Shown here one piece after another: positions 1 through 64,000 of a stretch of 64,000 nucleotides of DNA. Under the pieces are notes generated by a model, which worked only from the letters and a program-made list of their open reading frames with translations, did no database searches and was not told the origin of the DNA. The translations under genes were made by a program, and so were the position numbers. Every line of letters starts with the position of its first letter. The stretch's first letter is position 1. The stretch lies in contig OZ038439.1 of the NCBI GenBank assembly GCA_964036275.1, forward strand, positions 1,455,001 through 1,519,000. The letters run 5' to 3'. Origin of the DNA: Litoditis marina (Eukaryota > Nematoda > Chromadorea > Rhabditida > Rhabditidae).

Positions 1-135
1 TTTTTTCAAAGCGACCGGCCAAAACCTAACCTTCTGAACTGTTCTGCTATGATTGTAATTTCATTATGCCGATCAAACTACAACTCAGATCAAACCAAAA
101 ATCTATGAATTAATCAATTTTTCAACTACTGATCC

Positions 136-585
136 CTTCTCCCATGAATTTCGTATGAAATATGGCTCTCTTCGAAAGCGAATGCGTGATTTTAATCTTA
201 CCGATATACTTAATAATAATAAAACTAATAAAACTTACTATTTTGCAGTCCATAACTTCTCCCCTTTCCAATTTCGTATGAAATATGGCCGTTTTCCAAA
301 ACGAAAGCCTGATTTTCCTCGAAACCCCACGGTTTCCCTATCTAAAATTATTTCAACCTACCCATTTTGTTCTAATAATTTTCCACCCTATAACTCCTTT
401 CCCGTTTTGTTTTCGTACCCTACTTTTATTGGCAAGATGCCAAAGTTCACATTGCAATGGTGAACATTATATATGACTAATAAATAAAAGCCGTAAAGTA
501 ATATATTTTTAACTACCCATCTCTTCTCCCCCTATATGTTAGCCATGAAATATGGCTCTTTCCCGAAAGCGAATGCGTGATTTCC
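136..585 (+). repeat. Three diverged direct copies of a ~60-base motif
   Basis: Copies at about 136-192, 246-314 and 521-585 share the cores GAAATATGGC, CGAAAGCGAATGCGTGATTT (or close variants) and a preceding ACTTCTCCC-like string. The spacing is irregular. They may be decayed copies of an exon edge from a gene to the left, but nothing in the window shows that gene. Confidence 0.6.
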
Positions 586-1282
586 CCCCAAATTCCCCGG
601 AGAGTCTGGATATCTACAGCTCCTTGATTTAACATGTAACAGCTGTCAAAAAATGCGCCCACAAATAGTTCGAATTCTGAAGAAGTTATGAATATTTCCA
701 CTTTTCTACGACGGTTTCGCGCCGGTTCGGTTAAGTTGCAGGAGAAAAGGTAATTTTCTTGGGTATAACCGAATTTTCTGAGCGTTAAGGTCGATTATTC
801 TCTTAAAAATGTGAAGTTAACATTTGTGATAGGTTCAATCCAACTATGAACTATGTTTTAGCCATATTACTGGATCAAATTTGCCATACCTATGTATACG
901 ACGTTGGTGAACTATTCACGTTAATCGTGAGAAAACGTTAACAATTTCTAACTTAACTTCAACATATTTACTTTTCCAAAGTTCTGATGTGGTTCAATGT
1001 TTCACACGTTTTACGTGACTTTTCCCACAAATACTAAAGTGAAAGTGCAGCCTGGTAGCTGGGTATAAAACCCGGTCAGCTGTCATGTTATTTATTGTTC
1101 AACCCCACATCTCATATGTGAAATAACACATGTGTTCCCTCAGACAAGTTAGGCTGCTGTGGTATCCAGGTTTATTGATTGATTTGAACTTTGAGAAAAG
1201 TCACGTATAGAGTTACTAAAGTTCAAGCCAAGTTCGTGAAACTTGTCTCGGCGGACGTCAAAACTAGAGTTCGCTCTTCACA

Positions 1283-1745
1283 AAGCAAGCCTATATAGTC
1301 GTCGCTCACAGAAAGGCGGGGATGTACTGTATATCTCACTTTGCGCTGTGTAATAACAAATATACTCGATTCGTCCGCGCTGTTCGCATAAGCCCAGTGG
1401 TATTTCCTTCCATATCTTACTGTGTTTGTAGTTTGATTCCGTCGTTTTTGGTCGAAAGTCGCGAATTACGGTGAATATCGAGATCAAACTACGACGAAGA
1501 TATTGTCGCTTCCTATGACTGAAAAGCTCGGCACGTATCTACACTGACGCGTCCACTACATATAGTCGTTGTCAACGGAGAGGCGGGAGGGTACTGTATA
1601 TCTCACTTTCCGCTGTGTGCGCACACATGTCTTCGATTCTGAAGCTTACCGGTTGTGTGCTCTAATAGCACAGTGGTGCTACGAAACGTTTGCTCGCAAG
1701 TTCGATCCGGGCGTGAGACAGAAATTTATAAATTTGGCACTCACT
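1283..1745 (+). repeat. Dispersed repeat with tRNA-like 3' part
   Basis: A fragment at 1283-1360 and a longer copy at 1555-1745 share the core GTACTGTATATCTCACTTT. A copy in inverse orientation lies at 49135-49352. The longer copies contain a segment resembling RNA polymerase III internal boxes, with a GTTCGATCC-type B box near 1705, followed by GAGACAGAAATTTAT and a tail. This suggests a tRNA-derived SINE-like family. I see no protein coding. Confidence 0.55.
1421..1495. repeat. Short inverted-repeat element, GTAGTTTGATC family
   Basis: Left arm TGTTTGTAGTTTGATT and right arm GATCAAACTACGA flank a short unpaired middle. Other copies of this ~60-80 base family are at 2788-2855, 12728-12785, 35505-35566, 44636-44699, 45947-46016, 47416-47470, 57979-58053 and 59890-59963. 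Half copies occur near 65-85, 16240, 44789, 50128 and 59660. Confidence 0.8.
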
Positions 1746-2261
1746 ATAACCGTCATTTCCCAGTGGATGAGAGAGTGTGTAGATCAAAGATACGCAGACG
1801 CACTGGCCGCTCGCCGAACCCCCCTCACCCTTACAAAGTTGACCATACGTGCTACGTATATCTAGCTTGATTATGATTCTTGTTCATGTGTATCAAAGAT
1901 CTCGAACGTATTGCCACTTTGTCCCAATTTCTTTGTATCTTCTTAGAGTTATTAGTTATTTGAAAGTGTTCATTGTATAAATTGCAGAAAAAACTTTTTC
2001 GAAAGTGATATTACATTACGTGAAACTGTTGACGTGTAACAATTTCCACTTGGCTGGTAATCACTTGTTCTCAAATGAAAGAATGAAGCCTTGAAAATAA
2101 CAAACACGACGGCTTCTAATCAATTTTAGTGAATACATTTTATCTAAGAGGTTTGAAAAGCAAAAAAAAATCACCTTTTACAACTTCATAAACAGCCTTT
2201 TAATGATTTTCCGAAGTTACCATTTCACAGCAAATGCTCTTTCTATACTAAAAGTAAATTT

Positions 2262-2365
2262 AATAGTCACCTAAATTGAGCATTCGAATGTAGCATAGTG
2301 CACTCTGTCATTGCACGTTTCTGAGTTCTGCTGTGTTTAACATGTTTCACGTGACTGTACAATTG
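2262..2365. repeat. MITE-like element, TCACGT...CACGTGACT family
   Basis: The copy carries TAGTCACCTAA, a middle with TTGCACGTTTCTGAGTTCTG and a right end CATGTTTCACGTGACT. Related copies lie at 7855-7970, 12215-12335, 46838-46919, 61070-61165 and 61660-61775. No coding potential. Confidence 0.75.
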
Positions 2366-2617
2366 ACTATCAGTGTACATTGATTGTTCGCAAAGTTTGC
2401 AAACTTTATGACTAATCTTCACATTTCCTCTTTTACATTGGTACAGTTTCTGATTCTCGAAACGAGGCCTTCAAATTATTGAATTTTTTTTAGAAAAAAT
2501 TCCAATTTTTAAACTTCTGCAGTCTCGAGTCATATGTGTCTGGAACCGAAAACATCTGTGTCTTATTTTGATTACACTCTCTATTGCCCTTTTGATTTTT
2601 CTATTGTAAGAACGCAT

Positions 2618-2700
2618 GTGAGAGAGAGAGAGAGAGAAAGCGAGAAAGAAATAGAGAGAGAAAGAGAAATAGAGAGACAGAGACAGATAGAATATAGAGA
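2618..2700 (+). repeat. GA-rich simple sequence
   Basis: An impure (GA)n tract on the + strand. It is followed 220 bases later by a CT-rich tract, so the two can pair as an interrupted hairpin upstream of the kinase gene. Confidence 0.9.
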
Positions 2701-2787
2701 CGCAGAGTTTACTACATTTCAATCAATAATTTTCCACAGGTGTCGCACAGTGGGAGACGGGCACTACATGTTGGTTTTAGCTGTTGT

Positions 2788-2855
2788 GTTTGTAGTTTGA
2801 CTATCTGTAGTATGGTCGTTATTTCAATTGTCTGATCAAACTACAACTCAGATTT
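2788..2855. repeat. Short inverted-repeat element, GTAGTTTGATC family
   Basis: Ends GTGTTTGTAGTTTGACT and CTGATCAAACTACAACTC are inverted copies around an unpaired centre. Confidence 0.75.
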
Positions 2856-2919
2856 GTACAACAAACGAACCGAGAATTTCATGTTCTCCCAGTCTTGTTT
2901 CATTTCTTCCACTTTGAAT

Positions 2920-3004
2920 TTCTCTCTCTTATCTTTTTCTCTTTCTCTTCTTTTTCTCTCCTTCTCTCTCTCTCTCGTTCTTTCCCTCTCTCTCTCTCGC
3001 TCTC

Positions 3005-3061
<57 letters not shown>
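2920..3061 (+). repeat. CT-rich simple sequence
   Basis: A nearly pure (CT)n tract from about 2990, ending about 110 bases before the kinase start codon. Confidence 0.9.
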
Positions 3062-3062
<1 letters not shown>

Positions 3063-3150
3063 ATGAGCGAGTGCCATATTCATTGCATGTAGTGTAGGTA
3101 AATAAATGAATTGATAAATCTCCAATTTGTTATTATTATTGATTATTGAT

Positions 3151-3157
3151 TCTTCAG
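3151..3157 (+). promoter_or_regulatory. Possible spliced-leader trans-splice acceptor
   Basis: TCTTCAG lies 13 bases before the kinase ATG at 3171 and has no matching upstream coding exon. In nematodes this placement is typical of SL trans-splicing. It could also be an ordinary acceptor after a 5' UTR intron. Confidence 0.5.
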
Positions 3158-3159
3158 TT

Positions 3160-3170
3160 ATGTGCCGATA

Positions 3171-3171
<1 letters not shown>
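3160..3171 (+). other. Three-codon upstream ORF overlapping the kinase start
   Basis: ATG TGC CGA TAA lies between the putative acceptor and the start codon. Its stop overlaps the kinase ATG as TAATG, in another frame. If the leader includes it, it could lower translation or allow re-initiation at 3171. Confidence 0.4.
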
Positions 3172-14679
<11,508 letters not shown>

Positions 14680-15907
14680 CCCCACACGGAGTAAATATAG
14701 ATATATTGATCGTATCTATTTATTGATTTTTTCGAATGCCCATTTCTATCATCATTTGACCTTTTTTCAATATTTTTATCTGTATTTTGATAGTTTCCAT
14801 GTGTCATTGTATAACTTCTAGTCTTTTAAACCTAGTCATTAGGCTGATGACGAGTTTACAAAGTCGGTATTTACAAAATGGTAAAAGTTCTATTTTTGTA
14901 ATACACTTACATATTTTTGTCACTTTTATCAACAGTCCTACCTAGTCACTATTGATTAACAGTCCCCTACTTGCATGTAGACCACACATGAGAAACCTTT
15001 CCCACGTATTTTCACGTGAAAAGGGACGTGTTCCTACCAGTAGGTCATGGGGTATCCCCCATTTGGTCTTGTCTTTTTCCTATTGAATCAGTGCCAAAAT
15101 GTGCCCCCGTTATACGGTAATGAATTGTCCCCATTGCCAAAATGCCTGAGATGTTTTGGACCATCATACCAATTGTATTTTGCTCATTTTATTTAGATTA
15201 ATAAATTAATTTGTTCTTTATAGATGTAATGAAATGAAATGATACACATAAATCCCACAGATTCATCACAAAACGCGAAAAACGAATGAAATTGTGTGTT
15301 ATCTCAGATAAACAGTAGAAAACAGGAATAAAACTTTTCTATATTAATTATTGTATATTAATATAAGCCCCCTCTGTACAGGTACATATGAAACAAGGAA
15401 GACACCATGCACGTCGACCAATCAATAATTTAAATCAATTAAAAGAGATACCCAAGTAAAGATAAAAGGATAGGAGAGGATTTACTTGTTAGATATAGCA
15501 CGTCACGAATGATATAAAACCAACTTGAACCCAGCTCAACTCATTTTAATCAATTAAACACAAAGGAATACTTAATAGCATTGTCTCGTTCAAAATTGGG
15601 TCATCAGAAATAAATAAATTGGCTAAAAAGGGTTGAAAAGTGCACTACGAGAACAAACTTGTAACTTTAGCACGTCAAATGTCAAATAAAACACTTTTTC
15701 GAACAAAAAGACTATCACAATCAATGGAAATCGAACGATGAACCGAAACACTATCCAAAGCAAGTCAATCGTTTGAAAATCAACGAGAATAGTGAAAACC
15801 AACAAACTATTCCTATGGAATGTTTTAGATCATCAGACTGAGGACAGTGTTGGGCAAGCTGCTAAAATGATAGAAATCACGTGAACACGTGACCTTTGAC
15901 CGCCCGT
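14680..15907. other. Convergent intergenic region between kinase and ACBD3-like genes
   Basis: AT-rich. It presumably holds the 3' UTRs of both genes; AATAAA at about 15200 could serve the kinase gene. No coding exon or strong repeat was recognised. Confidence 0.5.
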
Positions 15908-18900
15908 CTACTTACTGTAATAGACACGATAGTAGAGGGTCTTGGAACGCCAGAGCGAGAAGGAATTGTCGAACTTGAGAAGATAGACACCGCGACCGGG
16001 ATACACGTGACTGCCCGCATACACCTGGAATTAGAACACGCTACGAATTGAACAGGTCAATATTGATCTGAAAAAGTTCTATTACAAAACAGCCCTCCAT
16101 CCAAAGCAACCTTGAACGGTTGAAGTGAGGGTAATAGAAAAAAAACTATTTCTCGAGAACGCACTACCGTTACCTAAACGCAATTACCAAAACCAGTTGG
16201 CGACGGTATAAGACATACCACTATCCCAATACGGCGCCCTGATCAAACTACAAACTAGAAATGAATACAATCAGCTGACCTCTTCATTCTCTCACAACTA
16301 TTGTAATGAAGTCAAACACCACAAAATCGGCTATCTGATAAAACTACAAACTACCCTTATCAGCTGACCTCTTCATGACAGTCTCTCCTGTAGACGGGAA
16401 TGATCTCGTCCTGCTTCGGCTTATTCGGATCCTGCGCCGCGCGATGCTGGGGACTACCAGACTCCACGTCTCCTGAAAATACAAAGAATGGAACATAATA
16501 TTTCCTCCAATACCCTTCTCCTATTCTTTTATTCTATCTCTATCTTATTTTGAACCCTCCTCAGATGGATTACACTTACACAAAAACCACGTTGATTTCA
16601 AATTGAACCAAGTCAAAATCAAAATCAATTAAAATTTCTCTACTAAAGCCATTACTTTTTTGGTTGTGTGCTTGAAATGAACTAATGGTGAAAAATGACA
16701 AAATCGAAAAATGACAAAAAGAAAGGACCTCCTACATTTAATGCATAATCACGTGTATTTGAACCAACAACTAGCTCTTTTTTGAGGACCCCCCAGATTC
16801 CGCACCTTAACCGTTCATTACCCCCCCCCCCCGATACCGTAACCCATGACTTGATTACCCCTCCCAGTTACCGTAACCTACCACTATAACACCCCCCTAT
16901 AGATACCGTAACCCACCAGCCACTTGTCCGGGTGCGACCGTTCCCTCAGGCACGCCCTCATCGTACTCCTCCTCGTCGTCAGACTCACTCACGTGGATCG
17001 AAACCTGGAAGAATAAATAATAATGATGGTATCATTTATAGATAAAAACTAAATTATTCTCATGTGAACAAAAATAGGTTAAATCGGTTTGTAACAGGTT
17101 ACTTACAGGTTGTAACAGGTTACAGGACTAGCTTCATCATGGTCGCCTAGTACTGAAACGATTGCCCCACACGTCAGTTGAACGTTCTGTGGTAGATTCA
17201 AATGTCTACTAAAACTTAGAGTACCGTAAACCTTAGAGATCTAAATATCTAACATCTATTTCGTGTTTTCGATAATGAGTCAGCGCAGAGACTAATCTGT
17301 CTCACCATGAAATGACCCATTTTCAAGCTACAGTTACCAAATTTCAAAAAATGGTTACCCTAGTTAGCTAGTTGCCAACTTAACTCTCCCATAAAAAAAA
17401 CTGTTGCTGTATGATAATTGATAGTCGAAAAAATGACCAACCTGATTATTCTCGGCAATTGTCCACTCAAAGTAGACGCCGAATCCGATATCGTAGTAGT
17501 CGGTGGCGAACTCCCAGAAAAGACACGTTCCGTCTTCGTGGGTCGGCACACGGATCTACAATCGGGCCATTATCACTGATTGAATACATCACACAAAATG
17601 GTGACCAGCAAGTTGAATTTGCATTCGTAGTTGCGGCACTTTTTTCTGGCAGATGCACTAAAATAAAAGATTATCAACTAACGCTCAACTCATGAAAGAT
17701 AGATTAACGATCTGAGTAGATAGGGCACCCACTATAAAGTAATTAGCATTTCGAATACGCCAATGGCCACCTCGCCAATTCAATCAATACGCATAACATG
17801 TTTCCACGCTTTGAAATTTATCGATAAGACTCGGGACTATAAATCAATAATTATCATAATAACAATATTACTATAAACAATAAACATACCGTAACCGTCT
17901 CTCCGTGTCCCACTTTGATGATTCCCTCACTTCCCTCCTTCTTGATGTTGTTCTTGAAGTCCCCAATGTCCTCCCGATTCCACAAGGAGGCCGGGGCTAT
18001 CGAGGGGTTGGCTGAAACACAAAGGTCAAGGGTCGGTAGATCAAATGATTCGAAAAAGCTCTCGCTTACTGGTCCATTCCATTACGAACCGGGTTTCGTA
18101 GGAACAATCCGTTACCAAAAATCAGGCGCGAATAGCAAACAAAAACGGCGAAAGAGCATGAAGGTCAATTAGACTGCAGACAGTCTGAGACTGTCTGCGT
18201 CTCTCTGACCTGCACACTTTCTCGTCGAGAGCGCAACAAAGATGGCTTGCTAATTGGCAGGGAACCGTCTTGGTTAACGAGTACCCGGTTTCATAATGAA
18301 ATCGCCATTTTAAGTTGTAGTATTTTTGAAGCGCCTGCTCTTCAGTTCACAACGAGTGTACATGAACTCGTAAAACACATGAAAAGCCACTCTACATACA
18401 GTTCGTATTACTCGTCTCAAGCAGTACTAATTGAATATATTGGGGAAAAATGTACAATCGCCCCCCCCCCCACCCAACAATCACCCCCCTCGTGGTACTA
18501 TTACCCCCCACCTAATTGAAATCCCAGAAAAGTCGCGCGAAGGTGGGGGGTAATTGGTAAATGGATGGGGGGACATTGTACATCTTCGACAATGAACAAT
18601 CACCCCCCACAATACAAAATGGGGGGTGATAGTACATACCCGGAACTGATGAACAATCACCCCCACTCAACCCAAGCCTGCAGTAAATAAGCATGGTGTA
18701 TAATCGCCCCCCAAAAGTGGGGGGGCGATTGTAGTACGGGCCCTTTTCAACCCATTTTCGACCAGGGTGGGGGGCAAATGTAAACTACTCCCATATATTG
18801 ACCCGGATATGGTTGAAGGGCACAAACTACCATTATCGATCCTATACCCCGGCATTCGACAATATTTATATGTAATTGTTTTGTTAGCAAGCTTACAGCG

Positions 18901-21900
18901 CACAGAACATGCAATCAATATTGCAAACAGAACAGTGCCACATGCACGCAGCATTCACACTAATCTTCCTGTAGTTTGAGGCAAGGCGAAATGCTACCTA
19001 GTTAATCATAAACAGTGCTAACACAAAAACATGTAGCGGCAGGTGTCAGTGTTGTTAAGCACAATTAAGGAACAAACGAAGCCATTGAACTTAATTACCA
19101 ACCAGTGAACGGCCCAAGGCCCGGGTCATACTTTTCACACGGGCATTTCATGTCAGCGTGAAGCAATGCATTTCATGCGTTTTTTAAATATTTTTTATAG
19201 CTTTCTAAACTAAAAATGCGGGCGTATCACGCCGACGTAAGAAGTATGAACGGGGCCCAACACTATCACAAAACACAGCATGCCACAGAACCAAGAAGAG
19301 AAGCACAGCAACAACACATTGACAGTGTGCACACGTGTCACGTGAACATAAAACCTACAATGACAGAAGAGTCCCATCTGTGCATGAATGGAAGGCACTT
19401 CAAATAGAACAGGTTAACCCATTGGTGTTAGTGGAAAATGAGGTGCTCGGAGGCCGTATGCACGAGTATCCCAGCGCCCAGTTCGTGGCCCCTTTTTTGC
19501 TTTCCGGCCCGCCCAAATGTAAATCGATAGATGAAATAGTGAGGAAATAGAGACGCAGCTCGCAATCTGGGCGCCCGGATACTCGTACATAAGGCCTCGG
19601 TTGTCGCATATGATCGTCTCGTTGGTGTAATCTGACACTAACCTCATAATTTGCTCTTAGTTGTGAAAAACTAAACAATCTGTGTTAATGTGAGTGGTTG
19701 GAACTGTGAAACATAGATATGAAAGAATGAAGAACATAACGATCTGGGCACTGCTATCTCGTCAATAATTGGTTACTCGGAATGAGTTTACTCACAGGTT
19801 CATTTTTGAAAAACCACAGTTCTTAGAGAATCGGCTACCAGTTTATTTTCGCATAATCAGGTTTATTAGTAAATCGGTTAAAGGTTTGTTTTCGCGAATC
19901 TCAGAGTACGTATGCTCGAAGATCCTGGCACCTTCATCCCATCCTGCGTCTCCTGGAACATACGCTATTTCTCTGCTCTTACATCCCGCCGGGATGTAAG
20001 AGACAAGAAATAGTGAGGTAGAGCGAGAGACGCAGGATGGGATGAAGGTGCCGGGATCTTCGAGCATACGTACTCAGCTCAGTTCATTAAGGAACTGGTT
20101 GGTATCAGTTGATGTATTGTATGTAAAATGCACTTATTCATACATGAGGAGTGTACTACTACAGTACTACAGAAAAGGATAGGAAACCCAGGGTCATTCC
20201 GCTAAACAGAATCTAACTAAACACATCAATGCCGTGCTTCCAACTGCCATAGCCAGCTAGATTTTGAGATGAGTGTCGCGGATTCTACTAACAGAGGTAA
20301 CATAGAATGGTGCTTCGTAAATATAATGGCTTCCTTATTGCAAATTTCATAGTATAGTTATTTCGACTACTTAGATAAGTAATAACAGATAACACCAGCC
20401 TTTTCAGAGACTATTAGACAACAAGAATACCGATACTCAAGTATGAGAAGTACTTGTATCAACTTATTTGCTAGTGAATAACTAGTCTACTAGGCAGGTC
20501 GTCTCCGGCTTCCCAATACGACCCATTTGCTTGTAAAACTACGTGTATCCGCTTATATGAATCAATGAACAGAATTGTACCCTACTTGTACTTGTGAAAC
20601 TACTTGTATCCAGTTATTTGAATCAATGAAATCAATAAATAGATATTCGCGTTGTATAATCATAGTTATATGTTTCATAGTCATTAGATTCTGTTTTTCT
20701 GTTTCACTGTGACTTTGTTTATGTTTCATGTTTTACCACTCCTTTTACTCCCGTGTAGTATTACGAGTAAGCTCCCTTTAACTTGTAGGTAAGGTTTTGT
20801 CGCCTTACCCCTTAGGGGTTCTACATATTTGTTCACTTGTTTTCTGTGTTGTTAAGTTAGCACTTGTGAATGAATAAATAGATCAAAAACTAGTCTACTA
20901 ACAGGGCAGGTCGTCTCCGGGTTCCTCATCCGAGACGTCGCTGTCGTCGTCTCGTTTCCTCTGATCCTCTTCCGTTGGTTTTCGTTCCGACTCAGGGACG
21001 GCTGCTTCGGCCTGTTGAGCGTACACCTGAAACACTTATACGATAAGTTGAAGTTGAAGAGACATTTTCAATCAATATTTCCTGCTCTATTCGATATGTT
21101 TTGTATAGAAGGTTCTTCCACGCATTTGTAACCTATAGAGTGAGATTCTCTATTCTCTGCGCGTACACCTAAATAGATGTTTTGTCAGAAATGTAGTGAA
21201 TTGATGTGAAGAATGAGTGTTCACCAGGCTGCTAACAAAACCCTCTGCTCCCCACCTGCGCCATGTACTGTTGATAGTGTTGATCTTGCAGTTGGCGAAT
21301 GAGAGACGCTTGCTGAAACAAATGAATAATAACAATTGCCTCACTAAAATATACTAATACAATATTATCAAAAGTATTCATGAAATCGACTGTACTTTTC
21401 GGTTGTTCATCTTCGAATTTGCATGTTTCACATTCGTATCTTTTGGTTTTTCTCCAACTTAAAGTAGGACGATTATGTGGACCAATCCCGTGACATCGGT
21501 CCTTTAAACGGCAATTGAAAAATATATTGCGGTTTGAAGGACTGAAGCGTTGCGATTGGACCACATAATCGTCCTTCTTTAAGTATGTCTCAATCACCAT
21601 TCGGCGCGTGTTTTTACTCGTGTCCCATACAGATTAATATGGGAATGTTCACTTGAGATGAACGATGCAAGTTTCGCGACATCTATCTATTACGCGCCAA
21701 ATGTGTCCAACTAAGTATACAAAACAGTGACATATCCAGTGGCACTCCCCCTTTTGTTTCGTAAGCAAACGCGCGACAGCCTGGCGCCGGATAAACCTAA
21801 GCTCGTTCAAACAACTCTTCAAATGCGGCAAGCGGCTTATTTATAGTTGCCGATAGTATACATATATCTTCTCATATACAATCCTTCTCGTAACATTTGA

Positions 21901-24900
21901 TCAACCACAGCAAACAACTTACAGTTTATTATCTCCATTACTGTCATCCAAAAACTAAGAATTTCGGAAAAAGGAGAATTAGAATTGAGTCATTCACTAC
22001 ATAGTTCCTAAATAACGTTACTTTACAATTTTCTTATACTTATTCGACACTCAACTTGATAGACTTCAAAATTTTTGAATCGAGATGATCAATTGTTGCC
22101 TCGAAATTTCGAACAAATACAACCTATGAGATTCACAAAATTCACGACTAGAAACTTTTGCTACGATAACATCACGCGAAACATGTCATCCACCTTTATC
22201 TGTTGTTGTTATTTGTCTCGACCAGTGGAGATCAGCTGTTCTCGCGTCTGATCTCACAACACATCACGCAGCGGCTCTCGCCCCTCTCAGCTCCCGTCCC
22301 ATATTACAACGAAACGGGGCCAACCGGGCTGGCACAATACTTCCCTCTCATGTCCTATGACCCTCCCCTCACTTTCATAACAGCTGATGAGTTACCATAC
22401 AACACGTGCTATGTTCCAAACTGGCGTAATTGATAACTCTTTCAGAGCCAAATTTGGTTACTTCTAATGCGAAATCATGAAATTTAAGTGATATACCGGA
22501 AAAAAAGATTTATCTTTGCTGAGTAGTTGAACCTCCGATATACGGTGATTTTCCTTGCATTGTTGCAAGACATCACACCAACGTATATGTTGATTTTCGC
22601 CGATAAATCAGCATGAGACAACTAAGCAATGTTGAAATTCAATGTTTCTACGTTTTTCTATCCTGCAATCCTATTTATTTGTGATTCGGTTGTTTTTCGC
22701 AAACAGCCACTTTCCTTTCTCCTTGTTGTGGACAACCAAATATTTTGATCCTTCACCAGTTCAGAAGCGGGGAAATCCTGATCTTTCGCTTGGTGGAATC
22801 TGGGCGGTTCTCTGCTCTTATTCATTTAGATGTTCATTACGTTCCTCACACATCACTAAGCTCTGACACTCTATTTTACTCGTTTTTTGATCAAAATATG
22901 CCAATCATCGATTTTGCATCACAAACAAGCGCATTTGCTGAGTTTGGCGGTGAGGGCTCCCTCAACTTTTCTGATTTAGACATCGTTATGAGAGTAAGAG
23001 CCTATTCCATCCCTCCTTCTCTCATGCCACGCACAGTCAATACATTGCCCTTAGCGCAATTATGATTGATATTTGATAACAATAGCGGCATAAGACGTGT
23101 CATGAAGCAGCCCTATGACCAACTTCAGACCAACTTCCCTATGAGCATCTATGGACACCCTCAACCATGACTGCCTTTCCCAGATATTCCTCAATTTGAA
23201 CTTCATCGACCGCATCAAACTCGAACAAGTCTGTCGCATATGGTATGAAGTTCTACAGGTAAGACTTCTAGAAAAAAAAACCGCCCAAAACGCCGCTAGT
23301 CAAAAACATTACCACCTTCAAATAGTATTCCAAAACCACAACGAACCGAACTAAGAATGTCACCCTGTTGTCTTCACGTTATACGTGACTATTTCATCCA
23401 AATTACGTCCAGTAGACTTTTTCACTCACAACACTTCTTAACTCTCGAAACTTATCCACTTTCAGCAGCAATCGACGTTTGCAGATACCACGCGACTCAA
23501 TGTAGCCGACTTTCTGTTCAACACCAGCACAGAGTACTACCAACAGGTATGGCGCGATGAATAAGAAGTGTCAAACATGTCACACCTCAAACACGTGGAA
23601 AGAAAAAGTTCAACATTGCTGAAGTTGATTTGCTTTTACTTCCACTGTTTTCCACTATTTATTTGAAAAAATCAATCACTACTTTCCAGGAGAGCATCCG
23701 CTTCGCACCAACCGTAATGGGAATCGTGGAACGCTGCGGAAAATATGTTCTCGAGCTCACGTTCGGACAACGTTGGCTCAAGGTTTCGCAGCCAATTGTC
23801 GACTGTCTCGCGAGGTAAAAAAATTCACTCCCTTACACGAGTAAAGTGCTCATCCAGTTCGAAAAAGACAACCGAAACCCTGTCAAGCCGCGAGAAGCCT
23901 TCTCTATTTATGACGTAGTAGGCATGCTTTAGGGTTGTTAAAAATAAACTCGAACTCGAAAAACTCGAAATAAACTCGAAATTTCGAGTTTCGAGTTCAA
24001 CTCGAAACTCGAAAAACTCGAAAATTTCAGAACTCGAAAAACTCGAAACTCGAAAAACTCGAAATTTCGAAAACTCGAAAAACTCGAATTTTCTGAAACT
24101 CGAAAAACTCGAATTTTCTGAAACTCGAAACTCGAAAAACTCGAATTTTTTGAGATTGAAACTCGAAAAACTCGAAATTTTCAACAAAAAAACTCGAAAA
24201 ACTCGAAATTTCGAGTTCTGAGTTCAACTCGAAACTCGAAAAACTCGAATTTTCGAAAACTCGAAAAACTCGAAAATTTTCAGAACTCGAAAAACTCGAA
24301 ACTCGAAAAACTCGAAATATCGGAAACTCGAAAAACTCGAAACTCGAAAAACTCGAATTTTCGAAAACTCGAAAAACTCGAATTTTTGAAAACTCGAAAA
24401 ACTCGAAATTTTCAACTCGATTAACAACCCTAGCATGCTTGCAAATGTTTGATAAACTACTTATTAGTTTATTCCATAAACATTATACTTACAGCAACTG
24501 CCACCATTTACGAGTACTCGACTTTGGCGCTGTCATTCTGAACGCCGACATCTCTATTCTGCTTCAACGGGTGGCTCCACAATTGGAAGAATTCTCACTT
24601 GAAGAAACCAGTTGGATGGATATAAACTCTGCCAAAAAGGCCAGTTTTATCGCAAATGAGGTCACTTCTCGAATTCTGCGAAACCAACGTGATTCCAAAG
24701 ACACGTCTGACCACGTTTCCATGTTATAGGAGCGTCGTAGTTTGTATTATTTACAAGCGCGCTTTTAACAGTGTTGCCAGCACTCAAAAACAATCTCGTC
24801 TAGGAGATGTGGTCAACCAATTATTGTTGTTACGCGCAATCCATCAGTGTTCTCTCCATCGCCCACACAAATCGGTAGTTGAGCAAACAGTGGACCCAAC

Positions 24901-27900
24901 GACAGAGACGCGTTAATCCAAACACATATCTCCGCCGCTTTTCAGGTTCAAGACTACTTCAAGGAGATGAAGCGATTGAAGAGGCTAAATCTACGCTCGG
25001 CGATGTTCGAACTGGATAGACTTGATGAGCTTCCGAGTGGTTTAAGGTATAACAGAAAAGGATGTCAATCCCATTTGCCTTAGACCGAACTCTCTCTCTC
25101 TCTCTTGTCTCAGTTAGATGATACATAGGTGAAAGAATTGCTCACGTGAAACGTGAAGAGCCAACGACAATGATGAGCTTCACCTTTTCAGGTTTTTCTC
25201 TGATGTATTTCGTCTGACGTGACAACAAACCACAATCTCAACTACTCCCATGGAGCAATTCCTATATTGACACATTTTCAGATATGTCCAGCTCAGTGGC
25301 GCTCGGCCCTTTCCCGCCACAGTTCTGAAGCGATTTCTCCAAGAACAACGAGAGCTAGAGGAGCTCAACCTCGCTCCCGTTCCTGTGTTAAATGAAGATA
25401 TTCTATCCGCTATCGGACAACTCAGTAATCTACGAATACTTCATCTGGGATTCTGTCATCAAGCCGACTTTCCCTACGACTCCCTCGCGGGTCTAACCAA
25501 CATTCGCCAGCTAAGGCTCGAGGTGGTTATTCAGTATTGTTATTATCATTTATCAAATCGTAAATCAGGCAGCTAATCCACCAAGAGACGGCTTGAAGTC
25601 AGAGAGATAACAAAACCAATACAATTCATCAGCCTTTAATATGATTTGTACCAATCTAAATGCCCATATCCCCTTCAATCACAATCAAATGTTTCAGTGC
25701 CTACCCGGTCTGACTGAGGGCACCCTACGCCTTCTTCTAACCTCAATGGAACACCTTGAGAGTCTTTCAATGAGAAAATGCCGGAATATCCGGGATTACT
25801 CCTCTCTATCCCTCTGTACACAACTGACCACGCTCGATATATCGGATACGATACAATTCTCCGATGAAGACTATCTAACTCTATGTACATTCGGACGATT
25901 GAAGAGTCTGTCGCTAACCAATTGCCTGAATCTGACCACTCGCGGGGTCAACATGGCACTCACCAGGTGTCAGCTACGTGACGTAAGTGCGACAACAATA
26001 CACTTTCGTGGGTACACAAAACCATTCATCGATCTACATAATTAACTTTTCTCGGAAATTCAAACCAAAAATTACCTAAATGAAGACTTCTCCAAGAAAA
26101 TTATTCACGTTCAAATGTGCGCATAACTGATAGACGTGCCAATCTTTCTCAAATACGGAGCAAGGTCTAACACATAGATGCCTTTGGAAGCTTCCACTGG
26201 TTCTAGCGACTTTCCCGCCCAAATCAACCTCAATTCTTGCAGATAGTCATCACCAGATGTGCGATGGTTAGCGATGAAATGATGTACATGTTGGCATCTA
26301 CCCAACGGGAGCTGGAGACCATATCTCTACAGGAATGTGGTTCCATTACCAGGTCAGACGCCGCGAAAAAAAAGAGAAACTAGATAATTCTGGCGTTCTC
26401 TAGTGACTTCCATGAAACTAATCGAAACTACTTTATGTCATTCAATCTTTCTGAGAACGATTCTTATGCGAATGGACATGTCGAGCCAACACCATAGATG
26501 CACATGAATTTTTCACATTGGCGCCCCACTTAGTAAATACCGCAGAGTTCTCGAATTGTACAAGACTATTCTTTCAGCAAGGGCTTCTCCTCCCTCGCCT
26601 GGCTGCGGAATGTGTCCCTGCTCAGGGAGGTGGACGTTTCTCGCAACAAGAACGTGGACGACACCGTTGTGCTCAGTCTGCATAATGCTCTGACGATGGC
26701 CGATCGCCGGAGCGCCAACCGGAAATACGGGGCATTTGACAGTCCGCACAAGGACGAGAAACCAACGGTAGGCGAGAGGCATAATCATATGTATACTCTC
26801 AAGCCAAATGCACATCAAATCACCTAGGTACTCCGATGGCTTAGTACCACAGGGTGCTCGTGAAAACACATTGGAAGCGAACCACGTCACCACTGCAAAC
26901 TACGCGTACATATCAGCATAATCACGCCACTCTTCAAATGTCATGTTTCTCTATTAAAAACGTAAAAGCCCACATGTTGCTCACAAGAATAATTTTCCGA
27001 GGTTATCTGACCATGGGTGAAACGTCAATATTTCCAGAACATGACACTATTCTTCCTTGCTGCTAACTACGAGTTCAGTCGAAAGCGACCACTTCTCAAA
27101 TGCAAATACTTGATCACCGATCACATTCCTTCATTTCAGAAGATGATAATGTACATATTCGACACCAGCATCTCTAGTCTAGTCGGCGAGCAGGTGGAGG
27201 ATCTCATCATCCTCTGCTGACCTCATCAAATTGCGGTTACGTCACTGTTTTCTTTTTCTGACAACCACACAATGTCTGTTTGTGCCATCACTATTTGCTG
27301 AAAGCCACTCAATTTTTCCTGTGACTTCTTTTCTGGCAACCATCTATGGCCCGCGTCATACTTTTTAAGTGGACGTTAAACAAGGTATGTCATGCGCATT
27401 GATTCAGTTGGCGTACCGTGGCGTAAATTGATAGGCATGTTTTATTGAGAAAAACGCGAAAGTAATACATCGACGTACAAAGTATGAACCAGCCCCTATT
27501 TCATCGTTATAACCAACTCATAATAATGCGAACCCTTCAGCTGCCATGTTACCTCAAAGATGTACAAATGTAAATTATTATTACATTATAACCATAATTC
27601 GTTCATTTATTTATTTCCCATTGTACAAATCACTACTAATTATCGATGCTAATATTTACTAAGATGCCATACTTTTTCAACATTAGCTTCGAGGTTTATT
27701 GTATAGGAACGGGTTGAAGATTACAGCAGAAATACACGTTTGTACCGATGTGCCTTAATAAAAGTTTTATCGAACGAGAATCTTGAATACAAATACGGTC
27801 AGTTTATCGGGTTCCCCCAAATTGAAGTTTCACCAGAGGCCTGAGCGAAAATTCCACATCCACATTTCCTTCGCATTAGAGTAATCCCTCCACCTTTGCG

Positions 27901-30900
27901 GATCTTATTGACCGTTTTTCCACTTGATTTTCGAATTACAGCACCCCCCCCCCCCCCCAAATTGTTTAACCTTTCTTTCTTGAAGTCTTGCTTATTAAAG
28001 TATATCCTCCCTGATAACAAGATAACTAGAACGAGTAACCGATCAGCTGACTAACCTGTTCCGGTTGACCGGGAAACTGTTGTTGTGCGTAGGCACTGAA
28101 CTGGTGAAACGTCTGCGCGTTCAACGCCTCCTGAATCTGCTTCCTGCAACAAAACAATTATCATAGGAGAGGAAACACTTTTTTGATCCTGAACATACGC
28201 CAGTTTTTGAATCAACTGATTCAATGTCACTCATAGAGCTATAAATGGAAAAGATACGTATTCCGAGGTTTCCGAAAAATCTAGAATTCTGTCATAATAC
28301 TCAAATGCTATTTTTCTAACAAATTTATCTAGCTGAAAAAAAAGCAAACTAAATCAACTCTGACTTAATTCTCGACCAGGATATACAAACTACAACGTGT
28401 TACAGATCAATACATGTACAGAGCAAAGATAAAAATATACTACGTGCTACGTTGCACTTTTGGCACTATTATACACAATCGTAAAACGAATAGAAAAACC
28501 AACCGCTGGGCCTCGAATATCTCTAGATTCGGCTGCTGTTGTTGCGAATGTGGCAGAACGGCCGACAATTGGCGCAGTTCCAAGGATTCCGGCCTGAAAC
28601 GTGAGAAAATCGACGACAAGCACACTTTGGCAACCTTGGCTATATTGCCGGAAAAAAAAACACAAAAAGGCTCTCTTATTACCAAACTTTGCAGCTATTC
28701 AGGTTGAAATATGAAAGTTGACGTTTTTTTTACGTTAACTTAGTTACAGATGATAATACCACATTACAGAATGTCTTAGCTACCAATAAAGTACACCACG
28801 AAACAGAAACAGAGGTGAAGGAAGAAATGGAGCGGTGGACTGGTTTCAAAGCTATACAAACATCTGAATCTGATGAGTTGTTTTCTAATACTAATACTCG
28901 CAACATACCATTTAACTAGTAATGATAATCATTATCTGAGCGCGAAATTAAACTTAGTACTTAGTACTTTTCATTTCGAAAATCAGCTCACGTTTACCGA
29001 TTTCTTCAATTAAAAATTAAAAATGTACGCTATAGAGAAATTCTAAAATTTTCCATAACGAAACTTCTGAATTTCACAAGCTGAGGTGCCTGTTCAGAGC
29101 AGAGGACGGTAAAAGCTCAGGGACCTTTTCACAGAACTCAAAAAAAATTGGGTACAAGTTCTAGAAACTCAGTAAACACGAGCCATTTTTCTGATGAAAA
29201 TTCGAAACCATAACCTTCATATCTTCGCATCAAAAAACAAGTTATTAGTTGGGAATTGGTCACATGTTACTGGTGTGTAAGAATATGGTACTGAAAATCC
29301 CGAAATCTGTCACCGAACTGACCGAACGCCTATTCGGGCGAAGTGAACCACGTGTGGAGCGAGGCGGGAATTAGTATGAGAGGCGCGATCAATAACACGT
29401 CGCTATGAGACACTAGGAGAAGAGATGGTTAATGGAGGAACGGAAGGAAAGGAGAGACACTCAATTCAGGGGCGAATGATAGGCAATTGGCCAGGCAACT
29501 ACGGTAGTTTCGAAATGAAAACACACATTGGTAGAGAATTTAGTGACCGTCGCCGTATTCAGTTAGCTAGCTCAAATAGCCGGGTAGCGGGTCTGATTCA
29601 CGTCACGATTAGTTCATTATATTTTCTGCTAACTAAGGGCAGGTTTGCTAGTTTTGCATATAAGCAGGCTAAATATCAAAACAAGTGAATGAGTAGGGTA
29701 TAGTACACTATTTGAATTTAACTCAAATAGCTTACCGGGTTTTTTGAACTTGAAGCATCATGACAGGAGAAAAGTACTTGCTCCGGCAGGGATTCGAACC
29801 GCTTGCTAACATCTGCCGACGCGAGCGATACGTAATTACTGTACCAACTAAGCTGCCGAGACAGGTGTTGGGGGATAAAGAAAAGCTGTTCGCGTCCGTA
29901 ACCGGCATTAACTAATGTCTACATCTCGCTGAATTACAAGCCGGAATAAAACTGTAGCTATGCTCCAACAGTTCAACGGTCACTGGCCCATCGGATAATA
30001 ACTCATAACATTCGCAAAAAAAAGTTTTCCAAAATAGAAATGCCTCATGTTAGGCGCTCCTGATTTGATCATCATTTTAATTAGAAGATTAACTAAATAA
30101 TTCAAGCATGCATGACTGAAAAGAAACGAAGCAGGTGGAATCATCCTGCTAACTACAGTGCTTCAAGCGTGCGACTTAGCAAAAGGGTGATGACCCTATT
30201 CCCTATCCCTATATGCTTAAAGAGACCGAAACAAAAATAGTTAATTTCAGTCATTTTGACAATCTTTTAGGCGATATAGCAGTAAACTACACAAAAGGGG
30301 GAGGTTGTATTAGGTCTAAGACCGTTTGTCGTTTGATAAAGTTACCCAGGCCAAAACAGTACGCTCAACTACTGAACGCAGTTACGCAGTCAACAAAATT
30401 CAGTTCTCCAAAACTTTCCTTAAAAACAACATGTTGACTGAAAACTATATAAGTGTTGCAGTGTATGGCTATACATCTGAATGTAACCTTCCTTATGTTG
30501 ATTGGAATTGCATGGAGGGGATGCGTAATTGAGTTATGCTGTTATAAATGATGGACACATGAGACGGGGGCTATTCAATGGCAGCATGTTCGCTCACTCA
30601 ACCAGAAAGAAATGTGGAAATTGATCGATCAAATTGATAATTAATTGAAGAGAGGAATAAACACATATAATTAGATTATCATAAATTCACTCCAAACCAT
30701 AGAGGAACGTGTCTCATCATACCTACATCTGTAAACAAAGGTTTTTGTCAGCCTAGTCGCCGTATTTGATTTCGCGATTACCCAAAACCAGCGGTCAAGA
30801 GTAAAACTACAACTTTCACCGATAAGTGCTATCATAACGCTCACCCTCTGAACCGCACTGGGCACTATATTACGTATGACGTGCCTTATTTCGAATATAA

Positions 30901-33900
30901 TACCCAAATATCACAACGTTGTCACAAGAATTTCTCACAAAATATGCCAAATTTCGTGGTTATCTATCCATGTGAACCTGAGTATGGCTGTTGCCACCCT
31001 GATCCCAAAATCTTCTTGGAACTTGGAAGACTTGTTTTCCTCCCACCTTTTGACGCCAACTACATCTACACACCACGGCAGTCATACGGGATAAGAACAA
31101 AGTTTGAATACTTGCATTGTATTGTAAATTATATTGTAAACGTGACGAAACGTACACGGTAATAACCGGTTCGATAAAGTCGGCGAATACGTGAAACAAC
31201 TTGACTTCGCATCAGAACTAGACTAATTCCCCCACATTAACTTCAAATTGTATAACTTTGGATCGAAACAGAGCAAGTTTGGGATCAAAAGTACACCGTG
31301 CCAGCGCCCTTTTGGCGTTAAAACATGTACACACGACGACATCCAGCGATACGGAATAAAACAAAGCTTGTATAATTGTATTGTACTGTAAACTATATTG
31401 TAAACGTGAGGAAACATGAAACGTACACGGTAACTGGCTCGCTGGAGTCGGCGATAAAGTTCTTGGAGGGACAAACACCCATCATATATTTTCTCGATTG
31501 AAATATCCCAAATATTCAAACTTTGAAAATCGACTCATTTCGAATCAAAACTAGACCCACATTGGCCAAAATGGAGTTCGTTTTTCGGTAGCTGATCAAT
31601 TTCTGACTGAGGTATGGGTTTCGTAGATCAAAATCAAACGGACACGGTGGCCGGATAAACGTGCTTAAACGTGACTACACGTGATAAAACGTACACGGTG
31701 ACAGGTTCGATGGAGTCTGCGATGAAGTTCTTGAAGGGGGGACAGACTCGGTCCATCATGAACACAAACGAAGCCATCGCATCCAGTCGCGGCAGGCTGG
31801 CCAGGTCGCGCCACGCTTTCCTGGAACAGGATCTCAATTAACTTTGTTAAGTTAGTTAAGGTATATGAAGTAAAGTTTTGACTTATCGGAGTTTAATTTG
31901 AGAGGAGTTACACGAGACAAGCAGACTAGGAAACATAATGGTCATCATACATAACTGAACACAACTAACACTGATGATACATACTCACTCTGTTGTATCT
32001 CTATAAAATCAAAATCGAAAAATGTAAATAGTATCTTGAATATATTCGCTATCACGCTATTTGAAAATATGCAGCTTAGTGCTCAGCAAATGACACATTT
32101 GAATCGATTCAACTGGAACTATACATGTTTTTACCAAACATTATCTGCAGCTTAGGAAGCCATAGTATGAACAGATAGCTTAATCTTTCATCTTTGTTGA
32201 ATTGGGGATTTGCTTAAAGCTAGTCACTTTACTGTCACACGACTATCATTTCAATCAACATGATCCTGTTTGACATTTAAACTCAATGGCCTAATCCTTT
32301 ATCTTTGTTCTTTGATCTTACCAATGGACGATCCGTTTCAAGATAGAAACTAAAAACCACACCACGAAGGGTACAGGGGCCGAAACGATACAACTTTAAA
32401 CTTAATCAATGACTTTATAGATTTTCACTACATTCGTGATGCATAACTGAGAATGCTATGAAAACACGAGGAACAGCCCCTGAGCAAAAGAAATGCAACA
32501 TAGAATGGCTCAAAAACATTATAATTAAGATTTCCCAGAACATTGAGCATCAGGTGCAAATTAACATTAGACAATGGTCAGGGGAGTTGCATTGACATCA
32601 TAATTTGAACCCTATTCGACTGATACGGGTTACGGGTGACACATTGACACGTGCGTTTGGCCTAATACGTAATGGCCGCAAACTGTGTAAGTGGAATTTA
32701 TCAAATTGGATTAGGAAAATAATTCATGGCAAATTATGAAAAACAGTTTAGTCGAGTTCAAGTGATGGAATTGCCTGAGACCGATAGAGGGATAGATAGG
32801 AGATAGAATGAACAGTATATTGTTCTGGGGCAGAGTCACCTCTAATATGAAAAGTTTGGTTATGTTTGTTCATCTTGTTGAACTGTTTTTTCAAAGCACA
32901 GAAATTTCTAAGTGTTCATAAAGTTTTCACTTCACGTATCATCAAACGTCAAAAGATCGAGCAGACGTTTCAATTCCGACCAAAACTCGCAAAACTGTAA
33001 GAGTCCAGAATCGTGTGAAACATAGTAGATTATACTAATCAACCATTGTATGTCAAAAAATGTCTGAAACCCCACTGCTCAAAAATCAAAAATTTCATAA
33101 CTAAAAATTTTACACTAAAATAGAAGATACTTATTCTCGCATCCACTATCTGTTCGGGTCTAATCAGAGCTTCTTCAAGTTTGAAAGCATAATCACATTT
33201 TCCATGAAAAGATGACATATTGACTACTTACTACTACTTCTAGTAATCAACAAATATGATACTTGAAAGAAAAAAACATTCAAGGGAGATTAACATTATC
33301 CTGCGAAGCCTGAGCGATTCCCAGAAAAATACTACGACTCTACGACAAAGTCCGCTTCGTATTGTAAATGTTTAGTAACACTCAAATTACAAAAACACAT
33401 GTCAATAGAAAACATTACAACTAGTAACTAGTAGCCAGTACGTAACTTTACTTCAGTATGTCCAATTAAGTGCCCCACTCCTTTAAAGCCCGACTTCTGA
33501 TTTGGCCTAAAAGTGCCAGTAGGTTGGCGTCAATAGGTCATTCTTCACTGAATAAAACTACTTTGTTTGAGCAAAACTTTGCAGGTCTCGTGGGAAAAAC
33601 AACCTCTACTTACAATTTTTGTCAACGTTGCCGATAGCCGATTCAAAAAGAAAATTTTGTCAAAAAAATCTCTCTTGGAGAACTGGAGTTGAGTCAAGTA
33701 AACTTGGCTGAGTGGTCATAAGAAATCCACGAAAACTCGATCATTGGTTGATGCAAACGAGGTCTACTGATCGTAAAAGGGGTTTTTTTTTGAATAGTCA
33801 CGCCTTATTGCTGTGTTGTTGAGAGTTGAGACAAACAGATAGTGAAATGTAATTTCCAGCCGGGGATCAACAGAAAGCCCTTCATCTCCCCTCATCCACA

Positions 33901-36900
33901 CGGCCTCAGTCCATCTGATATTAGTATGCATGTCATCTCTCATTCACCCAAAAAACACACCAGATACATTACATTACATTCCCAATTAGGTAGTTCCATC
34001 ACACAAACTGCATGGCAGAGAACAACATAGAAAATGCCCAAAATTTTCGAGTGAGAGGGGGGTGCTGACTGCTGAAACTGTAGGCTGTATTTAATGACTG
34101 TCACAGAGTTGAATACAAACATCTGCTAACTGTCTTCCTTATCAAAAATCGAAAGATCGATTTTACATTCGAAATTCGAACTCAAAAACTAAATTTTCTT
34201 CGACCAAACCAAACTCGAAACATTCAACTCAGTTCAGTTAACCACGCCTTAGCCCTAAGTTCAGCTCGTACATAGTTAAATAGCCAGAACAACTCAGAAA
34301 AAAGGTTTATCTCTAATTCAAAATCACAAAATTAACCGTATTTCAATGAGAAAAGTGGTTCCTTTTCTGAGAAATAATCGAACTTTATTGGTCAGTCAGC
34401 TCATCCTCTCTCATGGAACCGGGAAGAATGAAATACTACTGCGAGTGCGGTTCGCCGTGTATTTTGTATGCGAGAAACGCCGCCCCAAATTGAATCAGGC
34501 GCACAATTTGGCAAGCATTCCTCTCCCATTCTACACTACGTTTTCCCATTTCAGAGGCAAACATGTTCGACAAAAGATGGCTAATACATTATAACAATGC
34601 ATTTCCAATATGATGACATTAGAAAATTCCGCAACTACACTAGTGAATTGGACTGATCAGTCGAAAAAATGCAAAGTACATAGAACTTTTCGTTCGATCT
34701 CAAGTCTATGGGCAAATAGCTGGTACATTCCATTTTTCCGAACACCGGTGTGCCACAAAAACTGCACCAACCCACAGGTAGTCATGTACCAGTAAGGTCT
34801 GACTAAGCGACAAAAAGTAATCCATTTTTCGATGTAAACATGTGAAAATTTGGAATTTTTCCAAAAAAGTAGACCGATTTTCATCTTTTCGGCTAAAAAG
34901 TAGACGGTTTTTCGAATTATTCTGACTATTTGGACAACCTTGCTGCTATATGCAGGTAGTGTCGGTTCGAGGTTGGACGAGTTAAGTCCTCCATGGAAAA
35001 AAGCGAACAGTTTTGTCAGAAACTGCAGCGATTTTGAAATACTTTTGGGTCCCTGCAGGCCTTCAGCCCAGACAAGGAAAAAGTAAAGGATCCTCGATCA
35101 GCTAACTGGGGTATCACACCTATGCACAATACTATACAATCCAGTGACAGTGTGTCAATAAGAACCACTATGGTTCATTCGTTATCCAAACTACCCAATC
35201 CCCAACAGCTAAGTTCGTATTAACCAGTCGTTCTCAGAGTAATTCCCAGCCATTTACGATATATGTGTGAGAAGAGCCAAACAAACGCAAGAAAAGATAG
35301 CGTGAAAACAACCAGGAACATCGTTGACAAATGGGAAAATGTCATTTCAACCGAGACCGCCGCAGAACAACAATTCAACAATACGAGCAGAAATGCAATA
35401 AGCATCGGCTAGAAACACGATGTTGCGGTTGAATAACATCTAACACTTTCTAGGGTTCGCTCTTTCCGAAGCAAACCAGTGTATGTTGCCCTATCCCACT
35501 GTGTGTGTAGTTTGATCCCATAGCTTCACAGTTGAAATTTGCCTATACCTACATCAAACTACAACCAAGAGCTCATCTCACTCCCAATACTTCGTATGTT
35601 CTAAGGATGGGTGAAATTACGAAGTTTCTAATTTCCACTCACATTATCTTGCTACAATCATAAGAAACATGTTACCTTTCAACTTTCAATTCCAATTAAG
35701 CAATGACATACTTCCATTACACCAAATTCAGATTCCTTATTCTCTAAAACATCACCCTTTTTGCACCACTGAACGGAGCCACAAGAGAAGGATGCTTTTT
35801 CATGGGCTTACTGGCCGTATGGGCTTCCTCAAATTCCAACAACTAATTAGGCATAATGGATGGGGGCCAGAGACCTCACAGAGATCAACAAAACAAATGG
35901 GAAGTATGTTCAATTTGGCTACTACAAAGCTGGTTGGTTCACATGAAAAATCAAACTATGAAGGACCGATTAACCATCTGAGAGCAAAACACGTCTCGAA
36001 ACACAGTCAAAACGATTTTGAGTGGCATAATTCATAGAGCACATAATTCGATAAAATGAAAGTTCGATTTGATTATGATGTGAGATCTTTATCGGCAAAT
36101 GAAATGTTTACCAGGGTAATTGTTGGATAGACATATCTTTGAGTTGAGTTGAACTAATTCGTAAAAAATTCATATATTGGTTGAAAAAATTGATGAAAAA
36201 GAACGTTCCGACTTTTAATTCATCTTGTCGGGAGGAAGAGCAGAGTCATGAGAAACCGAAGCACCGTGAGAAAAATGAGGAAAGCCCTTTACGTTCCAAG
36301 TATCTCATCAAATTTCTGACTTATGCAGCCCATTTTTCATTGTAGATTCATGAATTTGCGAGAAAAGTAGACCGAATGTTCCTAATTTTGCGAATCAGGA
36401 GTCCATTTTCTGATCTTTTGCACAATTTGAACAAGTTCAGTGGAGTATGTTAAGAAGTGAGAAAAGTAGAGAAAATGAGGCTGGACAACAGGATAGCCGC
36501 TTCCTCTGTGCCTTATTCCTGATTGGCCCTGAGAGCCGGACGAAATCGCATTTGCTCTTCTTGCCACCACCACCCCATTTCACTTCGTTTGCATCTCGAA
36601 AAGAAGAAGGACACTAGACTAGTCGAGGAATATGTTTGCTACAAAAGTAAAACCAATCAACATCGGTATCAGAAAAACAACTTCAGAACCAATTCAAATA
36701 TTCCGAGCTTCATTCTATTAACCTGCGAAGAACTAAGAAACTGAGACACCAATATTGAAAAAATAGCACAATCGAATAGCGAAAAAAACACTTGTTCACA
36801 GACAATTAGCATACCCAATAACATCAGCTGTAAGTAGGTTAGAGTAAGAAGTGAAATACTCTTCCATGTAACAAAACGAAGAATCAAAACCTACAAACTT

Positions 36901-39900
36901 GCACGCATCATATAATTATTTCTCACAAAATGTTTAATAAGTGTTTCGCTGATCGAAAAGAGTGCCGTGGGAGCAAAACGTTATCCAAATCCTTCAGTTT
37001 TAGTTGGACCTCTTCGCAAATTAATATTAGAAAATCCGCTTATAGCGGCTTAGACATCAGGGGTGACCACAAGTTGCACGCGTGCAACAATTTCAAGAGG
37101 GGGGGGGGGGTCGTAAAGGCCTCGAAAGAGCCAATTTTTTAAAATTATGGTGATTTTTTTGCCAACTTTTGTGAAATTCTCGCAAATTTGAATATTTATT
37201 TCGTATTTTTTGGTCAATTTCTATTTTTCAAGGGGGAGGGGTCGGACCGGTGGTAGGGTCGGTCAACATTTTGGTCACCCCTGCTTAGACTTTTCGGCCC
37301 TCCGGCAGGGTCCAATTTTTCGAGAGAAAAAAGGTCAAATCCCAACTTTTACTGAAAATAGAATTCGTGATCAATTTTATCTTACTGTTTGCTATGTTCT
37401 GAGATGTATTTAGTAAGCACTCCGATTGCCAATAAAAACGAAAAACATCATAGCACTGTCACATCTGATCGAAGAAAAACTACCACAGCAACGTGATAAA
37501 TAGCCGCCATATGTGAACCGAGCATTGCAAAATGTACTCGGCATACTTTCACAACATCCGTTATAAGACAAAAATAGGAATATTATACGTTCTATGATGT
37601 CTAGTCAAACAAACAAATGAAGCTTCACAATGAGCTTTGCCTGACACATTTCTGGCTGCCTGCAACTGCTTCTGCAACTATCACAAATCAGTAAGGTGTG
37701 ACTATCTCACGAAATAGAAACCAGTTTCTCGATTTGAATACATGAAAGGTTTTAATTTTGACGGAAAAGTATGCAATTCTCCTCGATTCCATATTTGAAA
37801 GAAGGGAGCTCGTTTTTCGCATTTTCCGGCAATGGGGCATGACATGTCATTTGTCATACGCTCTATCCGTAGTACCTAAGTATCCTCAACTATATCGAAC
37901 CAGTACTCGTATTTTGTAAGCTCGAGTAGCCATGTAAGTTACATGACCAGCTTTTCAATGAGAAACTATTAACGTCCGATTCCCTTGTTTCAACAGATTT
38001 TTTGTCTGTTCTAGCAGTAGCAAAGGGTATCATTTCAAGTAACTTACATGGCTACTTGAGCTTACAGAATACGGCCACAGGTCTAGATTGAAAATGTGGT
38101 CAAAATGATTGCTCGAGGGTCAATTGGGTTGTCTTCGAGTTGGGGAGATGGAAATAAATGGATGAGTCCCCGGGGGAATGGGGGAAATATCAGCACCGAA
38201 TGGATAGGATGTCCGGCCCCATCTAGATTCACCTCAGAATGTCAAAATACGAAAAACGTTGAAAGGTAGAAACTATTGATTTTATAATTAGTTTTTACAT
38301 ATTTATAGTATACTTAAACTATTGAATTCAGATTTACAGTTACCGTCACGTTTGATAAAACATAACATTTAGATTAGATGGCAGAACTTCAAAATCTGGT
38401 AAAAAAAAAGTTACTTGGTTAATTCAAACATCCAGAAAATCAGATCTTACTGAAAAATGTGGAAAACCCAGTTTCCATCAAAACTTTGCTCAAAACTCTG
38501 TCCAGGACAATCAAAGGCAAAACATATATAAATCTTTTGCAACGAACATATAAACATATAGAGAATGTGAAACAAAAACATACCAGTGGGATGCGACTAG
38601 TTTACACAACGGAAACCATTCGTATTAACATTAACATCAGATATATATAATTTTTATCGAAATTGACTAAAATAGGACCTGTTTTTTTTTCAAATCAGGC
38701 CATTTGAACACCCTTACTGGACTAGAAGCAAATGTCATGTATCTCTCATCAAACATAATCCTTTCTTCCCGAAAGACACCGCGCGAGATAGCCGCGAACG
38801 CCAAAATACTAATCCCCTCTGGGGAACACATCAAAGACATTTTGGGACCATGGGCAGAGGTCCTGCATCATTTAGCATTTCGGGGGCACATCAGATATAT
38901 ACCGCCATACACCTAAGGATAAGGACCCTAAGGTGTGACTGTCCACAAGAAGCAGCAAATTTATCACTGTAGTTATACGAGAATCCATGATTTTGCATCA
39001 AACTTGGTTAGTTGTCCAGATTTAGGCCGAAAAGATACCGTTTGTTTTCATATTCTGACCACTTTATTGGAGAACAAACTATATCAAAATACATCCGCAC
39101 ACCACTAAGGTGCGACTAAGAACCTGTTTTTCGATTCGAAGGCGTGAAACTTCAAAATTTCACAAAAGTGGTCATATTCTCATACTCCGTTTTTGGAACT
39201 TTCAGGTTTCAGGACTACCTAAACAACGATTATGGATGCATCACGTTTTCATACCAAAAAGTAAGATCTGACCATCGTTATTGTGCTATTGGTCCACGAA
39301 ATTGGTTCTTGTGTAGAATAGGTAAAATTTCTTATTTCGCTTCAAGTTCGTCAATGTAAAATCTCGCAATTCAACATACCTCATTCGGCAATTCTAGCTT
39401 TTTTTCTTCGAAAAAACCGCTAACATCAGACATATAACTCTTTATCTTTATTTGTTATATGTTACAGGATACTCTTAAAATCCTAGAACCTAGAATACTA
39501 TCTCGCCTACACCTAAGATACAACATGCATGAATACACCACCAATATCCAGATACCAAGACTCTCATCCAAAGAAAGAGCAAGAACAGTGTACCAACGCA
39601 GTGATAACCAAACTCATTCAGCTAAACTGAAAAGCTAGTTCACCTACAGTGGGCTGTAAGCTGTAAGCACTGAGCTTAGAATTAACATGGTCCCAGGTGA
39701 TATAATCAATACAACCTATACAACTACAAATTACAATTGAATTCAACTTCAACCAATCCAAACTCACGTCATATCGGATCCTACGAGATCGAACCATCCG
39801 GCAGACTCACTACTCTCCGCGTACGGACCTTGGCGAACCTGAATTAAAAACATTACAAGCAAAAATGAAGAGTAAAGCAAACGACCAAGGTTGGTAATAG

Positions 39901-41558
39901 AAATTTTGTGAATAGCACAATCTGGCAAACTTGACTAAACGACTCGCTAAATAGGCACGACAAACAAAAATTCAAAATGAAAACCTCTTCTGCTTTTCTC
40001 TGCGGAACATTGACAACTTTGGTCGATACACCAATAAGGTTCGACTGTTCGACCAAAAAGAGTCCGTTTTCAGACTTGAGCACGTGAAATTTTCTGTGGC
40101 TATGGCTATTCGGACAACATTACGGGTATTCTTTGGTTATTTTTGAGCTAGAACTATGAGATTTCATAGATTCAAATCGAAAATGGTTTCTTTTTAGAAG
40201 AGTAGTCACACCTGACTCGGGTGCTTTTCTGAATATTTACGGAGATGCGATAATGTTGGATAGATTTACGTGGTTTAATCGAGAAAAAAAACTAATTCCA
40301 TCTCGAAGAATAGTCGTAAAAATGACACTGTACAGCGGCGTGAGCACAAACAACATATATCTGAATCCTTCATAAAGCTAGGCATTTCTCGATTTACGTC
40401 AAATTCGGATCAATATTATGTCAGGTACTTCTCTATTTTCTCAAGTTTGCCAGAAACCATACCAATTTTCTGAACTTTTCTGACAATCTTGGTAAGAAAA
40501 CAAGGTTACAAAAATGTAAATGTAACCCGTGTACGTACACCGTACTTCTATCTTACATTAATATCGTCAGGACGTAAAATGAAAACAGTAATAAGATAAC
40601 GTATAAACGTTGAAAAAATCCAATGCAATACTAACCTGTTTGCTAAGTGCCATCAAATTGACTCGATCATCATACGACACAGCCAACTCGCCGGACTTCT
40701 CCTTTTCTGAAATCAAAACTTTTCTAGAATACGTACATTGGACAGATGGAAATAGTAATACCTGACCTCCACACTAGTGAGGTTGGCGATGAACTATTCT
40801 TCAAAAATTAACGGAACTAGTTTCATATAAACACATTCACCATACGGAAAGCTTTAAACTTTATTTCAGCTATACTCTGGTGAACAATCTGGAATAAATA
40901 AAAATGGCTTTTTCTGCGCTGTCCTGTCTGAGCAAATTTTGTCTTTTGACAACACATTATAATATTTGAGATATTCTATATAGGATATTCTATATATGAA
41001 AACGGGTGTTTTTCAAGAATATCATAACGATAGGTGAAACAGACAGAGTATGATTCATGCTTCTATCCAACCCTGACATGATGTTTTATGTTGCTGTTAA
41101 GAAGAAAGTTAACCTATATAGCTTCAGTCAACCCACACACAAGTCGTGTCCCGATAAAAAAATACAAATGATCCTATTTTCGATTGAAACACCCCTACTT
41201 TCATAAGTTTCCCGAAAATAAACAAGGAAATCTGCCAGCTACCCGGTCTCACGCCGTATTTTGGTAAATTTTCTCGAAATTCAGCGAAGTTTGTCATATT
41301 ACTTGCATACCCATTGAAAAACATGACAGCGACTGTTCACTGCAAGAGTAAGGGTAAGGGCAATAGTGAGTAATGACAGAAACATGAACGGACCATAGTA
41401 AGTCTACATTTAATAACTTCAAATACCCCACCTTTATAGTACTTGATGGCTGCCTTGTAACATTCCTCCAACGGAAGACCGAACTCGCTTTCCACCAATT
41501 GTGCTTCCGAGAGTTTCACATGGTTGTTGTTCGAACCATCGGGAGTGTCCACAGACAT
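15908..41558 (-). CDS. ACBD3/GCP60-like Golgi protein (acyl-CoA-binding + GOLD), 13 exons
   Basis: 432 aa. Exons in transcript order: 41558-41432, 40706-40636, 39838-39768, 31820-31695, 28593-28504, 28143-28056, 21312-21256, 21026-20903, 18011-17890, 17555-17442, 17004-16917, 16472-16369, 16024-15908. An acyl-CoA-binding domain spans about residues 25-120 ([16 protein letters not shown], then [37 protein letters not shown]). A Gln-rich stretch follows (about 140-215, including [13 protein letters not shown]), then an acidic linker (225-250) and a GOLD domain (about 255-430; [54 protein letters not shown]). In animals ACBD3 is a Golgi scaffold that binds giantin-type golgins and PI4-kinase beta; the order of domains here is the same. 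It is somewhat shorter than the vertebrate protein. Start: ATG at 41558, 7 bases after a TTTTTCAG acceptor. Intron 6 contains a complete F-box gene on the other strand, and intron 3 is 7.9 kb. Confidence 0.93.
16800..16925. repeat. C-tract-rich intronic stretch with repeated TACCGTAACC
   Basis: Contains a C12 run near 16820 and three TACCGTAACC-like strings, each followed by a short C run. It may be a diverged member of the C/G-tract fold-back group. Confidence 0.45.
18165..18245. repeat. Fold-back element with GCAGACAGTCTGAGACTGTCTGC core
   Basis: Intron 8 of the ACBD3-like gene. The palindrome GCAGACAGTC / GACTGTCTGC is followed by GTCTCTCTGACCT and a CGCAACAAAGATGG tail, related to 11862-11952. 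Confidence 0.65.
18435..18790. repeat. C/G-tract fold-back array
   Basis: Repeated CCCCCC and GGGGGG runs, each followed by TGAT/CGATTGTAC-like text, alternate along 350 bases, so many complementary C-run/G-run pairs exist. It starts near TTGGGGAAAA. Similar arrays are at 43625-43842 and 47040-47170. Confidence 0.75.
19452..19594. repeat. Palindromic element, GAGTATCC...GGATACTC arms
   Basis: Left arm CACGAGTATCCCAGCGCCCA and right arm TGGGCGCCCGGATACTCGT pair imperfectly. The centre shares GAAATAGTGAGG and GAGACGCAG with the 19902 element. Confidence 0.7.
19902..20080. repeat. ~175-base near-perfect palindromic element
   Basis: GAGTACGTATGCTCGAAGAT at the left pairs with ATCTTCGAGCATACGTACTC at the right. 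The inner CACCTTCATCCCATCCTGCG arm and the centre ACATCCCGCCGGGATGT also pair. A second copy is at 47764-47938. No ORF. Confidence 0.9.
21155..21178 (-). repeat. Second copy of the acceptor and start of ACBD3-like exon 8
   Basis: On the minus strand CTATTTAG|GTGTACGCGCAGAG resembles the true edge GTGTTTCAG|GTGTACGCTCAACAG at 21026. It lies 144 bases upstream in transcript order and keeps the AG. Confidence 0.55.
21467..21575. repeat. ~110-base palindromic MITE, GGACGATTATGTGGACC family
   Basis: Intron 6 of the ACBD3-like gene. Flanks CTTAAAG and CTTTAAG extend the palindrome. Confidence 0.9.
22226..22993 (+). other. Possible unrecognised coding exons upstream of the F-box gene
   Basis: Two stretches look more protein-like than their surroundings. 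One is 22226 to about 22390, open in more than one frame after a CGACCAG acceptor. The other is 22760-22993, exactly 78 codons in one frame ([15 protein letters not shown]... to DLDIVMR), with a CACCAG acceptor and a GTAAGA donor. I could not join them to each other or to the F-box frame, and recognise no family. They may belong to a separate nested transcript or be chance ORFs. Confidence 0.3.
23141..23170 (+). other. Nine-codon upstream ORF overlapping the F-box start
   Basis: After a putative leader acceptor ACTTCAG ending at 23129, ATGAGC begins a 9-codon ORF. It runs out of frame across the F-box ATG at 23151 and stops at 23168-23170. Confidence 0.35.
23151..27220 (+). CDS. F-box / leucine-rich-repeat protein, nested in an intron
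   Basis: 468 aa. Exons: 23151-23258, 23690-23814, 24495-24660, 24946-25046, 25282-25522, 25698-25982, 26243-26352, 26578-26767, 27140-27220; all phases close. The N-terminus (about residues 3-36) reads as an F-box: [33 protein letters not shown]. Residues about 80-410 carry degenerate leucine-rich repeats of the AMN1/FBXL type, for example [80 protein letters not shown]-box proteins of this kind are usually substrate receptors of SCF ubiquitin ligases, binding SKP1 through the F-box and targets through the repeats; the target here is unknown. The whole gene lies in intron 6 of the ACBD3-like gene, antisense to it. Intron 2 is filled with a CTCGAAA-type satellite. A possible AATAAA lies at 27757. 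Confidence 0.87.
23943..24427. repeat. CTCGAAA-type short tandem satellite
   Basis: About 480 bases made almost entirely of AAACTCGAAAAACTCGAA-like units of 7-10 bases, with interspersed AATTTCGAG that reverses polarity. It occupies most of intron 2 of the F-box gene (23815-24494). Confidence 0.95.
27935..27962. repeat. Poly-C tract
   Basis: A C14-type homopolymer in intron 6 of the ACBD3-like gene. Confidence 0.8.
29780..29866 (-). tRNA. tRNA-like sequence, probably pseudogene or SINE head
   Basis: On the minus strand the sequence has an A-box-like CTTAGTTGGTACAG and a canonical B box GGTTCGAATCCC. Outer segments CTCGGCAG and CTGCCGGAG are complementary apart from one bulge. The T stem pairs poorly and the middle (about 40 bases) does not fold into a clear anticodon arm, so I do not assign an amino acid. 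Confidence 0.4.
31085..31490 (-). repeat. Two tandem diverged copies of the 3' edge of an ACB-domain exon
   Basis: Segments around 31138-31195 and 31400-31482 resemble the end of ACBD3-like exon 4 with its donor and following intron (31676-31775), including ACGTACACGGT, GGTTCGAT and GATGAAGTTCTTG-like strings. Upstream intron text also recurs with a period near 265 bases. Neither copy keeps an intact ACB reading frame. Confidence 0.8.
35220..35405 (-). CDS. Possible small membrane protein, single exon, unrecognised
   Basis: This ATG-to-stop frame of 61 codons has an N-terminal hydrophobic stretch resembling a signal peptide ([18 protein letters not shown]). A second hydrophobic helix (about residues 29-47, [16 protein letters not shown]) and a basic YRKW segment follow. 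It lies inside intron 3 of the ACBD3-like gene on the same strand. There is no homology I recognise and no supporting splice or promoter signal, so it may be a chance ORF. Confidence 0.3.
   Translation of the reverse strand: MLIAFLLVLLNCCSAAVSVEMTFSHLSTMFLVVFTLSFLAFVWLFSHIYRKWLGITLRTTG
35505..35566. repeat. Short inverted-repeat element, GTAGTTTGATC family
   Basis: Arms TGTGTGTAGTTTGATCCC and CATCAAACTACAAC. Confidence 0.8.
37908..38072. repeat. ~165-base fold-back element
   Basis: Left arm GTATTTTGTAAGCTCGAGTA with GCCATGTAAGTTAC pairs with right arm GTAACTTACATGGC with TACTTGAGCTTAC. The centre is unpaired and has no ORF. Confidence 0.8.
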
Positions 41559-41565
41559 AGTGACC

Positions 41566-41573
41566 CTGAAAAA
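41566..41573 (-). promoter_or_regulatory. Possible spliced-leader acceptor of the ACBD3-like gene
   Basis: On the minus strand TTTTTCAG ends 7 bases before the ATG at 41558. No upstream coding exon fits it. Confidence 0.5.
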
Positions 41574-41642
41574 TGAGTTGATGAGAATTGGAACTTCATT
41601 TTTATAGATAATTGGGAGGGTGAATGTAATTTTATTCAGCTT

Positions 41643-41716
41643 ATAAAAGAGTAGGTAACGCTATCGACAAAGATCCACGATAAAAGAGTAGGTAACGCTA
41701 TCGACAAAGATCCACG
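41643..41716. repeat. Perfect 37-base tandem duplication upstream of the ACBD3-like gene
   Basis: Two identical copies of a 37-base unit (41643-41679 and 41680-41716), containing GAGTAGGTAACGCTATCGAC, lie 85-158 bases upstream of the ATG. Their identity implies a recent duplication. Confidence 0.95.
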
Positions 41717-42795
41717 ATAATACAGGGAAGAAACAAAAAGAAAAATGCATTTGAAACAAATGTGAATGCCGTCACCTAACATAATGAATTTCAGTAGATC
41801 TAATGGAATACCAGACAACATAAAAGAACGAGGAGTATATCATAGACAGAGAAGTGAAACAAACGGAAGTGAACCATTATTTTAGTGTAACTTCCATCGA
41901 GAACTGCATGTGCATTAGGATTAGTGGGTGTGGGGCAAATATGGCACGCTATAAGCTTAATTTCAAACGGTTTGGTTGGCGCGCAATTATACGGGTCTTA
42001 AATCGATGCAGGTGGATAATCGGGTACCCTACTCTGTCTAGGATAATCAGGTATCCTCTCCAATGAAGCCTTTAGCACCAAAGAGTTTGAAATGTAATTT
42101 ATTCCGTCGTAGTGAAACGGAGAAATAAAACACAGAAAAGACAAGAATGAGAACAATTCTGATTGAAAGATAAGCTGATGAACATTCACAACAAATTTAA
42201 AAGTTGATTGAACTAACAGCTGACTGGTTATAATTATTAAACTTTTGATAATTAAAAAAACAACAAACACAATTTGACAATTCGAGTCAACAAAAGTTCA
42301 AGGACTGCGCATGTTTCCGTGGCCACCGTAACCCTTTTCGCAGTAGAGCAGAGTTGTATGCCACTTGCTCGCGGAACAAAATTTAAATATTTCCAAGAGA
42401 AGATTGCGTGTAATTTATTTTAATAATTATTCAGTATTTCAATTTTCAAGATGTAGAGTAGACTAGCAATAAGTGATTTTTCATTCATCGCTCTCAGCTG
42501 CTGGTAATCTGGTTCAATCACGGACTCGGAAGATGCATTCAAACTAAAAAAGTGCGAAGAAAATGATCAAACTACAATCTGTTTGAAACAATTATTCTGT
42601 TCCGAAAGTGTTGAAAAACAGTGCAATCGTGATTCGGGATTCTCAACAACATTGACTTTTCTTGGACAAAACATATGAAAACATCTGAATTCACTTTATC
42701 AGAACAAACTTTATTTTACAAAACGACACGGTTGGCTAAATGAACAAGTAGATCAATTTTGATAGTCTGACAAGAGATAGTGGCACCACATCTTT

Positions 42796-45700
42796 TCATT
42801 TCTTCACTTCCTGACTGCCACTTTTGTCCGATTTCTTCGCCTTTTTTCTTCTTCTTGCAACATTTTCACCAGCCTTTTTCTTATCTTCTTCTGCTTTCGG
42901 ATTGGTCACTTCTGGAAAAAGTAAATTTGTCCCTGCAAAAGAAAAAAGATTTTGCAAAAATGTTGTTTTGATAAGAGGAAACACACTCAGAAAACTACGT
43001 TTCTGCGAATTGTTCCAATTGGAAAACAGCTCGGAAAATGTGAGTACTGTAGAATACAAGTTCCATAGAAAATCTTGGACTGGTGAAAACACCGAACGAA
43101 CACTGAAAAATCCCCGAATAATAATTAACGGGGATCACTACCAACTTCTGAATGCGGTGAAGGTTTTCATAATTATTTACATCGAACAAAAGCCAAGTTC
43201 CTGGCCTGTTTAATGTATCGTGAATTTGTTTGGCTATTCGGGCGTTGTGGAAAAAGAATAGAGTTTTCCATGGAACTAACTTCTAGGTGCGGTGAAGGTG
43301 CCGTTAACTGCCATTTTGATGAGAGTCAGCTTATTGTTTGAGTTCACGTTGAGAACTGCGCCGGCTCGAGCCCCAGAGTGGCCGGGCGCGGACCAGAGAG
43401 AGAGGACCGAGGGACCAACGAACTGGAATGGAGTGGGTTTACTGTGGATAGGAAGAGGGGAATGAAAACTATTATACTATGTGTACACCTACAAAGGTTC
43501 ATCTAACGATCCAACTACAAATACAACAGGTTTAAAATGCTAAAAATGGGGTTATATGAGTGGGTACCTATTCGAAACACGGAAAACTGGTTTAGTAACT
43601 CCTGTTATATCGTAGGTCGCATTGTGTATAACTTTTTTTCCCCCCACTCGTTGAAGTTTGACCCCCCACCATTGAAGTTCTACCCCCCGCCGACTCAGGT
43701 GGGGGGTAAATAGTAAATGTCGAAGTTGAATTTTGACCCCCCCCCCCTCTCCTAGATTTTCAGGTTTTAGCTTGGGTGGGGGGTTGAAGTGCTACGGGGG
43801 GGGGACCCAACTAAAGTGGGGGGCGATACTTCATTTTCCCAAGGCGCGTTTTCCAGAAAGAACTATACTGGATATCCGTCATATTGTAGTCATACTGTAG
43901 GAGGCTCAATGGAAATCAAAACGACTATAAGTATACCTGGTATCCGTAGGGAGCGGGGTTTCGGGCTCTGACCAATAGGGTAGTTTTCAGTCGAACCAAA
44001 GCATTTGCGACCTCCTCACTTGACGAATCAAACATATGACCGCGGGAACCTGGAAAATGCTCGAAGTAAACTATAGCAGAAGTAAATTGAATAGTCACGT
44101 GAAGTTGGCATTCTAATGTCGGTAAAATGGTATACGTCTTGAGGAGACGCAGGCTTGTTGTGGCGCCGTGTTACAGCCTGCGTCTCCTCAAAACATATAC
44201 TATTTTACGACCCGGACGCGTCGCTTAATTCTCCGTGTGAATAGTCTAACACCGAGACTTTAACGTTGAAAGTAAAATGTTCCTCAACCACTCCACCTGG
44301 AACGGGTCTATTCGCCAATCCGGCCGTGTTGTAAATGAGATCCGCTTCCAGTGTAGTTCCCTTGACAGCGCGCAGTGGACGGGCAATGTTCGAAATCTGC
44401 TCTCGGTCCTTCACCTGAATAATATTTGATCTTTGATCTTTTACATAATCAATAACTGCCAACTAGTAATTCATAGGTAATACTACTCAATAGATTCGAT
44501 AGGGCACCCTATTCTTACTATTTACGGCACACCCATCCTTACTAAAAGTCTCTCTACTACTTTAACTCTTCTGAAAATACATCAAACAGTTTAACTGGGT
44601 AGGCAGTGTATAGGATTTGTGTAGCCTATCCTGTCGTGTTTGTAGTTTGATCCTGTTCTATTTCGTTTTCATGACATGTATTGAGATCAAACTACAAAGA
44701 GATACGGTCACTCCTTATATTGTTCAACGCATAATTTCGGGTACCCCCTCTGTGGCGAAAATGACTCTGTTTGTTGCTCTTACCTGCTGTGTTCGTAGTT
44801 TGATCCCGGCATTCAAAATAAACGGTGCCTTTAAAGGGTGTACTATTCAACGTACCTTCTCGGGAACCCCTCCGTGAGCACAGAACAGACGATCGGCTAC
44901 AATTGCAGCCAACGGCAGCTGGGTACACGCCTTCTGAATAACCTCCTGCAGGGCCTCGGAAATACGGAGGGGAAAACGATTCTGAAAGAGAAAATGGCCG
45001 ATCCTTTCATAGAATGGAAGCGGAGTAGTAGCAAATGCGAACCAATCTTCATTTCTCATGCGAAATGCGAACTTTAAAGTCGATAAAATGTTCAAAAAAA
45101 AGTCGATCGAATGTAAGTGAAACTGCTAATATTTTCGATTTTGAAAACTAATACTTGATTTTGAAACAATCAAATATTAGTTTCGATTAGAAATTCTCCC
45201 TTTGAATATTCAATTTGACCAGTTGGGTTCAATTGAAAGGGCTTGAGTAAAATGTTAAAAAAGGTGTAAAAAACGAGCTTACCCCAAGGGGAACAGGGAC
45301 CTCTTCTCCTTCAGCCGATCCACGTAGAATATGCACATGGGCGGGACAGACCAGCTGGAAAGAAATAAATATATCATTAACGGCTATAGTCCTATAGTCC
45401 CTTTTCAAACTGAGACTCCTACAGTATGCTCATAGAACTTTGAAACCGTTTCGACTCGACCGTTGAGATGCGCTGGAAAGAGAGAAAAGAGAGAGAACGA
45501 GAAGCATCAAGTAGATAATCCGAACCATTCTCATGTATACTTCGACAGTGTGCCAATAAAAAAATCACCAAATGCTATTTCGAAATTAAGTACAAATACA
45601 AGTTTCAGGTCGCTACAGTTCCAAAAATATTATCGGACAAGTAAAATAGAGTCGAGAAACAGCTCTCATAAAGTTTCACGCTCAGAAACAGTCCTAGAAA

Positions 45701-48700
45701 ACTACGAATATGTAATGTGGGAGCATCAGTTGGAATGGGGTCAACTATACCTTAAGGGCGAAGATGAGTGCAATCGTCTCGAGCGAATCGGGCGAGTTGA
45801 CCGAAGTGAGACCACCCAAGAAGAGAAGTCGCGTCTTGGGGGGCCAGCCGATCAGATTCAGCCAACGGAAAAGATCACTAAAAGCAATTGTATTTGAAGA
45901 AAAGCATACAAATTCACTTTATTTAGTGAAGCCCAGCCCACCCTGCTGTGTATGTAGGTTCATCCCGTAACTTTTCGGTTCATATTTGTGAGCGTATCGT
46001 GATCAACTACAAAGAAGGTCTGGTCATTTCCCATATGCTGAAATGCAGAAAACCCACTCTTATCAGGGGAAAACTGTTGAAGCCAAAGTTAGCTAAAGGG
46101 AGGGGGGGGCACAAGTATAACCATCCCTAGTTCTCGTTGAAAACTGACACATACCTGCCTACAGGACAAAGGTATAAACCATCAAATTCAACAGGAAAAT
46201 AACTTACGCCTAGATGTACATCAGCCGTAAGTGAGGCCGTTCACTAATCAAAAGAAAAGGGGGGGGGGGGCAAATGTATAAACCATAAACCATTTTTTCC
46301 AAATTTGAAAAGGAACTCACGCATAGCTGCCCTCGATATTCCCATAGATCCAGATATCGGCCGGGAGGGCGAGGAGACTCGGCTCGTTTCCCATACGGAC
46401 ACCCGCAGAGTCAAACATGGCGGCCAGCTGAGAGGGAAACATAGAAATACAGAATATAAAATATAGAACATCGTCAAAAGTTTGCACACTGTACACTGTT
46501 TCACCATTCGATCCCCTCTTACAGCAATCTCACCATTACGTTTTTCTAATAAACGGACGAGTTTTCGCAGTGACAGTATAGTTTGATTGTAGTGACAGGG
46601 TCGAGAAATAAAACCGAGTTTTAATTCTTGGCATTAACTTTCAAAATTTCAAAAGTGAACTTGAGAGAGTGTCGGTCGTACTGCGAACTGTCGTGAATTG
46701 GACTATACCTCAGCGGCGTCGAAGTCAAAGAAGAAGGGTCCGTGCTCGATCATTCGTTGCGCCAAATCTGTTTTGGTAGTTGGATACGTTCGCCTGACCT
46801 GGAATCAAAGAGCGATCCCTATCCTAGAATTAAATTGAATAGTGACGTAAAATTAGCAATCTAATGAGGAATCGTGCACTTTGTCATTGCACGTTTCTGA
46901 GTTTTGCTGTGTGTTTAACGTGAGAACTATAGTATTACCAAAGAAATACTATAGTTCTCACAGTTTTTATGAGGGGAGTACCGTTACTAGCACAGCGCGA
47001 GCGAGCAAAAATTCACCCATCTTATATGAGGGGAACATTGACTTTTTACCCCCACCTTTCTGAAATTGTATTGCGTTTGGGGAATTGTTGTGTGACCCCC
47101 CCCCCCCCCCCCACCGGGGGGTGATAATTCATATAAAGTTGGGGGGAGATACATCAATTTTCCCCAAATAAGTTGAAAAATCAATCGGTAGAAGAAATAT
47201 AAATGACGAAGAAAGTTGAAAAACAATGAACCTACCGTCCGCACGGCCTTGCTATCCTGCTCGAACACGTAGATCTCCGGATTGATACTAGTCTCGTCCT
47301 CTTCTATCGTGTCGTCCTACACAAATACTTGAAATGTTTTTCTTTCATTTTATTTACAACTTATTTTTGATTGGTTTTCGCTCTACCACAAACACTTGCA
47401 TACTCTTACAATCTAGACTGTAGTTTGATCACAAAAGTTGAACGGGAAGCAGCACGATAAAACTACAAACACATCCGGATATGGCAAATACAATCCAGCA
47501 CATTCAAGATGACTATAGTGCGCACATTTCCCAACTGGAGTGGGCACCTTACCAATGAAATTCTCCCAGTTGCCTGGAATTCTCCCAGTTGCCAGAAAAA
47601 TTGCCAAAAAGTTTTTGAACATGTTGAAATACTTCAAAACAATAGAAATTTATGTGAAGGGTTCTTCCCCTTTGTTATGATTTGTATTCAGTAAAACTTT
47701 CTGTAAACTATGTTTTCTCTGAATAACAGTTTTAAGTTTTTGGCACGCAGCCAACGAGTCCTGAGTACGTATGCTAGAAGATCCCGGTACCTTCATCCCA
47801 GCCTGCGTCTCCTCAAACATAATGCTGTTTTATCTGCTCTCACATCCCGCCGGGATGTAAGAGACGAGAAATAGTGAGGCAGAGCGAGAGACGCAGGATG
47901 GGATAAAGGTGCCGGGAACTCCTAGCATACGTACTCAGTTGGCGAATGTGAGCACTATACACGTAGAACGTTTGACCGCGTGACCTTTAGAAGCGAGCCA
48001 AACAGAATGAAGTTCCAGAAAAAAACCTGACCCCAACGCATTTTCGATATGACCTCATGTGTCTAAGAGTGTCCTGCATTTCGCGAAGACTCGGAAACTC
48101 CGCCTTCAGCTGCTCTTTCCGCCATTTTTCCTGTGAAAGAAGTATAATTTCAATTCGGGAAACAGGCCAGTTCTATCCGCCACCTCTTTGGAGAGATTGA
48201 GCGTGCACATTCTCAGTTATTGAAGTTCCATAGAATCTAACGACAATGCAGTTCTATTGAGAGAAACATTTGAATAAAGTAATCAGCGAATGGTATTCTG
48301 AATGTATACTAGATTCATCGACCATCCCATAAGCGTGTAGTTTGATCACACGACTATCATCAGCGGTCCTGACCAACCTTCATTCCGAAAATGCACGGTC
48401 GGGGAGTCAGCCTCTCCGGTAGTTCGGCACGGATTCTACTCTCGGTGGCACGGCTCTTCAGGTATTCCTGCAATCAACGAGCCAGTTATTAAATCAATTC
48501 GCTTGAACGATATACCAACACTACAAAGCAGGACGATTATGTGGACCAGTCCCGTGTCAACGGTCCTTTAAACTGCGATTGAAAAATGTATTGCTGTTTA
48601 AAGGACTGAAGCGTTGCGATTGGACCACATAATCGTCGTTCTTCAAGGTGAATTAGAAGGTATTTCAATCACCATTAACTTGTTCGACAAATTTGGCCTT

Positions 48701-50849
48701 GAACGACGGGAATGATGTGCGAGATTTAAAGGAGACCGGAACACAACTTGAGCAGAGGTTTTGTTTCGAGCTGCTTTCAACTGTATTGAGATCAGAGAGC
48801 ACAGATAACTCGTATATCAGTTTGATCAGTCCACGTGACATTTATATGACCATGCCCGCGACACGCAACGCGTCCAGTCAAAAGTAGGATACAGCAGCTT
48901 AACGAGAAACCATGTTGCTCTCCGGTCTTCTTTAACCGTTCAGACCACTTTCAATAAGGTCTCTTCACAATCTGCTAGCATACTGCTGAGGTGGTGATCT
49001 CATGAGCTCTCCGATTGTTGTCGATCCTCCACTTCTCAAAATGATCAGCCAGCTTGAGAAACTACGCTCTGAGCTCTTTTTCTCGGAGCAAAAGACAATG
49101 AATCACAATTCACTGTGCTATAGAAGGAGGATGGGGGGCTAAAGTATAGTGAGTGCCAAATTTATCAATTTCTGTCTCTCGCCGAAATCGAACCTGCGAG
49201 AAAAGATTTGTAGCAGGGCGCTAAACATTGCATTATTAGAGCACATACCCGGCAATCTTTGGAATCGAAAACATGTGTGGCAACACAGCGGGAAGTTAGA
49301 TATACAGTACCCTCTCGCCTTTCCGTTCGGCGACGACTATATATAATAGTAGCCACCCACCAAAAACTGTGGACTGATGCACAGCCAGATGATGATGAGC
49401 CAGAAACACAGCGGAAACGCGTTCTTCGTAGACTCAGCCCACTTGTCATCGCGTTTTGTACGAACCACCTGGAATTCGGATATCGATTTATTGATTCATT
49501 GATTTTTAGTTCTAGAAGCTGAGTAAATATAAGTCATATTCCTAGGTAAACTTCATTCCATACTCTTTGACAGGGTGACATTCAGAGTATACAATGGCAC
49601 ATGGGCGGTGGAATAGGTGATAAAACTGGGAGAAAAATTACCGAAATAATCGGTTCCTCGATCTCGTTACAGTAGTCATCATTGCAACAGGTCAGGGCAC
49701 CATGCAACTCCTTCTGAAAACAGAACATGGTATCGATTCTCGAAAATCTAGTTCTAATTGATTTGTGTTTTCACCGGTAAACACATCGAACGTGCTGGAA
49801 CTCGTCTAAAATGCGTGGAATTGAAATAAATCTACAAAGACAACAGATGATAAAAAAAATTCGAGAGGAAAAATAAGTAAGTGAATACGGTGAAAGTTTT
49901 ACATGCGAACTACAACTAAAGTACAGAGATCAAATACAAACACAGCAAAAGAGTATGCGCGACCCCTATACTTCGGACCTCAAGAGAGGATCGAACATTA
50001 GACACATCAGAACAATGTCCTCTCATTAGTGAATAACCCCCCCCCCCCCGTACACCATCGACAGTGATATTGTTGTAGGGTAGACAGTGTCTGGAGGACT
50101 TTTTATGCGTACAACGCTCTACATGCAAACTACAACTAACGGAGGGATCAAACTACAAACACAGCAGAATTATAATAGAGAACAAAAACATACTCCATCG
50201 ACGGTGATTTTGGTGTAGGGTAGATAGTATCTGTCGTGTGCTTTGCACTGCCAGGGGAGCTCCTTGGCATCCAGACAGGTATAGACGTCCCGGCCCTCCA
50301 CGTCAGCTGTTGAACTGGAAATAGAAAGTTTAAATAATGTCTTTAAAGAAGGACGATAATGTGGACCAATCTCGTGTCAACGGTCCATTTAACTACAATT
50401 GAAAAATGTATTGCAGTTTAAAGGACTGAAGCGTTGCGATTGGACCACCTAATCGTCCTTCTTTAATAAGTTGCAATTTCCTCCTAGACTAATGAGTAAA
50501 CTGTTCTTCTGCAATTTTTTTTGTTATTTTTTTTGTTTACTATTTTGATTAACCCACATAAGTTAGGCAGAAGACCAGCCTCGCCACTGTTCTAAGTTAG
50601 GTAATATGTACAAAAACTTACGGAATGACCAGATATACGCAGAAAGGAATCACATTGTTGAAGAGATCGATCTTACACTTTTTGTAGTCAAACATTCCGA
50701 TGGAATCACGGTGGGAGGCACATATTATACGGTCCTGCAAGAAATTATGTTCGTAGGAAAAAGGATGAAAGATAGAGAACTTAGAGCTGAATTGAAAGGG
50801 GAAAGAGAATGGTAGAGGGATCAAGAGAGGGGGGAGAGAGGGAGGAACA

Positions 50850-50910
<61 letters not shown>

Positions 50911-51002
50911 GAGAGAGAGATCCGTACCTGTATATCATCATCGTCGCCGGCTCCACATGTAACCGCAGCGAAGAAGAGCAGGAAGATTTCCACCTTTCTC
51001 AT
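42796..51002 (-). CDS. Receptor-like transmembrane protein with a PP1-type pseudophosphatase domain, 17 exons
   Basis: Predicted 589 aa. Exons: 51002-50928, 50734-50622, 50314-50194, 49713-49642, 49468-49361, 48467-48378, 48130-48032, 47316-47236, 46798-46709, 46427-46321, 45877-45751, 45354-45283, 44981-44856, 44414-44297, 44049-43937, 43422-43281, 42911-42796. Residues 1-18 form a signal peptide. Residues 26-127 are a cysteine-rich ectodomain (C30, 45, 57, 76, 86, 112, 113, 118) ending in CCNDDYCN, the signature of Ly6/activin-receptor three-finger folds. A helix at about 144-163 (FPLCFWLIIIWLCI) spans the membrane. Residues about 284-552 align with PP1-type phosphatases: WPPKTRLLFL, SLETIALIFALK, HVHILRG, LPLAAIVADRLFCAHGG, LSLWSAP. 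The motifs GDxHG, GDxxDRG and GNHE are replaced by GNIEG, GGLTSVN and GSAE, and RAHQ by RARN, so only one of six PP1 metal ligands (His421) remains. The tail is Lys-rich. Activity is therefore unlikely; a scaffold or signalling role is inference. It could still be two adjacent genes. Confidence 0.75.
43140..43172 (-). repeat. Intronic copy of the 3' edge of receptor-like exon 16
   Basis: On the minus strand ACCTTCACCGCATTCAGAA|GTTGGT repeats the true exon end ACCTTCACCGCACCTAGAA|GTTAGT at 43281. It lies 135 bases further into the intron and keeps the donor. Confidence 0.75.
43625..43842. repeat. C/G-tract fold-back array
   Basis: Runs of C (up to about 12) and G (up to about 10) alternate with TTGAAGTT-like spacers. 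The right end GGGGGGCGATACTTCATTTT resembles those at 18435 and 47140. Confidence 0.8.
44130..44206. repeat. Palindrome with GAGGAGACGCAGGC arms
   Basis: GTATACGTCTTGAGGAGACG and the complement CGTCTCCTCAAAACATATAC flank a short centre. Receptor-like intron 14. Confidence 0.8.
44636..44699. repeat. Short inverted-repeat element, GTAGTTTGATC family
   Basis: Arms TGTTTGTAGTTTGATCCTG and GAGATCAAACTACAAAG. A half copy follows at 44789-44806. Confidence 0.85.
45947..46016. repeat. Diverged short inverted-repeat element, GTAGTTTGATC family
   Basis: Ends CTGTGTATGTAGGTTCATCCC and CGTGATCAACTACAAAGAAG are a degraded copy. Confidence 0.6.
46838..46919. repeat. Truncated MITE, TCACGT...CACGTGACT family
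   Basis: TTGAATAGTGACGTAAAATT through TTTGCTGTGTGTTTAACG matches the 61070 copy. It breaks off exactly where the perfect hairpin at 46920 begins. Confidence 0.7.
46920..46961. repeat. Perfect 17-bp-arm hairpin
   Basis: GTGAGAACTATAGTATT and AATACTATAGTTCTCAC are exact complements around an 8-base loop. It lies in intron 8 of the receptor-like gene and is not one of the other families seen here. Confidence 0.9.
47040..47170. repeat. C/G-tract fold-back element
   Basis: A C20-type run followed by GGGGGGTGATAATTCAT and GGGGGGAGATACATCAATTT, ending TTCCCCAAAT. Same group as 18435 and 43625. Confidence 0.75.
47416..47470. repeat. Short inverted-repeat element, GTAGTTTGATC family
   Basis: Arms CTGTAGTTTGATCAC and GATAAAACTACAAACAC. 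Confidence 0.7.
47764..47938. repeat. ~175-base near-perfect palindromic element
   Basis: Second copy of the 19902 element, with arms GAGTACGTATGCTAGAAGAT and CTCCTAGCATACGTACTC and centre ACATCCCGCCGGGATGT. Confidence 0.9.
48530..48640. repeat. ~110-base palindromic MITE, GGACGATTATGTGGACC family
   Basis: Intron 5 of the receptor-like gene, with arms GGACGATTATGTGGACCAGT and ATTGGACCACATAATCG. Confidence 0.9.
49135..49352 (-). repeat. Dispersed repeat with tRNA-like part, abutting a 5' splice site
   Basis: Inverse copy of 1555-1745. It contains a GGTTCGATTTC-type B box and ends TATATAGTCGTCGCCG on the minus strand about 9 bases after the donor of receptor-like exon 5. Its TAG gives an in-frame stop if that intron is retained. 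Confidence 0.6.
50030..50094 (-). repeat. Intronic copy of the 3' edge of receptor-like exon 3, with poly-C tract
   Basis: On the minus strand TACCCTACAACAATATCACT-GTCGATG|GTGTAC repeats the exon end TACCCTACACCAAAATCACC-GTCGATGGA|GTATGT at 50194. It is followed by a C12-type run on the + strand. Spacing is about 140 bases. Confidence 0.8.
50350..50460. repeat. ~110-base palindromic MITE, GGACGATTATGTGGACC family
   Basis: Intron 2 of the receptor-like gene. Arms GGACGATAATGTGGACCAAT and ATTGGACCACCTAATCGTCC. Confidence 0.9.
50815..50925 (+). repeat. GA microsatellite with G10 run
   Basis: A (GA)n tract and a G10 run that end 3 bases from the 5' splice site of receptor-like exon 1. Most of intron 1 (50735-50927) is therefore simple sequence. 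Confidence 0.9.
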
Positions 51003-51708
51003 GATAGAAAAACGGTGTGAATGAGAACAGAAAGTAGGATTCTACACGTGCTCTCACGTTTATCACGTTTTCAAGTTTCACGTGCACAAAAGTACACATT
51101 CTAATCGAGAAAGATGATGAAATAACGGTTCCACGTTAGAAATACTCGTTTACAGGGTACACAAACCGAAAACCACGTATTTGAAGCGACGAGGTGGGGA
51201 ATGCGAATGTGTTTCTGAATAGTTCATTGTAGAGCTAGCTCTATCCATACACTATGTAGGTTGCTTTATTTCACCGTATCTGCATCAACTGTATCAACTG
51301 CATCAATGCGTATTATACAATCAGCGCGTAACAGAGTAAACAATACTCTACATTTTATTCTTTCTCCTAAATCTACAATCATAGTTTGTAGTGCCACATA
51401 TACCAATGTGGAAAGACACGTGTTCAATCGCGAATAAACATTCTATTCTATTCTATTCTATCTGTACTTGGATTCCCTTGCTTTTCGAAATCGTAATTTT
51501 TGACTCGCAACGCGATCAAAGTACAACGGAGATTTTATCACCTTCGTGTATTCAAAAAAAGTGATTTTTCACTATCACTAGCTTTAAACATGTGCGTCGA
51601 ATGAATCAGAATGCAAACTTCTGTTTTCAGCCCTCGAACTATTACAAGAATAGAATCATATAAACATTTATTAAAAGATATCGATTGAATATTATCGATT
51701 TATCGACT
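51003..51708. other. Intergenic region between the secreted-protein and receptor-like genes
   Basis: No coding exon was seen. A minus-strand AATAAA at 51672-51667 lies 37 bases after the stop of the secreted-protein gene at 51709. Short repeats of TATTC occur near 51440. Confidence 0.55.
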
Positions 51709-52969
51709 TTACAGCGGTGCGCATTCTCCCTTGCAGATGGCACCCTGTCTCTCCTTCTGCTTGGCGATCAGGTCATCTCCGACCTTGTAGGTCACGCGAC
51801 CGATTCCGTCCAGAGTTACCTGCAAATTTATTGAATTAGGATTACGGTGTTCACAAATTTCTGCTGTGTTCGAGGTGTGACGTCAGTCAGAGGTACCTGA
51901 AAATGCACTACTTGGAGGGGGTACGGTATTCATGAACTTCTGCTGCATTTAAAAGGTAACAATGTTAGTAAATTTCTGCTGTGTTGAAGGTGCGACTTCA
52001 ACCAGAGTTACCTGGGAATATACTGGTTGGCATACAGTATCAGCAATCTGCTCCAGTGTACTATGACATTACTCAATTCCAAATTTTGTATGTTGAGTAC
52101 GACGCGGGTTCCCATAACTCGAAGTTGTGAACTCGATTTGACAACCACCTAGCCCTTATATAGTTCGCTTCACGTAAACTTATCCCTCTACAGTAAAACA
52201 TTGAATCTAAAAGGCTGTTCACTGGTTAGATAAATGCCCTTGAATATCCAGAAGATTACTGTAGAAAGTCATCGATTGGTGAAACGGAGTATACGCAGCT
52301 GCGTGAAATTCCTTCCAAAGAACTGCGCTATCAACATTGTAGTCTGACCTTTGTAGTCTGAACGGGCTTGCCGTTCTCATCGAAAGTCGCGATTTCCCAG
52401 TCCTTTAATCCACACTCGTCGGCCTTCTGCTGGAATCTGTTCTTCACCAACTTCTTCGAGAAAGTCCATCTAAATACAAACTATTATTTACGTTTTTAAA
52501 CACGAACTGCAAGATAACACTATTTGTGACTGTAATAACTTCTAGATTGAAAGAATCTAAATACAATAAACTTTTTTGAAGGTAGTGTCTAAGATTCCAA
52601 CTTCAACTCGAAAAATGACGAAAGTTTTCGATTGTCGAATCACTAAAAACCAAACTTTGCCTCTTCTCTCCAATGGAAGTATGGCAGTGTCTTGGTTAGG
52701 TATATATTGTTACTATTTTAGTCTGCATCTCTTCTACAAAGACTTCAACAGTACACATACAAACTTTCCCAGAACCGAAACCATAACTTTTTTTAGAAAA
52801 AACATCTAAAAACCAATGGTCCACTATAAACCAACTTTTCGCTCTTCTTTCCATTGCTAGCGGTGACTTGGGCAGAGAACTTTTTGTCTGTGTCCGACTT
52901 CACGTGGACAATGATGTCACAGGCCAGGGCCGCGCACACGATACACAGCAGAAAAAAAATGACGCGCAT
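51709..52969 (-). CDS. Small secreted protein, 3 exons, nematode-type family not named
   Basis: 121 aa. Exons 52969-52836, 52469-52349 and 51819-51709; phases close. It begins with a clear signal peptide ([16 protein letters not shown]), cleaved before or near CDII. The mature part is a ~105-residue Lys-rich domain with three more cysteines (in DECG, AICK and GECAP), the strings [18 protein letters not shown] and [15 protein letters not shown], and no membrane helix. The ATG is one base after a CTTTCAG acceptor on the minus strand, a good spliced-leader site. AATAAA follows the stop by 37 bases. I do not recognise a named domain; the look is that of small secreted nematode proteins. The acceptor of exon 3 has two diverged extra copies in intron 2. 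Confidence 0.85.
51880..52016 (-). repeat. Two intronic copies of the acceptor and start of secreted-protein exon 3
   Basis: On the minus strand CATTTTCAG|GTACCTCTGACTGACG (51880-51905) and TTCCCAG|GTAACTCTGGTTGAAG (52000-52016) resemble the real edge ATTTGCAG|GTAACTCTGGACGG (51819). Each keeps AG. Confidence 0.75.
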
Positions 52970-54512
52970 TCTGAAAGGAAGGGAATAGATAAACGTAAAT
53001 ACTGTTTCTATTTCAAAATGTAGGGTAAAAAATTTAAGCAACATTGTTTGCAATAGAAACTTCATATTTTATATAATATTTTATTACTCAAACAGAACGA
53101 ACGAATTGTGTTCAATTAAAATATGACTATAAAGTTCTCAACAACATAAATGGAATTTGCCACAGAATATGGGCACAGATGGCCAATTAGTAGACGAACA
53201 GACCAAAACAGTCGGATTTACAGTTCAACCTCGAATGAACCGGTTCTGTATATTATTGTTCTAGTCTAGCATGGCCAGCGACTGAAGTTTACGTTGTAGT
53301 TCGATCTACGAAGCAGTGACGAATCACTTTCAAACGGTAATGAAAGAGATCTAAATAAGAGAACGCTCAGTTATATAATACAAACTAAACGGAACAAGAA
53401 ACAGAGAGAAACAGAAAGTGGTACGTTTCGCCTCTACCTAGGACGTAACCACTTTGATCAAGATACCTTCCCCCTTATCTGATAGCTCTGATCTGATCTG
53501 ATCTGATAGGGGTATCTTGGTCAAAGTCGTTATAGTTCGTTTCACCAATCGATGACTTTCTACAGTAATCTTTCGAAAATTCAAACGCATTTATCTAGTC
53601 AACAAACAGAATTTAAGATTTGTATAAAAAAACGATGTAAAGTGAGAGACGATTAGCTTTTGAGATTGAACTGCATGGAATATAGAAAAGGAGGACAATA
53701 ACTCAAGAGGGAAATGAAAAATATAATCTCGCAATTTTCATGGGTCAAAAACATTTTGTTTTTCAGTGAAAAAAAACTTGCAGCAAACAATTAGATGAAA
53801 CGTCCTAATATGATTATCACCATTGATTCAAAAATGATAACAGAACAGAGTACACTATAAGTTTCTCGAATATTCATGTAAAGTTGACTGTTTTGTATGC
53901 TTGTAGTACCCAAAGTGGAAAACGAAATCACTAAGTTTAAACTATGTACAACACCTACAAGATAAGATAAATTCACTTAAAAGTTTTACAATCTTTCTGT
54001 AGAGGGCGGTTGTTCCGTGAAACAGACTATACGTCAGGGCCCTGTGGCTTCCTCAGTGAGGACAGGGGAAGGAGGGCAAATGTGTCCTGTTGAAACCTTT
54101 GTCTGAAGGTTGGTTAATAACGACTACGGTTTCATCGGGAGGAAACTAGAAGTTAACACAGTTTCAGAGAATAAAACAAGTGTGTTATTCTGAAAAGAAA
54201 GTCTCGGGTGAAGCTATATAAACACTGCTACCGGCCGGCAGGTGCCCTTCTGTTACAACAAAATGACAAATGTGTTTTGTCTAAAGCGATGGTTTCTTCA
54301 GTGAAAAAAATAGGAAAATAGGACGAGGAACTAGGCTTTCCACAAGAATGAACCTTTTTCCATAGAACAGAATGATTGAAGACTAAAAACATGAAAAACA
54401 TTCAGAGTAATTTATTCGCTCATTGGTCTTGAAATATCAATATTTTCCGCCAAAATCACAGATTATTTCATTTTTCAAGTTTCATGTGCGTCGCATGCTC
54501 TAGAAAACACTA
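52970..54512. other. Intergenic region with MITEs
   Basis: No gene was seen. It holds a fold-back with arms CTTTGATCAAGATACC / GGTATCTTGGTCAAAG (53452-53526) and the element at 53527-54033. Confidence 0.6.
53527..54033. repeat. MITE, GTTTCATCAATC...GAAACAGACTATA family, with internal insert
   Basis: Ends AGTTCGTTTCACCAATCGAT and CGTGAAACAGACTATA match 8157-8397. The middle (about 53640-53880) is unrelated and doubles the length, suggesting an insertion. Confidence 0.7.
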
Positions 54513-57294
54513 CACAGGGTTCGGGAGGCAAATAGCCGCGCATATTAAGCGCCGCGTTCAGCCAATAAGCGCCGCTACCTGCGCGCAAATAGCGGCGTTT
54601 TGTAAAGTGCCGCATTTTGCCGCGCTTACTGGCACATTATGGCATGTAACGGAAGCTTTCGAAAAAGACAGTCTTAGACCGCAGGTTTCATTTTTACTTC
54701 CAGGACTTGCTACGTTAAAAGAAAAACATGTAATAAGACGACTACACCATTATTACAATAGAGTTGGTCCGTTTTCTGTCAATGACAAAAGAAAATATAC
54801 TTCCAGTAAACCGGGGCTCGTAAAAGTTACGCCATTCAAGTTGATGTGGTCTGAAAGTCTACATCACTCCTACATGGACTCTTACAGTAAGAATGTATAC
54901 TCGCACAATATGCCAAAGCTCACAATCTCAAACAGCGGTTGTTGCGAAACAGTTTTGTAGGGCATGTAGTAGAAGTATACGATCGTATCTAAAAACCTAT
55001 TAATCACTGGGAACTTTTTTACGCCAATAAAGAAGCGGGTACTTCGTTCAAATCCATACGGTAGCAGTCCATATACGGATGACAAATGGTATACAAATTC
55101 AAATTTTACGCATAGCTCGAACTGCACCCGTTCAAATTGTCAAAGTATATAATTTCACGCAATCACAAGAATGTTTTAATATTTCTTTCGTGTGAAAAAT
55201 CATTTAATGCTTCATCAATGGTTTAGGCTTACAAACCATTATTACGCTGGAACTGTTAGTTCCACGGGTTTCGTGAAAGACGACCCGCGCGAAAGGGCAT
55301 ACGTAAAATACGCGGGCATTTTTTTGCACACGCCACGCTTACTGTAGTTGGATTTTTTTATTGAAATTTTACAGCTTTCTATTTTTTTTGTTCAATATTT
55401 TGTATTTTGCTCACGTTTTTCTGCTAAATCGAGTGTTCATACCAATATTCCAGGTCCCGAGAGATGCCGCGTCCGTATCTTGTTTGGTATTAGTGCAGAA
55501 AATTATAAGGTACGTTTTTCATTATGATTTTTTATTATTCCGAAAATGAACCATTTTACGGGTGGTTTTCTATTATTTTAATTCACAGATTGTATTGTCT
55601 ACTTTCGTGTCGCGTGTGTGACAACTCATCTCCAAATTTACGCGCTGGGGTTTTCCAAATCCCTGAAAAACTAAACTTTTGGTTCAAATGCGATTCACTT
55701 CCCATACATTTGGTACTCGTACTTCGTTTAAAAACCACTGTCAAATGCCAGCAAATTCCGCTAACTAATCACTCATTGCAACAAGATCATGGAGTTTTAA
55801 ACGTCATTCGCCTCACCTATTCCATATAACCGGCGTTGCTTAAATCGTGCAGGAGAGGCGGTCAAATTGTGTTCATAACGACACCTTTATTAGTCGTTTA
55901 TGTGTTCAATACCAGACAGGGTTAGCGCGTGGTCCTATTCCCGTGAATTTCTCCGAATAGTCAGGAAAATTTGAAAACGGACTTCTTTTGGCTATCTAAC
56001 ATCGGGAAATGTATTAATTTTGTTAGCAACCAGATAATGTTCAACGTACTTTGATGGAAAATGGGTTCATTTTTGTAAGATAGTCACACCGCAGTGGTGT
56101 ATGCGCGTGGTCAGCTTAGTTTGTTAGTATTCTATGATGAATAACTACGCATTCAAATTTATGAATACAACAACGGTCTTTTAGTAAATATCCAATCCCC
56201 AGGGACCATATTCGCAAATACGATGCGTAATATCACTGCTCAGCTTACAGTTTTCCTGGTATTTTTGAAGTTTTGAATGTTGATAAAGCTCATTTTTATT
56301 ATAACTCATATATTTGGATTTCAGAGGTCTCATTGGCCGAGGGAAGAAATCAGGGAATAAAGAAGGCAGTTGGATGTAACCTGCTGCTGCCAACTGACAG
56401 CTGATAGAGAAAGGAAATTTGTCTAAACAGGTACTTTCGATTGATTTTTTCATGTGTTTCCATGGCATACTATGAAAGCTCAGTTATCTAGATGGAAAGA
56501 TGTCTTTGAAAATCAGGTCCTTATTAAACTCGGTTTTTGGCGTGCAGATTCTGAAAAGCAGGCAAAAACTTAGCGCGGACAATTAGGTTGCTGTCACCCA
56601 GATACTGACGCATGTGCGCAGTCTTAGCTATTTTATCGAATATGTTCAAAGCAAACCAATCAAAGGTCAAAGGGTATCGGGCATGTGTTTCATGGTGTAC
56701 AACTGATATTCCCGTTATGGTCCTCTTTTTTCTGTGTTTACACACCAGTAACGTAACCTTCGACTATTGTTTGAAAGAAAAACATGTTTTCGTCGCATAT
56801 CCTGCTAGAAAAATTGTTTGCTCGTGCTTTGAATCACATAAACAGCGCCTTGTCAGCTCATATACAATGAGTCATGTGTGGTAATAAACTAGGATGTTCA
56901 CCTTGGTGCCACCTTAGCAAATAGATTGAATTTACATTTTTCCGTATATCTCATTCATTTCTATTTTCCAGTGTCTGCGATATGCACGAGGACCCAGGAA
57001 GCAGATTTCGCCCTCGTCTGCTCTAGCTTCAGCTCCGTATCGGACGTCATTATGATAATCACTGGTGAACTTTGTATTTTAGATACAACGAAAATGTGAT
57101 TATTTATTTCAAAAACGACCTTGATAGTAGTTTTTCATCACATACATTCATTCATTTACACACCAATCGAACGTGGTGGAACGTTGTTTATTTGAGGGCA
57201 CTTCTTATAAGGTCACAGTTGCAGTTATTTATTAACTTAATTGAGGTGTTTAATTTAGCTGTATCATGTTTTTAAAGTTATATGTGATATACAC

Positions 57295-57346
<52 letters not shown>

Positions 57347-57950
57347 ATACTGTGATATATATGTGATAAACTCATCAACCCCTTCTACTCGAGCTTAGTG
57401 ATCATTTCATTCACCTGAGAGATTCACTAACAGTCTAGCTCTCATGTGTTTAGATCTATTTGGAGTGTTTTCCGATGTTACAGCCAGTTTGTATATAGGT
57501 TTCGTATATCATGTATGTGTAGGTTACGCATTGTTGATCTCCCTATCTGCAATCGCTCACCGGTAAGATGTATCCAATGATCTGTTCGGTAGTTGCACTA
57601 GATAAGTAGTATTTGTTTTGTTGAAAACCTGTTGTTATGTTGAATATGTCTTTTATTCATTGTTTGCGATTCTTCATGTTGTCTGTACTTTGTTTTGGAG
57701 AAACAATAAATGTTGTTCATCAAGTCGCTTTCGAACATTCAAATAGGTCGAAATTATGGGTTATAAGCTATATGGGACAAAAGTGGCTTATGTGCGGCAT
57801 AAAAGGGTTGTTATGCGCGGCGCGGCTACTTGCTGGCTGCTTGCGCCCAACTAACGGCGTTTTGCGAGCTAATAGCTAGCTAATAGCTGTTAGGCGCGAT
57901 TAAGCGCCGCGCTCTGGCAAAGCGCGGCTATTCGCCTCCCGAACCCTGTG
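54513..57950. mobile_element. 3.4 kb terminal-inverted-repeat element, superfamily not recognised
   Basis: The ends CACAGGGTTCGGGAGGC and GCCTCCCGAACCCTGTG are perfect inverted repeats. They continue imperfectly (AATAGCCGCGC) into subterminal blocks crowded with GCGCCGC/GCGGCG. TA flanks both ends (54511-54512 and 57951-57952), compatible with a TA target duplication. The interior is AT-rich, with an (AT)n run at 57299-57344 and no ORF longer than about 130 codons lying wholly inside. I see no DDE/DDD, hAT, piggyBac or Tc1/mariner transposase, so it is probably non-autonomous or badly decayed. Confidence 0.75.
57299..57344. repeat. (AT)n microsatellite
   Basis: About 23 uninterrupted TA dinucleotides inside the inverted-repeat element. 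Confidence 0.95.
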
Positions 57951-57978
57951 TAGCCAAACCGTAATTCGGCCTCGCATC

Positions 57979-58053
57979 GCAGTTTGTAGTTTGCTCCCGT
58001 TCGATTTTGCACACAATCGGGACTTTTGCTGTGTTTGACTGATCAAACTACAA
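57979..58053. repeat. Short inverted-repeat element, GTAGTTTGATC family
   Basis: Arms AGTTTGTAGTTTGCTCCCG and CTGATCAAACTACAAG, right beside the inverted-repeat element end. Confidence 0.8.
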
Positions 58054-58855
58054 GTCAACTTTGGTGTTTTTCTAGGTGGTTCACGTGAGTGTAGTACCTT
58101 CCAATAAGAGATAATGCAATATTGAACAACTCGGAAAATACAAATAATCCTTCGATCGAAGCAATAGTCGTGTGCAATAGTCGTGCAGAGTGAGAGATAC
58201 GCAGACATATAGACGGAACTGTATTCTCTCACAGCATTTGCTGAAAACCAGTATATGCTGTATTGAAACGAAGACTGCCTTAACGGAATAAACAAAATAA
58301 ACTAAAAAATAAACCAATCAACTATTCAATTTATTAAAGGCAGACACCCCTAAAAGTGTTGTGATCTTAACACCGTGTGTTACATGAAAAAAGTAACTTA
58401 ATGGCTTTCATTTCGGAACAATGTATTCTACTTGCCTGTGCTTTTGCCTGTGCTTATAAGACCACCCAGAATGTGCGCCTGTTTTACTGCCGCCCCGCTT
58501 CTTTTGAATATTCAAATTTGGCGCCAAAATGGGTGTGCCCTTTTAAACGACGTCAGGTCTCGCATTATTATGTAATTAACGATACCACACAAGAAGGATT
58601 AGCACTAGATTATTAGTATACTAATACTATTATATATTATACGAATATAGTATTTTAACTCTCTATATGTTTTTATTTAAAAACTTTTTACATCTTTTCA
58701 ATTTATTGAGGCCTTATAAAGTTTTATTGTTTTTTATTGATAACTTATATTGATAACATATTGCACATCATTTTCACTATGAAATTTCTATATCTCTCCA
58801 TTGTTTTCAATTTCTTCGACAAAGATAAAATGTTTCATTCCATACTCGCTTAAAG

Positions 58856-58963
58856 TAGGACGATTATGTGGACCAATCTCGTGTCAACGGTCCTTCAAAC
58901 TGCAATTGTGTATTGCAGTTTAAAGGACTGAAGCCTTGCGATTGGACCACCTAATCGCCCTAC
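58856..58963. repeat. ~108-base palindromic MITE, GGACGATTATGTGGACC family
   Basis: Shorter loop than the other copies (ACTGCAATTGTGTATTGCAGT). It lies 45 bases before the acceptor of the gene at 59008. Confidence 0.9.
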
Positions 58964-59007
58964 TTCAATTTCGTTTCTAAGTCTAAATAGTTTATTTTAA
59001 TTCCAGA

Positions 59008-59528
59008 ATGGAATCCAATCCGCTCGATCTCATAATTAACAAGTTGGAAGAGGAGCTGGAAAGTGGTATGTTAAACACTTGATGATCAAATTAAAAACGA
59101 CATAAATATACACTTTACTTTCACGTATAACGCGGACACGACATGAAATAGTTGCATACATTGAATACAATCTAAAAACGTGAACGTAAGTGAACAGTTT
59201 ATCTGTGATTATTCCAGTTTGCCTGTTGTAAACCTGAATATATCCTGACGATCCAGCTTACTTCCATTCAATAAAAAACTGCTAAGATCCGTCTTCTAGA
59301 AATACAAAATGTAATGCTTTGTAAAGTTTTGTATATCCTTCAGTAACTTTTCCATATTTTCAGGTCATTCCATGCAAGTTATCTCTACTCCCTCATCCAT
59401 AAATCAAGAAAATGCAGCAGAAATAGTCGAGGATTCCGTGGTGAGTTTCGAGTTCCTTCATGTCTCTCATTCCCCCCCCCCCCCCCTCTCTCCTCTCTGT
59501 CTTTCTCCCTCTCACTCTCTTTCTTTCT

Positions 59529-59582
<54 letters not shown>

Positions 59583-61933
59583 TTCGCTCTTTTCTATTCC
59601 TTTCTGTCTCTGTGTCTTAATCCCGTTGGTTTTCGGTCGAAATTTATGAATCAATGTTCATCGAGATCAAACTACAACTACGTTTTGTCGCTCCTTGAAC
59701 CCGTCTCTTTCCAGTCCGACATAGTCCCCCTCTTTCTCTCTAGCTCCATGTTTTCGTAAAGTCGGTTACTCATTTACGCTGTGTACGTTATTTCCAGAGG
59801 GCGGTATGATAGTATTTCAGAATGATCATGATATAGGTATCCCTCTATCCAAGGCAGCTCACACGGTGTATGATGCTCTATCCCGCTGTGTTTGTAGTTT
59901 TATCCCCTTAATTTTCGGTCAAAACTCGTGAGTTATGACGTGAATCGAGATCAAACTACGGATCAGATTGGCTCATTTCCTTTTTTTCACTTTTCATAAC
60001 TAATTACCGATTATAATTTGTTCAGTCAGTGCACCTCTGGAATCCCCCTGCTTCCGAACCGTCGCAGGCACCTCAGCCATTTGTATCCGTAAGTTTTAAA
60101 AAACACTTCAAAAATATATTTGGTATTAGGTTATTTATTTGAACAAAGCTTATTTGTGTCACTAGGACGTTTTGGATTGTTTTTCTTTCTAGTTGTTCTC
60201 TAGTTTGTTATTTATGCACGTCTACGCATAAACCACTTTTCCATCAATTTCACACGCCACAAATCTGCGGGGTGTTCCAAATTCATACTGTAGATATTCA
60301 CGAGCACATGACACTGACTATAAAATATTATTACAAACAGAGTTAACAAATACAATCAACAATAATAAAAATAATATTCCTTCATCTTTTTCCTTCAGTC
60401 ATCAGATGTGGTTCGCCAGTCGCCAGAACTCCTCCAAATCCCGGATTCGCCCCCCGTGGTGAGTCTACCATTTTATTTTCTTCACATTCGCAGAAAAGTC
60501 ACGTGAAAAGCGGGAAACTCCATTTGAATATTTTTATACATTTAAATCATTTTACACTAGGAAATCTATAAAAGTTTATATAATTGTTTGCCCCTGTTGT
60601 GAGTATTTCACACGAATTTCACGTGAAAAGTGTGAAACCCATAGTTTCATACTGTTATGTGGTCACCGTTCTACACTGCATGGATGTATAGTCTTTTTCA
60701 CGAAACAATAGCCTTCTACAGTAAGATTATAAAACTACAGTAAGATTATTAAACTTTTACAGTAAGCCTTCTACAGTAAGATTATAAAACTTTTAAGTGA
60801 ATTTATCATATCTTGTAGGTGTTGTACATAGTTTAACCTTTGGGATTTCGTTGTCCACTCTGGGTACTACAAGCATACAAAACAGTAAAACTTAAGTTCT
60901 GTTTGTTTACTAGATAAATGCGTTTGAATTTCTGAAAGATTACTGTAGAAAGTCATCGATTGGTGAAACGAACTATATCTCGTTCACCAAACCAATTCTT
61001 TTGCGGTTCCCATGTTTTGGCTTGAAGTCAGACACCAGAAAGCTAGCTTTATTAGATATACAAGAAGTAAATTGAATAGTCACGTAAAGTTAGCATTCTA
61101 ATGAGGCATGGTGCACTTTGTCATTGCACGTTTTTGAGTTCTGCTGTGTTCAATGCTCACATGATTACACACCTCACTAACCATATAGCACACATCGTAC
61201 TGGTACACCTATACGAATCTGAGTTTCTCGGAACACACAGCAGAAAGTTGTGTTCACAGTATGGTATGATTAATCCAATAACCACCTCGTTAGTTCATAA
61301 TGTGAGTTGGGATTTGCTAACTATGGAGAGGTAACCACAGTTACTCCATTCCCAGTCCTCGTCTCTGTGGGAACCATAATTGTTCTCACCCAATTACCAA
61401 TGACCCATAATTACTTTTGATGTGTGTGTAGTTAGATCTCACGGCTTTTCTCACAGTGAAATTTAGTAAAAATTTTTATAAAGTTCATGTATCAAATGAC
61501 CTTTTCTCCGCTCTTCTTGGAAAAGGTTACCCACCTTCTAGTGCCTCTGGAAAATCGATGGTCGTGCCCAGAAACAGTAACCCACAATTTTTTCTGTTCT
61601 CGTTCTGAGAATATTAATAACTGAATGCAAAGTTCATAAGGTACTATACTAGAAATCAATTGAATAGTCACGTAAGATTAGCTTGCTAATGAGGAATCGC
61701 GCACTTTGTCATTGCACGTTTCTGAGTTCTGCTGTGTTGAACATGTTTCACGTGACTGTGCATCTGACTAACAGTATATATGACCGGAAAACCGATTTTC
61801 TTGGAAAAACCCAGTTCCCAGCTCCTCTGGGAAAACGATGATTGTCCTGCCCCCAATAACCCATAATTACTTCTCTCTTTCCCAGGCTCAATCCACCCCA
61901 CTCCAACCCTACTTTGCCATTAGACCATACGAG
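59008..61933 (+). CDS. Unrecognised gene, first five exons; 3' part uncertain
   Basis: Exons 59008-59065, 59364-59440, 60026-60088, 60399-60458 and 61886-61933 join in phase. They give 102 aa: a short amphipathic N-terminus (NPLDLIINKLEEELESG), then an Ser/Pro/Gln-rich, probably disordered region (APQPFVS, SPELLQIPDSPPV, STPLQPYFAIRPYE). The ATG follows TTCCAG by one base, suggesting trans-splicing. A sixth exon could begin at 62700 (VVTRYIISHPREPFKISDP...), but its frame runs into the CT tract with no good donor, so the model is left open. I recognise no domain. Intron 2 carries a CT microsatellite and a G/C tract, and introns 2-4 carry MITEs. Confidence 0.6.
59470..59585 (+). repeat. C12 run and CT microsatellite in intron 2
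   Basis: A C12-type homopolymer followed by a long (CT)n tract, starting about 30 bases after the exon 2 donor of the gene at 59008. Confidence 0.9.
59890..59963. repeat. Short inverted-repeat element, GTAGTTTGATC family
   Basis: Arms TGTTTGTAGTTTTATCCC and GAGATCAAACTACGG. Confidence 0.8.
60688..60990. repeat. MITE, GTTTCATCAATC...GAAACAGACTATA family
   Basis: Inverse-orientation copy with an internal threefold repeat of CTACAGTAAGATTATAAAAC. Confidence 0.75.
61070..61165. repeat. MITE-like element, TCACGT...CACGTGACT family
   Basis: TTGAATAGTCACGTAAAGTT through TTCTGCTGTGTTCAA. The right end is missing or diverged. Confidence 0.75.
61660..61775. repeat. MITE-like element, TCACGT...CACGTGACT family
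   Basis: TTGAATAGTCACGTAAGATT through CATGTTTCACGTGACTGTGC. Confidence 0.8.
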
Positions 61934-62032
61934 GTTAGTTTACTACTCATACATCAGTTTACAACATTTACTTATAACTTAAAAAGGAAACTCATGTTTG
62001 AAGAATCTTTCAAATTGTACGAATGAAATCAC

Positions 62033-62261
62033 TGATGTTTCATTCATTCCCACTGAGACTTGGCAGCGTGCCCACAAAATTTCCAGGCGCCTTTTCACCA
62101 TGTTAAAGTTTTCCAAATCACTAAAGGTTGAACTGTTAACCTTTGTTAAAGCACGTAGGTGAAAACCTTTTTCACAAAACCTGTGATTTCTATGAAATAT
62201 ATTCGACCGAAGTTTCATTGGCACGCTGCCAAAGTCTCAGTGAGAATGACAAGAACTATAG
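62033..62261. repeat. ~230-base MITE, CCCACTGAGAC family
   Basis: Ends TTCATTCCCACTGAGACTTG and AAAGTCTCAGTGAGAATGAC. It lies about 100 bases after the fifth exon of the gene at 59008. Confidence 0.85.
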
Positions 62262-62411
62262 CACCCCTAATGTTTTTTGTTCTCGAATTAGGTGTATAGA
62301 AGCTTAGAGCAGTGCGGGTAACTTGAACTCATTGTAGTCGTTAATCGAAAATTCTGCTGTGCAATTTGTTTAATGATCTGTAATTCACAACTATCTTCTT
62401 TTTTCTACATA

Positions 62412-62446
62412 TTTTCTCTCTCTATCTCAAACTCTATCTTGCTTTC

Positions 62447-62481
<35 letters not shown>

Positions 62482-62873
62482 CCTCTTCCTCTTTCCAGTA
62501 TCTTTCTTTCTCTGCACTCTCCCTCCCTCCCTCTCTCTCTCTCTTATATGTATTTTTCTCTGCACTCTCCCTCCCTCTCTCTTTCTCTCTCTCTCTCCCT
62601 CTCTCTCTTTCTCTCTCTCCCTCTCTCTCTTTCTCTCTCTTATATGTCTCTTTCTCTGCCCTCTCTCTCCCTCTCCCCTTCCTTGGTTGCTATTCATAGG
62701 TTGTCACCCGCTACATAATCTCTCACCCCAGGGAACCCTTCAAAATTTCTGATCCGCCGAAAAACGCTCACTCCATCCATTTTGCCTTTATTACTCTTCT
62801 TTCGTTCTCTCGCGACCCACTCTCTCTCTCTTATCTCTCTCTCTCTCTTTCTCCCTATCTCTCTCTCTCCCTT

Positions 62874-62932
<59 letters not shown>

Positions 62933-63255
62933 TCTCCTTCTCCCCTATCCTCTATCCCTCTTCCGATTCCGTCATCTATATTTTTCTTTCTATCTCTCGC
63001 TCTCCCAATACGATCTCCCCCTCTCTCTATTTCTCTCCCCCCTTTCTCTCTCTCTCCCCTCCTAGCATGTCGCTTCCTCCACCCTCTCCCTCTATCTCCC
63101 CTTTCCTTCTCTTTTTCGTTCCTCTCTCCTTCCTCGCTTTCCACATCACTATCTGCTCCTCTCTCTCTTTCTCTCGCTCGCTCTCAGTCCCTCTCTCGTC
63201 TCTCCCTCTCCCTCTCTTTCTCTTCTCCCTCTCTCTCTCTCTCTCCCCGATGTTT
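62412..63255 (+). repeat. ~840-base CT-rich simple-sequence block
   Basis: Two large (CT)n-dominated tracts (62412-62690 and 62815-63255), interrupted at 62691-62814 by ordinary sequence that includes the possible sixth exon of the upstream gene. Confidence 0.9.
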
Positions 63256-63384
63256 ACTCTTTTCCCTCTGATGAGCATAGCTAATTCCATCTCGCCCTGT
63301 CTTTCCGCCCCTCTCCCCCTCCTTCCTCAATAACACTAGTCGTCTTCTCGTTAAGTTTTCAGCCTTTGTCTGAGAGATTTGGCT

Positions 63385-63652
63385 GAGAGAGAGAAATAGA
63401 GAAATTGAGAGAGACTCAGAGAGATAGAGTGAGAGAGAGGCGTAGAGTTAGGTAGAGATGCAGGGAGGAAAACGAGAAAGAGAGAGAGAGTGAGAGAGAG
63501 AAAGAGAGGGAAAGAGAAGTGGAGAGAGCGAGAGATAGTGAGAGATAGTGAGAGAGAGAGAGAGTGAGAGAAAGAAGGAGAGGGAAAGAGAAGTAGAGAG
63601 AGCGAGAGACAGTGAGAGAGAGCGAGAGATAGTGAGAGAGAGAGAGAGAGAA
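63385..63652 (+). repeat. ~270-base GA-rich simple-sequence block
   Basis: (GA)n with GAGAGATAGTGAGAGA-like subrepeats. It is complementary in type to the preceding CT block, so the two could pair across a 130-base spacer. Confidence 0.9.
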
Positions 63653-64000
63653 ACTTAGTAGTTTGTTTACTGGCCGCGCCTACCGATAATGTGTCTCTGG
63701 TTCGAGTCTCACGTGAGACAATGAACGTCTAAATTTGACACCCTCGTTCCCAAACCTTCGAGATTTTCACTTTTAATGAAATTGAGATGTTAGGCTCGAT
63801 TTCATAATCCATGAGAGAAGAATATCTAGTTTCATTTAGAAAACTGATGCGCTTTTTTCTTTCTGACATATGAATTCTATATCCAACCGGATTTTTTGGT
63901 AACTTAACATTTTCAGGTTACGGGTACGTTCATTTTCGGTTACCTTCACATCAACCGAAAACTTGGTTTTAGTGTTACTTTCAGCGGTAACCGCATAATG
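63653..64000. other. Right end of the window
   Basis: No coding exon was seen. A GGTTCGAGTC B-box-like string occurs near 63700, and GGTAACTT / GGTTACC-type strings recur near 63898-63990. Confidence 0.4.

Follow-up and report, generated by a model that had tools for sequence, protein, structure and literature searches.

The window, which is the entire 64,000-nucleotide stretch of Litoditis marina DNA analyzed here (contig OZ038439.1, positions 1,455,001 to 1,519,000), contains on its minus strand, from 51002 to 42796, a gene whose 17 exons join without a stop codon to encode 596 residues. The predicted protein consists of a signal peptide, a three-finger-like domain with eight cysteines, a single membrane helix, a linker and a PP1-like domain, in that order (Table 1), and all 16 introns have GT-AG ends. 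An earlier reading made from the sequence alone (the sequence-only reading) had joined the 17 exons in frame, and the gene model bears it out together with three further details. Both sides of the junction between exon 5, which encodes the helix and ends at 49361, and exon 6, which begins at 48467, are in phase 0; no start codon opens exon 6, in which the first in-frame Met is residue 29; and the linker, proposed to be about 120 residues long, measures 100-130 residues, since the start of the PP1 part can be set either by its N-terminal helix (residue ~264) or by where the database match begins (residue 295). Scans of the window against Rfam (gathering threshold) and for tRNAs returned no matches. 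A spliced-leader pattern had no match within the window, a result that speaks for the window alone.

Table 1. Exons of the window gene and loci of the related genes.
Feature	Position	Strand	Content	Basis
Exon 1	50928..51002	-	Start codon plus signal peptide (MRKVEIFLLFFAAVTCGAG...), residues 1-25	Gene model; hydrophobic N-terminus
Exon 2	50622..50734	-	Three-finger domain, Cys 1-3	Gene model; homologous exon in C16 paralog
Exon 3	50194..50314	-	Three-finger domain, Cys 4-5	Gene model; C16 paralog comparison
Exon 4	49642..49713	-	CCNDDYCN end of three-finger domain	C16 paralog 63% identical
Exon 5	49361..49468	-	Stalk plus membrane helix (FPLCFWLIIIWLCISPQFL), residues 128-163, phase 0 end	Gene model; hydropathy
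Exon 6	48378..48467	-	Predicted cytosolic juxtamembrane segment, phase 0 entry, first Met at residue 29	Coding score
Exon 7	48032..48130	-	Linker, 99 nt, as in C16 paralog	Gene model; C16 paralog
Exon 8	47236..47316	-	Linker, 81 nt, as in C16 paralog	Gene model; C16 paralog
Exon 9	46709..46798	-	Shared motif RMIEHGP..FDF, then start of PP1-like domain	Gene model; paralog comparison
Exon 10	46321..46427	-	PP1-like, GNIEGS in place of GDxHGQ	Sequence match
Exon 11	45751..45877	-	PP1-like, GGLTSVN in place of GDYVDRG	Sequence match
Exon 12	45283..45354	-	PP1-like, RGSAE in place of RGNHE	Sequence match
Exon 13	44856..44981	-	PP1-like, HGG retained	Sequence match
Exon 14	44297..44414	-	PP1-like	Gene model; C16 paralog
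Exon 15	43937..44049	-	PP1-like, R at metal ligand H248	Residue comparison
Exon 16	43281..43422	-	PP1-like, SAPGH in place of SAPNY	Residue comparison
Exon 17	42796..42932	-	Lysine-rich tail and stop	Gene model
C16 paralog	C16:8.92 Mb		Upstream CC..CN exon; full frame, 17 exons, 561 aa, same domain order	
C17 paralog	C17:1.76 Mb		Upstream CC..CN exon; full frame, 18 exons, 622 aa, same domain order	
Paralog	C16:39.30		Upstream CC..CN exon; full frame, 18 exons, 603 aa	
Paralog	C16:29.84		Upstream CC..CN exon; full frame, 18 exons, 584 aa	
Paralog	C18:8.20		Upstream CC..CN exon	
Paralog	C4:6.83		Upstream CC..CN exon	

Exon 6 follows the longest of the 16 introns (intron 5, 893 nt), with a stop in the same frame three codons 5′ of the acceptor of the exon. 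The stretch preceding the first Met has a score of 0.331 bits per codon, which is coding-like and above chance, because not one of 1219 open 28-codon segments taken with overlap from introns reaches 0.25 bits per codon. Compared with the C16 paralog, the same stretch has 21% identity and a dN/dS of 0.97 over 28 codons, i.e., no constraint on the amino acids. The poorest of the 16 acceptors belongs to exon 8 (GTGTAG); its counterpart in the C16 paralog is of equal length and has a normal acceptor. A gene boundary in intron 7 was suspected because of this weak acceptor and of a possible first exon at 47622-47536, and it was rejected when exons 7 and 8 were found to match those of the C16 paralog in length and phase.

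The PP1-like domain

The PP1-like part scores 22.7 bits against Pfam Metallophos (cutoff 21.5) and matches the PDB phosphatase chain 5jpe with an E-value of 2.6e-26 over ~240 residues. Five of the six metal ligands are replaced (D64N, H66E, D92G, N124S and H248R), with H173 alone kept, and the general acid (H125A), D95 (D95S) and R96 (R96V) are also lost. Because of these replacements, the domain is, judged by its residues, a PP1 homologue and not a working phosphatase, in agreement with the pseudophosphatase postulated earlier. Between the window gene and the C16 paralog, the NG86 dN/dS of the domain is about 0.29, with dS near saturation, and this comparison of codons shows that the dead domain is under constraint relative to its nearest paralog. 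In the RVxF pocket, positions 169, 243 and 264 remain hydrophobic throughout the dead branch (the four copies without a full set of metal ligands), and position 257 is F in the window gene, L in the C16 paralog, P in the C17 paralog and F in L023; it is R in the three intact members. The sequence-only reading suggested that the protein could be a decoy or a scaffold for PP1 regulators at the membrane; the pocket, a candidate docking site, is retained in part.

The ectodomain and the membrane helix

The ectodomain of the window protein has eight cysteines and ends in CCNDDYCN. The cysteine order of three-finger domains (8-10 Cys with a CC....CN end) is present in the models read, including those of the window gene and of the C16 and C17 paralogs. 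Against the Pfam family Activin_recp, the window protein gives an E-value of 0.46 as a precursor and of 0.23 as an ectodomain (12.9 bits, cutoff 20.9), and the C16 paralog gives 0.087 as a whole protein and 0.0036 as an ectodomain (18.7 of 20.9 bits); the ectodomains of the C17 paralog, L024 and L025 have no match, and none of the five ectodomains searched reaches the cutoff. A PDB search with the window ectodomain returned just complement factor H at an E-value of 0.065 or worse, which was taken as chance, and the L025 ectodomain had no match there. The domain had been described as Ly6/activin-receptor-like. The three-finger part of this description stands on the eight cysteines and their order, and the "activin receptor" label, with scores below the Pfam cutoff, is weaker than the three-finger label.

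Signal peptides were judged by a hydrophobic N-terminus and helices by hydropathy. The window protein has a hydrophobic N-terminus, one helix (Kyte-Doolittle peak of 1.96 over 19 residues from residue 145) and a net charge of +2 following the helix, as expected from the signal peptide and single helix of the sequence-only reading. Across seven family members the hydropathy of the helix ranges from 1.96 to 3.24, and the net charge following it ranges from 0 to +6 in the six members computed. Five of the seven have an N-terminal hydrophobic exon or signal peptide; L021 and L023, whose models are partial, do not include the N-terminus. These features predict a type I single-pass topology for the window protein, for which we propose a cell-surface location.

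Paralogs in the genome

A genome search with the PP1-like part of the window gene gave 19 matches in 8 loci, including the window, and all 8 were examined. In seven of them a CC..CN three-finger exon of the same strand is located upstream, at a distance of 2-3.3 kb (Table 1), the sole exception being C2:18.81. None of five more distant PP1-type loci has such an exon within 4 kb upstream, and the pattern occurs in the background at a rate of 1 match per 174,595 strand-bases. All six metal ligands, H125, D95 and R96 are kept in each of three members, L024, L025 and L021, although the phosphatase domain of the last was assembled by hand from predicted pieces. Activity and PP1-type regulation of these intact members are not assured, because the alignment of PP1 R221 is uncertain in all three and F257 is replaced by Arg. 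The four dead copies appear to have one shortened loop in common, and the dead state therefore appears to be old.

In a tree of 15 PPP domains, the seven family members are separated from 5jpe and seven other loci of this genome with a support of 0.981, and the dead branch, with the window gene among its four members, has a support of 0.998; this tree left out 8 of 14 control loci, which covered 150 or fewer of the 242 positions. Two trees disagree on where the dead branch belongs: it stands beside L024 and L025 (0.783) in the first tree, which left out 6 of 11 control loci (one strand was read) and three more for low coverage, and the three intact members group together (0.654) in the 15-domain tree. 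We consider it likely that the seven genes share one origin. The models point to a family with seven or more members that have the three-finger, membrane helix and PP1-like architecture; of the seven, four are dead and three have all metal ligands.

Gene finder results

The gene finder used is crude and prone to over-joining. Its initial settings produced absurd models of 75-99 exons, which were discarded, and the later penalties were picked by inspecting the three genes themselves. Trained on two genes, it reproduced all 17 exons of the C16 gene without error at two of the five penalties and split the window gene inside intron 7 in four of five settings, in some also after exon 9 or 11; in the fifth setting the split fell after exon 9 only. 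With four training genes, window exons 5 and 6 stayed together in all ten settings, and 13-14 of the 17 exons were matched where one main gene formed; a break after exon 9 appeared in one setting, and exon 1 was separate or missed in eight. Under a stiffer gene penalty, the window gene and the neighbour upstream came out as one fused gene in five of five settings. The C16 gene, fused to the next gene, was matched at 15 and 16 of its 17 exons inside genes of 33 and 24 exons, the C17 paralog was split between its CC..CN and helix exons in both settings, and L025 was split inside the PP1 domain in one of two.

Before L024 served as a training gene, its three-finger, helix and PP1 exons formed one gene in three of three settings. 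In the same runs L023 was joined in all three (false exons included), L021 in all three from the ectodomain to the middle of PP1, and L025 in one. The reference exons of L024 and L025 come from the gene finder, except for the first exon of L025 and certain hand choices; therefore, the agreement of 17 of 18 exons for L024 is no independent test.

Discussion

That the window gene encodes one protein and not two was argued earlier from a single gene; six paralogous loci now speak for the same conclusion. We hold with strong confidence that the three-finger domain, the helix and the PP1-like domain belong to one protein, and with good confidence that this architecture and the family hold together. 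The one-protein reading is supported by gene models.

One gene might nevertheless have two products, the full-length protein and a short, intronically polyadenylated ectodomain, membrane-anchored or GPI-like, that would act as a decoy. A short form lacking the phosphatase is possible in the paralogs because the intron after the helix exon contains AATAAA in both the C16 and C17 paralogs and because an in-frame stop follows the donor of the helix exon by 1-9 codons in the four dead-branch loci. The matching intron has no AATAAA in the window gene, L023 or L021, and we regard this alternative as fairly unlikely.

A single membrane protein need not be a surface receptor; the ectodomain could face the lumen of a secretory or sperm organelle, with the PP1-like part serving as an anchor or scaffold. 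Nothing in the sequence fixes the compartment. In single-pass proteins, three-finger domains are usually found at the cell surface, which argues against a luminal position, and we consider the latter improbable. What favors it is that recent metallophosphatase gene expansions in nematodes, gsp-3 among them, are linked to sperm (PMC8480184).

Far less probable is a pair of adjacent genes, i.e., a three-finger membrane protein ending in VGGYYYI* at 49340 and a trans-spliced PP1-like gene starting near 48467 or later. The in-frame stop 7 codons past the helix exon of the window gene, the length of the boundary intron and a helix with a short hydrophobic tail, which would suit a GPI- or tail-anchored protein, agree with this arrangement, in which both genes would have stayed adjacent in every copy. 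The 893-nt intron contains no AATAAA, and no plausible first exon was found within it: among 13 ATG candidates that could feed exon 6, even the best is one codon long. At the junction of the helix exon and the next exon, the phases agree in all four dead-branch loci although they differ between loci (0/0, 2/2, 2/2 and 2/2, the match in L023 being tentative owing to a weak acceptor). The intron of L021 falls within the helix itself, and the hydropathy rises from 1.64 to 2.48 once the exons are joined; in L024 and L025 the helix and 10 or more following residues of the cytosolic segment share one exon. The union of exons 5 and 6 in ten of ten gene finder settings points the same way, subject to the over-joining of the finder.

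That the dead branch consists of unexpressed, decaying relics of a receptor phosphatase is hardly credible: catalytic residues are lost and the sequence has changed fast (38% overall identity between the window and C16 copies), but three 17-18-exon frames are complete without a stop, the dN/dS of the dead domain is about 0.29, and the shortened loop apparently common to the four dead copies indicates an old state.

Under the one-protein reading, receptor-type serine/threonine phosphatases seem to be present in the genome, because three of the seven members keep all six metal ligands. The pseudophosphatase receptor of the window seems to be one branch of a receptor-phosphatase family, which goes beyond the earlier single-gene reading. 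In the mechanism that we propose, the ectodomain would bind an extracellular or neighbouring membrane protein, and in the intact members this binding would place or switch a PP1-type phosphatase at the membrane. Having apparently lost hydrolysis, the window protein may act as a co-receptor or decoy, either by forming a pair with an intact sister or by retaining substrates or regulators; we offer this role tentatively and with some doubt. Ligand binding, the phosphatase activity of the intact sisters and the pairing are predictions.

Animal receptors include serine/threonine kinases, tyrosine kinases, tyrosine phosphatases and guanylyl cyclases, and a receptor with an intracellular PPP-type serine/threonine phosphatase would supply a missing class. 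We know of no described receptor that combines a receptor-like ectodomain with a PP1-type phosphatase, and none was found in the literature searched, which lacked most subscription journals. The chances seem evenly balanced that the family represents an undescribed class of enzyme-linked receptors, in which one fusion joined a three-finger ectodomain to a PPP phosphatase and gave rise to working and old pseudophosphatase branches. If so, the family would parallel the activin receptor kinases as their phosphatase counterpart and the receptor tyrosine phosphatases as their serine/threonine counterpart. Direct switching of PP1-type dephosphorylation by an extracellular ligand would become testable, and the dead branch would be a natural pseudophosphatase receptor set alongside working sisters.

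Comparison with known systems

Known PP1 is a soluble catalytic subunit. The window gene resembles PP1 and other PPP phosphatases (5jpe, 3e7a and others) over ~240 residues, and L024 matches PP1 chains with E-values between about 1e-52 and 2e-49, whereas a calcineurin construct that aligns with it in two stretches gives the lowest value (9e-59). Unlike in PP1, the family domain is placed behind a membrane helix, and the window copy lacks five of six metal ligands, H125 and D95/R96. With the activin/TGF-beta receptor serine/threonine kinases, the window protein shares a signal peptide, a small cysteine-rich ectodomain with a CC....CN end, one helix and a cytosolic enzyme domain; however, a PP1-like domain stands where those receptors have the kinase, and even the best ectodomain, that of the C16 paralog, misses the Activin_recp cutoff.

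Receptor tyrosine phosphatases carry a cysteine-based PTP domain, and dead domains also occur in that class. Members such as CLR-1 and DEP-1 of C. elegans are likewise single-pass receptors with a phosphatase inside, but the catalytic fold is unrelated to the metal-dependent PPP domain of the present family. ErbB3 and BAMBI are receptor pseudoenzymes that act via partners. Their folds are unlike that of the window protein, for which pairing is a proposal, but a receptor without an active enzyme that depends on a partner is the mode of action we propose here.

The window gene and its PP1-like domain

The sequence-only reading had seventeen exons joining in frame, and this holds: with GT-AG introns throughout, they encode 596 residues without a stop codon. 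The PP1-like part scores slightly over the Pfam cutoff for Metallophos and matches the solved phosphatase chain 5jpe (E 2.6e-26). Compared with PP1, in its usual residue numbering, the metal ligands are substituted at D64N, H66E, D92G, N124S and H248R, H173 is kept, and the general acid H125 is replaced by alanine. Because of these replacements the domain is predicted to be inactive and should not be expected to catalyse, which bears out, at the level of sequence, the earlier proposal of a PP1-type pseudophosphatase. The dead domain remains conserved: a comparison with the paralog at C16:8.92 Mb over 286 codons (47% identity) gives a dN/dS of about 0.29, a value made imprecise by a dS of 1.81.

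The ectodomain is assigned to the three-finger type by the order of its cysteines. The eight-cysteine order of the proposed Ly6/activin-receptor-like domain stands, but the name activin receptor is withheld because none of the five ectodomains compared reaches the Pfam Activin_recp cutoff (best 18.7 of 20.9 bits).

Features of the window and related loci of the same genome
Feature	Location	Strand	Details
Window gene	51002-42796	minus	signal peptide; eight cysteines ending CCNDDYCN; membrane helix; linker of 100-130 residues; PP1-like domain; lysine-rich tail
Apparent decayed partial exon 3 copy in intron 3	50050-50104	minus	SRHCLPYNNITVDG vs DRYYLPYTKITVDG, E 0.14
33-base repeat, six copies	3534-3566, 8410-8442, 21532-21564, 48596-48628, 50416-50448, 58918-58950		0-3 mismatches; 0 copies expected
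Protein kinase, open frames	3808-7341	plus	Pkinase E 2.3e-8, hand-joined; resembles the casein-kinase-1/tau-tubulin-kinase group
GOLD_2 domain protein, open frames	16366-18012	minus	E 4.5e-41, hand-joined; resembles Golgi protein GCP60/ACBD3
Leucine-rich repeats, open frames	about 24400-26780	plus	under Pfam cutoffs
Small secreted protein, open frames	51709-52933	minus	directly upstream of window gene; no Pfam match at E 0.01
C16 paralog	C16:8.92 Mb		17 exons, 561 residues; full read
C17 paralog	C17:1.755-1.765 Mb		18 exons, 622 residues; full read
L023	C4:6.83 Mb		fourth dead copy
L021	C18:8.20 Mb		helix cut by intron
L024	C16:39.30 Mb		model, 603 residues
L025	C16:29.84 Mb		model, 584 residues
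Exons predicted by the gene finder behind C16 paralog	L018, about 1650-3870 (C16)		resemble a multi-pass chemoreceptor-type protein

The decayed copy in intron 3 is perhaps a relic of exon duplication. In the repeat copies of introns 2 and 5, by reading, the end is an inverted copy of the start, as in a small inverted-repeat element.

One protein or two genes

The exons might instead belong to two genes side by side, one for a three-finger membrane protein and one for a PP1-like protein. Intron 5, between the helix exon and exon 6, is the longest of the gene, and the acceptor of exon 8 is very poor; both features point towards two genes. However, intron 5 is flanked by phase 0 on either side, as had been noted from the sequence, and contains no AATAAA; moreover, of 13 ATG candidates none would serve as a credible opening exon of a separate PP1 gene. 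In the stretch of exon 6 ahead of its first methionine, codon use, scored with a table built without exons 5-8, also exceeds that of all 1219 overlapping open intron segments. The same part shows no visible constraint against the C16 paralog (21% identity, dN/dS 0.97, 28 codons), which may fit a juxtamembrane spacer. Within the window, the evidence leans towards one protein.

A simple gene finder kept exons 5 and 6 in the same gene in all ten settings. When L024 was left out of its training, it joined the three-finger, helix and PP1 exons into a single gene in three of three settings for L024 and in one of three for L025. It also produced false exons, split the C17 gene ahead of the helix exon and, under a stiffer gene penalty, merged the window gene with the adjacent gene upstream (5/5); we give its agreement little weight.

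Paralogs in the same genome

What decides the question, as far as sequence can, is the paralogs. When the 262-Mb assembly, in which the window lies on contig C17, was searched with the PP1-like part, the best candidates scored comprised 19 matches spread over 8 loci, of which the window is one; because only best candidates are scored, member counts are lower bounds. A frame with CC, two to six residues and CN lies upstream on the same strand at seven of the eight loci, the exception being C2:18.81 Mb, an ordinary-looking PPP gene. As controls, five 4-kb stretches, out of 28 selected, that precede other PP1-type loci were scanned, and none has the pattern; in non-family DNA it turned up once in 174,595 strand-bases. 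When the L025 ectodomain plus linker served as the query, matches among the best candidates scored were confined to L025 and L024.

Both the C16 and the C17 paralog run from signal peptide through three-finger domain, helix and linker to PP1-like domain. Exons 7-11 (99, 81, 90, 107 and 127 nt) and 13-16 (126, 118, 113 and 142 nt) are identical in length between the C16 and window genes, and the 81-nt exon confirms window exon 8. Where helix and linker meet, the window gene has phases 0/0 and both paralogs have 2/2, matching within each gene although single exon lengths vary; in L023 they are 2/2, with a weak acceptor. In L021 the helix itself is interrupted by an intron with good splice sites on either side, and in the L024 and L025 models the helix and the following cytosolic residues share one exon. 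The last three loci are difficult to square with two separate genes, and we regard that arrangement as very unlikely. The single protein proposed earlier is thus supported, and the architecture together with the family is, in our judgement, very probably correct.

In the intron after the helix exon, an AATAAA lies behind an in-frame stop in the C16 (L017:6099) and C17 (L016:4515) paralogs, and a short form lacking the phosphatase part is possible from both. The PP1 domain of L021/L030 (C18:8.2 Mb) is divided by an intron of several kb, inside which open frames appear, by reading, on the opposite strand.

L024, L025 and L021 retain D64, H66, D92, D95, R96, N124, H125, H173 and H248; the alignment at R221 is uncertain. 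A tree built from 15 PPP domains (seven family members, 5jpe, C2:18.81 and six more loci of the genome) separates the family from 5jpe and the other genome loci with support 0.981 and puts the four dead domains on one branch (0.998); with fewer controls both supports are 0.998. Just past the RGNHE position, the four dead domains appear to have a shortened loop in common. The window protein may, as proposed earlier, be a scaffold that binds PP1 regulators; the RVxF pocket of the dead domains is partly retained, and position 257 is Arg in the intact members. A common origin of the family is likely, and its simplest history would combine a single fusion with a single loss of catalysis, with long-branch effects possible.

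Discussion

Anatomy and conservation are what the sequence supports directly. The hydrophobic N-terminus, the helix and the positive residues after it suggest a type I protein at the cell surface, whose three-finger domain would bind a ligand. The three intact sisters, having retained the catalytic residues, would be active phosphatases, and the window protein, with catalysis lost and the domain conserved, may act as a co-receptor or decoy.

According to one study, nematode metallophosphatase genes, including gsp-3, underwent recent expansions linked to sperm (PMC8480184), and another describes GSP-3/4 as a PP1 phosphatase located in the sperm pseudopod in C. elegans (PMC4400581). In 5.39 million open papers, phrase searches found no mention of a receptor or transmembrane Ser/Thr phosphatase, and the titles and abstract openings from further searches showed no protein of this kind. 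On this ground we claim the predicted architecture as a new variant of the enzyme-linked receptor, and there is a fair chance that it represents a whole new receptor class.
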